Below, in pieces: positions 1 to 64,000 of a DNA stretch of 64,000 bases (the stretch's first letter is position 1; each line of letters opens with the position of its first letter). The notes beneath the pieces were generated by a model that was not told the origin of the DNA, ran no database searches, and saw only the letters and a program-made list of their open reading frames with translations. The DNA is from Porphyra umbilicalis. Lineage: Eukaryota > Rhodophyta > Bangiophyceae > Bangiales > Bangiaceae. The position numbers were made by a program, and so were the translations under genes. The DNA lies in contig KV918775.1 in assembly GCA_002049455.2 (NCBI GenBank), forward strand, positions 124,001-188,000, written 5' to 3'.

Positions 1-2759
1 TGAACCCGGACGAAGTGTACGGCTTCGCCGCCGACTGAAGAGGAGCCGGATAATCTCGTGGAAGTCTCCGCCCTGCTAGATATAGACACAGTGGAACCTT
101 CTCGTATTGTGAGGGCCCGCTGCGGGTGGCGGGCCTTCCGCCAGAACTTGACCGCCGCGTTGGGTGCGTGGGATCGCCAGAACTCCTCTGTTGTGGACGA
201 AACCGCGTGCAGCGCTGTCCTAGGGCACCACGTGTTCAATGTAGCAGCTGTGTAGCGCTTTTGAGGAGCAAGCTGGTGAAACACAACGGATTTCAATGGC
301 TTTCCGTTTTTTCCGAGCAGCCATGAAGGAGGAATGCTGTGGTCCGCAGGCATGGAAAGGGCGCTTGACAAGGTCTCTATTTCACGCCATCGCTGCATGG
401 CGTACTCAGCAGAGTTTCTGTTGCTGCTCTGTTCCACTTCGCGCTTGGCTTGTTGGTGGAGCTTCTCAAATATGACCTCGCATATTGCAGACCCAAGCTG
501 CGCTAGAGGAAGAGTACGATAGAGCAGCTCCAACACGCGATGAACAGATGGTCGCTCCCACTTGCCGTCAAAAGGTAGCAGTAGACGCAGCTGAATCATG
601 AGACCCTTACCAAGCAGCTGAAGGTCAGCAACGGTTGGCCGCTCCCTCATGGCTGACTCTCCGTCAATTGAAATCGTTGGACGATAAAACAGGGCAGCAG
701 CGAACTGTCGCAGGGCTTTGAGAGCACCGAGAGCAGCAACCGCATGCGGAGACGTCGTGTTTGTGTGTACTAGGTACTGCAGAACTGTGGGACTCACCGT
801 GATCAGCACTGCGTAGTCCGACATTGACAACGTCGTTCCACCCATCTTTTCAGGCTCGAACGAAGAAAGGATAGTATGCGTGGGTACATGCTTTGCACTG
901 CGACGCATTTCCTTCGTAAAATTGTCTCGCTGCTGCACAGAGAGTGCATCGTACGCTTCCATTAAGAGATGCGACCCAAGGTTGTAGTAAAGAAGGTGTG
1001 AGGGAGCAACGATGATGTGTTCGTGTATATCAAAGCTGCCGGGACCCCGGGCTTCATGTAACCGCATCAACTGGCTTCCAACTCTGTCTGTCACGCCATT
1101 CAACAGGAGGGCTTCCCTCAAGGAGTCTGCTGACTGATCCACTGAACCTTTCACGGCTGACATGATCGCACGCGTGCGCTCCTGAACTCTGGAATATCTG
1201 GTGTCCTGGACGTCAAATGACTCGGTGCTGCTCACGGCGCGCTCCTTTCTGTGGCTTGTGGTCTTTGGATGGACAATGTCGCAGCTTGTGCAGTGCTCGG
1301 TGCCACTCGGTCCGATAGAGTTCGAGAACTTTGCAGCCATCGGGGAATCGAACACCGCAAGGGACAAGTACGCTCGAACCACGACTTCTTCTTGCTTGAA
1401 GGCGTCGTAGACAACCAAGCCATTCTTACTCAGTTTTATGATGTCGTCGACGATGCGAGCAATCAATATTTCTGGGCAAGCTCCCGGTGGCAAATAGAAG
1501 AGAGGCCGAATGGAAAACGAACGATCAGCAAGGGCCAGGGACGTGTACGCTCCGTAGTATCCCTCCAAGCTCCCACGTCTCCGCTTGTAGACACTGAACT
1601 CGTCACCGTATAGTGACACGAAGATAGTGTACGGGTCCTTTCCGGCGAGGTTATCGTCGGCGAGCGGAGCCTCTTCAGCTAGCTAAATGGGAATTAGAGC
1701 AGTCAGAGCCGTCCATGAGTCTTTCTCGCGCCCGGGTGCGCTCCAGACGTTGATAACAAAAACTTCACCGGCTCTACTCATCCTCAGCGTGACTGTGCGC
1801 TGGCTTGAGACGCATGAATTCCAGGGCTCCGGAAGAAGGAGGCCTGGAAGGACCTCAAAACACGTGAGCAAGTCACCAACTCGAAGTGCGTGGGAATGGG
1901 CATACGTTGCCGGTGAGATCGTGACTTCTCCATCAGTAGCTATTGCGGTGCTCTTCAACTTGGCCTTAAACTTGGTCTTGCTATCCAAGAAGATCTCTGC
2001 GATGCATCCAAGGCCGTACCGGTATCGGTTGAACACGAAAGCATTCTTGAAGTTGTAGCGAGCGGGGTCTCTGGCAGCCACTGTTTGGAAGAACTCTGCG
2101 GGACGCTCAACTGTTCCAATGCGCGCGTCACCGTCACTGTGAAACAGAGATGCCGTCACAGGATCCCCAAAGTCCCTCTTGATGTGTTCAGAGAACGTAA
2201 GGTATGACACAGATACATCAGGTAGCTTTCTCAGGGCTTTTCCCTTTCCAGAAGGAAGCTGGCGCGTCGTTCTCTCTTTTCGCACCGGAGCAGCAGACTT
2301 CAGCATGTGATTGCGAAGCTGCTGTAGTCGCCACCGCGACGGCCACTTTTCCTCAGGGTCGAACGAGTTCTCGGCCTCTCGCATAATGTCATACTGTCTG
2401 AGAGTAACACGGGCGCGCCCGAAGAGGTAGGTGAAGCACACGAACTCACGACGAGACGCAAACTCCCCGGCTAAGACTTCCTCTTCACTGGAAAAGTCCG
2501 TATCTTCGGACGGAATCCCATCATCATCAGACTCTGACGCCATGGAGGGGTCTTCTTCACCATGAATAGCATCCGCTGGGAGCGGACTGCTCCATGCAGA
2601 GTGCTGAATCTGCCCCGCACTGCTACTTCCAGGGTTTGCCTTATCAGCAGTGTTTGCAACTGGGGCGTTCGCGGCAAGTTGCGACTCCATGTGCCGGAGG
2701 TTCTCGTCTGCAAAGTTAAAGAAGGCAGATCCACGAGGACCTCGCCTGCGACGCTTCAT
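1..2759 (-). pseudogene. CACTA/EnSpm (tnp2-like) transposase, one in-frame stop, runs off left edge
   Basis: Reading the minus strand from the ATG at 2759, one frame stays open for 358 codons, meets TAG at 1683-1685, then stays open in the same frame for about 560 more codons to base 1. The N-terminal part is basic (MKRRRRGPRG) followed by an acidic Ser/Asp/Glu stretch. After the stop come LYGDEFSVY, a VVYDAFKQEE block and a CTSC pair near 1270-1300. This order (aspartate-containing block, 'YDA.K' block, then CxxC) is what I know from the catalytic region of tnp2-type CACTA transposases, so the family call rests on pattern recognition. Codon use is less GC-rich than in the host genes, as expected for a transposon. 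The single TAG could be a recent nonsense mutation, a sequencing error or a recoding site. No terminal repeats were identified. KDZ or another DDE superfamily is the main alternative. Confidence 0.55.
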
Positions 2760-4313
2760 AGCGCTCGGTTTAACCACAGCCAATGCCTCTATCAAGCAAC
2801 GAAACTCACATACATATAAAAGCAAGTGACGGCCTGGCGCGGACAACACAGGGTCGTAGGGCAGGAGGTCCCACGCTAGAGGACTGCAGGGATGACACTG
2901 CCTCTTGCGAATACGACGAGTGCCCCGCACCCAGAACGGTCACGTTACACAACCGTTGGAGATGCGACAGCACGAACAGCAGAGCTCAAGGCGAATGGCG
3001 TGCCCGGGACGCGGGCTCCTCGCACCGCAAACCGCAACTGGACGATACCAACGGAGTAGATCAGGCACAGGGTCGCTGCAGTCACCTGCAGGAGCACGGA
3101 GTAGTACGGCACAGCACAGTGGGTGGCGTCTGAGACTGGAGCGGTACATCACAAAGAGAGCTACGAGGAGCCCGAGCTCGTGAGATACATTCTCGGGTGG
3201 AGCAAAGACCTGAGATCGTTGTGAGGTGAAGCGCAGGCCCTTCTGCCAGTTGATCCAGGCGACAGTATTTCACCCTGTCCTCCGATTGATCTCGCGGACT
3301 ATCCGTCATCCAGTCTCCGTCCGATTCACAGCTCAATCCTCTCTACCATCCTCAGGAAAAGGACTGGTGGTCGTCGGGATCAGTTTGCAGGATGTCCTGG
3401 CGAAAAATCCCCGGTCGGTTCCTCTCTCAGTTATGGGATGACCCCAGGATCAACGGTGGGAGATGTTCACGTCATTTCCTCCTCTGATCCTGGGATCGTC
3501 ACACGCTTTTCTCAAAAACGCGTCTGACAAACCCTCAGAATCGATCTCGCTCAGTGAGAAAAACTATCCTCGATCATATCCCTTGACAGTTCCTAATCCG
3601 TGGCGAGGATTAAATAAGGACGAGCACACAACTCGCTGTGTACTTGCATGAACGACCATAACCGTGAGACGCCCATCTACAACCATTTGAGATTTTAGAG
3701 GGACGAAAATCCGGGGTCTTGAGTCAGATAATTCATTACAACCCAAATTCAACATCTCGTTGTGCCCAGAACAATCGAATAGCCTTCTTGCTCTACTTCC
3801 GTTTCCTCCCAGACGACACCCCAGCGCAGTGCTGCTGACATCATTGCCGCAAACAAAGTGTTGTTGACCGGAGTTTGAGAGTCTCAAGCCCTTTCGGGGC
3901 ACGAGCACAACGCTTTCCAAAGCAAAAAAATGCAGTCCAGCACTATGCTTTTCCTTCACGGAGGTCTTCCAAGCTCTTGCGGAAAAATCTCCCGAGTCTT
4001 GGAGCCCTGTGGTGCAAGAGTGACCAATCAAGCGCGGCTCAGGTGTAATACAGGTCAGTGATCAATGCCGAGAGACTCCCATCATGGGAGTCTACCATGA
4101 TGATCATGGAATGATACCGCAAGAATCTGCAAGACACGACCCTACCAGACTGTTGCGGTGCTCATACAGGCGCTTCTGGTCGTATTCAACCACGCGCGAG
4201 AAGGCCATAGTGAAGCGCGTCGAGCTCTCTCATCAAACACCGCTGGCAGCATGACCAGAGTCCCCTGAAAGACACGTGCACGGGTTAAAGAATAGAGCGA
4301 AAGTGCCATCACA
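2760..4313. other. Non-coding stretch upstream of the tnp2-like gene
   Basis: No convincing gene. Base composition is moderate compared with the GC-rich block to the right. A 10-bp inverted repeat, CCCAGGATCA at 3443-3452 and TGATCCTGGG at 3485-3494, lies 32 bp apart. These may be subterminal motifs of the transposon, but no repeat array is clear. The short minus-strand frame at 3564-4031 (155 codons) has no recognisable domain. Confidence 0.4.
4074..4092. repeat. Perfect 9-bp palindrome
   Basis: GACTCCCAT and ATGGGAGTC flank a single C. It could mark a transposon edge or a protein-binding site; nothing else supports a role. Confidence 0.5.
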
Positions 4314-4828
4314 ATGTCGTTTGGCGGGTTGTTCAACCTTGCCCGGCAAGGTATCAGCAAACCAAGTGGACAGGCTGGTGACCACAGTTTCAGCAGCACG
4401 GCGCTGTCACTGATGTGCCCGTGGCAGCACCAATTTTCTTTCGACGGAGCGGGGCACGCGCGGTCACCTGGCCGCCCCCCACACCGCGTCCACCGTGCCG
4501 CATCGCGTGCCCTACCCCGCGCGGGCGCCGCGGGTCCAACCCCCCACCCCCCCTCCCCCGGCGTGGCCGCCGGCGCGCGCCTACTGAACCGCCACACGGG
4601 ACGGGCGGCCACTTGCGCGGCGGCGGCGCGCCACGCACGGAGGGCGCCATCCAAAACCCACCGTGGCGGCGGCGTCGAGCGGGACGGCAGCCGACGGCAG
4701 GCGGCGCTGCCGCGGCCGCTGCTGCCGCCCAACACGGTTATGGGGTCGGGGGAATGGTCGGAGAAGCCGTCTCCAGCCTGGACAGACCGCAGGGGCGCCG
4801 TATCCAAGCAAGAAGAGGAGGTGTCTAG

Positions 4829-6160
4829 CTACGCGCCGCGCGGGCTGCACCACCCACCCACACATCCCCCCCCCTCGTCACCCGTGCAGCTGACACCTCG
4901 CCCCTTCTCCCCCCCACCGCCGCTCCTTCCACCCCACCTCCGCCTTTGCCGCGCGCGCCTGACGCCGGCAGCACGGTGGCGAGGCGTGCCGCCACGTCCG
5001 CCTCGGCCGCCCCGTGCTCGTTGCAGAAAGTGCCCCGCCCACGTGTCGGCTTCCAGCGTCACCGCCGCGCCCGCCGCGGCCAGCAGGTCACGCAGCCGCG
5101 CCGCCGTGCGAAACGGGGCGAGCACGTCGAGGCGCCCGCGGCGCACAATAACTCGACCGCCCGCCGCCGCTGCGGCTGCCACCACCCACGCCGGGCGGGG
5201 CGTCCGCCCCCCCGACACGATAACCGCCCCCGGCTCGCCCGCACGCCCCGGCAGCGTTTCGTCAGCGGCCGCAGCGGCGCCGAGGCTGTACCCAAAGAGC
5301 ACGATGCGGGCGCGAGGCACCCGTCCGCCGCATCGCCGCGGTGATGACCGCGTCGACGCAGTCGGCGGTGGTGGGTCAGGTCTACCCCCGCCCCCAGCGT
5401 CGGCGTCTGCCTTCGGGGCACCCGCCCGACGGTGACGGAGCCAATGGGGAACTACCTCTGCGGGTTGCCCCCGCCGTCAGTCCCCGCCAACGGCTCAACC
5501 ACCGACGTGTAGGCGGGCGTCGACGCGGCCACGTCGGCGCGTAGCGCGGCAACGGCTGTTGGGGCGGCTCCCTCCAAGCCCGTGGAGCGTCACCACCGCC
5601 GCCGGCCGCGCCGCACCTGCGTCGGGGCGGTTCAAGGTGCCGCCGACGCCGCCCCCGCCATCGTCTGTGCCACACTCGTCGAGGTTTGTCAGGTCTGTGT
5701 AGGTGGCGGAGAGCGCCGCGAGGATAGAGACGAGCGTTTGGCTCCCCCGCGCCGCGGACGCGCCGTGGGCGCGCCGGCAGTCGTCGGTGGCGCACGCGCG
5801 CTCGAGCCCCCGTCGGGCGGCTTGCCGCCCGGCCGCGATCGCCCGTGGACCTGCTGCCGCCACGCGCGCACCGAGAAGGCGGTGCCAATGACGTCGGCCA
5901 GACACCCCCCACCGACGTGGACGACCCGCCGAGTCTGTGCTCGACACCTCCCTCTCTTTCTCGTTCCACCGCTGCGCGCCCTTTTTGCTCTTCCCACTGA
6001 TCCTGGATGCCGAGCCCCTCGCGTTTCCGCCGCCGCTCACCATGACCGGCCCGGATGGTTCGCCCGCCCCCCTCCTGGTCCGGCCGCCTCCGCCACTCTC
6101 CTCTCTTTGGATGGCACGGATGAGCTCGCGGCACCGGCCGGGCGAGATGGATGGGGCCAT
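4829..6160 (-). pseudogene. Broken alpha/beta-hydrolase (serine esterase/thioesterase type)
   Basis: Pieces of one hydrolase are spread over several minus-strand frames in the expected order. Near 5580 there is VVTLHGLGG, the oxyanion-hole 'HGLG' strand. Then a segment ends in VVEPLAG (about 5480), DAVITAAMRRTG lies near 5340, and IVLFGYSLGAA at about 5280-5310 is a GxSxG nucleophile elbow. DTWAGHF near 5040 is a plausible catalytic-His region, continuing one base out of frame as CNEHGAAEADVAARL. In acyl-protein thioesterase-like proteins these blocks make one protein of about 220-280 residues. At least three frame changes are needed to connect them, and no intron signals explain these, so this is a decayed gene or a badly resolved sequence. 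The N-terminal extension from the ATG at 6160 looks random. Family certainty is moderate; substrate is unknown. Confidence 0.45.
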
Positions 6161-6195
6161 TGAAGCATCGATCAAGGGAAGGGGAGAATACTTAG

Positions 6196-7457
6196 TTGTC
6201 GGGTTTAGTGAGCGTGCGAGCCAAGCAGGTGGCTGCCGCCGACCCGCGGCGAGACTACCGGCCGACGACCGGGAGCCAACGGGGCAGCGGCCAACCGCCC
6301 GGGCAACCGGATGTCCGGCAGCGGGCCATCACCGTCGAGGCCCCGGCCACGGCCACGGTGAATGTCCTCGCTGCTGCCGTCGAGCCGGGCATTCCCACGC
6401 ATCCCTCGGCCGTCACTGCCGCTGCGATGGCCCCTCATGGGAGCACCGACAGCAGTCGGCGGAGACGGACACCGACGCGTCAATTGCCGCTGTCGGCGAC
6501 GCCGTCCCCACTCGATGACCCGACCAAACGACAACGTGTCGGTGGCTCTGGAGCCGGCTGCTCAATACTGATACCGCCGCCCCGCCGCCAGTCGGCGTCG
6601 CCGCCGTGCAACCCCCCGCCAACGTAACCACAGCGCCGGCAGGCACCACCGCTATCGTCCGCCGCTGCGCATGGATTGGCATTGGGGCGGCCGCCGCCGG
6701 CCAGCAATGACGGCGGTGCGTCTTCGCTTCCACAGTCGCCCGCGTAGACGCGTGTGGGCGTCTCTGTGGCCGGCACCGACGCGTTGCCGTCGGCGCAGAC
6801 ACTGCCCGTCGATCCTATATAGTGTCTCCCGCCGTCGTCTGCGTTCGCCGACGCCCCCCACAGGGGCGGCAGTGACGACGGGTACCGACGGTACCGGGGG
6901 AGGTGGTGGCGCCACTCAGTCGCCGCCACCGTCCATGCCGCCGTCGGCCAAGTGCCGTCGGGTCGATGCCACCCCGCGCTGCCCGTCCCTTCCGCCAGCC
7001 CCGCCTTCGGCAGCGTCGTCCGCGGCGGGCGGCGGCAGCGGCTGCTGCCGCCCTCGGTCGCCGCCCCCCCCCGAACAGCGGCACGTGCCCAGTGGTGACG
7101 GCGGCGGCCACCGCCGTCGCCACTGGCCGCCGGGGCGGCGCGCCGCCCAGTCCCGTCACGCCGCCGGCCAAGCGGGCGTGGTCCGAGGAGTCACCCCGCC
7201 CGCGCTTTCTTGACTACGGGAACATGCGCCGGGGCTGTCCGCATATTTCTGTGAAGTTGCTAGAGGTGGCGACGTCTTCATCGCCCGTACGGTCGGCGGA
7301 AGCAGATTCGTGGTTAAAAAGGTGCGTGAGGGCAGGTGCGGCGTTTACGGGGTCGTGGGGGCAGGTGGACGCGGCCACGAACGGCCACGATGTCGCAATT
7401 CCGCGGTATTTGGCCAGAATCGGGCTCTGCGGGCCCTGTGGGAGACGTCGGTTTTGA
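6196..7457 (+). other. Degenerate coding-like GC-rich region, function unknown
   Basis: Protein-like stretches appear on the plus strand in changing frames: VEAPATATVNVLAAAVEPG near 6330, PTKRQRVGG (a possible nuclear-localisation motif) near 6520, and SPVTPPAKRAWSEESPRPR near 7160, running to a stop at 7457. None gives a complete frame or a known domain, and the region is rich in Ala, Pro and Gly codons that mimic coding sequence. It may be a frame-broken gene for a disordered nuclear protein, or chance. I do not assign a product. Confidence 0.2.
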
Positions 7458-8587
7458 TTTTTCAAACAGGGGGTCGTGTCGGCGCTGAATGCGCTGCGGC
7501 CTGCGTGGTCGCGTCCCTTCCCGCAACACCCGCGCGCGGCGGGTGGGGGCGGCGGCCACCACCGCTGGCGGTGTTGCCGCCGCGCCTGCCGCGGACGCGG
7601 CGGTGAGCAGTGGACGACCTTGCGCACGACGCGCGCCCGCACACGGCAGCGAGTGGCGCCCGCGGCCGCGGCGGCCGCGGCCGCGGCGGTGCCGGCGGCG
7701 GCGGCGGCGGCGGCGGCGTGGCGCCCCTGTTATATTCTCGCTCCACCCCGCCGCCCGCCCCCCCGTGCCATCGACGGCTTCTTCCCCCCCCCTCCCCCTC
7801 TGTGGCCCCACATACCCCCCCCTCCCCATCCACCGCGTCGCCGCCGCGCACGTTCGCATCGCGCAGCTCGGCCTCGAGTCTGCGTTGCGGCAAGCGACAA
7901 CTGATCAGCCAGCGTCGGCCGGTGGCTACTCGGATGGTGGCGGCCGTGCCTCGGTGGCAGCCGCCGCCCGCCACGGCGGTGGCGGCCGCTGCTGACCCTC
8001 CGGTGGGTGCGGCAGGAGCCCCTCGCGGCGATCACCTACCCCCCCTCGGACGAAGACAAAGCGCTGGTCGTCGAGGAGCGTGCGGGCGGCCGCTACCCAC
8101 CAGTGGGCGGGTACCCCCCCGACGGCAGCAGCTGCCGCTCGTGCGGGCCGCGGTGGACGCCGCGGCGGCGGTGGGCGGAGCGCCGCCTACGCCAGCAAGC
8201 GGTGGTCACGTCGGCGACCGCCACCACCGCCGCCATAGCCGCCTCCTCGTCTCCTTTTTTCTGATCTCCCGCTCGTACGTGCGCTCCCAAGCGGCGCCGG
8301 TCGTGCAGGTGACGCTCACCCGGGAGGCGGTGCTCGACTTGCCTATGTATCTTTCGTCGTGTGAAAACAGTTCTGTCGTTTTACAAGTCCAGGGTGTTTT
8401 CGCGAACGCGCTTTCAGTATTTATTGGAATCAGTCGAACCATTCCATGCGGGATGCCTGCGACAGTATTGCTGTCCCCATCATCGACTCGGGCGTCTCGC
8501 TCGCGCTCGACCGCACCCAGTGCGCACCAGCCGTAGCTACTTTTTTGCCCCAGTGACATTGACGAAGCGCCGCTCTTGTGCATCATC
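7458..8587. other. Region upstream of PSMA3
   Basis: GC-rich simple sequence (GCGGCG and C runs) to about 8290, then more balanced sequence up to the PSMA3 start. Open frames on both strands are compositional artefacts as far as I can tell. The 5' UTR and promoter of PSMA3 should lie in the last few hundred bases. I see no clear TATA box. Confidence 0.35.
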
Positions 8588-10040
8588 ATGACAAGCATCG
8601 GCACTGGTGTACGTTTGTTTTCAAACAGGCTCTCTCCATACCCATGTGGTCCAGCGCATTCGGCCACTCCGAGCGGCTAGCTGTCAGCGAGCGCCTCTAT
8701 ACTCAGGCGATTGACCTTGTGGCTTTCTTGTGGGCTGTTACTCGTACGCTTTGGCTTGAATTTTGGCCTTGGGTACCGTTCGTGTCCTGTTTTTCCTGCT
8801 ATGGTGCGACGATTGCCGATACCTGCTCTGTTGCGCGCCTGGCGGTGCTGGGTGTCTGCGTAGTACGACCTGTCAACGACGACCTACTCGCCCGACGGCC
8901 GGGTCTTCCAGATCGAATATGCACAGAAGGCGATAGAGAACAGCGGGTATGTTGGTGGGCGTGTGGGTGCTGGAGGGCATGCGCTGCCGGCGCCCGTGTG
9001 GCTGGGCCTGGGCGCCAATGGAAGGGAGCGCCACCGATGGTCATGGCTGCCGCGCACCGCGGCGGGCAGGCGCGGCGAGCAGACGCACCGGGGGTCTAGC
9101 GGTGGTGCTGGGCTGACTGGCTAGCGCGGCTTGCTGCGGCGGGTGTGTGGTGGGTGATGGCGGTAGCGGACGGGTGTGTCGGTGGGACGCGGGGGCGACG
9201 TGCGCGAGCGGGGGCGAGGGGGGCTGCGACTGACCGGAATGCGTTCTACTGCTGCTGCGACTGCTGCTGCTGCTGTGGGGGGTCTACCTGGTCTCGCTTG
9301 CTGTGTTTGTGCCCCCGGACTCTGTGGTGCTGCGCACTGCTGCTACTCGCTCCTACGACCACCCTCGCCGCTGCCACAGCACCGCCATCGGCGTGTCGTG
9401 CAAAGATGGGGTGGTGATGGCGGTGGAGAAGGTGGTCGTCTCCAAGATGCTAGTGCCCGGCACGATGCGGCGGGCGCACCTGGTGGACCATCACTCGGGG
9501 GTGGTCATCTCGGGCTTAATTTCCGATGGGCGGCAGCTGGCGACGCGGGCGCGGGACGAGTGCTCGTCGTACAAGTCGGTGTACGACAGCCCCATCCCCG
9601 GTCACGTGCTCGCGGAGCGGCTGGCCAACTTTGCGCACGTGTACACGCTGTACGCGTACGTGCGGCCGTTTGGGTGCGCGGCGCTGCTCGGCGCGCACGA
9701 TGACATCAACGGGTACCAGCTGTACCTGGTGGAGCCGTCGGGCGTGTCGTACCGGTACTTTGGGGCGGCGGTGGGGAAGGGGAAGCAAGCGGCCAAGACG
9801 GCATTGGAGAAGCTCGATTTCAAGACGCTGACCTGCCGTGAGGCGGTCAAGGAGCTGGCCAAGATCATTGTCGACGTGCACGACGAGACCAAGGACAAGC
9901 TGTACGAGTTGGAAATGTGCTGGGTGTGCGAGGAGAGCAAGAACAAGTCGCAGCTGGTGCCCCAAGACCTGGTGGACGAGGCGCGCAAGGCAGCGGAGGC
10001 GGCGCAGGACGACGACTCGGACATGGACGATGACGAGTAG
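8588..10040 (+). CDS. PSMA3: Proteasome subunit alpha type-3 (alpha-7), 3 exons
   Basis: Exons 8588-8608, 8864-8946 and 9380-10040 give 254 residues; human PSMA3 has 255. Exon 1 encodes MTSIGTG. Exon 2 carries the proteasome alpha N-terminal signature ([20 protein letters not shown]) that forms the gate of the 20S ring. Exon 3 starts [12 protein letters not shown] and contains [34 protein letters not shown] and the acidic tail [10 protein letters not shown] typical of alpha-7. Donors are GTACGT and GTATGT, acceptors TAG and CAG; introns are 255 and 433 bp and less GC-rich than the exons. Splicing joins the frame exactly (phase 0 and phase 2). The acidic tail in other eukaryotes is a phosphorylated contact for the 19S cap. 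Its 3' end faces RPL12. POMP, the assembly chaperone for the same particle, lies 13.6 kb downstream. Confidence 0.96.
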
Positions 10041-10731
10041 GGGGTCTGCGTCTGAGCCACCGGCGTTTTCTTTTTGTTGTTGCTCTGCTCGTATGCGCCG
10101 CATGTCTTGATGGGAGGGGGCCAGGCGAGCACGAACGGAGGGAGGTGGTTGGGGAGGACTGCACAGGCAATGAGGTTCGTTGCACGCCCTTCTGCCCGGT
10201 GTGTTTGTGCGTCGGGGACAGTCAGTGTCCACTGGCCACTGGCAGCTGCGTCGCAGGTCGACCCACTGCACTCTGCACAAGCACACCCTCCCAGTCCCAT
10301 TCTGTAATCACGTCGCATTGCAAGCCTGGGCGTTCCTCGTCACATCGCTGCTTGTGCGGCGCATGGCAAGAGCCGGAGAAAAAGAACAAGCGCCTCGGTA
10401 CACACCGTGCACGAGCACCCCAACGCCAACACAGCCAAGACCAGCCCATCCACAGTGTCCACCAGAAAACAACCTCCGCAGGCTGCAGTACAGCCACGCA
10501 CCAACGACCGCCCCACAACCCGCATGTACCAGGATATGACGTTTATCCCCTACAGCCACGCGCACGCGCCGCTCTTGGGGTCCGCACCCCCCACCCGCAC
10601 CAGGCGCAGCACCCCGCCACCCCCACTCGTCGTCCGCAGCCCACACGTGCGCGCACACGCCTCTGACTGCGCGCACGGGCCACCCCCTCCCACCCCCACC
10701 ACACGCCCACGTGCTCGCAGCGCGCCGCCGC
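10041..10731. other. Convergent 3' region between PSMA3 and RPL12
   Basis: Both flanking genes end into this 691-bp interval, so it holds two 3' UTRs. It is GT-rich near PSMA3 and becomes strongly CA/CCA-rich (pyrimidine-biased on the plus strand) toward RPL12. No AATAAA is evident. No gene seen. Confidence 0.6.
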
Positions 10732-11247
10732 CTACTCCTCTGCTGGCGCCTCGTAGTCCTCCACCTCCACCTCCCCCGCGTCAATCGCCTCAATGATGTC
10801 ATGCGGCGCCTGCCCGTCGACGGTGCAGCCGACCGACTGGGCCGTCCCGAGCACCTCCTTGACGGTGCCGGCCATCTTCACCGACATGGACCGCCGCCGG
10901 GTGTTTTTAGCCACCTCGATAATAGCGTCCATGGTCAGGTTGCCATCGTGGGAAATGTTCTTGACCTTTTTCCGGTCCCGCTCCGGCTCCTTGAGCGCCT
11001 TGATGATCATGGACGCGGCCGACGGCACGACCGTCACGGTCGCCTGACGGTTGACGACCGTCAGCTTGCACATGACGCGGAGGCCCTTCCAGTCTTTGGT
11101 GGCCTTGGCCAGCTGGTCGCCAATCTTCTTGGGCGACAGCCCCAGGGGGCCAATCTTGGGCGCCAAGGACGCGACGGCGCCCACCTCCCCGCCCGTCGTG
11201 CGGACAAAGATTTCCGTCACCGCGGTGGGGTCAAACTTGGGAGGCAT
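10732..11247 (-). CDS. RPL12: 60S ribosomal protein L12 (uL11), intronless
   Basis: 171 codons from the ATG at 11247 to TAG at 10732-10734. The frame extends 14 codons upstream, but [10 protein letters not shown] is the conserved eukaryotic start. Features in order: the N-terminal domain with [21 protein letters not shown], which contacts the P-stalk base and 28S rRNA GTPase centre; [12 protein letters not shown]; then the rRNA-binding C-terminal domain with [13 protein letters not shown] and [19 protein letters not shown]. An acidic tail ([13 protein letters not shown]) extends the usual 165-residue protein slightly. The gene is complete with no unusual substitutions visible. It is divergent from the uridine kinase gene across a 1.2-kb interval that carries a MITE. 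Confidence 0.97.
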
Positions 11248-11776
11248 GATGACCAAAGGGGGGAGGGGGACGTGGCGCACGCAGGTCAAGAGGTAGCTGC
11301 GTCACGCGCAGCGTCAAAGGGCAGGGATGAGTAGGGGAAGCAGGCTCCCACTGATGGACGAATGCAGCGGACACTGGTCGTCACGACGATGACCAACCTG
11401 GATCGCCCGAGGCCGCGTCGCCGAGCATGGACACGTGGCTTCAACTGATGTAGATTGCACTGGGGTACTAATAGATGGGAAATCTTCACTTGGACCCTTT
11501 CTAAAGAGACAAGTTGTCCTTGCAGGTGTGCTGAAAAGTAGCACCCTCTAAATTTCTAAGAGCATGACTCAAGTAACCGTGCCTCAGTATTAAGTCTATA
11601 GTAGTTGCTGCAAAAACACTACAGTGTCAGTCTTCGACCGACTCTGATTGGGCCTCACTTCTCCGGGTCGTCGCGAACAAGGGCCAGACAACCAACCTGC
11701 GGTCCCCCCACTGGAGAGAGGCGACTCGCTAGCCACTCGGAATGTGCCAGCCCTGCTGGTGGACCGAGAGCTGTGA
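11248..11776. other. RPL12 upstream region up to the MITE
   Basis: Moderate-GC sequence holding the presumed RPL12 promoter. No gene and no clear TATA box on the minus strand. The interval ends in TGA at 11774-11776, the target duplication of the MITE. Confidence 0.5.
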
Positions 11777-12328
11777 GAGCATCTCCACCAATGGAGCCAA
11801 CCGTCCAACCCAACGGCCACGTGTGCACAACGTGTGGTGCTGTCACTGGCTCTCCAAACGCAGAGCCAAAATTAAGCAGATCACGTCTCAAACTTGGGCT
11901 CGTCTCGACGTCTCTGGCGGTGGGCCTCTTTTGTGGCACGCTAGTATTCCCACAGATGCACTACAGAGAATCTCCATGACTGCCAGATCGTCTCGCAACT
12001 GTCTGCAAGCCACGGGTCACGCTTTCCATTGGCTTTCGTGGTTCGAACAGGGAACCAGGGGTTGGCCAAACGACTCGGGGCGTCTCCAAACAGGCCTGTT
12101 TGGAGTGGCGCTGCCGTTCAAGCTCCAAAAGAAGGGCGATCCCGCGAGGCCACCACGAGATGTACTAAGGGATTAGAAAATGTGAACCGGTCTATTTTTG
12201 GGCCGTCACAGCCCCGTCACACCCTAGTTTTGGAGCGGATCCCAGCCACCAGTGCTCCAACCGTCCAAACAGCCAAACGGTGCCACGTTTGGCTCTTTGG
12301 ACGGTTGGAGCCATTGGTGGAGACGCTC
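11777..12328 (+). mobile_element. PIF/Harbinger-like MITE, copy 1 (552 bp)
   Basis: Terminal inverted repeats begin GAGCATCTCCACCAATGG at the left, and the right end is the complement of GAGCGTCTCCACCAATGG. The repeats continue imperfectly for more than 30 bp. The 3-bp sequence TGA flanks both ends (11774-11776 and 12329-12331), a target duplication. A second copy of identical length is at 26973-27524. No transposase is encoded. Three-base duplications and 'GAGCATCTCC' termini are characteristic of PIF/Harbinger MITEs in plants; TTA/TAA is the commoner target, so TGA is slightly atypical. The element ends 130 bp before the uridine kinase start codon. Confidence 0.85.
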
Positions 12329-12458
12329 TGACGATCACTGATGCTGTCCACGTCCGCTCCGACCAACCGCTCCACTCCACACCTTCCGGACCCACCGTCG
12401 CAATGGGTAGCGCTGGTGAAGCCGAGCTGCCAGCCTCAACACCACGAGCAGGCGGGTG

Positions 12459-14237
12459 ATGGACGTTCCACCACCACCACCACCGCCTGGTGCGGCGCCT
12501 CCGACTGTCCCTGACGACACGCGGCCTCCCCTGTCTGGCTGCGTGGCTGGCGCGGGAGATGGGCGCGGGATGGTCCGGGCGCCAGTGACGGCGGCCGCCG
12601 TAGCCAGTTCCGCGGCAGCAACGGGGGCTGCCAGCGATAGAGGCGACAAAGTCGGCTGCGATTCACCGCCCCGCCCGCCCACTTGGCGACGGATGGCGCG
12701 CTCGCACTCGTCGAGCATCCTGTCGGCGGGAGCGGGGCGCCATACCTGTGGCGGCGGGCTGGCACTCGAGGACCCGTCGACGGCGGGCGCCGAGGACACT
12801 GGCGACGGCAACGATGGTGGTGGTGGGCCTGGGGAAGGTACTGGCGGCGCCAATAGGGTCGCCGACGTGACGTCGACCGAGTCGCCGTCGCCGCCGCGAC
12901 TGTCGGTCGGGTCGTCCGCCTCGCCGGGCTCGTCGCCAACGCGGCCGGCGGGGGATGGCAACACGTCACCAGTGGAGCCCTTCATCATTGGCGTGTCTGG
13001 TGCGTCGGCATCGGGCAAGACGACCGTCTGCGACAACATCATTGACGGGCTCGGCGACCACCGGTGCGTGTCGGTCTCCCTTGACTGGTTCTACCACGGC
13101 CTGTCGCCCGGCACGTCGCCCGCGTCGTACAACTTTGACCACCCCAACGCGTTTGACTTTGCGGCCCTGCAGCGGACGCTGACGCGCATGCGCGAGCACA
13201 TTCCCGTGGAGGTGCCTGTGTACGACTTTGCGACGCACTCCCGCGTCAGCGGCCGCCAAGTCGTGCTCCCTGCCGCGGACGTCGTGATTGTCGAGGGCAT
13301 CCTCGCGTTTTACGATCCAGCCATCCGCGCGCTCATGCACATGAAGGTGTTTGTGGACGAGGACGCGGACGTGTGCCTATCGCGGCGCATTCTGCGGGAT
13401 GTTGCCAGCCGCGGGCGCTCCGTGTCGTCGGTGCTCGACCAGTACAACCAGTTTGTCAAGCCGGCTTTCCAAAACTACATTCTGCCGACCAAGCGGTATG
13501 CCGACATCATCCTGCCACGAGGCGGGGACAACCACGTCGCCACCGACCTTATCATCAAGCACATTGCGCTCAAGCTGCGGCAGGTCGACCTCCGCAAAAT
13601 TCACCCCAACCTGGTGCTGCTTGGTGACTCGTACCAGGTGCGGGGGCTCCACACCATCTTTCGGTCGGCCGAGACCAGCCGTGAGGACTTTGTATTTTAT
13701 TCCAACCGCCTGACGCGGCTGGTCGTCGAGGAGGGTCTCGGCCTGCTCCCCTTCGCACGCAAGGTCGTCACCACCCCCACGGGCGGGGTGTACCACGGGG
13801 TCGGCTTTGTTGCCGGCCTTGCCGCCGTCTCCCTCGTGCGCGGCGGGGAGGCGATGGAGCTGTCCCTCCGTGCTGTCTGCCAAGCCGTCAAGATTGGAAA
13901 GATGCTCATCCGCGTCGACGCCAAGAGCGCCCGCACTGTTGATTATTCGCGGCTGCCTGAGGACATCAAGCGCCGGAATGTGCTGCTGCTCGAGCCGATA
14001 CTGGCGACTGGTGCGACCGTGGAGTGTGCGGTCGACCACCTGATGACTACGGTCGGCTGCCGGGAGGAGGATGTGATCGTCTTGAGTCTGGTCTGCTCGA
14101 CCGAGGCTGTTCGGCGGGTCTGCAGCCGCTTCCCACGGGTGCGGCTGGTCACTTCGGCTGTCGACCGGCACGTTGACGCGTCGGGGCGGGTGTACCCAGG
14201 GGTGGGCAACTTTGCCGACCGCTACTTTGGCACCTGA
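12459..14237 (+). CDS. Bifunctional uridine kinase-uracil phosphoribosyltransferase (UCK-UPRT fusion)
   Basis: 592 codons, intronless, from the ATG at 12459 (a GTG one codon earlier is ignored). Residues 1-173 are a low-complexity, probably disordered leader. Residues about 174-375 are the uridine kinase domain: P-loop GASASGKTT, SLDWFYHGL (substrate Asp), NFDHPNAFD, VYDFATHSR, VIVEGILAFYD and the CLSRRILRD lid. Residues about 385-592 are a UPRT-like domain: LRGLHTIFRSAETSRE-type start, PRPP loop LLEPILATGATVE and uracil-pocket end GVGNFADRYFGT. This architecture matches plant UKL and animal UCKL1 proteins of pyrimidine salvage. In those families the kinase half is active, whereas the UPRT half is often weak or inactive. 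Here the 'DPMLATG' motif is EPILATG, so UPRT activity should not be assumed. A MITE lies directly upstream. Confidence 0.93.
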   Translation: MDVPPPPPPPGAAPPTVPDDTRPPLSGCVAGAGDGRGMVRAPVTAAAVASSAAATGAASDRGDKVGCDSPPRPPTWRRMARSHSSSILSAGAGRHTCGGGLALEDPSTAGAEDTGDGNDGGGGPGEGTGGANRVADVTSTESPSPPRLSVGSSASPGSSPTRPAGDGNTSPVEPFIIGVSGASASGKTTVCDNIIDGLGDHRCVSVSLDWFYHGLSPGTSPASYNFDHPNAFDFAALQRTLTRMREHIPVEVPVYDFATHSRVSGRQVVLPAADVVIVEGILAFYDPAIRALMHMKVFVDEDADVCLSRRILRDVASRGRSVSSVLDQYNQFVKPAFQNYILPTKRYADIILPRGGDNHVATDLIIKHIALKLRQVDLRKIHPNLVLLGDSYQVRGLHTIFRSAETSREDFVFYSNRLTRLVVEEGLGLLPFARKVVTTPTGGVYHGVGFVAGLAAVSLVRGGEAMELSLRAVCQAVKIGKMLIRVDAKSARTVDYSRLPEDIKRRNVLLLEPILATGATVECAVDHLMTTVGCREEDVIVLSLVCSTEAVRRVCSRFPRVRLVTSAVDRHVDASGRVYPGVGNFADRYFGT

Positions 14238-14967
14238 GGAAGCGGGAGGCGGGGGGAGCTCCGTGTGGATGTGGTGGCACCACGTCAGAGCCGCGGCATG
14301 GATCGTGAGACGACTCGTCCATTTTTTTTCAGTCTCAACGATTTTTTTAGGGTCACGCGGGCTCTCGCACAGGTTGTTGACCTCGCCTCCTCATTGGATG
14401 CTGACTTTCAATGCCATTCATGAGCTCAGTTTGACATCCGCAAAATGCCAATCTCTCTTGTGTTGCGAGGCCCTTGATCGTCGTGCCCCCCTTTTCACGG
14501 CCCTCCCCGCGCCAATTCGCGCGCGAACGAGCGGCCGGTGAGCGCTTCGGTGCGTGGCCGGTATGGCAGGTGGCACCCAGCGCCGAACCGGCCCACGCCT
14601 GGTGGCCCTGCTACAAGTAGGAGACGGGTGGAGGGGTCGGGGGGGGGCTCTGCGGTGACTCACTAACTCTGGCAAGTGGAGCGGTACCAATGAGGTTGAC
14701 CCCGTTTGAGCGGCGTCCACGCGTCTCCCCCGCGCTTTTAACGACGCCTTCCCGTCGTCTCCCCTCCGCCTCCCTCTTCCTTCTTATTTCCGTAGTTTGT
14801 TTCGTGTCTTACTTGCCGGCCGGGCATTCTTCCATACTCTCCTTCCTGTCAGAGCCTTTTCTCTTTGCCGGTTGGGCTCTGGCGGACTGGCCCGTGCGCA
14901 CGACGGCGGTTCACAACGGGCGGCTTCGAGGGGCCGGTCGTGGGGGCGGCGGGTGGCGGCCGCCCCC
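14238..14967. other. Interval between uridine kinase and zinc-finger genes
   Basis: Contains T-rich tracts after the uridine kinase stop (14322-14347), then a C/T-rich leader before the zinc-finger start. No separate gene seen. Confidence 0.5.
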
Positions 14968-17566
14968 ATGGACGGGCCTGTGAGGCCCCGCTCTCCGCCG
15001 CCGGCCGGGGTGGCAAAGCGGGAACGGCCACCGTCTCCCCTGCTCGGGGGTGGAGGCCCCCGTGCGCACGACGCCGATGCCGGCGGTACGGGCGACCGTG
15101 GCGGCCGGGGCGCTGCCGCCGCCGCCGCCGCAGCCGCCGCCACTACGGACGGCAACGCGCCCCCGCCGCCATTGGCCCCGGCCACCGCCCCTGCCGCCAA
15201 GCGCCCCTGCACCGCGCCGGCGGTCGACGGTGCTGCGGCGGTGGGCGCCGCGCCACCGCCGTCGCCCGCCCCCCCCCACCCCCGCGCGTCGCCCCCCCGC
15301 GACGACGCGGCGGCTGTGGGCGCGACCGGCGCGGCCGCCCCCGGCGGCGGGGTGCCGCCCCCTGACGCCCGACCCGACGGCGGTCGCGCGGCGGCCGCGG
15401 GGGCGGCGGCGCGCCGCGCGCCACTGGCGGTTGCGTGTGGCCTGTGTGTCGCGGCCTTTGGCGACTGGGCGGCGCTGCGGTTGCACCGGGAGGTGGTACA
15501 CCCGCCCGAGCGGCCGCCACCGCCGCTGCCGACGCCCAATGGGGCGGCGGCGGCGGCGGCGGCGCCGTCGCCGCCAGTGTTGCCACAGCCGGCGGCGACC
15601 GCGGTGGCGCCTCCAGCGTCCGTGTCGTTGCCGCCGCGTTCTGGTTTGGCGGGCGAGGCAACGGCGGCGTTGGCCACACCGCCATTGGCGGCGGCCGCTC
15701 GACCGCATGCGCCGTTTGGTCTGTCGGCGGCAGCCGACGCGCTCCCTGTCGCCCAACCGCCTGCTGCGGCGGACCTGCCCGCTGCGGAGGAGACGCTGAC
15801 AGTCTCGCTGCCATCGGCTGGACAGTTGGAGCGGGGCGCTTCCTCGGCAGCCTCGCTGCCGAGCGCTAGGACAAGTACCTCACCCCCGGCCGCCACTGCT
15901 CCGGGGGCAGTGGGTCTGGTGGCAACGCCGCCGGCATCTACCTCACCGCTGGCTGCCGCCCCGCCGCCGGCCACGACGCCCGCGCCGGCAGCAACGTCGA
16001 CGACGCGGCCGCCGCCGGTCGTAACGTCAACGTCGGCTCCAACGGGTGCCGTACCGTCGGTACCGCTGCCGGCTGGCCCTTCGTCGACACCACCGTCGGG
16101 CGTCGCCGCTCCCGCAGCCCAGACGCCAAACGCGGATGCGGTGACGCCGCCGCCCGACGGCGTCCCTCCGTTGGCAGCGTCGCCGCCGCTGCTGCCGCTG
16201 CTGCCCAGCCCCTCGCCAGCGTCACCGGCGGCGGCAGCCGGCGCGTCGCCCGCGCTCGAGGCGACCGGCCCGCCGGCCGACTGGCAGCTGCCGTCGCCGG
16301 GGGCGCCCTCGTCGCGACCGGCCGCTAGCGCCCCGCCGGCCGCGCCGCGCATTGCCTCGCCAGCCACGACCGTCTCGTCGGCGTCGGCGCCGCCGGCCCC
16401 TCTGTTGCCCCTCGACCAGCCGGTCGGCGTCTTTCACCCACGGCACCCGACTGGGGGGGCGGGGGCGCCGCCTGCTGTGGAAGGGGGCTTGGATGGGGGT
16501 GGGGACGAGGGGGTGGGGAGCTTGGCGGACGGACCGGACGACGGCGCGGGGGGTGAGGCGGAGGACGTTGGCGAGTTGGGGCTGCTGGGGCGGGGCGACG
16601 CCTCTGTGCCAGGCGGGGGGCTCTCCACCGCAACCAATGCTTTGGATGACGACCGCAGCGGTGGTGGCAGTGGCGGCGGCGGCAGCAGCGGCGGCGGCGG
16701 TCTCGCCGGCGATGGCGTCGGTGGGGGCGACACTGGCGGTGGCGGCCGTGCCAATGGCGGGGCGTCGACGGGCGACGTGCCTCCCCGCCCTTTGCGGCGT
16801 CCAGCGAGCAACCCCGAGCGGTCGGCGCTCGTGGATGCGGCCATTGCGTCTGCCATTGGCATCACGGCTTCCGCCGCGGCGGCGGCGGCGGCGGTCCCCC
16901 TCTCCCCCAACGCGTGTGCGGCGTGCCGGCTGGCGTTTGGGTGCGCGGCGGACCTGCGCTTCCACACCGCCCACGCGCACCGGCGGCTCGACGCGTTGAC
17001 CGCGTGGGCACCTGGGCGCCCACCGCACTCGCAGGGCCCCCGCGCCCACCCCGACAATGCCGACGAAGCAGCCGACGCGGACGTTGGCGGCGGCACGGCG
17101 ACGGGCCCCCGCTGCACGGGCTGCGGGCGGTCGGGTGGCCACGAGGAGCACCGCACGCAGCGGCGGGCGGCGAGCAGCCGCCTCCGCGCCGCCGCGTGCG
17201 CGACGTGTGGGGTGGCGTTTGGGGTTTGGTTGGGGTTGGCCCGCCGCCACGGGTCGGGCGCCGCGTCCGCGGCGAGCGCGGCAGGGGGCGGGGGGGGGGC
17301 GACGCGGGGCGGGGGGGGGCGCCGGCGGGGGGAGAGGCCGCTGGGGGGGTTGGCACCCGCGGCCTGTCGGCGGCGGCCGCTGCATGGGGGGGGGGGGGGG
17401 GCGTGAGGGCGCCCCGACCAGTGGCAGCGGCGGCGGCGGCAGCGGCGACGGGAGTGCCTGTGGCAGTGCCAGCGGCGCGAGCCGGTCGGTGCGGAGCCCG
17501 CTCGTGTTGCCAGGCTGCCGCGTCGACGGCGCGGCGGCGACAGCGGCGGCGGCGGTGGCGACGGCG

Positions 17567-17604
<38 letters not shown>

Positions 17605-18100
17605 TTCGGCGTCGTCGGCAGCGTCGGCGGCGTCGGGGGCCGGTTCGTCGTCTGTCGGGGCCTCGTCCACCGCGTCCCCTCCTTCCGCCGCCGCCGACGC
17701 GGCGCCGGCGGAAGCGGACGCAGGCGTCCACCAGTGCCAGCATTGCACACGCGCCTTCTCCTCCGTGGCGGGCCTCCGCATCCACACTGGCCGCACGCAC
17801 AATGCCGGCATTGGCGCGGCGCGGCGACCGCGCCCACCCGCGGCGCCACCCGCACCGCCGCCGCCGCCGCCGCCCGACGCGCCGCCGCCGCCGCCGCCGC
17901 CGCCCCCCGACGGGGCGTCGGACGTGCACGTGTGCCCCGTGTGCGGCAAGCGCCTGTCGAGCCGCCCGGGCCTCGTGCTGCACTACCGGTCGATCCACCT
18001 CGGCCACCGCTCCGCCCCGTGCCCCGAGTGTGGCCAAACGTTTGCGCGGGCCGCCTACCTGGCCGTGCACTTGGCCAACGTGCACAGGCAGGCGCCCTGA
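14968..18100 (+). CDS. Multi-C2H2 zinc-finger protein with low-complexity linkers; frame changes in a G run
   Basis: Frame 1 is open from 14797. I prefer the ATG at 14968 (MDGPVRPRSPPPAG) as start. Finger-like units in this frame are C-GLC...LHREVVH (15436-15501), CAAC...FHTAHAH (about 16915-16980) and CTGC...H..H (about 17110), then a partial CATC unit. The frame ends at 17406, right after 16 consecutive G (17386-17401). One frame over, coding continues through Ala/Gly linkers to three canonical fingers: CQHC...HTGRTH (17737-17802), CPVC...HYRSIH (17935-18000) and CPEC...HLANVH (about 18020-18086), ending at 18100. The simplest reading is one gene with a mis-sized G run. A GTGAGG just after the run could instead be a splice donor, but no good acceptor is near. 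It is probably a nuclear DNA- or RNA-binding protein; targets are unknown. Confidence 0.6.
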
Positions 18101-19074
18101 CGGGCGCCGTTGTGAGGGCGGCGACGGCGGCGGCGCCCGCGCGCACGCGGGCGTGGTGGCACGCAAGCCGCCCCGCGGCGGCGCGCGGCACGGCGACCGC
18201 CGCGGGCGGCCGGCCGGTCGGTCGGCGGCGCCGCGGCGGCGCGGGGGGGTCTCCTCGTCAGACGGCCCGTGCGGCGGCGGGGGGGGGGGGGGGGGGGGGG
18301 GGCGCGGCGCCGACGACCGTCGGCCGGCGCGGCGGGCGCACCTCGCGGCAACGCCCTCCCAGTCTGGCCAGACTGGGCCGAGTCTGGCCGGCCAGACTGG
18401 GGGTGCGTTGCCCCGTGGGGCGCGGCGCCCCGCACCGGTGCGCCGCGCCGCGCCCCGCGGGCCGCGCGCGCTGCCGCTGCAGCGCTGCCGCTGCAGCGCC
18501 CGCTGCTGCAGCGGCGGGCGGGGGCGGCGCCTTGCGCGTCCCCCGCGTGTGTCCGCGTGCGGTCTGCGGGTGCGCCGGTCGCCCGCCCGGCCGGCGACCG
18601 TGTCGGTCAGCGGACGTGGCGCCCGACTGTAAGGCGGGCGTGCCGCGCGTCGTCCAACGGTGGTCGACGTCACGCATGCGCGCCGCGGCCGGCGGCTATG
18701 GTCCGCCCCGCGCGCCGCGGGCGCCTCGCGCGCGCACCGGGTGCGCCACGAACAACGTTTTATCCGCGACGGAGGCGGGCGGCCGACCGACCCGTCCGTC
18801 GTCTGCAGCGGCCGTTGCCGTCGCCCGCCACTCCCGCCGCGCGCGTCCGTCCCGGCGCCCGCCCTCGGTCCCCCGTTCCGCCCGTCGCTCGCCCCTGGCG
18901 CGCGTTGCGGTTGCACCCGCCAAACGGCCCCCCGTCGCCCGTCGGCGGTCTGCCCCGTCGGCCACGTCCCCCACCCCGGGCCCCCCGCCCGCCCACCCCG
19001 TTGCCGTTTTTCTCCCCGCCCGCCCACCCCGTTGCCGTTTTTTTCCCCGCCCCGCGCCCCGCTCGTCGGCAGCC
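18101..19074. other. GC-rich interval upstream of the vWA gene
   Basis: Contains a 24-base G run (18279-18302), the nested palindromes at 18347-18412, CTGCCGCTGCAGCG repeats around 18470-18500, and a roughly 32-bp direct repeat (CCCACCCCGTTGCCGTTTTT) near 18990 and 19022. The last 100 bases are pyrimidine-rich and probably form the 5' leader of the vWA gene. Long open frames on both strands here have no domain and are treated as compositional. Confidence 0.5.
18347..18412. repeat. Nested palindromes / 66-bp imperfect inverted repeat
   Basis: Outer arms of 23 bp (18347-18369 and 18390-18412) match at about 21 positions. Inside are two perfect palindromes, CCCAGTCTGGCCAGACTGGG and AGTCTGGCCGGCCAGACT. 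It could form a strong cruciform or hairpin. It lies 660 bp upstream of the vWA start codon. Confidence 0.8.
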
Positions 19075-22000
19075 ATGGCGGGCACGGACACCCTCCCGCC
19101 CATCGTCGGCGCGCCCGTGTGGGACGTGCACCCCGTTGGGGACGATGCCCTGGCGCTGCTGCCCGCATTGGGGGCGTTTGCTGCTGCGGCCGCCGCTGCC
19201 GCGCCCGCCGCCACGCCCGCGGACGTGGGCGCTGCCCCCCCCCCCCCCCGCCCACGCACTTGGTCTTCCTCCTCGACGCGAGCGGGTCCATGCAGGGCGC
19301 ATGGCCCGCCGTCGCCGCGGCCATCAATGCCATCTCCGCCACCCGCCCCGCGACGCACGTCCTCAAGTGGGCTGCGGGCGGAGCGGTGCGGGCGGCGCCC
19401 CTCAAGGCCGACCTGTCAGCGTGCGGCGCGGCCGACGCAGAGCACATTGGGTTTTCCACCAACTTGACCGTCGCCGCCACGCTCCTTGGGGACACCCTCA
19501 AAGGCCTGGTGCGGGGCGGCGCCCGCCGCTTCCTGGTCGTCTTTGTGTCGGATGGCTGCGGGGACATGGACGGCCTGGACGACGCGTGCGTGGCGGCGCG
19601 GGCGGTGGTGACGGGCGACGGGGCGCCGCCCGGGGGGGTCCTCGAGTTGACCGTCCTCGGCGTCGGGGCGGGCTTCCCCACCGCCGTCGCCATGAACATG
19701 CGGGCGACGCTGCACGCGGGGCGGCCGTCGGTGCCGGCACTGACGCTCGTCGACGGGCGGGCCACCGGCTTGGCGGCCGCCCTCGACGGCTTGACGCCGC
19801 TGTGGGGGCTCCACGACCGGACCGCCCGACTGGTACGGGTGGGGGGGTGGGACGGCGCCGACGGCGCGGTCGGCGCCGACGATGGTGGCGGCGGCGCGCG
19901 GCCCGCCCCGTGGGCGCCCCCGACCGACGTGCTGTCCGAGGGGGTGGTGTACCTGCTCCCCCGGCAGGCGCGCTCCCTGCGCCTCGCCATTGGGGGCGAC
20001 GGCGGCGGCGGCGGTGGTGAGGGCGGCGACGGCGGCGGCGCTGCCGGTGCGACGGTGACCCTCGACCTGCGCGAGGTGATGTGGTCCGAGGACACCCTGT
20101 TGACTGCCGCCAAGCAGTGGGCGTGGGCCGTCCAGGCGGGCGCCCTGGCCGCCCACCGCGACGCGACGCCGGCGCCACAGCGGGAGGAGGTGCTGCGCCA
20201 CGCCGCCGACGCGCTCGCGCTCGTCGACGCGGCAGTGGCCATGCTGGCGGCGGCCGCGGCGGCCGACGGCACGGCGCCCCCCCCCAACTCGGTGGCCCGC
20301 CGCGTCGCCGACCGCAAAGCCGCCACCGGCAAGCGCCACGACCTCGCCGCCGTTTGCGGGGAGCTGCGGCGCCTCGCCGCCGGCGTGACGCTCGCGGGCC
20401 TCTCGGACGGGGAACTCGCGCAGCGGCTCGCCATTGGCACCGTGGAGGGGCGCCACCACGCGGCAGCCATGGCGTGGAAAGGCGTCGACGCGGCGGCCTA
20501 TGCCCAGTGGCGCGACGCCTTTGTGCGCCTGCTGGACGGGGGCGACGGCAGCGGCGGCGGCGGCGGCGACGGCGGCGGGGGCGTGGTCGCCGCCGCGCGG
20601 CGGGCCGTGGCGGCGGAGGAGGCGGCCGGCCTCCGCTCCGCCGTCTCCCTCGAGGGCAACGCGGAGATTCTCTGTCAAGACGGGCTGGCGGCCGCGCTCG
20701 CCGCCACGCCGTCGCCGTATTGGCTCGTGGACGTGCTGCCGCTGGTCGGCCTCGCCGTCACCGTCGCGCGCACCTCGTCGGGGATGATCAACGTGTGGGC
20801 GCTGCGCGTGACGCGCCACGCGCGCCACACGCCCGTCCTCGACACCGTCTCCTTGCGCTCGTTGAGTGACCCGGTTGTGGCCGCCCCGTCGGGCGGGGCG
20901 GCCGGCTCCAGGGCGCCGACGAGCACGAGTGGGGTGGCGGCCAAGCTGCCGGCGGGCGCGGGCGTGGTGGAGGAACTCAACGCGGTCGTCGCGCTCGTGG
21001 CAGACGAGGCGTCGGCAGCGGCACTGCGGCCGGCGTTGACGTCCCGGCTGTACCAGCTGCTCCACACGTTTACCGCGTGCGGCAACGCGGATACGGTCGA
21101 CGTGGACGCGCACGCGGCCCTGTTGTCCGCCACCGTGACGTACCTGCTCGCCAGGCGCCACCGTGCCGTTGCTGCCGCCGCCACGGCCACCACCACCACC
21201 ACCACCGCCACTCCCCGCCCCGCGCCGTTTGAGGAGTGGCTCTCCCGGTGCTTGTTGACGCTGCGGCACCTCTACCCCCGCCTCCGCGCGTACGTGGGTG
21301 CCCTGCGGGAGGACCCCGCCGCGGCGGTGGTGACCGAACACGAGGACGTTGCGACCAAGTGCCTCGGCTTGTCCAAGCCGCTGGCACTCTCCCTCGCGTG
21401 GGCCGACGACCTCGCCGACGCTGCGGACCGCCGGCGCGTCGTCGCCGCGGTCACCCGCGAGTGGGTCGGCCGCGCCATGGGCAACCACGCGCGCAGCGCG
21501 GAGGAGTGGTTCACCCTCCTCGACCCGACCGTGGTGCTGACGGACGCCACGTCTGGGGCGACCGTCCCCGACGTGGCCGCATTTGTCGCGTCCGTGACCC
21601 CTCCCGTCAGCGCCTACTACACCCCTGCCGCGGCCGAGGCGGCGCTGCGGGGGCGCCTCACCGCCGTCGGCACCCACCGCGGGGTGGCGCTACGCACCCG
21701 CCGCCTGCGCAAGTGCCGCGACGGGGGCGTCGGCCTCCCCGCCCTCGAGCAGTGGGCGCGCACGCTCCTTGGCGAGCCCGCCTATGCGGTCGGGGAGGGG
21801 GAGCTCGCCGCCGCCGCCGCCCACGCGCTGGCGCACGTGGGGTCGGGCGCGCGGCGCGCGCCGACCGCCGCCGACGCCCTCGACGTGACCGTTGCGCCGG
21901 CGCTGCACCGCGCCGCGACGCGGTCGGCACAGGGGGCGGCCGACGGTGCCCTCACCGCCGCCATTGCCGCGTCGTGGGCGGCCACCGTCAGCGCCGCGCA

Positions 22001-22802
22001 CGGGGGGGGGGGGCGGTGGCGCCCGCCGCGTGGCCGGCGGTCGTTGCCGCGCGGCGCCGCCGTGTGGCCGACGCGCCAGCCGACACGTACACCCCGTCGG
22101 CGTCCGACGCGGACGGGGGTGTGGCCGCGGCCGACGGCGACGCGGACGGCGGCTTTACCCCCGCCACCGCCGCCTACCGCGCGGACGTGGGCCTGTGCGG
22201 GCGCGCGTGCATGGCGCCCGGGTGCCCCTGGTACCTCACGCTCGTGCCCGCCGGGGAGCTCGGCGCGCACGCGGCGGCTGCGTCGCAGGTGCCCGTGGCG
22301 CGGGGCCACACCGCCCTCTCCACCGCCGTGGCCGCATCCGTGCGCGCAGGCGTCACGGACGTGGACGCGGTCGTGCGGGCGGTCGTTAGTGGCCGCCACC
22401 TGCGCTACGCCGACGCGAGGGGGGGGGCGGTCGCGGCGCTGGCGGCCGCCGCTGCCGACGGGGCGGCGGCGGCGGCGCTGCGGGCGACGGTGGTGCGGCA
22501 GATGGAGGCGTATGGGGAGCTGCTTGGGGGGGGGGGGGGGGGGGGAGGACGTGAGGGCCGGCGCCGCCGTTGGGGAGGGAAGGGGCGGGGGAGGAGACAC
22601 CCCTGGACGTGGATGCGGCAGAGGTGACGTGGTCGCGGGGGGGGGGTGGGGGGGACGCACGACGAGCGCCCCTCGTGGGTGTGACCCGCCCGTGGCGTCT
22701 GCGTTTGGTCTTGGGGGGTCGCTGCGCCGAGCAAGCGGCGGCGGCCTGGCGTCGACGGCGGCGGGCGGGCCGGGGGCGCCTGAGCGGCGGCCGACCGAAT
22801 GA
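19075..22802 (+). CDS. von Willebrand factor A-domain protein, frame changes at C/G runs
   Basis: ATG at 19075 (MAGTDTLPPIVGAPVWDVHP) opens frame 1, which leads into a 15-base C run (19235-19249). Immediately after it, frame 3 reads LVFLLDASGSMQGAW, a metal-ion-dependent adhesion site (DxSxS), followed by FVVFVSDGCGDMDG-type strands and ELTVLGVGAGFP, i.e. a vWA fold of about 190 residues. A long helical and Ala-rich region of about 800 residues follows without a known domain. At a 12-base G run (22002-22013) coding moves to frame 2 (ADAPADTYTPSASD, GLCGRACMAPGCPW, GHTALSTAVAASVRAG), up to another 20-base G run (22526-22545), after which the true frame is unclear. The frame-3 stop is at 22802. 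No signal peptide is seen, so an intracellular vWA protein is likely. Partner and function are unknown; the frame breaks look like assembly length errors. Confidence 0.55.
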
Positions 22803-23396
22803 AGCAAAACAACGCGTCGCCACCCCCAGCCCCGACGGCTGGTTCCCGGCGCACCCCACGCGCCGGCGGCGGCGTGGCCGCCACTCCGCCTCTGCCACGC
22901 GTCGCCCGCCGGCCGCGGCTCCCCGCGTCGCGCGGCCGACGGCGGTCACCGCCGCCGCCGCCGCCCCCCGCGCGATGGGGGACACGGCGGGCGCGTCGCG
23001 CCGCCGCCGCGCAGCGTCACGGGGGAGGCGTCTGGGCCCCCGCCGCCGCCGCCGGTCGGCGGCGGGGGCGGTGGCTCGGCCGCCGGGTGGGCGCCGGCTG
23101 CGGCGCGCGGGGGGGTGGCTGTCGCCCGCTGGGATGGCGCGCCCGCGTCGGTCGCTGCCGCCGCGGTGGCGGCCCGACGGTCGGTCGCAGGTGCCCCTGC
23201 CGGCGGGCCTTGGTCGCGTCTGCTGGCTGCGGTGGCGACCGCGCTCTTGCTGCGCTTGTCGAGCCATACGGTCGGTGGTGCGCCACGCGGTCGCACGGCC
23301 GTGCACCTGTGGCAAAAAAAAAACGTCAGGGTTCCGTACTCGACCGCGTTCTGTTTTTTTTTTCAGTACGGGTCCCGTATGTACAGATGGACCTGA
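22803..23396 (+). other. Coding-like tail with a hydrophobic segment
   Basis: Frame 3 from about 23005 reads a clean protein-like stretch (SVTGEASG, then VAVARWDGAPASVAAAAVAA), followed by WSRLLAAVATALLLRLS, a possible membrane helix near 23210-23260, ending at 23396. It may be the C-terminus of the vWA protein after one more frame break, or a separate small gene. Without transcripts I cannot say which. Confidence 0.25.
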
Positions 23397-23686
23397 CCTC
23401 ATTCCGTTTTTTTGCTACCTATTTCGAAATCAGTAGGTCCAGAACAATCCTTGCGCTCGTTTCATGACCAGTGCGTGGCTGCCATTGGGGCGATGCAGTG
23501 CTGTCCCGTGGCCTGCTTCCCGAACGCCGCGCGAAGTGCTCCATTGCCACGCGCGCATTGCCGTGTTGTGCCCCCACGCGCCCTTTTTCCCCGTGTCGGA
23601 TTGCCTCTGCCTGCGACGTGTGCCGACGCCGTCTCGGACGTGGACGACCTCTCCCCTCCTGTACCGCTATCTACGACCGCTGTACA

Positions 23687-24637
23687 ATGGAGCGCCTGCC
23701 GTTGGAGAAGAGCGTGCCGCTGGCGACCAACTGCGACGTGCTCCGCGCCGGCCACGCGTCGGTGGCGGCCGACGCCAGCGTGTTGCACCCGGTGAAGGAG
23801 ATTCAAGACAAGGTATGTGGGCTGCCCACTGTTGTGTTGTAATGTGCTGCGACTTGGTGTGGAGCGTGTCGTGGGCGTGGTGGCTTGGCCGTCCGTGTTG
23901 GTGTTTCCCCCTCCTTGTACACCCCGCTGTGGAGGCGCGCCTGACCGTGTGTTGGCGCTTCTGGTACGCCGCGTGCTGGGGGGAAATCCTGTGGCTTGCC
24001 TTCTCCTAGCTTCTCGCTCCGCCACCCTTCGGATCCTCTGCTCGCCACTGTGGGGGTCCGCCTCGCATCACCTGGCAGCCAACTGATCATTTTGTCCACA
24101 CTGCCTGTACATCATGTTCGACTCATCTCCTACTTCTGTTTGCGACCGGTGGCGGTGTCACACGTTTTACCTCTGGCTGCTTGGTTGCTTGTTTCTCTCT
24201 TGTCTCGTTGTCCTTGGATCGGGCTTCCTTGTCATGCTATTTTCGTTTGTATGGCGCTGCTCGACTTGCCAACCTGCCTGCCGTTTTCTTCCCTTCTGAT
24301 CCCGCCCGACCTCCCCTACACCCTGGCACAAACTTGCTACACTTGCTCCTCCCAGTGGGCGATCAACGCGGTCCACACGGAGCGGCAAATGCTGGCGGCC
24401 ACCCACGGCGCCGCTCTGCCCCTGTCAATGATGATGGAGGAGCGCATCCTGAGCCAGTTCCACCGCCTCGGCAGCCTGCGATCCGAGTTTGTCGGCCTCG
24501 AGTCGATGGCCGGGCGGGACCTCAAGCTAACATTTGAGGACGTGCTGGGGGACCCGTCGGAGGGTGTGGACGCGCCACGCGAGCTGCACTCGGTGATGGA
24601 GGCCAAGCTCGGGATGCGCATGCCGCGGCCGTTTTAG
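23687..24637 (+). CDS. POMP: Proteasome maturation protein (POMP/UMP1), 2 exons
   Basis: Exon 1 is 23687-23812 (42 codons, starting MERLPLEKSVPL and including the conserved HPV/HPL-type 'LHPVKEIQDK'). Exon 2 is 24356-24637 (94 codons with stop). Donor GTATGT, acceptor CAG, intron 543 bp, phase 0. The 135-residue product matches the family length of about 140. Diagnostic blocks are the 'THGAALPLSMMMEERIL' region (equivalent to 'GLHAPLRLQME' in animals), FEDVLGDPSE, and a C-terminus with MEAKLGM (animals: VEYKLGL). POMP binds half-proteasomes, promotes beta-ring dimerisation and is the first substrate degraded by the finished 20S particle. It sits 13.6 kb from PSMA3 on the same strand and shares the same GTAYGT donor style. 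The call is from motif order; divergence is normal for this fast-evolving chaperone. Confidence 0.9.
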
Positions 24638-24912
24638 GTACTTCCTGCGCCGCGTGGGGAGGGCAAGTGTGTATAACCCGGTCGGTTGCCCTTCTTGCTC
24701 CTCTGCTTGTCTTGCTCCTTTATCGGAAGCCCACTCGCATAGCAGTACATACCGATTGCAGTTGTCAACAGATGCCTTCCGCGACCCCCGTGCCCGAGCC
24801 CTTGTTGCTGTCTCTCTTTGCCTTTTTGCTCGCGCCCCGGCCCCATTAAGACCCTGCTCGCCCTCGTCCGTGACTTTCCCTACACCCCTTTGTTCGCCAC
24901 CCCCCCGTCACC
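24638..24912. other. Short intergenic region
   Basis: POMP 3' region and the leader of the next gene. T-rich then C-rich; nothing recognisable. Confidence 0.6.
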
Positions 24913-25431
24913 ATGACCTCGTCGGCGGCTGCGCACTCGGCCGTCACCGACCGCCTGACGGCAGCCGCCGCGGCCCGCCTCGAGACGTGGTTGGCTGGGG
25001 ACGTCCACTCCGTCATCCTGCACGCCGTCGGCGACTTGCACGTCTACTCGTTGCCCGCCTTCAAGGTCCTCCGACTCGCCACACTAATCAAGCGCATGTG
25101 GCCACGCTACCCGACGAGCAACTCCCAACGCCTCGCGCCGACTGCCACCCGCGCTACTGTCCTGGCCACCTACCTCGCCGGCCTCCTTGACCTGGTCGCC
25201 GCCGTCGCTTACCCGCCGCCGACCGCGGCTGGCTGGCTGGCCCACCGGGCGACGCTGCCGCCCCTCCGCGCGTTTGCCACCGACTCGCCGACGCCGGCGA
25301 CATCGACGCTCCACGAGCGGCTGTTGCTGGCCGCTTCCTCGACGGTGCCCGTGCTCTTGGCTGCCCCACCGACGGCGCCGGTGCTGCCCACCCCGGTGGC
25401 GCTGCCGGCATCCGTCGTGCCCCTACCTTAG
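24913..25431 (+). CDS. Hypothetical 172-residue protein
   Basis: ATG at 24913 is in good context (gtcaccATGa) after a C-rich leader like those of neighbouring genes; stop TAG at 25429-25431. Residues 1-75 have an ordinary, helix-prone composition (LETWLAGDVHSVILHAVGD, LPAFKVLRLATLIKRMW), residues 80-105 are Ala/Leu-rich, and the C-terminal 60 residues are Ala/Pro/Leu low complexity. No family recognised. Codon use resembles the host genes, which argues that it is real. It could be a fragment of a longer gene because GC-rich protein-like codons continue for some 60 bases after the stop. Confidence 0.5.
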   Translation: MTSSAAAHSAVTDRLTAAAAARLETWLAGDVHSVILHAVGDLHVYSLPAFKVLRLATLIKRMWPRYPTSNSQRLAPTATRATVLATYLAGLLDLVAAVAYPPPTAAGWLAHRATLPPLRAFATDSPTPATSTLHERLLLAASSTVPVLLAAPPTAPVLPTPVALPASVVPLP

Positions 25432-26972
25432 CCGGCGGCGCTGGCGGCGGTTCCTACGGCGCCCACGGCAGCACCGACGGCGGCACCGACACCGTCGTGT
25501 ACTGATGCCATGGCAACCTTGGCTGTTTTTGTAGAAGCTTGTCTTCATATGTACGTGGTTCTCTTCGACGCTCTGTCACTGCGCTCAGACTCTGTCTTCA
25601 CTCTTCCCTGCCTGCAGAAGCATCAGACTGCCATGCTCGTTGCCAGTTCTGCCATCCGTGGAAGCGTACCGTGTGAGTGGAGCAGGGCATACCTTCGCAT
25701 TGTTGACACTAACGACAGTCGTAGACTTGCCAAACAGCCAGTGAAACGCTTGAATATTTCAGTTGGCAGGCCAACCAGCTGTCTCTATTCCTTAGTAGCC
25801 CCCTTCATGTAAGCCCAACTGTAAACCCCCCTGCATGCCCATGTGATTTTAATCATCGGCCCCGTGATGTAAAATTATTTGAAACATTAAAATCACCATG
25901 ATTATAATCAAATAAAAATCACCTGCCACCTCTGATAAGCTCCACAAAGATCCACAGGCCAGCCCTCAGCCATGGGCCTCCCTGCACGTGTGTGACGCAG
26001 TAAAGGAGAATTCCTTAGCAAGCCATTGGTCACAAGAGAAGTGAAGAAGACCTGTTATCCGTCAAGGTAATCTCGCACATAACTTTGGAATGTTGGACAA
26101 AAAATAAACCACTGTATGTTTGTATTGTACGGCGCAATCTGAATGAGAATTCTATTGTAGGCAGCCACAAGTACAAGTGCAACGAAGGAACAAACGTCAG
26201 TGACCTACGTGGCACACTTTTAGTGCAGTGTGTATCGTCCGCGACAAGTGACCGATGAGCGGGTCGCTGTGGCCCAGCGCTGCGCGCAGCCATGGCCTCA
26301 CCGAGTCAGTCACCCGTCTGGCTTTAGCGAACCGAGCCGTAGCTCTATCGGCACGGGCCTGCTTCCAAGGCTCAAGGCCCAGAGGTGAGTCTTCAACCCT
26401 TCGCTCTGTCAGGCTCGGCGACCCGCGCCAGCAGCATTCCGCCAGCGTCTCAGCAGCACTCTGTCGCCAGCGTCTGCTTGCGCATCGCGATCCAGCCTCC
26501 AGCGAGCACTGCTGCCCCCGTTGTTGGCACTGGCAGCGGGTGCTCCCCCGCCGTTTCCTCGTTGTGTACGCGTGTCCAGTTTCATGCAGTCGCCGAGTGT
26601 TCCATGCCAGCACGCCTCTCCCACACAGCAGGGCCACTAGCCGATAGGCTACCCCCTACAGCGTGGGGGTCCTCGGAGCGCCGCGCTGTGACCCCTTTCG
26701 CGGGTGCCACGCCCAATGACCGTCGCCAATCGGGCACCGTCCCCTCGCAACGGCCATCGTGTGGTGGCCGAGCGGCAAAGGTTCTCGCACCCCTCGTGTG
26801 TTTTGCCGTTGACACCGGCCACCCGACCGGGAAACCGTTGTGCACGCGCCCCCCGCCTTGCCCAGACGCCCAGCGGGGATCGAGGTCGCTTCGGTGGCCG
26901 CCGCGGAGCGGCGTCATGGTTGCATGCACAGCACCACCCGACGGCCGTCCCTGCTGGTTCAACCCGCACTTA
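25432..26972. other. 1.5-kb interval without a supported gene
   Basis: Starts GC-rich, becomes AT-rich at about 25800-26200 (AATTATTTGAAAC and similar), then moderate GC up to the MITE. The AT-rich part stands out against the surroundings and may be an old insertion, but I see no terminal repeats. Plus- and minus-strand frames at 26200-26970 have no domain. Confidence 0.4.
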
Positions 26973-27524
26973 GAGCATCTCCACCAATGGAGCCAACCGT
27001 CCAACCCAACGGCCACGTGTGCACAACGTGTGGTGCTGTCACTGGCTCTCCAAACGCAGAGCTAAAACTACGCAGATCACGTCTCAAGCTTGGGCTCGTC
27101 TCGACGTCTCTGGCGGTGGGCCTCTTTTGTGGCACGCCAGTATTCCCACAGATGCACTACAGAGAATCTCCATGACTGCCAGATCGTCTCGCAACTGTCT
27201 GCAAGCCACGGGTCACGCTTTCCATTGGCTTTCGTGGTTCGAACAGGGAACCAGGGGTTGGCCAAACGACTCGGGGCGTCTCCAAACAGGCCTGTTTGGA
27301 GTGGCGCTGCCGTTCAAGCTCCAAAAGAAGGGCGATCCCGCGAGGCCACCACGAGATGCATTAACGGATTAGAAAATGTGAACCGGTCTATATATGGGCC
27401 GTCACAGCCCCGTCACACCCTAGTTTTGGAGCGGATCCCAGCCACCAGTGCTCCAACCGTCCAAACGGCCAAACGGTGCCACGTTTGGCTGTTTGGACGG
27501 TTGGAGCCATTGGTGGAGACGCTC
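26973..27524 (+). mobile_element. PIF/Harbinger-like MITE, copy 2 (552 bp)
   Basis: Same element, same length and same orientation as 11777-12328, with only scattered substitutions. It is flanked by TTA on both sides (26970-26972 and 27525-27527), the classic 3-bp PIF/Harbinger target. It contains TATATAT at 27389-27395 where copy 1 has TATTTTT. It ends 172 bp before the lipoxygenase start codon. Confidence 0.88.
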
Positions 27525-27696
27525 TTAATCCCGAGCGCCGACGACACTGGCGGGTGGGTCCCCCGCGGCACCCCCACCCCCGCGCTCGCCAACCTCCCCG
27601 CGTCCCACGTCGATCGCCGACAGCCTCATCGTCCCCGCCACCCCCTTTTTTTTTTTGCGCGGCGCGCTCCACCCCGGGCCCGACCCACCCGCCACG

Positions 27697-29933
27697 ATGG
27701 TTTCCCGCCCGGCATCCGCCTTTGTCGCCGCGCCCCCGCTGCTGCCGCCGACGACGCGCCGCCGGGGTGCCGCAGCGGCCCCCACCTCTCGTCCGACGCC
27801 CCCCCGCATCCCCCACCGCCGCACGATGGTGACCGCGGCGACGGGCCCGCCGTCGACGGACTACGGCGCCACGTCCACGACGACCGCCACCACTCCGCAG
27901 CTGTCGGCGCCCGCGCCGGCGACCGCCCCCGCCCCCCTCGACGCCGACGCGCCCGTCCCCGAGTCGGCCAACCACGTCTTTACGACGCGCTTCCTCCCCC
28001 GCCTCGTCAAGCCGTCGCTCCCCCCCCCCCCGGCTCCCGCTTGGCCGCCGTGCGCGCGGCGCGCGTCACCAAGCAGCTCGAGGCGCACCCCTTTTACGCG
28101 CACCCGGGGCTCGGCGGCCTCCCCATGATGACGACCGCGCCGACGCCGGCGGTGGCGTGGCTCCGCTGGGCCGTCAAAGTCGCCGGCATCTACGTGCGGC
28201 TGGCGGGCAACAGCGTCGAGGCGGCCATCCGCGCGCGGGCGGCGGTTGGGGGGGGCGGCACTGCCGCCCGCCTCCGCGCCTGGGCGTCCGTCATTGGCGT
28301 GGCGGTCGTGGCGGTCGCGTCGGGCGGCGGGCGCACGGCGCTCCAAAAGGCTTTCGAGCCGGTCGAGCGGGCCGCCGACGAGGCCGCCGACGCGCTGGCC
28401 GACGCGGGCAAAGCCACCGCCGAGGACCCGTACGAGCCCTACCGCGCGCTCTACGCGACGCTGCCCGTGCCGCCGATTGGGTTGGCGGCCGCCATTGAGT
28501 CGGACGAGGTGTTTGCGCGCCTCCGCGTGGCGGGGCCAAACCCAATGATCTTGTCCCGCGTGCGCGCCGCCGACGACGAGGCGGTCGCCGGGTGGTTGAC
28601 CGACGCCCACCTGCGGGCGGCGGCGGGGTGCGGCGGCGACTCGATTGCCGCCGCCGTTGCCGACCACCGGCTGTACGTGGCGGACTATCGGGGCTTTGCG
28701 GCCGCCCTCCGCGCATCGTCCGAGGCGACGGGCGGGACGGACGACCTGGACATGGCCGGCGGCGCCGACGGCCGCGGCGCCGAGGTGCTCCTCGGCCCCG
28801 TCGCGGCGTTTGCGCTGCCCCCGGGCGGCGGCAGCGACGGCCGCCTGCAACCCATCGCCATCCTCCCCGACGGCGAGCCCAGCACCCCCGCCCTGACACC
28901 GGCCGACGGGACGGCGTGGACGGCCGCCAAGGCGATTGTCAATGCGGCTGACGGGGCGCACCACGAGCTCGACACGCACCTCGCGCGCACGCACCTGTTT
29001 GTCAACCTCGCCATGGGCTGCACCTCCCGCCGGCTGTCGGCGATGCACCACCCCGTGTGGCGGCTGCTGACGCCGCACGCCGACGGCACCGCGTTTATCA
29101 ACAACCTGACCCCCCACACGCTGCTTGCAAGGGGCGGGGACGTGCACCTGCTGCTGCCCGCGTCGCGCGCCGCGCAAGTCAACTATGTGGGGGGGATTGT
29201 CACGGGCGCGCGCTTCAACGACCGCTTCCCGCGCACCGAGTTGGCGGCGCGGGGCCTGCTGCACGAGGACGCCCTCTCCTACCCGTACCGCGAGGACGCG
29301 CTCGCCATGTACGACGCCATCCACACGTTTGTGGCCGACGTGCTTGGCGAGTACTACACGTCCGACGCGGACGTGGGCGGGGACCCGGAGCTCGCCGCGT
29401 GGGCGGCCGACATTTCGGCACCCGCCCCCGGCGGGGCGGGCCTGGCGGGCTTTGGGGAGCTCCGCCCCGACGGGTCGACGGAGGAAGGTATCATCCGCAC
29501 GTTTGCCTACCTCGTCAAGGCGGTCACGCTCCTCATTTGGACGGCGTCGGCGCAGCATGCGGCGGCCAACTTTCCCCAAGCGGACCTCATGGCCTGCGCC
29601 GCCGCCTACCCGCTGGCCGTCCGCGAGGGCGCGCCAACGCCGGGCGCCGCCACCCCCATTACCCAGTGGTTGCCGCCGCTCCGCGTGGCGGCGCGGCAGC
29701 TCTTCCTCGGCAACCTCCTCGGCGGCGTCGTGCACCTGCCGCTCGGCAGCTACCCGCTGACGCCGCTGCCGGGGGGGTGGTTCCGCTCCGCCCGGGGGGC
29801 GGCGGCCGTGTCGGACCTCCGCCGCCGCCTCGACGACATTGACGCCCGCATCGGGTTGCGGGAGGCGGGGGAGCAGTGGTTCAAGTACGAGTACCTGCGG
29901 GCGGACCGGGTGCCGCGCTCGATCAACATTTGA
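27697..29933 (+). CDS. Lipoxygenase (non-heme iron), frame change in a C run
   Basis: ATG at 27697 (MVSRPASAFVAAPP) starts frame 1, open to a 12-base C run at 28020-28031. Immediately after the run, frame 3 carries the rest to 29933. The catalytic domain shows GPNPMILSRV, then HELDTHLARTHLF (His-x4-His iron ligands at about 28965-28990), the long helix with MHHPVWRLLTPH, TASAQHAAANFPQ (third His ligand) and the C-terminal RSINI, whose terminal Ile carboxylate binds iron. All ligands of an active enzyme are therefore present. Lipoxygenases dioxygenate polyunsaturated fatty acids to hydroperoxides, feeding oxylipin signalling and defence. The first 100 residues are Ser/Thr/Ala/Pro-rich and could be a plastid-targeting leader (inference). 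An N-terminal PLAT domain is not evident. The frame break is most likely a C-run length error. Confidence 0.88.
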
Positions 29934-30875
29934 GGGGGGGAGGGGGGCGCGGGTGCATCGAGTTGGGGTGAAGAGAGCCGGACTGCGTGGACCAAAGCGG
30001 CGTCTGCTTTTTTATTAGCGAAGCTTCTCGGTCAAAGAGAATCGTTTACAAGAGACTCCATGGGTCGAGAGGCTTGTATTCCAGTGCGTCTATGCCACTT
30101 TTATTAGCGAAGCTTCTATGCTGCTGTCGGAACACGTGGTGTTTTACCCCCGGATGGCAAACGTTGATTGGCGCAAAGGGTGGGCCGAATCTTGAAAAGT
30201 ATTGGCTGTCGGCTAGATCAGGTCCGCATCATGCTTGCTGACGAGGCAGCGCACGTGGCGCCTGTTGGACGGTGTGTCCAGCAGCACAGTGGGTCTTACC
30301 TAAAGGTCTATTCCATGCATTTAGGCTCATGAAGAAAGGGTTTTCCCTGCTGTTCTAAAATGTTTTAGCCATGAAAAGTAAACAGAACTGGTCTCACTGG
30401 CATGGGTACTAAAGGAAAAAAAGTAGGCGCTCAAAGGATCTTGTAGCGCTGAGATACACCTCGGCGTTTCTCTGTCCCTCCATAATCGCGCCGTTTTCTT
30501 CGTCTCTGCCGATCCGGAACTGGCTCTGACCACTTTCTGATGCAAGACACCTATGGATTCGATCTGGCATCCCATGAAAATGCACTTTCTCTCGGCCAGC
30601 TACGAGCATCACCTGCCCCCCACCACCACCGCCCATGTTGACCAACGGCCACACATGTCGTCCAGACTTTCCTGCAGCACCAATGACATGCATTCTGTTG
30701 CCTAGCCACGTCGAGTTACCGCCTGCAGCGTCATCAGCGGGCCATTTATTCCGCAAAAAGGCGTCGAAGACAACGATGGGGTGCAAGGAAAAACGTCTGT
30801 CTCTCAAGCCTATTGTCGTAGGCGCCGGAAAGTGCGTCATAAAAAAGCTGATGAAGTAGGCTCCAGGATGCGTCC
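29934..30875. other. Interval between lipoxygenase and Gypsy remnant
   Basis: Base composition falls sharply after the lipoxygenase. A direct repeat, TTTTATTAGCGAAGCTTCT, occurs near 30010 and again near 30099, about 90 bp apart. A minus-strand frame, 30409-30840, reads an ordinary protein-like sequence (IVVFDAFLRNKWPADD, MHVIGAAGKSGRHVWPL) that I cannot place; it may be a transposon fragment. The direct repeat could be an insertion footprint. Confidence 0.35.
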
Positions 30876-31222
30876 ATGCGGAGCGTCAACGCTCTTTCCA
30901 TTGCCGAGTTCTGTGCGCGCCAATATGAGTCGCGCTCATGCGCCTTAATGCGTGGAATCGACCTTAGTCGTGACCCACTCGAGGACCTCGACCTCAGTGA
31001 GGCTCCCGAGTACCTGCACAAGCAGATTCGCGACGTGCTCAAGACGCATTCGTCTATGTGGGATGGAACCCTTGGCGTCATCCGTGCTACGGAACACACC
31101 ATCGTTACTCCTCCAGACGTTCTGCCCATACGGGCTCAACCCTACCGGACCGGGCCATTCAAACGGCAGATCATCTCAGATCAGATCAACAAGATGCTGA
31201 AGCTCAACGTCCTTGCCCCTAG

Positions 31223-33052
31223 TGTCTATTCTACCAACAGCATCATTTGATTGTTTTACTGCTGACTTCCCAATTTTGGCCGATGTGGTCGAAGTCAAGA
31301 CAGGGTCTCGGTCAACTGCCCATTGGTCGAACCACTTTATCCGGCTGAGTGGATGGCTGAGAAACAGTTTCGCACAGTTGATCACCCCTCTTGACATCGA
31401 TGGCATCGGCCAAAATTGGGAAGACAGCAATAGGATAATTTGAACCTCTTTTTCGGCACGCGTTTTCGAGTGCTTCCCAGCGTCTGCCGTCTTTTCTGAT
31501 TCCAGAAACGAAATCAGCACGGTCTGTTTACGCATGGGAGAAGTTCGGTGTATCCAAAAAGGAGAGAAACTCGACCTGTGGCACTTTTTTTGGCGCGCGG
31601 CAAGCGCATTCCCGCCACGCCCCCGTTCCGTACGGCGTCCACCGAAACACCGCTCTCAGCTCACACATCGGATGCCTGCTGCCCGCCCAGCGCACCCCCA
31701 TCGCCCCCATCAACGCACCTCGAGCCGTCGGCCGCAGACGGCCGTGCGGTCGCGTGGTCACAAACTGAGACCGCCCCCCCCCCCTTTCGACTTTCCCTCC
31801 CTCTCGCTGCCCCCTTCGCTGCCACCATGGTGCGTCGCAAGCGCACGGTTGCCGCGGCCCCGCATGTGTCTGGCGGTGCCCCCCCCCCTGCGCCACCCCC
31901 CCCAGCGCCGTCGAGTTCTGTAACGCCCCCCCCCCCCCCCTGCCCACCCGGCCGCCTTCCTGCCCCCCCCCCCCCACCGGCCGCGTCAGCCCTAGCTACA
32001 CTACTCGCTTTATAGGGGCCAGTGCGCCGTCCGCCCTGCGCTAGTAGGGCGCCTCCACCAGCCCCCCCCATCCCTGTCGCCGCGCGTGTGCGCACGAGGA
32101 AAATTGGTCCCTCCGTCACACCCAGTTAAGACACCCCTGAGGCGGAAATTAGGACGGCATTCATTGGCCAGATTGGTAGGTGTCAGACACGTTTCACTTG
32201 TCCAGCGGTTGGAACCAGCTTTCTGAAGACGTGTCCCAACCGTAGCTGGCAGCAGGCGCATCAGGGCCTCTCGGGGCATTCACTGCACACGTGTTTCTTC
32301 CAATATGCGACAAATTGAAAGTCTACCTGCTGAACCATGCGAATCGCGTCGATCTGGAGCAAGCCGGATCGCCATCTCGCTCGTTGCAGACCGGGCTATG
32401 TTGAGCAACATGATGACTCTGGATGGTCTGTTTTTTTGGATGAGCATATGATCGAAGGACAGGGGGGGTAGTAGCTTGGGTTCTATGATACGAATGGGGA
32501 ACGAGGTGAAATCAATGCGTCAAGGTGGAACAATCTTTTCATCAGAGGTAGCGTGAGCAGAAAAGCAGCTACAAGAAAACGAGGACGTCAAAAGTGGGTT
32601 GCAAACCACGAAGCATTGTTTACCATGAGCTTCTCTATCATTGTACGTCACGATCAGTAACAGAAGTATCTGCTTTTTACCTGCTTTTTTACGCTTCTTA
32701 TGTGTACGCCTCTTGGTACCGTGGAGACGGTACGAGCTTCACGTGTACGCTGTAATGATGCAACGTGTCCGCATCCTAATGTCCGCCCTTAACTGGGCGG
32801 GCCGTCTCCGCCTCACCGCCTCGTCGGGGGCGGCGCACGCGGCGGCGACGCGCGTCGGCGCCCTGTCGGCCGCCGGCGGGGCGCCCCGGCAGCACCAGTC
32901 GACGCAGCGCGTTCCTGAGCACTCGCAGTGATTCTGTAGGGACCAGATCGCCCGTTTTCCCACTCAGATGGCCTGGAATCGACGATTCTGGAAGAGGATC
33001 AAATGATCCTCACGAGAGGATCATTTGATCTTCGTCCGAGATAGAATAGACA
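31223..33052. mobile_element. 1.83-kb element inserted in the Gypsy pol, with gene-like cargo
   Basis: Ends are TGTCTATTCTA at the left and its complement TAGAATAGACA at the right (11-bp inverted ends, TG...CA). CTAG flanks both sides (31219-31222 and 33053-33056). Removing the element plus one CTAG rejoins the Gypsy reading frame exactly (APS|HSAWASPVV). Inside are: a 19-bp perfect inverted repeat (31267-31285 with 31404-31422), a GC-rich gene-start-like block (ATG at 31827 in strong context, MVRRKRTVAAAPHVSGG, stop at 32015), a second GC-rich block from 32759 with a presequence-like MQRVRILMSALNWAGRLRL, and a hairpin next to the right end. No transposase is seen. It could be a solo LTR (TG...CA, 4-bp duplication) or a non-autonomous element that captured host exons. 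Confidence 0.7.
32997..33030. repeat. 15-bp perfect hairpin near the element's right end
   Basis: GATCAAATGATCCTC and its exact complement flank the loop ACGA, 22 bases inside the right terminus of the 1.83-kb element. It may be a subterminal recognition structure. Confidence 0.8.
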
Positions 33053-34508
33053 CTAGCCATAGTGCTTGGGCGAGCCCCGTGGTAATCGTACCAAAAAAGA
33101 ACGGCAAAGCCCGATTTTGTGTCGACTATCGTCGGCTGAACAACATCACCAAGAAGGATGCATATCCCTTGCCTCGAATGGAGGATTTCCTTGACTCCTT
33201 GGGAGATGCCCAGGTGTTCACGTCTCTCGACTACATCGCGGGGTACTGGCAAGTGCCCTTACGCAAGGAAGACCAAGAGAAGACGGCGTTCACAACGCAT
33301 TGTGGTACGTACCACTGGTTATCACTGCCTTTCGGCTTGACGAACGCACCTGCAACCTTCCAGCGTGCACTGGATATTATCCTCTCGGGCTTAAAGTGGC
33401 AGATATGCCTCGTCTACTTAGACGATGTCATCATCTTTTCCTCAAACGCGGAGCAACACGTCAAAGACGTCGAAACGGTTCTGCACTGCCTCAGCGAAGC
33501 CGGGGTTACCCTGAACTTGGAAAAGTGCACATGGTTCTCCGACGAAGTCGAGTACCTTGGACACATTGCCCGCCCAGGACAACTGCCTCCACGTTCGTCA
33601 TTGACATTGACGGGGAGAAAAAACGCGTCAGCAGTGACCATGTCACCCGAGCTCCTCGTCCCACGACGACGGACACGGTGCCGCACCCCCTGTTAGATGG
33701 TCTAGACAAACGCAAGCCACCTCCGGCAACCGCCGACGAGTACGTGATCGACAAACTCCTCGGCCTACGCCGGACAGGTGACACTCACAGCGTTAAGGTG
33801 CGCTGGTTGGACTGCGGGTCGAAAGACGATACTTGGGAGCCTTTGGAGAACCTCCCCCGCAACATGGTTGTGCGTTTTCTTCGACAGAAGACGAAACATG
33901 TACCGGGGTACGATTGGCAAAAGCCTACACGGCGAAGACGCCGAAAAGCCGGGCTCACAACCGTGGCCAACATCGTCATGGACCCCACGTGGACACCCAC
34001 TATCCAACATGTCCATGTTACCGGTGACGGGGTTATCCATGCCAATGTCTCATGGACGGGTTTAAGTACCGACGCCGCAGTTAGGGAAGTAACTCCTGTC
34101 GCGTGGCTTAAGTTGAGTCTGCCCTCCATGACGCGCAACTTTGCGTATGACCCCCAACTTTCCTTGCGGCATTTCCCTCGGCTGAGCCATGAGTACGGCC
34201 CGTACACATATGTGTGGCCAAAATCCGCGCAATCAACACTGATCGGGAGCGATCCCGCTGTGCCAGTGCTCCCCAACGGGTTTTTTGTACCCCCGGTACA
34301 GCATTTGGATTCGATCCTTCGACGCCTGGTGACCACCACAGAGGAAGCAACCGTGGTCATCCCACAATGGACCAACACCAGTTGGTACGCTACCGCCATA
34401 CGCGCATGTTTCGAGTACCAAGTACTTTTATCAACAGATGCGAAGGATACGAATCCCAAACCATGGGCCATGCTGGCCTGCCACTTCCCTCATCGCTATG
34501 ATGATTAA

Positions 34509-34648
34509 CAGGAAACTGAGAAGTGGACGACATGTCAAACGACAAGCAACAATATGACGAAGAAGCATCGACACTGTAAAGGCGCAAGCCCCCGACATGA
34601 AACACCCTCCCGCAAGGGTCAACCGAGCGAATCTCTTCGCAGTGAACC
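34509..34648. other. Short gap after the Gypsy remnant
   Basis: 140 bases between convergent frames. No LTR is evident here, so the Gypsy right boundary is undefined. Confidence 0.4.
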
Positions 34649-36736
34649 CTACTCCTCCTCCTCCTCGTCGCTGCGACGCGAGTCGCGATGGCAAAGATGG
34701 CGAGAGCCAATGCTGGCCCCCGACTCCTGGGATACGCTCCGCGCGCGCGTGTTGCGCGCCGACGGCGGGGCCCCACCCGACGGCCCCCCGTCCGCATGAA
34801 CCCGACGCCCCAGTACGCTCTGAGCATTTAAGCGCGTCGGCACGGCCGCCTCCTCTGGCTGAACAGCCTCGAGGTGCTGAGCAAAGCGCTCGTAGTTGGC
34901 TTCATCATCAACGGCGCGATCCACGGCCTGCCCAATGATTGACAAGGCCGACTCGACCCCGCGACCGTCCGCCCGCTCCACAGCGTGGCGCAAGCCGGTC
35001 ACCGGATCCACCCAGGCATGCGCCACCGCCGACACGGCAGCCCCACGGGGCGCGCGAAAGCGCACGTCGCGCGCGCGCGCCGACCCAAACAAGGAAACCT
35101 CCGCGAAGGAAGATGCGCGCGTCGGCCAAGTAGCCTCGATGGCATGCGGCGGCGATGTCGACCGTGAGCGATCGCGACGCGGCGACCGCGAGCGATCGCG
35201 ACGCGGCGAACGCGGACGGTGATAACCACCACGGTCGCCACCAATGGCATAGACCCATTCCGGGTGGGTCTGTCGACCGCGGCGCCACACCCCCAGGTGG
35301 TTCGGAGGAACCGACGCCACATGGGCAGGCGCGTTCGGGTCAGACGCCCAGTCGAAGTCCACACACGCGTGTCGGAGGCAAAAGCCGTACTCCTTGGTCC
35401 CATCGACCGTCACACGCACGTGTCGCGCCCCACCGGTTTCAATGTCGCGCCGGCTCACGTCCTTGAGGACAACCCCCCACGGGAAAAGGTCCATGGCCCG
35501 TCGCATCTTGCCATACAAGGCGTAGGCCACCTCGCCGTCAGGGGCATCACGCAGTTTGGACGTGTCCAAGACGTCGAAGTGACTAAGCGTCCTCGCGTCC
35601 AGACGGACAAAGAACTTGTCCTCTTGAAGGGTGCGAACCCACAAGGCCATCAGGTCTCAGTAGTACTCGGAGTACACGACCTGCGAAGCAGAGCTGTATT
35701 TGTTTCGCAACGAGTCCGCTAGGTACGAGACCACCACCGGGGTCACCACCCAAGGATCCGTAGCGGGCTCCCAGTCAGGGACCGGCGGAAGCCAACGGGA
35801 CAAGTCAAACGTCCTCGGCGACCGGAGAAACCCGGCTGACCACTCCGTCGGCAGTAGCCCGCGCCCGCCGAAGAACCGCGTGTCCGCCGCTCGACGATGG
35901 TCGGTCGCAAATAACGGCAACCGGAAGGGGTTCGGTAGCTCGCTAATGCGAGGGTTTCTGTCTATATCGACCTCGTCGTTCTCCTCCGCCGCCACCAGCG
36001 TAAGCTGATCCAGTTACTCCGCCAGACCGGCGTCGTGGCGAATCGGCACCGCTACGTCCGTGGCCACCGAGCGCCCGAGGAAAACGACCTTCACCCAGTT
36101 CCGCAACAAGCGGCAACACCAGTTGGCCGCCGCCTCGAAGGTCTCCGTCCCTCCCACGGGGAAAAACAGAGCGTTGGTATGCACCAAGCGGTGGAGCGGG
36201 CGCAACGGCACTTGGTAACGAATTATCTCGTTGCAAAACGACAGGGTCTCGTAGATACGGCGCTGTGGCCCCTGGTTCCCGAAGAACGGGTCTCCATGGA
36301 CGTCGGACACGCGGTCACCAGCACGGCTGGGCGGGCCGGGTTTGGCCAACACGTCGATAAAGCCCGGCAGGGCCTCGTATCGCGCGTGCATACGCCGAGT
36401 GTGCGCACGAGCGCGGTTGCGGACGCAGACGTGGTACAAAATCTGTTCAGCAATGACCGGGATCCCGTCGATAACCTCAATAGGACCAGCGTGCGCGTAG
36501 AATGAGCCGCTAAGCCGGAACTGGCGCAACATCTCCGGGTCGGTGGACCAATCCTTACCGGGTGCTTCGCCCGCAACGGCGTAAGCCACTTGCACCTCGC
36601 TGTGTGCGTTGCCGCCGTCTACCGCAATCGCAGCGGGATCGACCATGGCGAAGTACCCGGGTGTTAACCCTTGTCGCCGCCGCGCTTAGCCGCCGGGCTT
36701 GCTGCCTGCGCCGCCGGGCTTCTCGCCCGCGCCTCC
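34649..36736 (-). pseudogene. Unidentified structural/nucleic-acid-binding-like ORF with Arg/Ser repeats and three in-frame stops
   Basis: One minus-strand frame runs from the Copia LTR edge (36736) to 34649, broken only by in-frame stops at 36686-36688 (TAA), 36014-36016 and just upstream of the ATG at 35650. The pieces are a Gly/Lys/Pro tail, a 210-codon section (ATG 36646, MVDPAAIAVDGGN), a 112-codon section and a 333-codon section. The last contains RPRSPRRDRSRS-type basic repeats at about 35150-35220 and ends in a Glu run. The composition is normal globular protein followed by an RNA-binding-like basic/Ser tail. I recognise no family. A capsid/coat-like or gag-like protein from an integrated virus or unknown retroelement would fit the architecture, but this is inference. 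Same-frame stops with no frameshifts suggest slow decay of one long gene, or recoding. It is cut at its 5' side by the Copia LTR. Confidence 0.45.
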
Positions 36737-37154
36737 TGTTGAAACGCAGTGGGGATAGGGGTTGGGGGACCACGGTGAAGTGGTTGAGTGGCTTGAGCTT
36801 GTGTGTGTGTGTGCGAACGTGCTTTGTTGGTTGTCCTAAGGTTCGCCCGCCTCTCCCAACAGAGAGCACCTCTCAAATAGTCCCCACCGGCCCAAGTGCT
36901 CCCCCCTCTCGCGCCCACACCGACGCCCACGCCCTCGCACCAAATCGAATCACTTACCAAATCAAAAGCCACTAGAGCAAAGCGAAGATCAAATCCGAAA
37001 CATGCCAAAAGTAACGCCCCAAGATGACCCAACACAAATGTGTGCAACTTGACCACGTCTTGCAAATGTACCATGTGGGGTACCATAAGGGTCACCGACC
37101 ATCATCCATCCGCGAACCGCCAGTGGAGTCGGCGACGAGCATCACAGTCCAACA
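36737..37154 (-). repeat. Copia-1 3' LTR
   Basis: 418 bp, TG...CA ends with TGTTG/CAACA. It contains a GT-rich microsatellite (about 36799-36812) that lies in the R/U5 half of the element. Homologous copies are at 38300-38718 and 41702-42119, and a partial one is at 46509-46613. Confidence 0.92.
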
Positions 37155-37189
37155 CTCCTCCTTGCTTGTTGCCGCGGTGGTTCTTGTAT

Positions 37190-40100
37190 TCAGCAAAGCC
37201 CCATGGCCTCGACATGCTTGTCGTGCTTGGTCTTGCCGAGCTCCTTCGTCATCGGGTCCCCCACCATGTCGTCAGTTGCACAATGCTCCAGTGTCACCTT
37301 GTCCGTAGTGATGGCCTCGCGCACGAAGTGGTATTGAATGTCGATGTGCTTAGTGCGCTTGTGTTCGACGGGGTTCTTGGAGAAGTCAATGCACCCGCTG
37401 TAGTCGACCTTGATGTTGAGCGGCCCGCCCGAGATCGCTGTTCGCAGCCCTTGAGATGCCACGCTTTGCACGAGCTTGTTTAGCCAAACAGCTTCCTTGC
37501 TGGCCTCACATAGAGCCATGTACTCAGCTTCCATCGTCGACAGCGCCACCGCCTTTTGCAACTTAGAACCCCAGCTGACGGCTGCTCCGCCAAAGATGAA
37601 GGTGAAGCCCGTCGTAGAACGTCGCGTCTCGTGGTCACCCGCCCAGTCGGCATCACTATAGCCTTGTAGAACGCAGGAAGAGTTCTTGTAGAAGACCAGC
37701 CCCTTGTCCATCGAACCCTTGACGTACCGTAGAACGCGCTTGATCGCCGCCCAATGCTCCTTGCCGTAGCACGAGAAAAACCGACTCAGCTTCCCGATGG
37801 CGAAGGCGAGGTCAGGACGCGTCCCGACCATCAGGTACATTAGACTGCCGACGGCTTCGCGGTAGGGCAGCGCGTCGTCACTCTCGCTGGCCTTGACCAG
37901 CTGCAGGCCCACCTCCAGCGGCGTTCCGATCGGGTTGCACTCCGCCATCCCGAACTTCGCCAGCGCTTGCCCCGCGTACTTGCCCTGCGACAGCTTGAGG
38001 GTTCCCAACGCCTGGTAACGTCTAATCTCTAGCCCGATGATGACCTTCGCCTCGCCCAGGTCCTTCATCTCAAAACGCTTGTGCAGAGCGTCTTTCATCT
38101 TGTAGATCGCCGCCAGGCTTGATGCCACCAAAAGAAGATCGTCGACGTACACCAGGACGATGATGATTTCGCCGTCATCCATGAGGAGGTAGAGGCATGC
38201 ATCCGGGTCAATGTTGTCGAACCCCTGCGACTTGAGGAGGTCGTCGAGCTTGGCGTACCACATCTTGGGGGCTTGGTTCAGCCCATACAGCGCTTGGAGT
38301 GTTGGACTGTGATGCTCGTCGCCGACTCCACTGGCGGTTCGCGGATGGATGATGGTCGGTGACCCTTATTGTACCCCACATGATACATTTGCAAGACGTG
38401 GTCAAGTTGCACACATTTGTGTTGGGTCATCTTGGGGCGTTACTTTTTGGCATGTTTTGGATTTGATCTTCGCTTTGCTCTAGTGGCTTTTGATTTGGTG
38501 AGTGATTCGATTTGGTGCGAGGGCGTGGGCGTCGGTGTGGGCGCGAGAGGGGGGAGCACTTGGGCCGGTGGGGACTATTTGAGAGGTGCTCTCGGTTGTG
38601 AAAGGCGGGCGAACCTTAGGACAACCAACAAAGCACGTTCGCACACACACACACAAGCTCAAGCCACTCAACCACTTCACCGTGGTCCCCCAACCCCTAT
38701 CCCCACTGCGATTCAACATGGAGGAGACGACACACCTTCTCAGGATACGTCGGATCGACATAGCCGTCTGGCTGCTCCATGGAGACCTCCTCGGCAAGGT
38801 CGCCGTTGAGGAATGCCGTCTTGACGTCCATCTGATGTAGCTCCCACCCGTTCGCCGCCGTCATCGCCAGGATGCATCGAATGGTGGTAAACTTGGCCAC
38901 CGGCGCGAACGTCTCGTTTAAGTCGAGCCCCTTGATCTGCAGGTTCCCCATGAAGCACAGGCGCGCCTTGTGCCGCGTCGTGTTGTTCCCGTTCTTGTCA
39001 ACCTCGTTCTTGACCTTGTGAACCCACTTGCTCTTCAGCACGCGTCGACTGGCCGGGCGATCCATCAAGCGCCAAGTCTTGTTCTTGCGGATGGCTTCCA
39101 TCTCCTCGTCCATGGCGATCTTCCACTTAGCCGATTCTTGCCCTTGAACGGCTTGCACGTACGTCGTGGGCGCCTCGTGAGCAACCAGGCTCACCGGGCG
39201 CCAGTACTCGACAGGTGGTCGCCGCGCTCTGCCGCTCCGACGCAGCGTGTATTGGGAGCCGCCACTACCTTGATTGTCGTACGCGGACTTGTCAGATCCA
39301 TCGTCTTGCTTGTCATCCTTGTCGTCATTGTCAGCATCTACGTCTTCGCCGTCGCTTGCAGAACGCAGGCCCGTCTCGACTTCAACAACTTCGTCTTCGG
39401 GAAGCTCCTCCACAACTTCTGCGACCTCGCTAACGTTCGTCTCGGCGAACACAACGCTTGGTGCCTTGACGACCTTGCCGTCGTCAAGGATGACCTTGTA
39501 CGCCTTGCTGCCGTCGGGATACCCTAAGAGGACGCCCTTCGCCGCCTTGTCGCCAAACTTGCCGTCGATGTGACTCTTGTGCAGCACCACCCAGCATGTC
39601 GACCCAAACACCCGCATGTGGCGTACGTTGGGCTTATTCCCGGTCCACAGCTCAAAAGGCGTCTTGCCGACGGGAAGCGCCCGGCTGGTGACGCGGTTCT
39701 TGATGTACACCGCCGTCTTGATGGCATCCGCCCAAAGATCCTGATCGACGTCCTTGTGCCGCATCATGGTGCGAGCCATCTCCACGAGAACTCGGTTGAG
39801 CCGCTCAGAAACTCCGTTCTGCTGCGGCTTGTCGGGCACCTTGGTCTGGTGCGTCGTGCCGTTCTCATCGTGAAGAGCCTTGAATGCATTCGACACGTAC
39901 TCGCCGCCATTGTCGGATCGCAGGATCTTGATCTTGGTTCCCGTGTGCAGCTGGGCCTTAGTCAGCCACTTCTTTTACTCAGAGAGCAGATCGCTCTTCT
40001 TCTGCAGAAAGACCACGTCGGTCCAGCGGGAGAAGTCGTCGGTGAAGGTGCCGAAGTCGAGCGCACCGCCACGCGACGGCTCCGACATCGGCCCGCCCAG

Positions 40101-41540
40101 GTCCGAGTGCACGAGCTGCAGGCGCTTGGTCGCTCGACCTCCACCTGAACTAGGCATAGGCGTCATAGCCGCCTTCCCATACACGCACGGCTCGCAGACG
40201 TCCTTGACCACAATGGAAGAGCACTTGAGTCCATTTATGTCCTTGTTCTTGATCATCCGCTTAACGCCAGCCACGTTGACGTGCCCAAGGCGCTCATGCC
40301 AAAGCTGAAGGGAGGCCACCGCAGCAATATCCAACAGAGGGGCCATGTCCAGGTGGTAGAGCCCACTCTTCCGCGTGCCGCACGCAGCGACCTTGTCGCT
40401 AATCTTAATGATCGTCTGACCGCCCTTGAATGACACTTCCGCACCACGCTCCTCCATCATGCCGATCGACATGACGTTAAAGCCCATAGTAGAAACATGG
40501 AGTACCTTTTCCAACTTGATCTTGCGCGTCTTGCCGTGAACGATGACATTGAGCACGACGGTTCCGACGCCCGCCGTGGCTACGGACCCCTTTTCACCCA
40601 TGGTGACACTCCGTCCCGTGGTCGTATGGTGGTCGTCGAAGCACCCGCGCATCCAGCACATGTGTGCAGACGCCGCAGAGTCGACAAGCCACGACTTGGA
40701 GGTGTCATCGGTGTCAGCTGCATTGCCCACCAGACAGATGGCGTCGTCGCTGTCGCTACCATTGTCAGCCGCAGTCGCGGCCACCTTGTCCTGTCTCTGC
40801 TTCTTGGCCTTGAGCTCTGGGCAATCGTGAGAGATATGCCCAAATGTATGGCAGTAGTAACACTCGATCTTGGAGAGGTCACCACGGCGGCCTTGACCTC
40901 GATAGTTGGCGCCGACGAGTGCCATGTCGCCCATGCGCTTCGTCGCCGGTGACTTGTCCGCCTGCCGCCGCTCCTCCTGAAGCAAGCGGCTCTTGACAAA
41001 GTCGAGGCTTAGCTCGTCCTCGCCCTTGGCGTCGAGAGCCACCAGCAGGTTCTCGTACTTGGACGTCAGCCCGTTGAGGACGCTCATGGCAACGTCCATC
41101 TCCGTCACCTCGCCGCCCATGGCCTTGAGGTTCTCGCCGAGGTTGCGCACGCGGTTGATGTAGCCCAGCATGCCCTCGCCGACGGTCATTTCGACGGTGT
41201 AGAACTCGCGTCGCGCCTTCATCTTGTTCATCAAACTCTTGCGCTGGAAGACACCTTGCAGCGTCGACCACATTTCCGCCGTCGTCTTGCAGCCCGCCAC
41301 GTGCTCGAGCTGCTCAGATCCAAGGGTGAGCCCGATGATGGCGCTCGCCTTCGTGTCTCGACGCTTCCACACCGCCAACTCGCGGGCACCCGCGTCCGTC
41401 GGCTTGCCGTCTTCGTCAAGCATATCGTCCAGGTCGCGCAGCGCGAGGACCATCTTAAAGCGCTGACGCCACTCGTGGAAGTTCGTCTCCGTCAACTTGT
41501 CGATCTTGATGCCGCCCATGCCGGCAGCGCCTCCGTCCAT
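37190..41540 (-). pseudogene. Copia-1 gag-pol polyprotein (one stop, split by a solo LTR)
   Basis: Start ATG at 41540 (MDGGAAGMGGIKIDKL). Gag with UBN2-type sequence, CCHC knuckle CYYCHTFGHISHDC, protease WLVDSAASAHM, integrase HHCC (LWHERLGH ... CEPC), DDE residues in LVHSDLGGP and FTDDFSRW, and VSERLNR. A TAA at 39975-39977 interrupts the integrase; the same frame continues (KKWLTKAQL) to VDVKTAFL-type reverse transcriptase sequence (QMDVKTAFLNGDL). At 38718 the solo LTR intrudes. Beyond it the protein resumes with LYGLNQAPKMW, VLVYVDDLLLVAS and RNase H (YSDADWAGD, STMEAEYMAL), ending near 37190. The frame offset on the two sides equals the insert plus duplication (424 bp), so excision would restore it. 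Only one nonsense codon remains otherwise, so the copy is fairly young. Confidence 0.92.
38300..38718 (+). mobile_element. Solo LTR of the Copia-1 family nested in Copia-1
   Basis: 419 bp, TGTTG...CAACA, in the opposite orientation to its host element. Flanked by the 5-bp duplication TGGAG (38295-38299 and 38719-38723). It arose by LTR-LTR recombination of a later insertion. Confidence 0.93.
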
Positions 41541-41687
41541 GATGTCTTCTTGTCGTAGCGCCCGACCTTGCCGAGCCGTGCGCCTTGACCGTCACGTCCT
41601 TGAACCACCTTGACCTCGTCTTCTTCGCACTTGCCGCGACCGCCGCGACACCAGATGGCACACCTTGCACTTGTCACAGCCCCGGCT

Positions 41688-41701
41688 CTGGGCCCATAAC
41701 C
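41688..41701 (-). promoter_or_regulatory. Copia-1 primer-binding site, complementary to initiator tRNA-Met anticodon arm
   Basis: Minus strand GGTTATGGGCCCAG starts directly at the LTR border. It is the complement of the anticodon stem-loop segment CTGGGCCCATAACC of initiator tRNA-Met, not of a tRNA 3' end. Copia of Drosophila primes from a cleaved tRNAiMet half in this way. Confidence 0.8.
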
Positions 41702-42119
41702 TGTTGAATCGCAGTGGGGATAGGGGTTGGGGGACCACGGTGAAGTGGTTGAGTGGCTTGAGCTTGTGTGTGTGTGTGCGAACGTGCTTTGTTGGTTGTT
41801 CTAAGGATCGCCCGCCTTTCACAACCGAGAGCACCTCTCAAATAGTCCCCACCGGCCCAAGTGCTCCCCCCTCTCGCGCCCACACCGACGCCCACGCCCT
41901 CGCACCAAATCGAATCACTCACCAAATCAAAAGCCACTAGAGCAAAGCGAAGATCAAATCCAAAACATGCCAAAAGTAACGCCCCAAGATGACCCAACAC
42001 AAATGTGTGCAACTTGACCACGTCTTGCAAATGTACCATGTGGGGTACAATAAGGGTCACCGACCATCATCCATCCGCGAACCGCCAGTGGAGTCGGCGA
42101 CGAGCATCACCGTCCAACA
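41702..42119 (-). repeat. Copia-1 5' LTR
   Basis: 418 bp, TGTTG...CAACA; the 5' LTR by its position next to the primer-binding site. Confidence 0.92.
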
Positions 42120-42270
42120 GTTGCCTTGTCGCACCAACAACCACTCCGCATCATTTCCTCGTCTCAAGAGTTGATAGTGCAATTTGGGTACACAACTACG
42201 CGTATGATCCGGCGACGGCAGAGGCGCCGCCAAACTGACCGCCCACCACAAGACATAACCCCGCTGCCGA
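42120..42270. other. Unassigned flank of Copia-1
   Basis: No match to the sequence on the other side of Copia-1. A minus-strand frame is open but unconvincing. Confidence 0.3.
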
Positions 42271-42380
42271 CGACCCGATGATCGACTCTTTAACCCAGTG
42301 ATCGACACTTTAACCCAGTGATCGACACTTTACCGCAGTGATCGACACTTTATCCCTGTGATCGTCACTTTAACCGATGG
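42271..42380. repeat. 20-bp tandem repeat array (5 units)
   Basis: Exact 20-bp period: units at 42281, 42301, 42321, 42341 and 42361, consensus ATCGACACTTTAACCCAGTG, with partial sequence before. Iterated sites like this occur near the ends of DNA transposons as transposase-binding sites. Its role here is unknown; it lies 1.3 kb upstream of the Fanzor TATA box. Confidence 0.85.
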
Positions 42381-43662
42381 TACCGAACTTAAAGCGGGGT
42401 GAAGACCACTTTGAAAGTGTATTTAAGACTGCGCGGGCGGCTGCTTTTCAATTGGCGCGACTCGACGCAACTACCGATGCGACGGCAGCAACCGCGACGG
42501 TGTCGCCTGGCCAAAATGCGAGTCGGCGCTCTCGCACTTGTGCCCGGCGGTGGTGGTGGTGGACACGCGCGCCGCGCGCTGCGTGTCGGTGGGTGTCGGT
42601 GGGTGTCGGTGGGTGTCGGTGTGTGTCGGTGGGTGTCGGCGTGGGGCCCGTCCGCCACCGAGCGCCCGAATGCCTGTGTTTGGTCGCTCCCGAGACGGCC
42701 GCCCCGTACTCTCGGATGCCTCAATGTCCTCATTGTCCCCATTGTCCTCCTTGTCCTCCTTGTCGTTTTTCTTCAATGTCCTCATTGTCCTCATTGTCTG
42801 TTTCCTCATTGTCCACCTTGTCCTGGTATTCCTCATCGTCCTAATTGTCTTCGCCCCCCCCCCCCTCACCAGGTATGGTGGGGGTCTCCAGTGCAGCAGC
42901 GCCACCCAGGCGACCGACACCAGCTGTGTTGGCCCAAATTCTCACCCCACACGACCGACCACCCCAACCGCCACGACGACTCGTGCGGCCGGGTTTCATC
43001 CATGTCGGCACGTTCAACACCAGGAAGGAGGGGGTGTTTCGGCAAGGTGGTCGCACGCCCCGGTGGGATGGACGTGGGGTTGTCGCAGCGCTGTGGCTGG
43101 GCCCATCTGTCGGACCATTGGGACCTGTATGGCGGGCATGTGCTCTATGCGGCGACGCCGCCGCACCGCAGCGGTCGGCAAGGCGTCGTCCAGGCGTTTC
43201 CATGATGGTCAACGGTGGCGTTCAACGCGTCACGCCCCTTCTGTCCGTGACACGCCTGCACGTATGACGTCAAACCTTTCCACACCCCATCCCCGCGAAG
43301 GGGGGGGGGGGGGACGGGAGGGGGGACTGGCGGTCCCCGTTTGTCCGTACATTGTCTGCTACCACCGTCGGGTGCCGACCCACCGGGTGCCGACCCGCCG
43401 ACCCACCGCCCAGCTTCTCTCACGGCGGCCGGTGCTGACATGGCGGCCTGTGGTTGCACCCACCTGCACGCGCCGGCGGCGGTGTGGCGCGTGGAGTAGA
43501 GGAACGAGGAGAGCGCGGCGGGTGTGCCTGCACGCAAGAGTGCGTTTGTGTCGTGCGCTCGGCCCGGAACCAGCTTCTAGACCATCTCTCAGGGTGGTGT
43601 GGTCCCGCCCGTGTCGTGTGGTGGTCCGCGGCAAGCCATCCACCGCTACTCGTGCCGTTTCC
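42381..43662. other. Region between tandem array and Fanzor promoter
   Basis: Two simple arrays: (GTGTCGGTGG GT)n at about 42586-42640 and (TGTCCTCAT)n-like at about 42724-42845. Between 42900 and 43270 there are protein-like fragments in changing frames (RPGFIHVGTFNTRKEG; HLSDHWDLYGGHVLYA) with no known family. A 14-base G run is at 43300-43313. This may be the left arm of the Fanzor-carrying element. Confidence 0.35.
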
Positions 43663-43670
43663 TATAAAAG
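43663..43670 (+). promoter_or_regulatory. TATA box of the Fanzor locus
   Basis: TATAAAAG lies 31 bp upstream of the first ATGs region (ATG at 43701) in otherwise GC-rich sequence. Confidence 0.55.
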
Positions 43671-43700
43671 GAGTGATGGGTGCTGGCACCGTACACAACC

Positions 43701-44905
43701 ATGCGCCCGCAGGCCTGGCCGCCGTGCCGCCGCGTGCCGCAACTCCCAGTGGCGGTGCGGGCGGAAAGGGCGCGCTACCGCCTTGAGGACGTCAAGCTTC
43801 CCCCCGCCCGTGTGCACTCGTCCCCCGTCATGGACGATCAGTCGTCGACCGACGAGGAGGAGGCGCCCGGCACGTCGACAGCGCTTCGGGCGCGTGGCAG
43901 CGGCCACTGTCCCACGACGCGGCGCCCCACGCCGACCACCACTTTGGCTACGGCGCGGCTCCGCAAGGCGACGGCGAGCGGCAAGGACAATGGCGACATT
44001 GGCGGGGGTGTTGCTGGGCGTGTGGGCACAGATCTCGACGACGACGACGAGGTCACGCGCCTCGGTACGGCAGGCGAGGACGCGGCAATCCAGGGGGTGG
44101 CCACCTCGAAAGCGCGCGACAAAGTGCGGCGTCTGCCGTGCGGTCGGCGACGGTGGAGGTTGCCGCCGCCGTCGCCGCGTGTGAGTCGGCCGGTGACGCG
44201 GGACCGGTGGCGAGCTTGCGTGCCGCGAGTTCCCTCCTGGCCAGGCTCCTCGCATGAAAGCCGGTGCACGCGCGGGGCACTGGGTCGCCCGCGTCGGCGG
44301 CGATGGACGACGCCACGTCGGCATCTACTGCCGTGCTGCAAGCCGTCGCCGCGGTGACGGTGCCGCTGGCCCGGCCACCCGCACCAGACGACGGTGACGA
44401 GGGCGCCGCCGCGCCCCCCACCGATGCCGACACAAGAGCCGACGCCTCCGCCCGGGTGGCGTGCAGGCGCCTCTGCGCACGAGCGCGTCACGCGGCGGGC
44501 AGCGTCTTGTCGGCGGTCAAGGGCCTGATCCCCATGGTGCAGCCCGACGCGGGCGTCCACGCGGGCGACGATGATGGTGGCGACGCCGGTGGCGACGCTG
44601 GCGCCACGGCGCGCGGCGGCGGCGGCACGCGTGGCCGCCAGCGTCGATGCGGCGGCTGCGGGGCGACGGGGCACAATGTGAAAACGTGTCCGGCTGACGC
44701 TGCCACCAAGGCGGCGCATGCGGCGCGTGGCGAGGCGGCCAAGGTTGCCAAGGACGTCAAGGGCTGCAGCGGCAACAGCAAGTGCAGTGCGTGCCACGCG
44801 CGTGGCCACACCCGGGCCAGCGCTGTGTGCCCGCTGCGAGCCGTCACTCACGGCTGGTCGGGCCACGATGAGGACCGCGGGCGCGACTTGGGGTGGGGGA
44901 GGTGA
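43701..44905 (+). pseudogene. N-terminal part of Fanzor locus: acidic leader and two CCHC zinc knuckles, frame-broken
   Basis: From the ATG at 43701 (or 43830, MDDQSSTDEEE) frame 3 is coding-like to about 44110. Frame 2 then takes over (SAASAVRSATVEVAAAVAA), with TGA at 44255-44257, and continues (MDDATSASTAVLQAVAAV) to 44905. It includes CGGCGATGHNVKTC (44648-44689) and CSACHARGHTRASAVC (about 44786-44830), both CxxCxxxGHx4-6C zinc knuckles as in Gag and some nucleic-acid-binding proteins. The frame changes again around 44890-45000, next to a G-rich stretch, into the Fanzor core. Continuity of promoter, strand and spacing suggests one original gene. Alternatively this is a separate upstream gene of the same element. 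At least two indels and one nonsense codon mark it as decayed. Confidence 0.45.
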
Positions 44906-46266
44906 CGACGACCGTTTCCGTGTCGGTCGAACGGTTTTTTGGTGTCTGGCGACGGCTGGCGCCAGAACGGCCGGCAAACTCTTTGCCCCCGACGGGGCGC
45001 CGGCCTAAGACGTCGAGCCGTCGCGCGCCGACGGGGACCGCCGCCGCTGTCGCAAACGCTGCCGCGGGGGCGGCCTCGCTGACCGAGCTTGCCACGGCAC
45101 AGACAAAGCATCTGCGGCTCGTGTCCATTGTCATGGACGGCACGTTGCGGTACCTGCTCGAGCGCGTCGACGGTGGTGGCGGCGGGCAGGGTGCGGGCGG
45201 GGGCGGTGGCGGTGGCGGCGGCCACCTCCGGGGCACGCTGGACGAGTTTATCGCGGCCGTGCCGGCGTCGCTGACAAGCAACCACGGGCTTGCCTGGAAG
45301 CAGGTCGCTTCGACCGTCTCTTGTCGCGGTGTCCACGCGTTTGGCGGCGCCCCCCGGTGGGCGTGCTTCGATTGCTCGGTTAGAGGCGCACACGTCAAGC
45401 CCCGCGGGGACATCAAGGCCGCCGCCCAAGGCGACGGCGACTACTCTGCCTTTGTGGTGGCGTCGGCGGCGGTGGCAGACGCGGTGACCGAGCCAAGCCA
45501 GTTGCCGTGTAGCACACCCATGGCGGCTCCGGGCGACACGTCTGGTTGGCCCACCGTGGCGACGGCGTTTGAAAACAACTATGTGACGCATGTCACGTCG
45601 GCGGTCAAATTCATTACCAAGTGCATCGTCCTCGACGTCTACCCGCAGGCCCCCGGCGGACTCGACGGACAGCGCCGCGCGGCACTGATTGCGGCCCTCG
45701 TTGCCGGCCTGCAAGCTGCCGACGGCACGCGCCCGCCGTCGTTCAAGTGGCCGGCGGGCAAAGTGTCTGCATCGAATGGGGCTGCCATGGCGGCCGGGGC
45801 CACGCTGGCGTACGACACTGTGCTCGTCTACGCCGGTGGTGACGGTCGGCGGCGCTGTCTTCTCCAGCTCGACACGTCGACCCTGCGACAGCGGCCGCTG
45901 CACGTCTACCCGCTGCTCCACTATGCCCATCTGTTGTGCATCCGTGCCGGCGTCGAGGCGGCCGACACGTCACCCGGCCGAGCCGCCACGTGCACCGCGT
46001 ACGCACGCATCGGTGGAGCGCTGCTCCGCCGGCGCCTGGCGTCCGCCGGGGTGTCGCTGCCAGCGTCGACAACCAACGGGCTGTTCATCCAAACGCTGCT
46101 CCGCCGCGCGCGCATTGTCGGCGCCAAGACGGTGGTCGGGCCCTTCATCGTGTCGGACGGTGTCGGCGTGCACTGTACGATACGACACCCCGCCAGCGCC
46201 GCGTCGACGGCGGCCGCTCGGTGGGCGCGTCGTAAGGCTGCAAGTGACGGTCGTGGTGGGAGGGGG

Positions 46267-46613
46267 TGTTGGGATTCGAAAATTGTACCACTCAGCTACA
46301 GCCACAATACCGGTGTGAATGGTCCTGAGGTGTTCAAACTTATAGTCCAACTTTCCTCCTAACTTCACAGGACCTCAAGCCGCCAGGTCTCTCTCACGAA
46401 TCCAATCCCCAGACTCCGGCGATTTCAAGTCGCCCTCAGGTGAGATTTGAACCTGCGACCTCCTGCAAAGTCAACCAGCTTTAGCTGGAATTTCCTGGGC
46501 CCATAACCTGTTGAAACGCAGTGGGGATAGGGGATGGGGGACCACGATGAAGTGGTTGAGTGGCTTGAGTTTGTGTGTATGTGTGCTGAGGAGTTCAAAC
46601 TTATAGTCCAACA
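46267..46613 (-). mobile_element. TRIM-like mini LTR element inserted in Fanzor
   Basis: Minus-strand 347-bp element with TGTTG...CAACA outer ends, flanked by GGGGG on both sides (46262-46266 and 46614-46618). Right (5') LTR 46509-46613 is 105 bp and shares its U5-side half with Copia-1 LTRs. Left (3') LTR, about 46267-46351, shares only the U3 start (GTTGGACTATAAGTTTGAAC). A primer-binding site like that of Copia-1 lies at 46495-46508, and a purine tract next to the left LTR. The interior is about 150 bp and non-coding, with a B-box-like GGTTCAAATCT on the minus strand (about 46440-46455). Confidence 0.8.
46495..46508 (-). promoter_or_regulatory. TRIM primer-binding site (tRNAiMet anticodon arm complement)
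   Basis: Minus strand GGTTATGGGCCCAG, identical to the Copia-1 and Copia-2 sites, abutting the 105-bp LTR. Confidence 0.75.
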
Positions 46614-49069
46614 GGGGGGGGGGCACCGAGACGGTGAGCGTGCGGACGCAGCTGGACCGCATGGCGTTTTCGCCGGACGTCTTCAAGAAGCTGGCGTTTG
46701 TTGGATGGGACCCGGGCGTCGCGTCAATTTTCGCTGCCTACTGCCCCGGGGCGGTGCCGTTTGTTCAGTCACCTGCGCCGCACCTGCACGCGTATCGGGC
46801 GTACCGGGCGCTGCGGATTGCGGGCGACGCGCTCGCGCGGGCGGCCATGCCCGCGACCGCCGCCGCCGAGTGCCTCGTGCGGCGGGGTGGTCGCGTTTTT
46901 CCGACCGTCGACGCGCTACGTGCAACGGTGGCCGAGGCTGCGCGCGCGGCCAAGGCCACCGCGGCAGGCCTACCCGTCGGCGGCGGTGACGCTGTCTGCC
47001 GGACGACCAAAAAGCGCGGCCGTGGCGCGCTCGGCGCGTCGACCGGAGTGGAGGCATCTCCCCCAGAGCCGACTCGTACAGATCTGGTGGGCCCACCGGC
47101 GGCCACGCCCGCGGCAGCAGCGTCTTTTCCGCCTTTGGAGCACGCACCGACGGTGCCGAAAGACGCGGTGGACCCCCCCCCCCCCAAGCGCCGGCGATAC
47201 AAGCAGCCGGCCTTTGGCGACGAGTGTCTGACCCCGATTCAATGGCAAGAGGTGGCCCGCAAGCGGGGGACGAGCGCCCCCGGCCGCCGTCGGGCCATCC
47301 TCACGCGCATGCGCGCCACCGCGCACGCCACTATCAATGGCGGCAACGTCCAACCGTGGCACCTGTCCAACCACGTGTGTGTGTGGATGGATGAGGCGGC
47401 CCTGTTCAAAGAGGCGGCGCACGCGACGGCGGCTGTCAAGGCCAAGACAGATGCGGCGGCGCACGCAGAGGCGGCATGGCGTGCAGTGTCGGTCGACAGT
47501 GGGGCACACGCCGCGTGCGTCGTGCAGCGCGAGGCACAGGACCAGTGCCAGACGGCGGCGACATTGCAAACGGCAGAGCGAGTGGCGGCTGCGGCGGCCG
47601 CTGCTGCACCCGCTGCGCCCCCGCATCTCGGCGCGCTCGGCACGCCGCTGCCGTCGGCCGACCGCTTGCGCGTGTTGTGTGCCGCACTCGAACGTGCGGC
47701 CGCCGCCGGGGGGCGCCGGCGCGTGCGCGTCCCGCCCACTGGTGCGACGCTGGTCGTCTCCCAAGGCGCGTACCGCGAGGCGACGGGCGCCGCTATGACG
47801 AGGCGCGCCGAGGCGGCAGCGGTGGCGGCGTGGGCGGCGGCACAACCAGGCGTGCCGCGCGAGTCACTGACGGCCGGCTGTTCGCTCAAGGTCGTGACGT
47901 GGGGCGCGTGGCTGGTTGCGGCCACTGCGCGCATCGCCCGCACCTACACAGACGCCTAGCAGGAGGCGTACGGGGCGGCCGCGACGCACGGTCAACGCAA
48001 GGCGCGGCTACACGGCCTCATCCAGCGCAACCGGTACGTGGCGGTGCCGGCGCGCCGCTTGACGGACGGTTTGCTGCGGCGCACCGTGAACGGTACCAAG
48101 GCTGTCCTGGCCATTGACCGGTGCAGGCCCCGCGCCGGCAGCGTCGCCTTCGTGCGGCGCATGGCCAAACACTTTCACCTCGTGTACGTTGACGAGCACA
48201 ATACGAGACAGACGTGCGCCGAGTGCGGCCATGGCTTGTGCAACACATACGTGTCGCCCGCCTCGCCACTCGACCTGACGCCTCTCAAGGCGGCAACCAG
48301 TTACGCGCAGCGCGCGTCGGCGCCGGCGGCCAAGCGCGCCTCCCCCCTCCGCGACGGCCGGCGCAGGCGACGGGGTGTGACGACCGGCAGTCGGTCGGGT
48401 CCACGCGACGGTGCGGCTGCCCAGCGCGCCAAGGGGCACGCAGAGGCGGTGCGGACAAAGGTGTTGCAGGTGATTGCGGCTCACGGAAAGTGGGCGTTTG
48501 TGACCGACCCGCTGGCGCTCTGGGGGGTCAAGCTGTGAACCAACGTTGCGTGTCTGGCGACGTACGTCGGGCGAGACACCAACGCGGCGCGCAACATGTC
48601 CAATATTGCCAACCGGAGAATGCAGGGCCGGAGCGTCTACCTCCACATCCGGGGGTACACCGTGTCACGCGCGCCCCCCCAGGACGACCCTGTCCAGGCA
48701 GTGCGGCACGCGGCTGCGATCGATGCAGGTACCTACGAAGCCGGCTCCGGGTGGACGCGGTGTTCACCCACGTCGAGGGAGCCCTGGCGCCGACCTGTCT
48801 TCACCGACCCGCCGGTCGCGGAGGCGGGGATGGCCCCCACGGTGGTGCCAGTGGCGGTGCCAACAGTGCGGGTAGAGGCACTGGGTGTGGTGGCAGACGG
48901 TGCGCACGACGCAGCTGCTGCGTTGGCAAGCGGTGACCTGGCGACGATTAACGTCCGCCAGATGGCAACTGCCAGCCCCGCGCCAGCCGTGGGACGCAGC
49001 CACACGTCTTCGAGCCGCCTTGAGCGGGTAATCGTAGAATGTTCACTAGGGTCATCTCGTGGGGTGTGA

Positions 49070-49141
49070 CGCTGTTGCTTTTGCTTCTCATTGGGCCCGG
49101 ACCTTCTGTCCGCTAACTACGAAATGATGCCGAGGCCCCAC
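49070..49141. other. 72-bp gap between Fanzor and LINE-A 3' ends
   Basis: Convergent ends. Contains the small hairpin CGGAC-CTTCT-GTCCG near 49098. The LINE 3' end and the Fanzor element boundary must both lie here or overlap. Confidence 0.4.
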
Positions 49142-49313
49142 TCAACCGGAAACTCGGTCCAAAGCAGTTGGGGCGTCCAAAGTGGCCCGCGCCCTCGCAT
49201 CACACCTCAAAAAACCCTCACAAAGCATGCGCGCGTGATAGCGCCAAATGATAGCCGACGCGTCCGTAAGCAGCGACGCGAGCGCGCGCAAGCGCTCCGG
49301 ACCGCCGACGGCG

Positions 49314-49787
49314 TGTTGAGCATGGCTCCGCAGCTCCACATGGCGAGGTGCATTGGCAGCGACAAGTCCGGCCTTATTTCCGGGTAAGTAGCAATGCATT
49401 GCATGCAAGTCCAAATGTATTTCGGGACAAGTCCGAAGTATGCTGGTACTTTGTGACACCTACTGTCATGTATTTGTGGTGCCTATTTTGACATGTACTT
49501 GTTTGTGTTTGTGTTGTTGGGCGACGCATTAGGGGCTTAGCTCCGGGAGATTAGCGGGTTGAGCTCGGCGGGATGGTCGGGATTTGTGGGGTGGTTAGAG
49601 GCTCTGCCCTCTGGGTGTGAGCTCCCCCTCGGGAGGTGCGCCGTGCGCTCTGTGACGGCGTGAGAGTAAGGATGTTCCTGAAGGGCTCTGGGAGCGGGTC
49701 GTCTCCGGGTTAAGAGGCTGCTGGCCTCGTGCCGCAGACCCTCCCCGAGTAAACCAACGCATCCACCCAACTACCGCCCACTTCGCA
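49314..49787 (+). repeat. Copia-2 5' LTR
   Basis: 474 bp, TG...CA, followed immediately by the primer-binding site. Confidence 0.95.
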
Positions 49788-49801
49788 GGTTATGGGCCCA
49801 G
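49788..49801 (+). promoter_or_regulatory. Copia-2 primer-binding site (tRNAiMet anticodon arm complement)
   Basis: GGTTATGGGCCCAG directly follows the LTR, complementary to the initiator tRNA-Met anticodon arm. Same site as Copia-1 although the LTRs are unrelated. Confidence 0.8.
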
Positions 49802-49944
49802 CTGTCGATGGTGGTAACCGTCGTCTTCCCTGCGGTCGCTGGCGAGACGACGTTGCTGGGGTCGCGGTGTGTTCCGGCGTCGGGCGGGCGTTCTCTGCTC
49901 CCTACGTCGTTAGTGCGGCGCTGTGCGGCGCCGAGGTCGTCAAC

Positions 49945-52900
49945 ATGTCAGACCGCGGCCGCTTTGGCGGCCCTCGGTTCGCGCAGCTAAACGACGACTA
50001 CAAGGTGTGGGCGGCGTACCAGCGTGCGCAGCTCAAGAAGGAGAAGCTATGGGCGGCGGTCGTGACGGACCGCCCGGCGTATGCGTCGGACGACAAGAAG
50101 TCCGACCCGGTGGTCGAAGCGTGGGACGCCATGAACAAGGCGGCGCTGGCAACCATCCAGATGTCGGTCAAGCTCGTGCATCTCAACACGGTCACGTCGG
50201 TGGACACGGCCAAGGAGGCGTGGGACGCGCTCAAGGCCATGTTCGAGGCGCGTGACAACATGCAGCTGCTGCGGCTCATGGACGAGCTGAGCAGCCTGAA
50301 GAAGGGCGGCGACGAGAACATCATCAAGTTCACGTCGCGCGCCAAGATCATCCGGGACGAGCTCGCCATGCTCGGTAACCCGGTGGACGACAACACGCTC
50401 GCGCTGCGTGTCTTGTCGGGGCTCCCTGCAGAGTACGGGATGCTCAGGACGGTCTTGGAGAACAAGGACACCAAGCTCGTCATGTCGGACGTAACGGCTA
50501 AGCTGCTGCAAGTGGAGCAGTGGAGCATTACCGTCGCCGCGTCCAAGCCTTCTGGCAGTGTCAAGTCACAAGCCTTTGCGGCACCGGCGCGCAAGAAGTC
50601 GTTTGACAAGAAGTCGGTCGTGTGCTTCTACTGCAACAAGAAAGGGCACATGCAGCGCGACTGCTACAAGAAGAAGGCGGACGAGGCCAAGGGCAAGGGC
50701 AAGCCCGGCGGTGGTGGTCGTGAAGGCGGCCACGGCGGCGGGCCCCACGCGGGTGCCGCTCTGGCCTACACTGCTTTCACCGGCAATTCCAGGAGCAGCA
50801 AGGCTCACGGGAGCACACGCGGGATATCAACCTGGGTGCGTGACTCTGGCGCAACCAACCACATGGCCGCCGGGGATAAGGGCTTCACCATCCGGACGGC
50901 GGGAAGCAGGGCCGAGGTCACCTTGGCCAACGGCCACAAGGTGCCCATCAAGGGGCACGGCCACGTCTCCATGGACGTTGGCAAAGGGAACACCAAGACG
51001 CGCATGGTACTCGAGGAGGTTATGCTTGTTCCGGACCTGACTAGCAACCTGCTGTCGGTTCGAGCGGTCGACCGCAATCGAGGTGCGGTGGTGTTTGTTG
51101 ACAACGCCTGCTATTGCTGATCCCCGAATTTTGTCCTGGTGGACAGAGACTGACTTGTGGACCGACTCTCTCCACCAATCAGATGCGCCCCTGGGACTGA
51201 CTTGGTGCTCCTGATTGCTTACATGTGCCCATGCAGCCTGGAAATCAACATCAGCTCCTCTTCTTTTCTGCACTTCTTGCGAGGAGACAGTAGAAAATCT
51301 CAAGATCTCGCGTGGGCAGCTTGCTCCGTGCCAAGAAAAGCGGATCAAGGGGCAACAAACAATGAGTTCTGCTCGATGCAAGATCCTGGCACAGAATGCG
51401 GGCTTTCTATTGGCTTCGATGCCTTCTTACTGTCATTTTAAACCAATAGAGTGCTCTTATTCAGAGTCAGTCTCTGTCTCTGTCCCCCAGGACAAAATTC
51501 GGGGATCAGCAATACATCCTTAGCGACGGGGATGCTGTTCGCTCGAGCGGAGTGCTCGACAAGGCGTAAGTGGTCGGCAAGTTGAACGACCTGGAGCAGT
51601 ATGTGCTCAAGGTGACGCCGGTCCAGGCGTCGGCTAACGCGGCATCCACGCGTATAGCTGGGGAGGCGGAGCTGTGGCACCGTCGTTTCAACCACTTGGG
51701 GTTAGAGAACCTCAAGCGGGCGGCCACAATGGTCGACGGCATGCCGTCGTCAGTGGCAGATGCCAAGCGCGTTATTGGCACTGTGTGTGTGCCGTGTGTG
51801 GACGGCAAGATGGTGCAGGCGCCGAGCCCCCGCTCGTCTACAGCGACGACCAAGTGCGAACTGGTGCACGCCGACATTGGTGGCCCACTCACTGAGTCGC
51901 TGGGTGGTTCCATCTACTTTATGACGGCGCTGGAGGACTCCACGGGGTTCATCACGGCAACGCCTATCAAGACGAAAGGGATGGCACCGCATGTTCTCAA
52001 GACGCGTATCAAGCAGCTTGAGACGCTGACGGGTGTCAAGGTCAAGCGCGTCCGTCATGACGGTACCAAGGACTACGTCACCAACGACCTCAAGGCATGG
52101 TACGAGGACAAGGGCATCACGTCGGAGATGACAGCGCCGTACAAGCCACAGCAGAACTGCGAAGCGGAGCGGGTTAACCGCACGCTGATGGAGCGCGTGC
52201 GTGCTGCTCTGCTCGATGCCGGAGCGGACGAAGACCTGTGGGCTGAGGCGTTGGCCTCTGTCGTCCATGTGCTCAACCGGTTCCCCAAGGCGGGGCTGGA
52301 CGTGACACCGCTGGAGGCCCTAACGGGTCGACGCCTCAACGTCGCGGGATTCCGCGTTTGGGGGAGCCGGGCGTGGGCGCTCAAACCCAAGAAGCAGCAA
52401 CGCAAGCTGGAGCCTAGGACCGACGTCGGCCGCTTTGTTGGCTACACGGTCGGTGGCAATGCCTACCGCATTCTCGAGGATGAGACGAACCAAGTCTTCG
52501 AGCGTTGAGACGTGCTGATGGAGGAGAACCCGGCTAAGGTCGAGACGTCGGCGGTCGGGTCAAGCGCTGGTCCCCGGCTAACTGCGGAAGCTGACGCCGA
52601 CAGCGTCGACGGCACCGAAGGGGCAATGGACATGCTCGACGCCGAAGGCGGGCGTGAGGACGAGTACACCCTCGACGAAACTCCTATTAGCGACGAAGAT
52701 GGCGGTCCTCCTTCCCTCGCTGAAGAGAGCGAGGAAGAGGACGATGACGGCGACGGTGAATCGACACCCGGGGTAGGTCAAGCACCTGCGGCCAGAGACA
52801 GCGTCACACCGGGGCCTCGGCGCTCGAAGCGCAAGCCAGCTCCCAAGGTACCCTGGTGGGAGAAGGATCCCAAGGCGTACCTGGCAAGCTGTACCGCGTC

Positions 52901-54524
52901 CGCGGCTGCGTCGGGCTGAGACTTGCACAAACCGCCTGCAAACGAGAAGGAGGCGCGCGCTCGTCCTGACTGGCCGCTGTGGAACCAGGCCATTAAGGAG
53001 GAGGTGGCGGCACACAAGAACCTTGGCACCTGGTCCAAGACCAAGGGTAACAACAAGAAGCAAAAGGCCATCAAGACGCGATTCGTGTTCGACATCAAGC
53101 AGGACGCGGAGGGCAATCTGACGCGCTACAAGGCTCGACTCGTGGCCCAAGGGTTCAACCAGGTGCCCGGACGAGACTTTGACGAGACGTGGGCTCCGGT
53201 ACCCAACGCGGCCACGACACGTGCTCTCTTTGCTGGGTCGGCAGCCATGGGCTGGGAGATTCACCATGTCGACGTCAAGACAGCCTTCCTCAACGCCAAG
53301 ATGGACAAGGAGATGTACATCAAACTCCCCGACGGTGTCGAACCCGAGGGGCTGGAGGAGATGTGTCGGCTAAATCTGGCACTCTACGGGACAAAGCAGG
53401 CGGGGCGGCTGTGGGGCATCAAGCTCGACAAAGAGCTCAAGGAGATGGGGGCGGTCCGGTCCAAGGTGGACCCGTGCCTCTATGAGTGGCACCACCCCGT
53501 GCACGGGTGCATCTTTATCCTCGTGTACGTCGACGACCTTATCGCGGCGGGCGAGCAGCTGGCTGGGGTCGAGGCCGTCAAGCACTCCGTGTCTGCCAAG
53601 TTTGAGGTGCGCGACATGGGGGAGGTCAAGGACTTCATTGGCATGAAGGTCATGCGCAACCGGGCGGCCAAGACTCTGACGTTGAGCAACCCGGAGCATA
53701 CCGCGACGCTGCTGGAGGCGTTCGGGATGGACAAGGCGACGCCAAACAAGACGCCGATGGCGTCGGGGGTCAAGCTGACCAAGACAGGGGAGGGCCTGCT
53801 GCCGGAGGGCAACCGTTATGCCGAGTTGGTTGGCTCCCTCCTCTACCTGTCTACCACGACTAGGCCAGACATCGCCTTTGCCGTAGGGGTGCTGTCGCGC
53901 TTCATGTCCTGCCCTGAGGAGGACCACATGCGCGCGGCAAAGGGGGTTTTGCGCTACCTGCGCGGGACGACTCGCCTGGGGGTGGTCTACGGCGGCAGCG
54001 AGCCGCTGCAAGGGTTTGTCGACGCCGACTGGGCCGGCGACATCGACGGTCGTCGGTCGACAACCGGTTTCGTCTTTACCTGCAAGGGCGGGCCAATTGC
54101 GTGGGCAAGCAAGCGCCAGTCGACCGTGGCCACCTCGACGGCCGAGGCGGAGTACGTGGCCGCCGCGATGGCGACCAAGGAGGCGCTGTGGCTACGCAAG
54201 CTGCTGTCGGCGCTGGGCGTCGACGGCGGAGCCGTGCCAATGGGGGAGGACAAACAGTCCTGCCTGGCGCTTGTCAACAACCCGGAAGCGACGGGGCGGA
54301 ATAAGCACGTGGACGTGGCCTTCCACATGGTGCGAGACTATCAGGCCCGCGGGGAGGTGGCATTCTACTTCCTCCCGAGCGCGGAGATGCCGGCGGACGG
54401 GCTCACTAAGCCGCTGCCGTTGCCGGCGTTTATGGCTTTCCGGAACGCCATTGGGACTGGCGGGGACCTGGCCGAGGTGGTGCGCGACGCTGGCCTCGGC
54501 GGCCCCCCGTTGCGGAAGTGCTGA
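49945..54524 (+). pseudogene. Copia-2 gag-pol (three in-frame stops plus a MITE)
   Basis: I prefer the ATG at 49945 (MSDRGRFGGPRF); the frame is open from 49792. Gag ends with CCHC knuckle CFYCNKKGHMQRDC (about 50623-50670), then protease WVRDSGATNHM. The MITE at 51114-51512 splits ACY|ILSDGDAV. After it come TAA at 51567-51569, the integrase (LWHRRFNHLG, CVPCVDGK, LVHADIGGP, ALEDSTGF, AERVNRT), TGA at 52506-52508, a variable acidic spacer, TGA at 52917-52919, then an intact reverse transcriptase (HVDVKTAFLNAKM, ILVYVDDLIAAG) and RNase H (FVDADWAGD, STAEAEYVAA), ending at 54524. All three stops are in the same frame with no indels. CGA-to-TGA decay explains at least one plausibly. Confidence 0.93.
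51114..51512. mobile_element. Tc1/mariner-type MITE (399 bp) in Copia-2
   Basis: Inverted ends TTGCTGATCCCCGAATTTTG at the left and its complement at the right; the repeats extend beyond 25 bp. Flanked by TA on both sides (51112-51113, 51513-51514). Excision with one TA restores the Copia frame exactly (TGC TAC ATC). No coding capacity. Confidence 0.9.
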
Positions 54525-54743
54525 GCGGCCGCGGTGCTACTGGGGACGGCCAGTGGCACAACCGCGGAGTCGCGGTAATCGGCCGAGTCGATTTGGTCCG
54601 GAGTCGATTTGCGGGCTTTGCGGCGTTTTGGCCGACATGGGTTGTAGCGCTACTGTCCACGTCGGGCCCGGTGGTCGATTTCGGCCAAGTCGCACAAAGT
54701 AAGGTTAGTAGCGCTACTACCCAACCTCTGGCGGTCGGATCGA

Positions 54744-54868
54744 GTTGCAACACGTGGAGTGCCACGCGCCTGCGGATCAAGTTGTAACACGTGGCCGTCC
54801 ACGTGTCGCGTTGTAACACGTGGCTGTCCACGCGTCGAGTTGTAACACGTGGTCGCCCACGTGTAGCG
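54744..54868. repeat. 29-bp hairpin repeats with CACGTG cores in Copia-2 3' UTR
   Basis: Units start at 54781, 54810 and 54839 (period 29) plus a diverged one at 54744. Each reads GTTGTAACACGTGG, a 3-4-base loop, then CCACGTGT or a variant, so each is its own hairpin with an E-box/G-box core. Three TAGCGCTA palindromes lie nearby (about 54645, 54707, 54890). Confidence 0.85.
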
Positions 54869-55186
54869 ACCCGGAGCTGGCGATGGATAGTAGCGCTACT
54901 GATCGTCGCGGCCGGGCCGGGCGGCGGGTCGTATCTCCGCCGTCTGATGGACTCTGACGGAGCTGTCCAATCATTTTGGTCAGCTCGACGTCCTCTTTCA
55001 CATGGGTCTTCGTACGAAGGCATCTGTTCTGGTTGATTTTTTGGTTGGTATCGATACCAACTGCACCTGGGTTTCCAGCCTGTGAGGCAGGCACCCGGAG
55101 TTCGACTCTCGCCGCGGTCACGTTTTCCCAATGGCGACATCGGGACGAGGCCCGCACACCCTGCGCCCATCTGGACCTGGGGGGAG

Positions 55187-55660
55187 TGTTGAGCATGGCT
55201 CCGCAGCTCCACATGGCGAGGTGCATTGGCAGCGACAAGTCCGGCCGTAGTTCCGGGTAAGTAGCAATGCATTGCATGCAAGTCCATGTGTATTTCGGGA
55301 CAAGTCCGAAGTATGCTGGGACTTTGTGACACCTACTGTCAGGTATTTGTGGTGTCTATTTTGACATGCACTTGTTTGTATTTGTGTTGTTGGGCGACCC
55401 ATTAGGGGCTTAGCTCCGGGAGATCAGCGGGTTGAGCTCGGCGGGATGGTCGGGATTTATGGGGTGGTTAGAGGCTCTGCCCTCTGGGTGGGAGCTCCCC
55501 CTCGGCAGGTGCGCCGTGCGCTCTGTGACGGCGTGAGAGTCGGCATGTTCCTGGAGGGCGCTGGGAGCGGGTCGTCTGGGGGTTAAGAGGCTGCTGGCCT
55601 CGTGCCGCAGACCCGCCCCGAGTAAACCAACGCATCCACCCAACTACCGCTCACTTCACA
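55187..55660 (+). repeat. Copia-2 3' LTR
   Basis: 474 bp, colinear with the 5' LTR; followed by the duplicated CGGCG. Confidence 0.95.
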
Positions 55661-58600
55661 CGGCGGTCCGCGAAAGAAGCCCGCGGACGCGGGGCCCACG
55701 CGGCCAAACACCTCCCACACCAGGGGGTGAAGACAGCGAGCGGGTCGGCGGCGGGCAGGCGCGGCGCGTACTTGCGCACCTTGCGCGCCTCGCGCACCAC
55801 CGCCGCCACGGCCACGGAAGGCCGGGCGACCACGTCCGCGACGACCTTGTCGGTGAAGACCGACGCGACGGCAACGTCGCCCCAGACCACCACCCCAGTC
55901 TGCGCGCGCACCGCGCGCACTTACGGGCGGAGCGTCCCGGTGGCAGCACTGAAAAGTGCCGACGACGCCTCCACCACGACGGCCGACCACTGCGGGTGCG
56001 CGCGCAGCGCGTCCGCCGTTCGCGCCACCAGCGTGTTGTGGCGAAACGTTGCGTTGGTGATGCACGAGGGGGCGCTTCACGCCGCCAGGAAGTGGACGCC
56101 GTACGCGTCCACCGCAGCACCGCACGCGCACCGGCGCGCCACCGCTGTCCGCGCGACAGGGGGCACGCAAAGCCAGAGGCGGGTGGCCATCCGCATGGAC
56201 CGCCCGCCGATGGCGCCAGCAGGGCGGCCGGGCGCCGGCAGTGCAGAAAGCCACAGGCCAGTGCCCGCCCCGTGGCAGGCTGCGAGCCGCGCGAGGTCCG
56301 CGTTATCCGGCAAGGAGGCCCGCAGCCGCTCCAGCGCGGCAGGGTGCACGGGCCCCGCCAGGTCCCGCTGGGACGGGGCCCGCGCCCCCCCGAGCAGCCG
56401 CGCCCATCCCAGCTGAGTACCCGCCGCGACGCGGAGTAGGCCGGACGCCGCGATATGAGCGTCGGCAGGGGGGGCAAGGAGGTCGGGGGCGGTTGGCGGA
56501 GGTGCGGGCGCCGCGTCGCACGCGGCGTTCAGGGCCGTGACGGCCGCCAGAAGGCCCGGGAGGATGGGAGGGCGACGCCCCGACGGCATCGCGTCGGCCG
56601 CCGGTAGAGCGCCAGCGGCACCAGCAGCAGCCGCGACGCCCGCCCGAGGGGCGCCAAGCCACGCCCGGGTGTCAACTTGGGCGCCGGCAGGCGCCGCAGG
56701 ACCAACCGGGTCGGTGTCCCGCAGGGCATCAGCCAGGTCGGCCAACGCCGGCGCCGCCGCCCTGTGGCAGTGCACGGCGGCGTCCGCCCAGGACGCCACG
56801 ACGGTCGCCGCCGCCACGCGCGAACGATCGTTGACGCCCAGCCCCCCATGCGGACGGGCAGCGCGGCGCGCGCGAGCAACGCCGCGCGCACCTAAGCGCC
56901 GTCCGTCGTGTCGCACAAGAGGGAGAGCACCGTCCGCTGAACGTCCGCGTCGACGGCGACGGCCAACGTGGCCCCCGCGTCGGGGGGGGGAGACCGCAGC
57001 GCGTACGTAGCGCGCGGCCCGGCGCACAGGCAGAGGAGCAGCAGCTTGGTCTGCAGCTCCTCCTCCGGCAGGGCGACAATCGCCGCCACCCCCGCTGCGT
57101 GCTCGGCCGCCATGGCCGCGACGCGCGCCGCCACGAAATCGCGTTGACCTACAGGGATAGAAAATTGCTCCACTCCCTCCGACCGCCACTGGGAGGTCAG
57201 GTCGGGCGGCGCCGTTGGTGCGCCCGGCGACCACTCCACGCACTTGGTGGGCGACAGCTCCGAGTCGACGAGCGCCCCCACCCGCGCCGCCGACGCCATC
57301 ACCGCACAGAGCCCAGCCACGGGCCCCACCGCGCGCACGTCATCGTGAAATGTGTCGATGGCGTGCGCGGGGTGGAGGCGCGACAGACGCGAAAGCACGA
57401 GCATCAGCGCGGCGGCGTGCAGAAAGGGCCCCAGGGGGTCCCCCTGCTGCGTCCCTCGCTCGACGGTGAGCACCCGTCGAGCGGGGGGGGGGGCACCCAC
57501 TGGGGCGGGTGGGCGTCGTCGTCATCGTCGACCAGGCCGGGGGGGTCCTCGTCGCCCACCCCACCGTCGCCGCCGTCGCCCGCCCCGCCCCGGCCGTCGA
57601 GCAGCCGTAAGTCGCCGCAACGTGCGGCGACAAGGAGGGGAACCCGCGGTCAATGAATGCGCGCGCTGCCACGCGGGAGATGAGGTTGAGCGCGTTCTTG
57701 CATTCCAGCAGCAGAACCCCCTCCTCCGGCGCCGCCTCCAGGCGGGCCTCCAACGCGTGCAAAAGGCGCTCGCACGCGTTGGGAACGCCGATGCCCAGCT
57801 GCAGCGGCGCCATGAGAGCGGCCGCCGACGCGCGCCGGTCGCGCGCCAGAGATTCGCATCCAGCTTGCGCAGTGTCTCCGGCATTCCGATCGGGCGGAGC
57901 CTGCGCACCCCGTCGGCGTCGGGCGCCCCCGGCTTCACCAGCAGCAGCAGCTCCGCGCCCGCCAGCGCGTGGCTCGCCACCGCTGGCACCACCGACGTCG
58001 CGGCGTCGCTGGCCAATAGCCGCACCTCCGCTACCAGTGCGTCGCGGCCGTCCTCTGCCAGCGCGCACAGGTGCTCCATCCGGAAGCCGGACGGTCCCGG
58101 GGCGAAGACGCGCGCGGCAGACCAGATGGTCGCCACCACCGTCGCCGCAAACAAGCCCAGCGGGGCACCCGCATCCACGCCGTGCGCGGCGGCGGCGTCC
58201 AGCTCAGGGCCGAAGTCAGCCTCGACTGACTCGGTCGTCGCCAGCCCCGGCGTGGCGTGCGGGAAGAGCCGCTGCGCCGCCTGCCATACGGCGCTCGTGT
58301 GGGGCGCCACCGGCGCCCCGTGCAGGGTGCGCGCCGCGGCGCTTAGGCGGCCGCTCCACACTTGGCATAGAGCCCACCGCTGCACACGCGTCACGCGCAG
58401 CCGGGCGCTCGTCGGGCGGACGGAGACGCCCGGGCCAACCCGCGGGGGGGATAGGGATGCAGCCGGCGAATCGGGCGGGGGGCGGGGGGGGGGGGGGGTG
58501 GATGTGGAGGAGGCGACGCGGGTGTTACCACGGCCACAGACGATGTGGCCGTGCTCGCCGACTCGGGCGGCTCGCGCCACACACTTATGTTGCGGTCACG

Positions 58601-60250
58601 CAACGCGGCAGCAAAGGCCCCGGTGAGCAGCGCATACACGCGCGCCGCGTGACGCAGAGGCGCTGGACCCTCCCCCCTCCCCCGCGTGCGCGCGGGGACG
58701 TGAAAGAGGAGGTAAGGGAGGGTCATCACCCACAGCCACGCGGTGGCATTTACCGGCTCGTGCCGCACCCAGGAGAGCGCGTCGGCACCCAGCTGCCGCC
58801 ACGCGGGCAGCAGAGAAGCTGCGACGTGGTCGGCGGTGCGCGCGCCGGACACCACCAGCGCCGCCCACGAGTCGGGGGTTGGGGCCTGAAGCATCAATAA
58901 CGCCCCGCGCCGCCGCGCCCATTCGCTAGGCTCAGCCGAAAACATCGTTGGGAAGGGGGGGGGGGGGGGCGGGGGCGCCAGCTGCCGCCCCGTCGACGGC
59001 GGCGCCGCCCACAGCCGGGTGCGCGTCGTCGCCGACGTTGGGCAGGAAGCCCCCCGAGTCGCCGGCCGGCGGCGGCGGCAGGTCGGCCTCCGCGTCAGGC
59101 TCGCGCGGTGGCCGCTCGGCGCACCGCGCCTCGTGCCTCGACAGCGAGGTGCGCCGCTGCCAGTCGACGACAGTGCGGTATGGGCGGCCGCAGTAGCGGC
59201 ACCCGGCCAACCGCAGCGCGCGGACCCACTCCGCCGGCACCGCCGCCAGCTTGTGCGACCGCGCCACGTGCGCCGGCAGCGTGCGCGGCGTCACGGCGCC
59301 GCGGAACGTGGTGGTGCACCCACCCACCACGCAGCACGTGCGCGTCGCCCAGCTGGCCAGATCGGCCGCCGTCGCCGGCGCCGCACCCGCCGCGATGGCT
59401 GCCGCCACAGCCGCCGCACGACCACCCCCCCCCTGCAGCAGCGGGTCCGACGGGCAGTTGGGCTCATGCGAGCGCAGGGGGCGATGCCCGGACGCCGTCC
59501 GCACCACCGAAAACGGGCGGTGGCAGTGCCGGGAGCCCCCCAGCTGCGCCGCCTCAAGGCGGGCGGGCGGCACGTTCACCGCCGTGTGCGCCGTGCGCAG
59601 ATGCTCGACCAGCGCGTCGCCCGCCCCGACGGCCGCGCCAGAGCTGACCAGAGGGCAGACGTCCAGGGGCGGGGTCGCAACACCGGCCACAAGAGAAGCG
59701 CTGTCTGCGGCAAGAGAGGGCGGCGGCGTGGCCAGGGGCGAAGCGGCGGCGGCGCCACCCGCCGCCGGAGGGCGCCCAGCCGCGCGGGCGGCCGGCGCGG
59801 CGGCGGGCGCGCCCGGGCGCGCAGCACACCCCGCCACGTGCTCCGCCAGCGACAGGCGGGCGGTGTTCGACCGACCGGAGGGCAACAACGCGCCGCAGTG
59901 GCGGCAGCCACGCAGCCGGTTGGCCGCCCGCACCGCCTTCGCCACGTCGGCGGCCTTGTGCGCGTCTCGCAGGTGCGCGCGGACGCCAAACCACAGCGGG
60001 TTCCCCGCCGCGGTCACGCCGCAGGTCGCAACCGGGCAGCGGTGCCCATCGGCCACGGCGGCCGCACCAGCCGGAAAGGCCGGCAGCGAGGGAGGGGACG
60101 ACGCGCGAGCGGAAGGAGAGACGTGGGGGGAGGGGCGCACAGAAGCGCGAGACGGGGGAGAGCGGGCGGTGGGGGGGGAAGGCATCGGCACGGTCGCTTG
60201 CACCGGACGGCGAGGGGGACGGGGCGCGGGGGGTAAAGGGGTAGTCACTG

Positions 60251-60720
60251 TCACTGGGGGAAGTTGTCAAACCATCCAACCAAACAAGCGCCCGGAGCCT
60301 CGATCGACGCCCTGGGAGGCGACGCGGCCAGGGACGCACACGACAGATCGTCACACGTGGCGGGGAGGGCGCGCACGGCACGCCAACCGTCAGGTTGGGG
60401 CGCCGCGGGAACCCCCCACGCCACAAGCGAGTCGCGGGGCACGCGCAGGACACCCGGCTCGCCATCCGCGGCGGGCGCCACCGCCGGTGACGCGTAGGCG
60501 ATCAGCCCGGCCGCCGCGCCAGGCACGAGCGGTGGCGCCACAGCGGTGGCGCGCAGCCAGGCCCCTCGCATCCTCCCAGCAATGCGGACAGGTTGCGCGG
60601 TGGCCGCGCTCGCAGAGCGTTGCCCCGACTTGGAGTCGGGTGCCGCCCGCACGCGCCGCTTAGCAACGGGCGTCGACGGGGGTGCGCGCGCACCAGCTGC
60701 GGGCGCGCACAGAACCGCCG
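60251..60720 (-). pseudogene. LINE-A ORF1, 3' part
   Basis: Minus-strand frame ending FDNFPQ and TGA at 60251-60253, overlapping the ORF2 GTG. About 155 codons of ordinary composition (VPRDSLVAWGVPAAPQPDG, ALPATCDDLSCASLAA) up to the junction with the inverted LINE-B fragment near 60720. No known domain. Its position just upstream of ORF2 with a stop/start overlap suggests LINE ORF1. Confidence 0.5.
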
Positions 60721-60728
60721 CCCCCCCC

Positions 60729-61980
60729 GAGCCACAGCCGTCGCTTCCCCGGACTTTCTCCTGCTCCGCAAGCAGACGGGGGTCCAGGCGGACGGGCTGC
60801 CTCGCCTCCAGCCTATTGGCATGCCGGAGGTGTTGCGCAAGCTGGCCGCGACGGCGCTGGCGCGCGCGGTGCGGTCGGCGGCGGCGGCGCTGTTCACGCC
60901 GCTGCAGCTGGGGGTGGGCGTTTCGAGTGCGTGCGAGCGCATTCTGCACGAGGTGCGCTCGCACCTCGCCGCCCACCCCACGCACGCGCTTGTCCAGCTG
61001 GACTTCGCCAACGCCTTCAACCTGGTGTCGCGCGTCGCGGCCGCAACGGTGCTGGCCGCCGCCTTCCCTGAGTTGGCGGCGTACCCACACTGGGTATATG
61101 GCGGCGACTCGGGGGGGCGGCGCCATGCGTCTACGGCTGGGCGGAGGCGGGGGGAAGGACGACGGGGGGGGGGGGGGGCGCCCGGCGCGCCTGTCGACGG
61201 CTGCCCGGCGCCACCGCCGCGGCGCCTGTCGTTGTTGGCCGATCGGGGCGCCCTGCAAGGCGACCCGCTCGGTCCCCTGCGGCACGCCGCAGCCCTTTGG
61301 CTCGTGCTTCGGCGGCTCCACGCCGAGCACCCGGGGCTCCTGGTGCGCGCCTTCCACGACGACGTCGTCGTGGTTGGCACGCCCGCGGCGCTGCCCCGCC
61401 TGCTTGGCGACGCCGCCCGACTCGGCGCCGAGGTGGACGCCGAGCTGGCGCCCACCAAGTGCGTCGGGTGGTCGCCGGCTGGCGTGACGGCGCCCGGGGG
61501 GTGGTCGGCGGGGTGGACCACCGAGGAGGTGGAGCAGTTCTCTGTCCCCCTCGGGTCGCCGGCGTTTGTCGCCGCGTCTGTGGACGCTCGGGTGGGGGAG
61601 CAGCGGCGTCTCACTGACGCCATCGCCGCGCTCCCCCCCTCGGCGCTCCAGACGCAGCTGCTGCTGCTGCGTCTGTGCGCGGGCCCGCGCGCCAATAACT
61701 GGCTGCGCGCCCTGCCCTTCGAGGCGGGCGCGCAGCTGGCAGGCGCCGTGGACCGCGACGCTGTCGCCGTGCTGCTCCGTCTCTTGACCGACGGCGCAGA
61801 TACCGCGGCCACGCGCGCGCGGCTGTCCGCCCGCGCGGTGCTGCCGCCCGCCATGGGTGGGTTGGGCATCGGCGGCCGCGCGTCGGTGGTGGTGGCCGCG
61901 GCGCTGGCATCCTGGACGGACGCCGTGCGCGCCGGCGCGGGGTACTCCCCGGCTCTGCGCGAGCTGGAGGCGTGGCTGCG
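60729..61980 (+). pseudogene. LINE-B: truncated R2-like reverse transcriptase fragment
   Basis: Plus-strand open frame (60593-62035) in which homology to LINE-A starts near 60738. Motifs: LQPIGMPEVLRKL, PLQLGVGVSSACER, LVQLDFANAFNLVSR (palm Asp present), ALQGDPLGPLRHAAAL, AFHDDVVVVG (catalytic DD) and APTKCVGWSP, followed by the thumb. It lacks the N-terminal fingers, the start of the RT and the endonuclease. It ends in a 21-base G run (61980-62000). It is clearly diverged from LINE-A, so it is a different subfamily. The frame is intact through the RT apart from a G run at 61164-61178, which inserts Gly codons. It lies head-to-head with LINE-A. Confidence 0.8.
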
Positions 61981-62035
61981 GGGGGGGGGGGGGGGGGGGG
62001 TGAGGTCCAGGGGTTGTCATGGATACATCCTGTAG

Positions 62036-62392
62036 GAATGTATCCGGGCATTATAGTCATATCCTCCGAGAATAGGGGTCACTCCATTGTATCCGTATTC
62101 GACTATGCCGGGAGGCCTCTGCCATTGATAATCTGAAGCACGACTCGAGTAGCGCATCATATCGTATTCTTGGTGTATTTATAATATCCGACTATATCCG
62201 GCCTCCGGGTGGGATCTGGACGATCTGAAAGCCGCCGACGGCGCTTCCAGAGATATGCTGACCCCTGGGCGATTCAACTGCTCTCACCATGCACCGTGTC
62301 GCTGCGGCACAGACGACAAAGGTCCGCATCGTCCCAGCTCGCGACGCCAACTGTCCTCGCCAACAACATCCTACTGACGCTCCCCCTCTCCT
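62036..62392. other. AT-richer interval upstream of the hAT gene
   Basis: Contains the inverted repeat GGATACAT / ATGTATCC around 62013-62037 and repeated ATCCG/TATCC words to about 62215. This could be the 5' end of the hAT element, but no terminal inverted repeat can be confirmed without the other end. Confidence 0.35.
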
Positions 62393-64000
62393 ATGCCCCA
62401 ATCTCACTCCCCGAGCATGGCGCCGTCATTTCCAAGTGCCGACAGCGGCAGTGGCCCCATCGTTGAGGACGTTGTGTCGCCGCGAAGTTCTCTCGCCCCC
62501 GCCCTACCCGTTGAGCAGCGGCTCACGTCCGGGTCGGAGCCGACTGAAGAGGAGGAGGCGCCCCCGTCGCAGACGACTGCGAGCGACATTGACGAGCTTG
62601 CTTCCGTGGTCGGGCCCTACGCGCCCACTCCGGCGTTGGCGTGCCCGCCACGCTTGATGCATGGCGGGCAAGAGTGGATTCCGGTCCAGGAAGGTGGCAA
62701 GTCCTGGACGAAGGAACCCAAGGCGGACCACTTCTTCGACACGCTTCACGGGTCAGGGGAGGACCAGAGGGGCCACTTTGTCGTCCGTTGCCGCGTTTGC
62801 GCTCTGAAAGGGGTAACGACGACGTACATGCTCCGTCGCGGCAAGTCGAGCAACGCTTGGAAGCACTTCGACATGGTGGCGGCATCCCGTGTCTCCAGTG
62901 CGCTCCAGCGGAGCAGACATTCAGCCGTTGCCACCTACCGGACGGACGCCAACCATGCCCCGAAGGCGGGCGGCAGTGGACCGAGTGGTCCAATGTCGGC
63001 GTACCTGACGGTGCCTCGCGACCGGGTCATGAGCCCGGTACAAGCTCGTCCTCATCACGTGCGCTTTGTGCTCATGCTAGTCATGACATTGTCCCCCTTT
63101 TCTCTCGCGGGGAATTCGTACTTGCACGAATTTGTTCGAGGTCTCGGTGTGCCGTACAACACCCCGTCGCCGTGGGGCGTGCGCGACGTCTTGCTGGATT
63201 TATTCCTCTTCATCACGGATCGCTTGCGGGCCGAGGTGCGGCAGCTCCAGGGTCTATATCGGGGGCTACCCTTTTTTCATCTCGTGACGGACCTGTGGAC
63301 GGAGCGGCACGGCTCTGGCTCTTACGGGTCGCTCGTGCTTCGGTGCGTGAACCCTGAGAGTTTCTCAATTCGTGAGCTCCATCTCGGCGTCACACCCTTC
63401 GTCGGGCGCCACGACCACGAGAACATCAAGAAGTGGTTGTTGCAGCAACTGGAGCGCTTTGGGGTGCGCCCGCAAGACATCAGCTCCTCCACGACGGACT
63501 CGGGCAGCAACGTGAAAAAGGCCCTGAGGGAGCTGTGGCCGCGTTGGATACCCTGCGCGGCTCATGCCATCCATCTTGCTGTCAAGGCGGCGCTCGGGGC
63601 AACCGGGGAGTCATCAACTGCCCGCGGCGCTGGCTCGGGCACCGCCCCGTCCTCAAGGTCGGGAAGCAGAAATCCGGAGGCAAGCAGGCTCCTCCGCCGG
63701 ACACGCAAGACGACAGCCCACTTCCACAAATCGCCGGCGAGCGTGGCGATGCTCAATGCGGTCCCTCTTCAAGGAGATGATTGCGCCCGAAAGCTGCTGA
63801 CAGACTCGCCAACTCGGTGGGGTTCAACATATCTTTCCCTTGCGCGACTTTTCACCCTCATGCCTCGGCTCGTCGGTTTTGGGAAGCTGCGGAACCTAAC
63901 GGCGGCGCAAGTGAGGCGCTGCATCGAGTGGGCTGACTGGCAGCCTGTGCCGCACCTGATGGGCGTCCTGCAGCCGTCTTACGAGGCGTCAATCTCCGTG
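62393..64000 (+). CDS. hAT-family transposase, N-terminal 536 codons, runs off right edge
   Basis: Frame 2 is open from the ATG at 62393 (MPQSHSPSMAPSFPSADSG) to the end of the window. Residues 1-100 are acidic/Ser-rich. About residues 120-165 are a BED-type zinc finger (FVVRCRVC ... SSNAWKHF). Then come the RNase H-like catalytic core pieces: FHLVTDLWTE (first Asp), TDSGSNVKKAL (second Asp), WIPCAAHAIHLAVKAAL (C/H-x-H block preceding the hAT insertion) and DSPTRWGSTYLSL (the hAT 'TRW' motif). The hAT dimerisation domain and final Glu would lie beyond the edge. No stops or frame breaks are seen, so this may be a young, potentially intact element. Composition is less extreme than in host genes. 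Confidence 0.9.
   Translation, partial: MPQSHSPSMAPSFPSADSGSGPIVEDVVSPRSSLAPALPVEQRLTSGSEPTEEEEAPPSQTTASDIDELASVVGPYAPTPALACPPRLMHGGQEWIPVQEGGKSWTKEPKADHFFDTLHGSGEDQRGHFVVRCRVCALKGVTTTYMLRRGKSSNAWKHFDMVAASRVSSALQRSRHSAVATYRTDANHAPKAGGSGPSGPMSAYLTVPRDRVMSPVQARPHHVRFVLMLVMTLSPFSLAGNSYLHEFVRGLGVPYNTPSPWGVRDVLLDLFLFITDRLRAEVRQLQGLYRGLPFFHLVTDLWTERHGSGSYGSLVLRCVNPESFSIRELHLGVTPFVGRHDHENIKKWLLQQLERFGVRPQDISSSTTDSGSNVKKALRELWPRWIPCAAHAIHLAVKAALGATGESSTARGAGSGTAPSSRSGSRNPEASRLLRRTRKTTAHFHKSPASVAMLNAVPLQGDDCARKLLTDSPTRWGSTYLSLARLFTLMPRLVGFGKLRNLTAAQVRRCIEWADWQPVPHLMGVLQPSYEASISV

What the first reader, a model, noticed from the sequence alone, without database searches (positions are those of the whole stretch)
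43663..49069. Fanzor (eukaryotic TnpB-type RNA-guided nuclease) locus
Seen: RuvC-I (GWDPG), a VDEHNT...TCAECGH segment and RDTNAARN (RuvC-III) in one reading frame across 46.6-48.6 kb. These follow an N-terminal half with Fanzor-like blocks and a TATA box 1.2 kb further upstream. Known: this motif set defines the TnpB/Fanzor family, whose members are guided by an RNA encoded at or beside the gene's 3' end. Inference: intact relatives, each with its own guide RNA, probably exist elsewhere in this genome.
Basis: partly seen in the sequence, partly recalled or inferred. Interest (0 to 1): 0.95.

Follow-up and report, generated by a model that had tools for sequence, protein, structure and literature searches.

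The report
Giant broken Fanzor-like transposon gene
This stretch holds a dead copy of an unusually large gene for a probable RNA-guided DNA-cutting enzyme carried by a jumping element, and the same genome holds dozens of sibling copies, at least two of them with the whole reading frame open.

Summary
In detail: GWDPG, VDEHNT..TCAECGH and GRDTNAARN lie in one frame (46607-49069), but with two in-frame stops, an insert at 46267-46613 and a frame break upstream, so this copy is a pseudogene. The genome has at least 56 places of the family. In two of 19 longer-fetched loci the whole frame is open (1,921 and 1,660 codons): two CCHC knuckles, an N-terminal half, then D1124 / E1622 / D1749 around a split zinc finger. 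Known Fanzor1 proteins are mostly 600-700 aa (PMC11423790). A sibling copy (P0001) passes the PF07282 cut-off (33.2 against 26.3 bits). Otherwise the lineage is isolated: two searches of 5.8 billion proteins returned 11 relatives, three of them at least 99% identical to copies in this genome. In siblings the stop codon lies 43-50 nt from a sharp element end with hairpins plus CTRR|T, followed by 31 different host sequences: where a TnpB/Fanzor guide would lie, and also a Helitron-like 3' end. An antisense LINE-like element sits at that same point in the window and other copies. RNA guidance, the RuvC fold (both models failed) and the 5' end remain unshown.

The parts
43663..43669 (+). TATA box (TATAAAA)
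   Evidence: Sequence; TATAAAA lies upstream of the frame also in siblings L046, L048, L055, L057 and L040 (L049 reads TAAAAAA)
42120..43540 (+). Upstream part of the element, homologous to siblings L050 and L056; the true 5' end was not reached
44258..44905 (+). Two CCHC zinc knuckles of the same protein (out of frame with the rest in this copy)
   Evidence: zf-CCHC_6 30.1 bits, cut-off 22; continuous with the nuclease half in L055 and L056 and in proteins P0004 and P0005
44872..46266 (+). N-terminal half; position corresponds to WED/REC of Fanzors (inferred, no profile match)
   Evidence: open frame; homologous in siblings
46267..46613 (.). 347-bp insert (TRIM-like) absent from the siblings aligned across it
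   Evidence: sibling alignments jump from about 46266 to about 46614; 46495-46586 is 95% identical to 41688-41779
46614..47959 (+). RuvC-I segment (GWDPG, Asp at 46709-46711) and alanine-rich linker, ending at a TAG stop
47960..48538 (+). VDEH-NT-QTCAECGH (Glu 48194-48196, first zinc pair), ending at a TGA stop at the second zinc pair
   Evidence: PF07282 weak in the window (18.4 bits), over cut-off in some siblings
48539..49069 (+). GRDTNAARN (RuvC-III Asp 48575-48577) and C-terminal tail to the stop codon
49070..49313 (-). Tail of an antisense LINE-like element inserted at the element's 3' terminus
   Evidence: same junction place in L010, L020, L032, L033, L040, L042, L045, L047, L051, L052
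49314..55659 (+). Copia LTR retrotransposon splitting the LINE-like element
   Evidence: L042 and L047 jump from 49313 to 55660; Retrotran_gag_2 and Pol_BBD domains
55660..57771 (-). Continuation of the LINE-like element (extends further; outer limit not determined)
   Evidence: L047 and L042 homology; reverse-transcriptase-like residues read by eye only, no such Pfam match on this strand
36735..42119 (.). LTR retrotransposon (LTRs of about 420 bp) abutting the element upstream; also abuts siblings L041 and L042

Best explanation
The window holds one dead copy of a multicopy transposon whose 3'-terminal gene encodes a very large Fanzor-like protein (about 1.6-1.8 thousand aa counted from early Met codons of the two open siblings): two CCHC knuckles, an N-terminal half, and a probable RuvC-type D-E-D nuclease with a split zinc finger. 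In working copies it most likely acts like TnpB/Fanzor: the transcript across the gene's 3' end and the terminal hairpins would be the scaffold, the host sequence next to the element end would be the guide, and the protein would cut matching DNA, such as the emptied donor site, helping the element persist. Shown: motifs, copy number, two open frames, purifying selection on the protein between subfamilies, sharp hairpin-bearing 3' ends with different flanks. Inferred: RuvC fold, RNA guidance, DNA cutting, benefit to the element, and mobilisation in trans by a rolling-circle (Helitron-type) transposase.
For: Motif order and catalytic residues: D1124 in the 8 aligned sequences that cover it, E1622 and D1749 in 10 of 10. 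DPG and a Glu directly before the zinc (TNB) domain are Fanzor hallmarks (PMC10711439 and PMC11423790, passages). PF07282 passed by P0001 and by an L055 piece. The only two PDB sequences found with profile A4 at E<=10 are both Cas12f, aligned exactly at YVDxxxTSQTCxxCGH, though at E 0.81-0.82. dN/dS 0.27-0.39 in four of five segments, L055 v L056. A strong terminal hairpin exists in both lineages although its sequence is replaced. 31 distinct flanks, 50% GC against 70% in the element. Fanzor1 genes are already known in Helitrons (PMC3627910).
Against: PDB E-values near 0.8 are chance level here: unrelated chains scored 0.87 and 1, and profile A1 found nothing. No NCBIfam match; whole proteins score below the PF07282 cut-off. 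D-to-TS spacing is 500, not 125-275; the second zinc pair is CX4C with about 100 residues between the pairs. Both AlphaFold models are useless (mean pLDDT 33.4 and 32.1). RNA folding of five 3' ends of 119-120 nt is not clearly better than shuffles in three (z -0.8, -1.3, -1.1; also -1.0 for a 50-nt end) and better in two (-2.4, -3.1); the long folds of the main lineage use another pairing than the terminal hairpin, and the small first hairpin appears in one of three older-lineage folds. Low synonymous change near the 3' end is better explained by recombination than by an RNA. No Helitron_like_N match on any contig with a Fanzor piece.
Confidence: 0.64

Rival explanations
1. A TnpB/Fanzor-derived protein that no longer uses an RNA guide: the knuckle-bearing N-terminal half took over DNA or RNA binding, and the RuvC part serves transposition itself.
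For: Large size, fused CCHC knuckles, unusual motif spacing, no recognisable WED/REC.
Against: E1622 and D1749 are kept in 10 of 10 aligned sequences, D1124 in 8 of 8 that cover it, three of four zinc cysteines in 10 of 10 and the fourth in 9; the stop codon sits 43-50 nt from the element end, as a 3' guide arrangement would need.
Confidence: 0.2
2. The terminal hairpins are only a rolling-circle (Helitron) terminator and have no part in a guide RNA; the Fanzor-like gene is passenger cargo.
For: Terminal hairpin, CTGG or CTAG end followed by T (65 of 66 pattern matches; the pattern itself contained the T and allowed 3 mismatches); Helitron_like_N genes exist in this genome (28 matches).
Against: Helitron membership itself is incomplete: no RepHel near, 5' end not seen. 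One structure could serve both roles.
Confidence: 0.3
3. The motif matches are a chance product of long open frames in about 70% GC DNA.
For: Many other frames of this GC-rich region are also open; PF07282 matches only about 22-27 of 60 positions; the database relatives are partly the same genome.
Against: Purifying selection in this frame between subfamilies, same frame at at least 56 places, curated cut-off passed by some copies.
Confidence: 0.04

Closest known systems
Fanzor1 proteins (SpuFz1, GtFz1, PpFz1)
   Same: DPG aspartate, glutamate next to the zinc (TNB) domain, RD near the end, gene inside a repeated element.
   Different: About 1.6-1.8 thousand aa instead of mostly 600-700; two CCHC knuckles; about 500 residues between D and E; about 100-aa insert in the zinc finger (PpFz1 has a RuvC insert of about 100 aa, PMC11423790 passage); no detectable sequence similarity outside the zinc motif.
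Helitron2 Fanzor1 elements CRe-1, -2, -3 of Chlamydomonas (PMC3627910)
   Same: Fanzor gene in an element with a hairpin 3' end, well conserved 3' ends, non-autonomous as far as seen.
   Different: CTRR|T end as described for Helitron1; one uninterrupted frame in the open copies (CRe genes have 5-10 exons); 5' end and 5' hairpin not seen here; no TSD in the 3 copies tested.
Cas12f / TnpB (PF07282 Cas12f1-like_TNB)
   Same: YVD-x3-TSQTC-x2-CGH motif (E about 0.8), PF07282 cut-off passed by some copies.
   Different: About three times the length of the Cas12f chains (506-508 aa); OrfB_IS605 (PF01385) not found in this genome (0 matches).
Target-specific non-LTR retrotransposons (Utopia, PMC4640811, search listing and start of abstract only; Tx1 recalled)
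   Same: Recurrent insertion at one point of a repeated target.
   Different: The target here is the 3' terminus of a Fanzor-like transposon.

Membership tests
TnpB/Cas12f TNB superfamily (PF07282) | Score above the curated cut-off (26.3 bits) | tested here: met
   Met by P0001 33.2 and L055 576-aa piece 26.7 and 32 genome frames, 7 of them only with neighbours. Not met by window piece 18.4, L055 whole 19.7, L056 18.7, L042 21.3, P0002 25.2, L039 25.0
Fanzor (motif of PMC3627910) | Order D ... [TS][TS]xx-C4 zinc finger ... RD | tested here: met
   D1124, TSQTC 1625-1629, C1629/C1632/C1736/C1741, R1748-D1749 in L055
Fanzor (motif of PMC3627910) | Spacing D-X(125,275)-[TS][TS] | tested here: not met
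   500 residues in L055
Fanzor (motif of PMC3627910) | Spacing zinc finger-X(5,50)-RD | tested here: met
   6 residues between C1741 and R1748
Fanzor (PMC10711439, PMC11423790 passages) | DPG after RuvC-I and Glu just before the TNB domain | tested here: met
   GWDPG and VDEHNTSQTC; by sequence only, no structure
Fanzor | WED-REC-WED-RuvC fold | tested here: inconclusive
   mean pLDDT 33.4 and 32.1
Fanzor | RNA-guided DNA cutting with TAM | not testable with these tools
   Needs small-RNA and biochemical data
Helitron | 3' hairpin and CTRR end followed by T | tested here: met
   exception L041 (CTGAG)
Helitron | 5' TC end and insertion between A and T | not tested
   5' ends lie beyond the fetched stretches
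Helitron | RepHel gene in the element, or a partner element with the same 3' end | tested here: not met
   28 Helitron_like_N matches, none on a contig with a Fanzor piece; nearest copy of this 3' end on a RepHel contig is 111 kb away, on C26. Non-autonomous Helitrons need no RepHel of their own

The most novel reading that the evidence does not exclude
A new lineage of giant, zinc-knuckle-fused RNA-guided nucleases whose guide scaffold ends in the transposon's own rolling-circle terminator hairpin, so every new insertion picks up a new guide from its host flank; and a retrotransposon that repeatedly homes to exactly this guide-encoding end.
Probability: 0.3. Interest if true: 0.85.

Novelty: new variant of a known kind. 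Interest (0 to 1): 0.6.

Why it matters
Fanzors are studied as compact genome-editing enzymes. A lineage about two and a half times the usual size, with fused CCHC knuckles and a large RuvC insert, would widen what the architecture tolerates and would show how a eukaryotic transposon links its own terminus to a guide. With at least 56 places and 31 distinct flanks read in one genome, the 'flank is the guide' rule becomes testable in one small-RNA experiment.

Tried and rejected
Rejected: an RNA signature from low synonymous change at the gene's 3' end. Subfamilies A and B become alike from about codon 1560 at both synonymous and non-synonymous sites and some copies (L011, L016) are A/B mosaics, so recombination explains it. 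A+B against C also shows few fixed changes in both classes.

Rejected as evidence: pairing of ACCAG with the terminal CTGGT (ACTAG with CTAGT in the older lineage; 28 and 3 of 31 rows by the five letters scored, with single-copy departures next to them such as L028, L044 and L046). In the older lineage the same stretch can pair with a nearer CTAGTG, and there are only two lineages.

P0001, P0005 and P0011 are 99.8, 99.6 and 99.0% identical to L002, L001 and L049 (P0005 over 251 aa); the other eight are 81-97% identical to fetched loci over 177-454 aa, so they may come from the same or a near genome. Confidence was lowered from 0.66 to 0.64 for this.

Led nowhere: PDB searches with the window piece, the whole protein, profile A1; NCBIfam; IMG/VR contigs (4 stretches matched a pattern, none a relative); phage records (no match at E<=0.01); Rfam and tRNA scans of the window (none); AlphaFold twice; target-site duplications at copies with a 5' break (none of 3 beyond a chance 5-mer; the same 5' junction sequence in L030 and L051, and in L045 and L047, points to other elements inserted there); 5' end (homology runs past the fetched stretches). 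Host species not identified.

Counting notes. One search used 56 of the 64 rows (8 secondary fragments dropped); these searches give lower bounds, and L011 and L048 share one flank, so some places may be duplicated segments. Of the 56, 38 have the main 3' end within 1.5 kb, 9 a LINE-like tail, 9 neither by these patterns (three of those nine, L039, L044 and L049, carry the older end; L042 and L052 a diverged tail). One search found 35 ends, 31 distinct; its regular expression required the T. One search used 36 of 45 rows (L011, L016, L026, L030, L040, L041, L052, L053 and window left out as mosaic, partial or divergent). One search left out L024, L025 and L029, which lie within the same places as L057, L055 and L056, and L001-L009. 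One search scored 40 of 111 candidates. Searches scored only the 7,996 and 7,982 candidates sharing most words.
Full report
What is there. In the window the three catalytic blocks lie in one frame, 46607-49069. The frame is broken by TAG at 47957-47959 and TGA at 48536-48538; a 347-bp insert sits at 46267-46613; and the knuckle segment 44258-44905 is out of frame with the rest. The copy is dead. An LTR retrotransposon (36735-42119) abuts it upstream, a LINE-like tail starts at about 49070, and a copia element (49314-55659) splits that.

The family. A search of the same 84-Mb genome gave 64 matches, at least 56 separate places. Of 19 loci fetched with more flank (L039-L057), two have the whole frame open: L055 (1,921 codons) and L056 (1,660); L057 is open for 1,458 with a frame break near the knuckles. 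These 19 are not a random sample: 16 were weaker matches (L053 holds only 3.2 kb, L054 is a distant match) and 3 were chosen for long open frames. The other loci were seen over about 3-3.6 kb only. Eleven database proteins were found at E<=1 in two searches of 5.8 billion sequences, each scoring about 8,000 candidates. Three of them are at least 99% identical to copies in this genome, so no independent species is shown to carry the gene. Knuckles running on into GWDPG are seen in L055, L056, P0004 and P0005.

Is it coding? Yes. Between L055 and L056 dN/dS is 0.35, 0.28, 0.39, 0.27 and 0.68 over five consecutive segments; pairs of older, decayed copies run higher, up to 0.94. Other frames are also open in this GC-rich DNA, so this test matters.

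Is it a Fanzor? By order of motifs, DPG, the Glu directly before the zinc domain, and PF07282 in some copies, it belongs to the TnpB/Fanzor/Cas12f superfamily. The Cas12f matches fall on the right motif but at E about 0.8, where unrelated chains also appear. By the spacing of the 2013 Fanzor motif it does not fit (500 residues against 125-275). I therefore call it Fanzor-like, a divergent lineage, and do not assign it to Fanzor1 or Fanzor2. A structural test failed: both AlphaFold models had mean pLDDT near 32-33.

The 3' end. In 38 of 56 places the main 3' end lies within 1.5 kb of the Fanzor piece. There the stop codon is followed after 43 nt by the end CTGG|T; in the older lineage (L039, L044, L049) after about 50 nt by CTAG|T; beyond it 31 distinct sites have their own host sequence. 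The pattern of the main end occurs 66 times in the genome and 0 times as its backward control. A terminal hairpin can form in both lineages with replaced sequence; the 50-nt main end folds into two hairpins, but the 120-nt main-lineage folds prefer another pairing, and the small first hairpin appears in one of three older-lineage folds. This geometry equals that of TnpB and Fanzor guide RNAs, where the flank is the guide, and also that of a Helitron 3' terminus. The two readings do not exclude each other. Folding energies give mixed support, and the synonymous-site test is confounded by recombination.

A retrotransposon at the same point. A 55-nt tail pattern of a LINE-like element occurs 18 times. 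Nine tails lie 587-618 bp downstream of a Fanzor piece, and eight are followed at 8.11-8.17 kb by the Fanzor 3' end; the union is 14 of 18, and on C55 and C288 two such elements stand in tandem. Junctions differ slightly between copies and lineages, which suggests repeated insertion at one target. Four tails are unlinked (C13, C129, one on C283, C387); the one on C13 lies about 10 kb from a Helitron_like_N match. The far junctions were inferred from coordinates, not read. The LINE identity rests on residues read by eye; Pfam did not confirm it on that strand.

Mobilisation. Helitron_like_N genes occur 28 times in the genome, on no contig that carries a Fanzor piece. If the element is a Helitron it is non-autonomous as far as seen. 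Its 5' end was not reached.

Literature. Search 'Fanzor' gave 82 papers (40 listed); with 'Helitron' 4; with 'amoeba' 2; with 'zinc knuckle' 0. I read passages and section 5 of PMC3627910 and of PMC10432273, and passages of PMC10711439 and PMC11423790. In what I read there is no knuckle-fused or 1,600-aa Fanzor; supplements were not read, and the Sci. Adv. 2023 survey is not held. Helitron-borne Fanzor1 genes were reported in 2013 (PMC3627910).

Noticed in passing
window 49070-49313 and 55660-57771; genome places: LINE-like element repeatedly inserted, antisense, at the 3' terminus of the Fanzor-like element (14 of 18 tails linked to it), twice in tandem.
   Followed up: partly
window 46267-46613: TRIM-like insert: 30-bp repeats 46322-46351 / 46583-46612, and 92 bp shared with 41688-41779, which overlaps the start of the LTR element's right LTR. 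Its reverse strand seems to have tRNA-like A and B boxes (by eye; ARAGORN finds no tRNA).
   Followed up: partly
window 27066-29933: Long open frame with a lipoxygenase domain (PF00305, 112 bits).
   Followed up: no
siblings, codons 1560-1921 of the L055 numbering: The 3' part of the gene is 93-98% identical between L055 and L056, which are 76-88% identical just upstream; L011 and L016 look like mosaics.
   Followed up: yes
genome places: 23 of 66 matches to the 3' end were not assigned to a Fanzor piece; some follow a LINE-like element (C144, C283, C504), others may be 5'-truncated or other elements sharing the end.
   Followed up: partly
L050:480-691 and places: A 212-bp segment with 20-bp tandem repeats recurs about 4-12 kb further upstream, same orientation, in several copies; the whole element may be much longer than what was fetched.
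   Followed up: no
window 60491-62035 (+): A second reverse-transcriptase frame (RVT_1 20.3 bits, below cut-off) in opposite orientation to the LINE-like element.
   Followed up: no
window 62378-64000 (+): Open frame that reads like a hAT transposase by eye; no Pfam match at E<=0.001.
   Followed up: no
P0001, P0005, P0011: Unnamed database proteins at least 99% identical to loci of this genome: the same or a very near organism is in public JGI/ENA data.
   Followed up: partly
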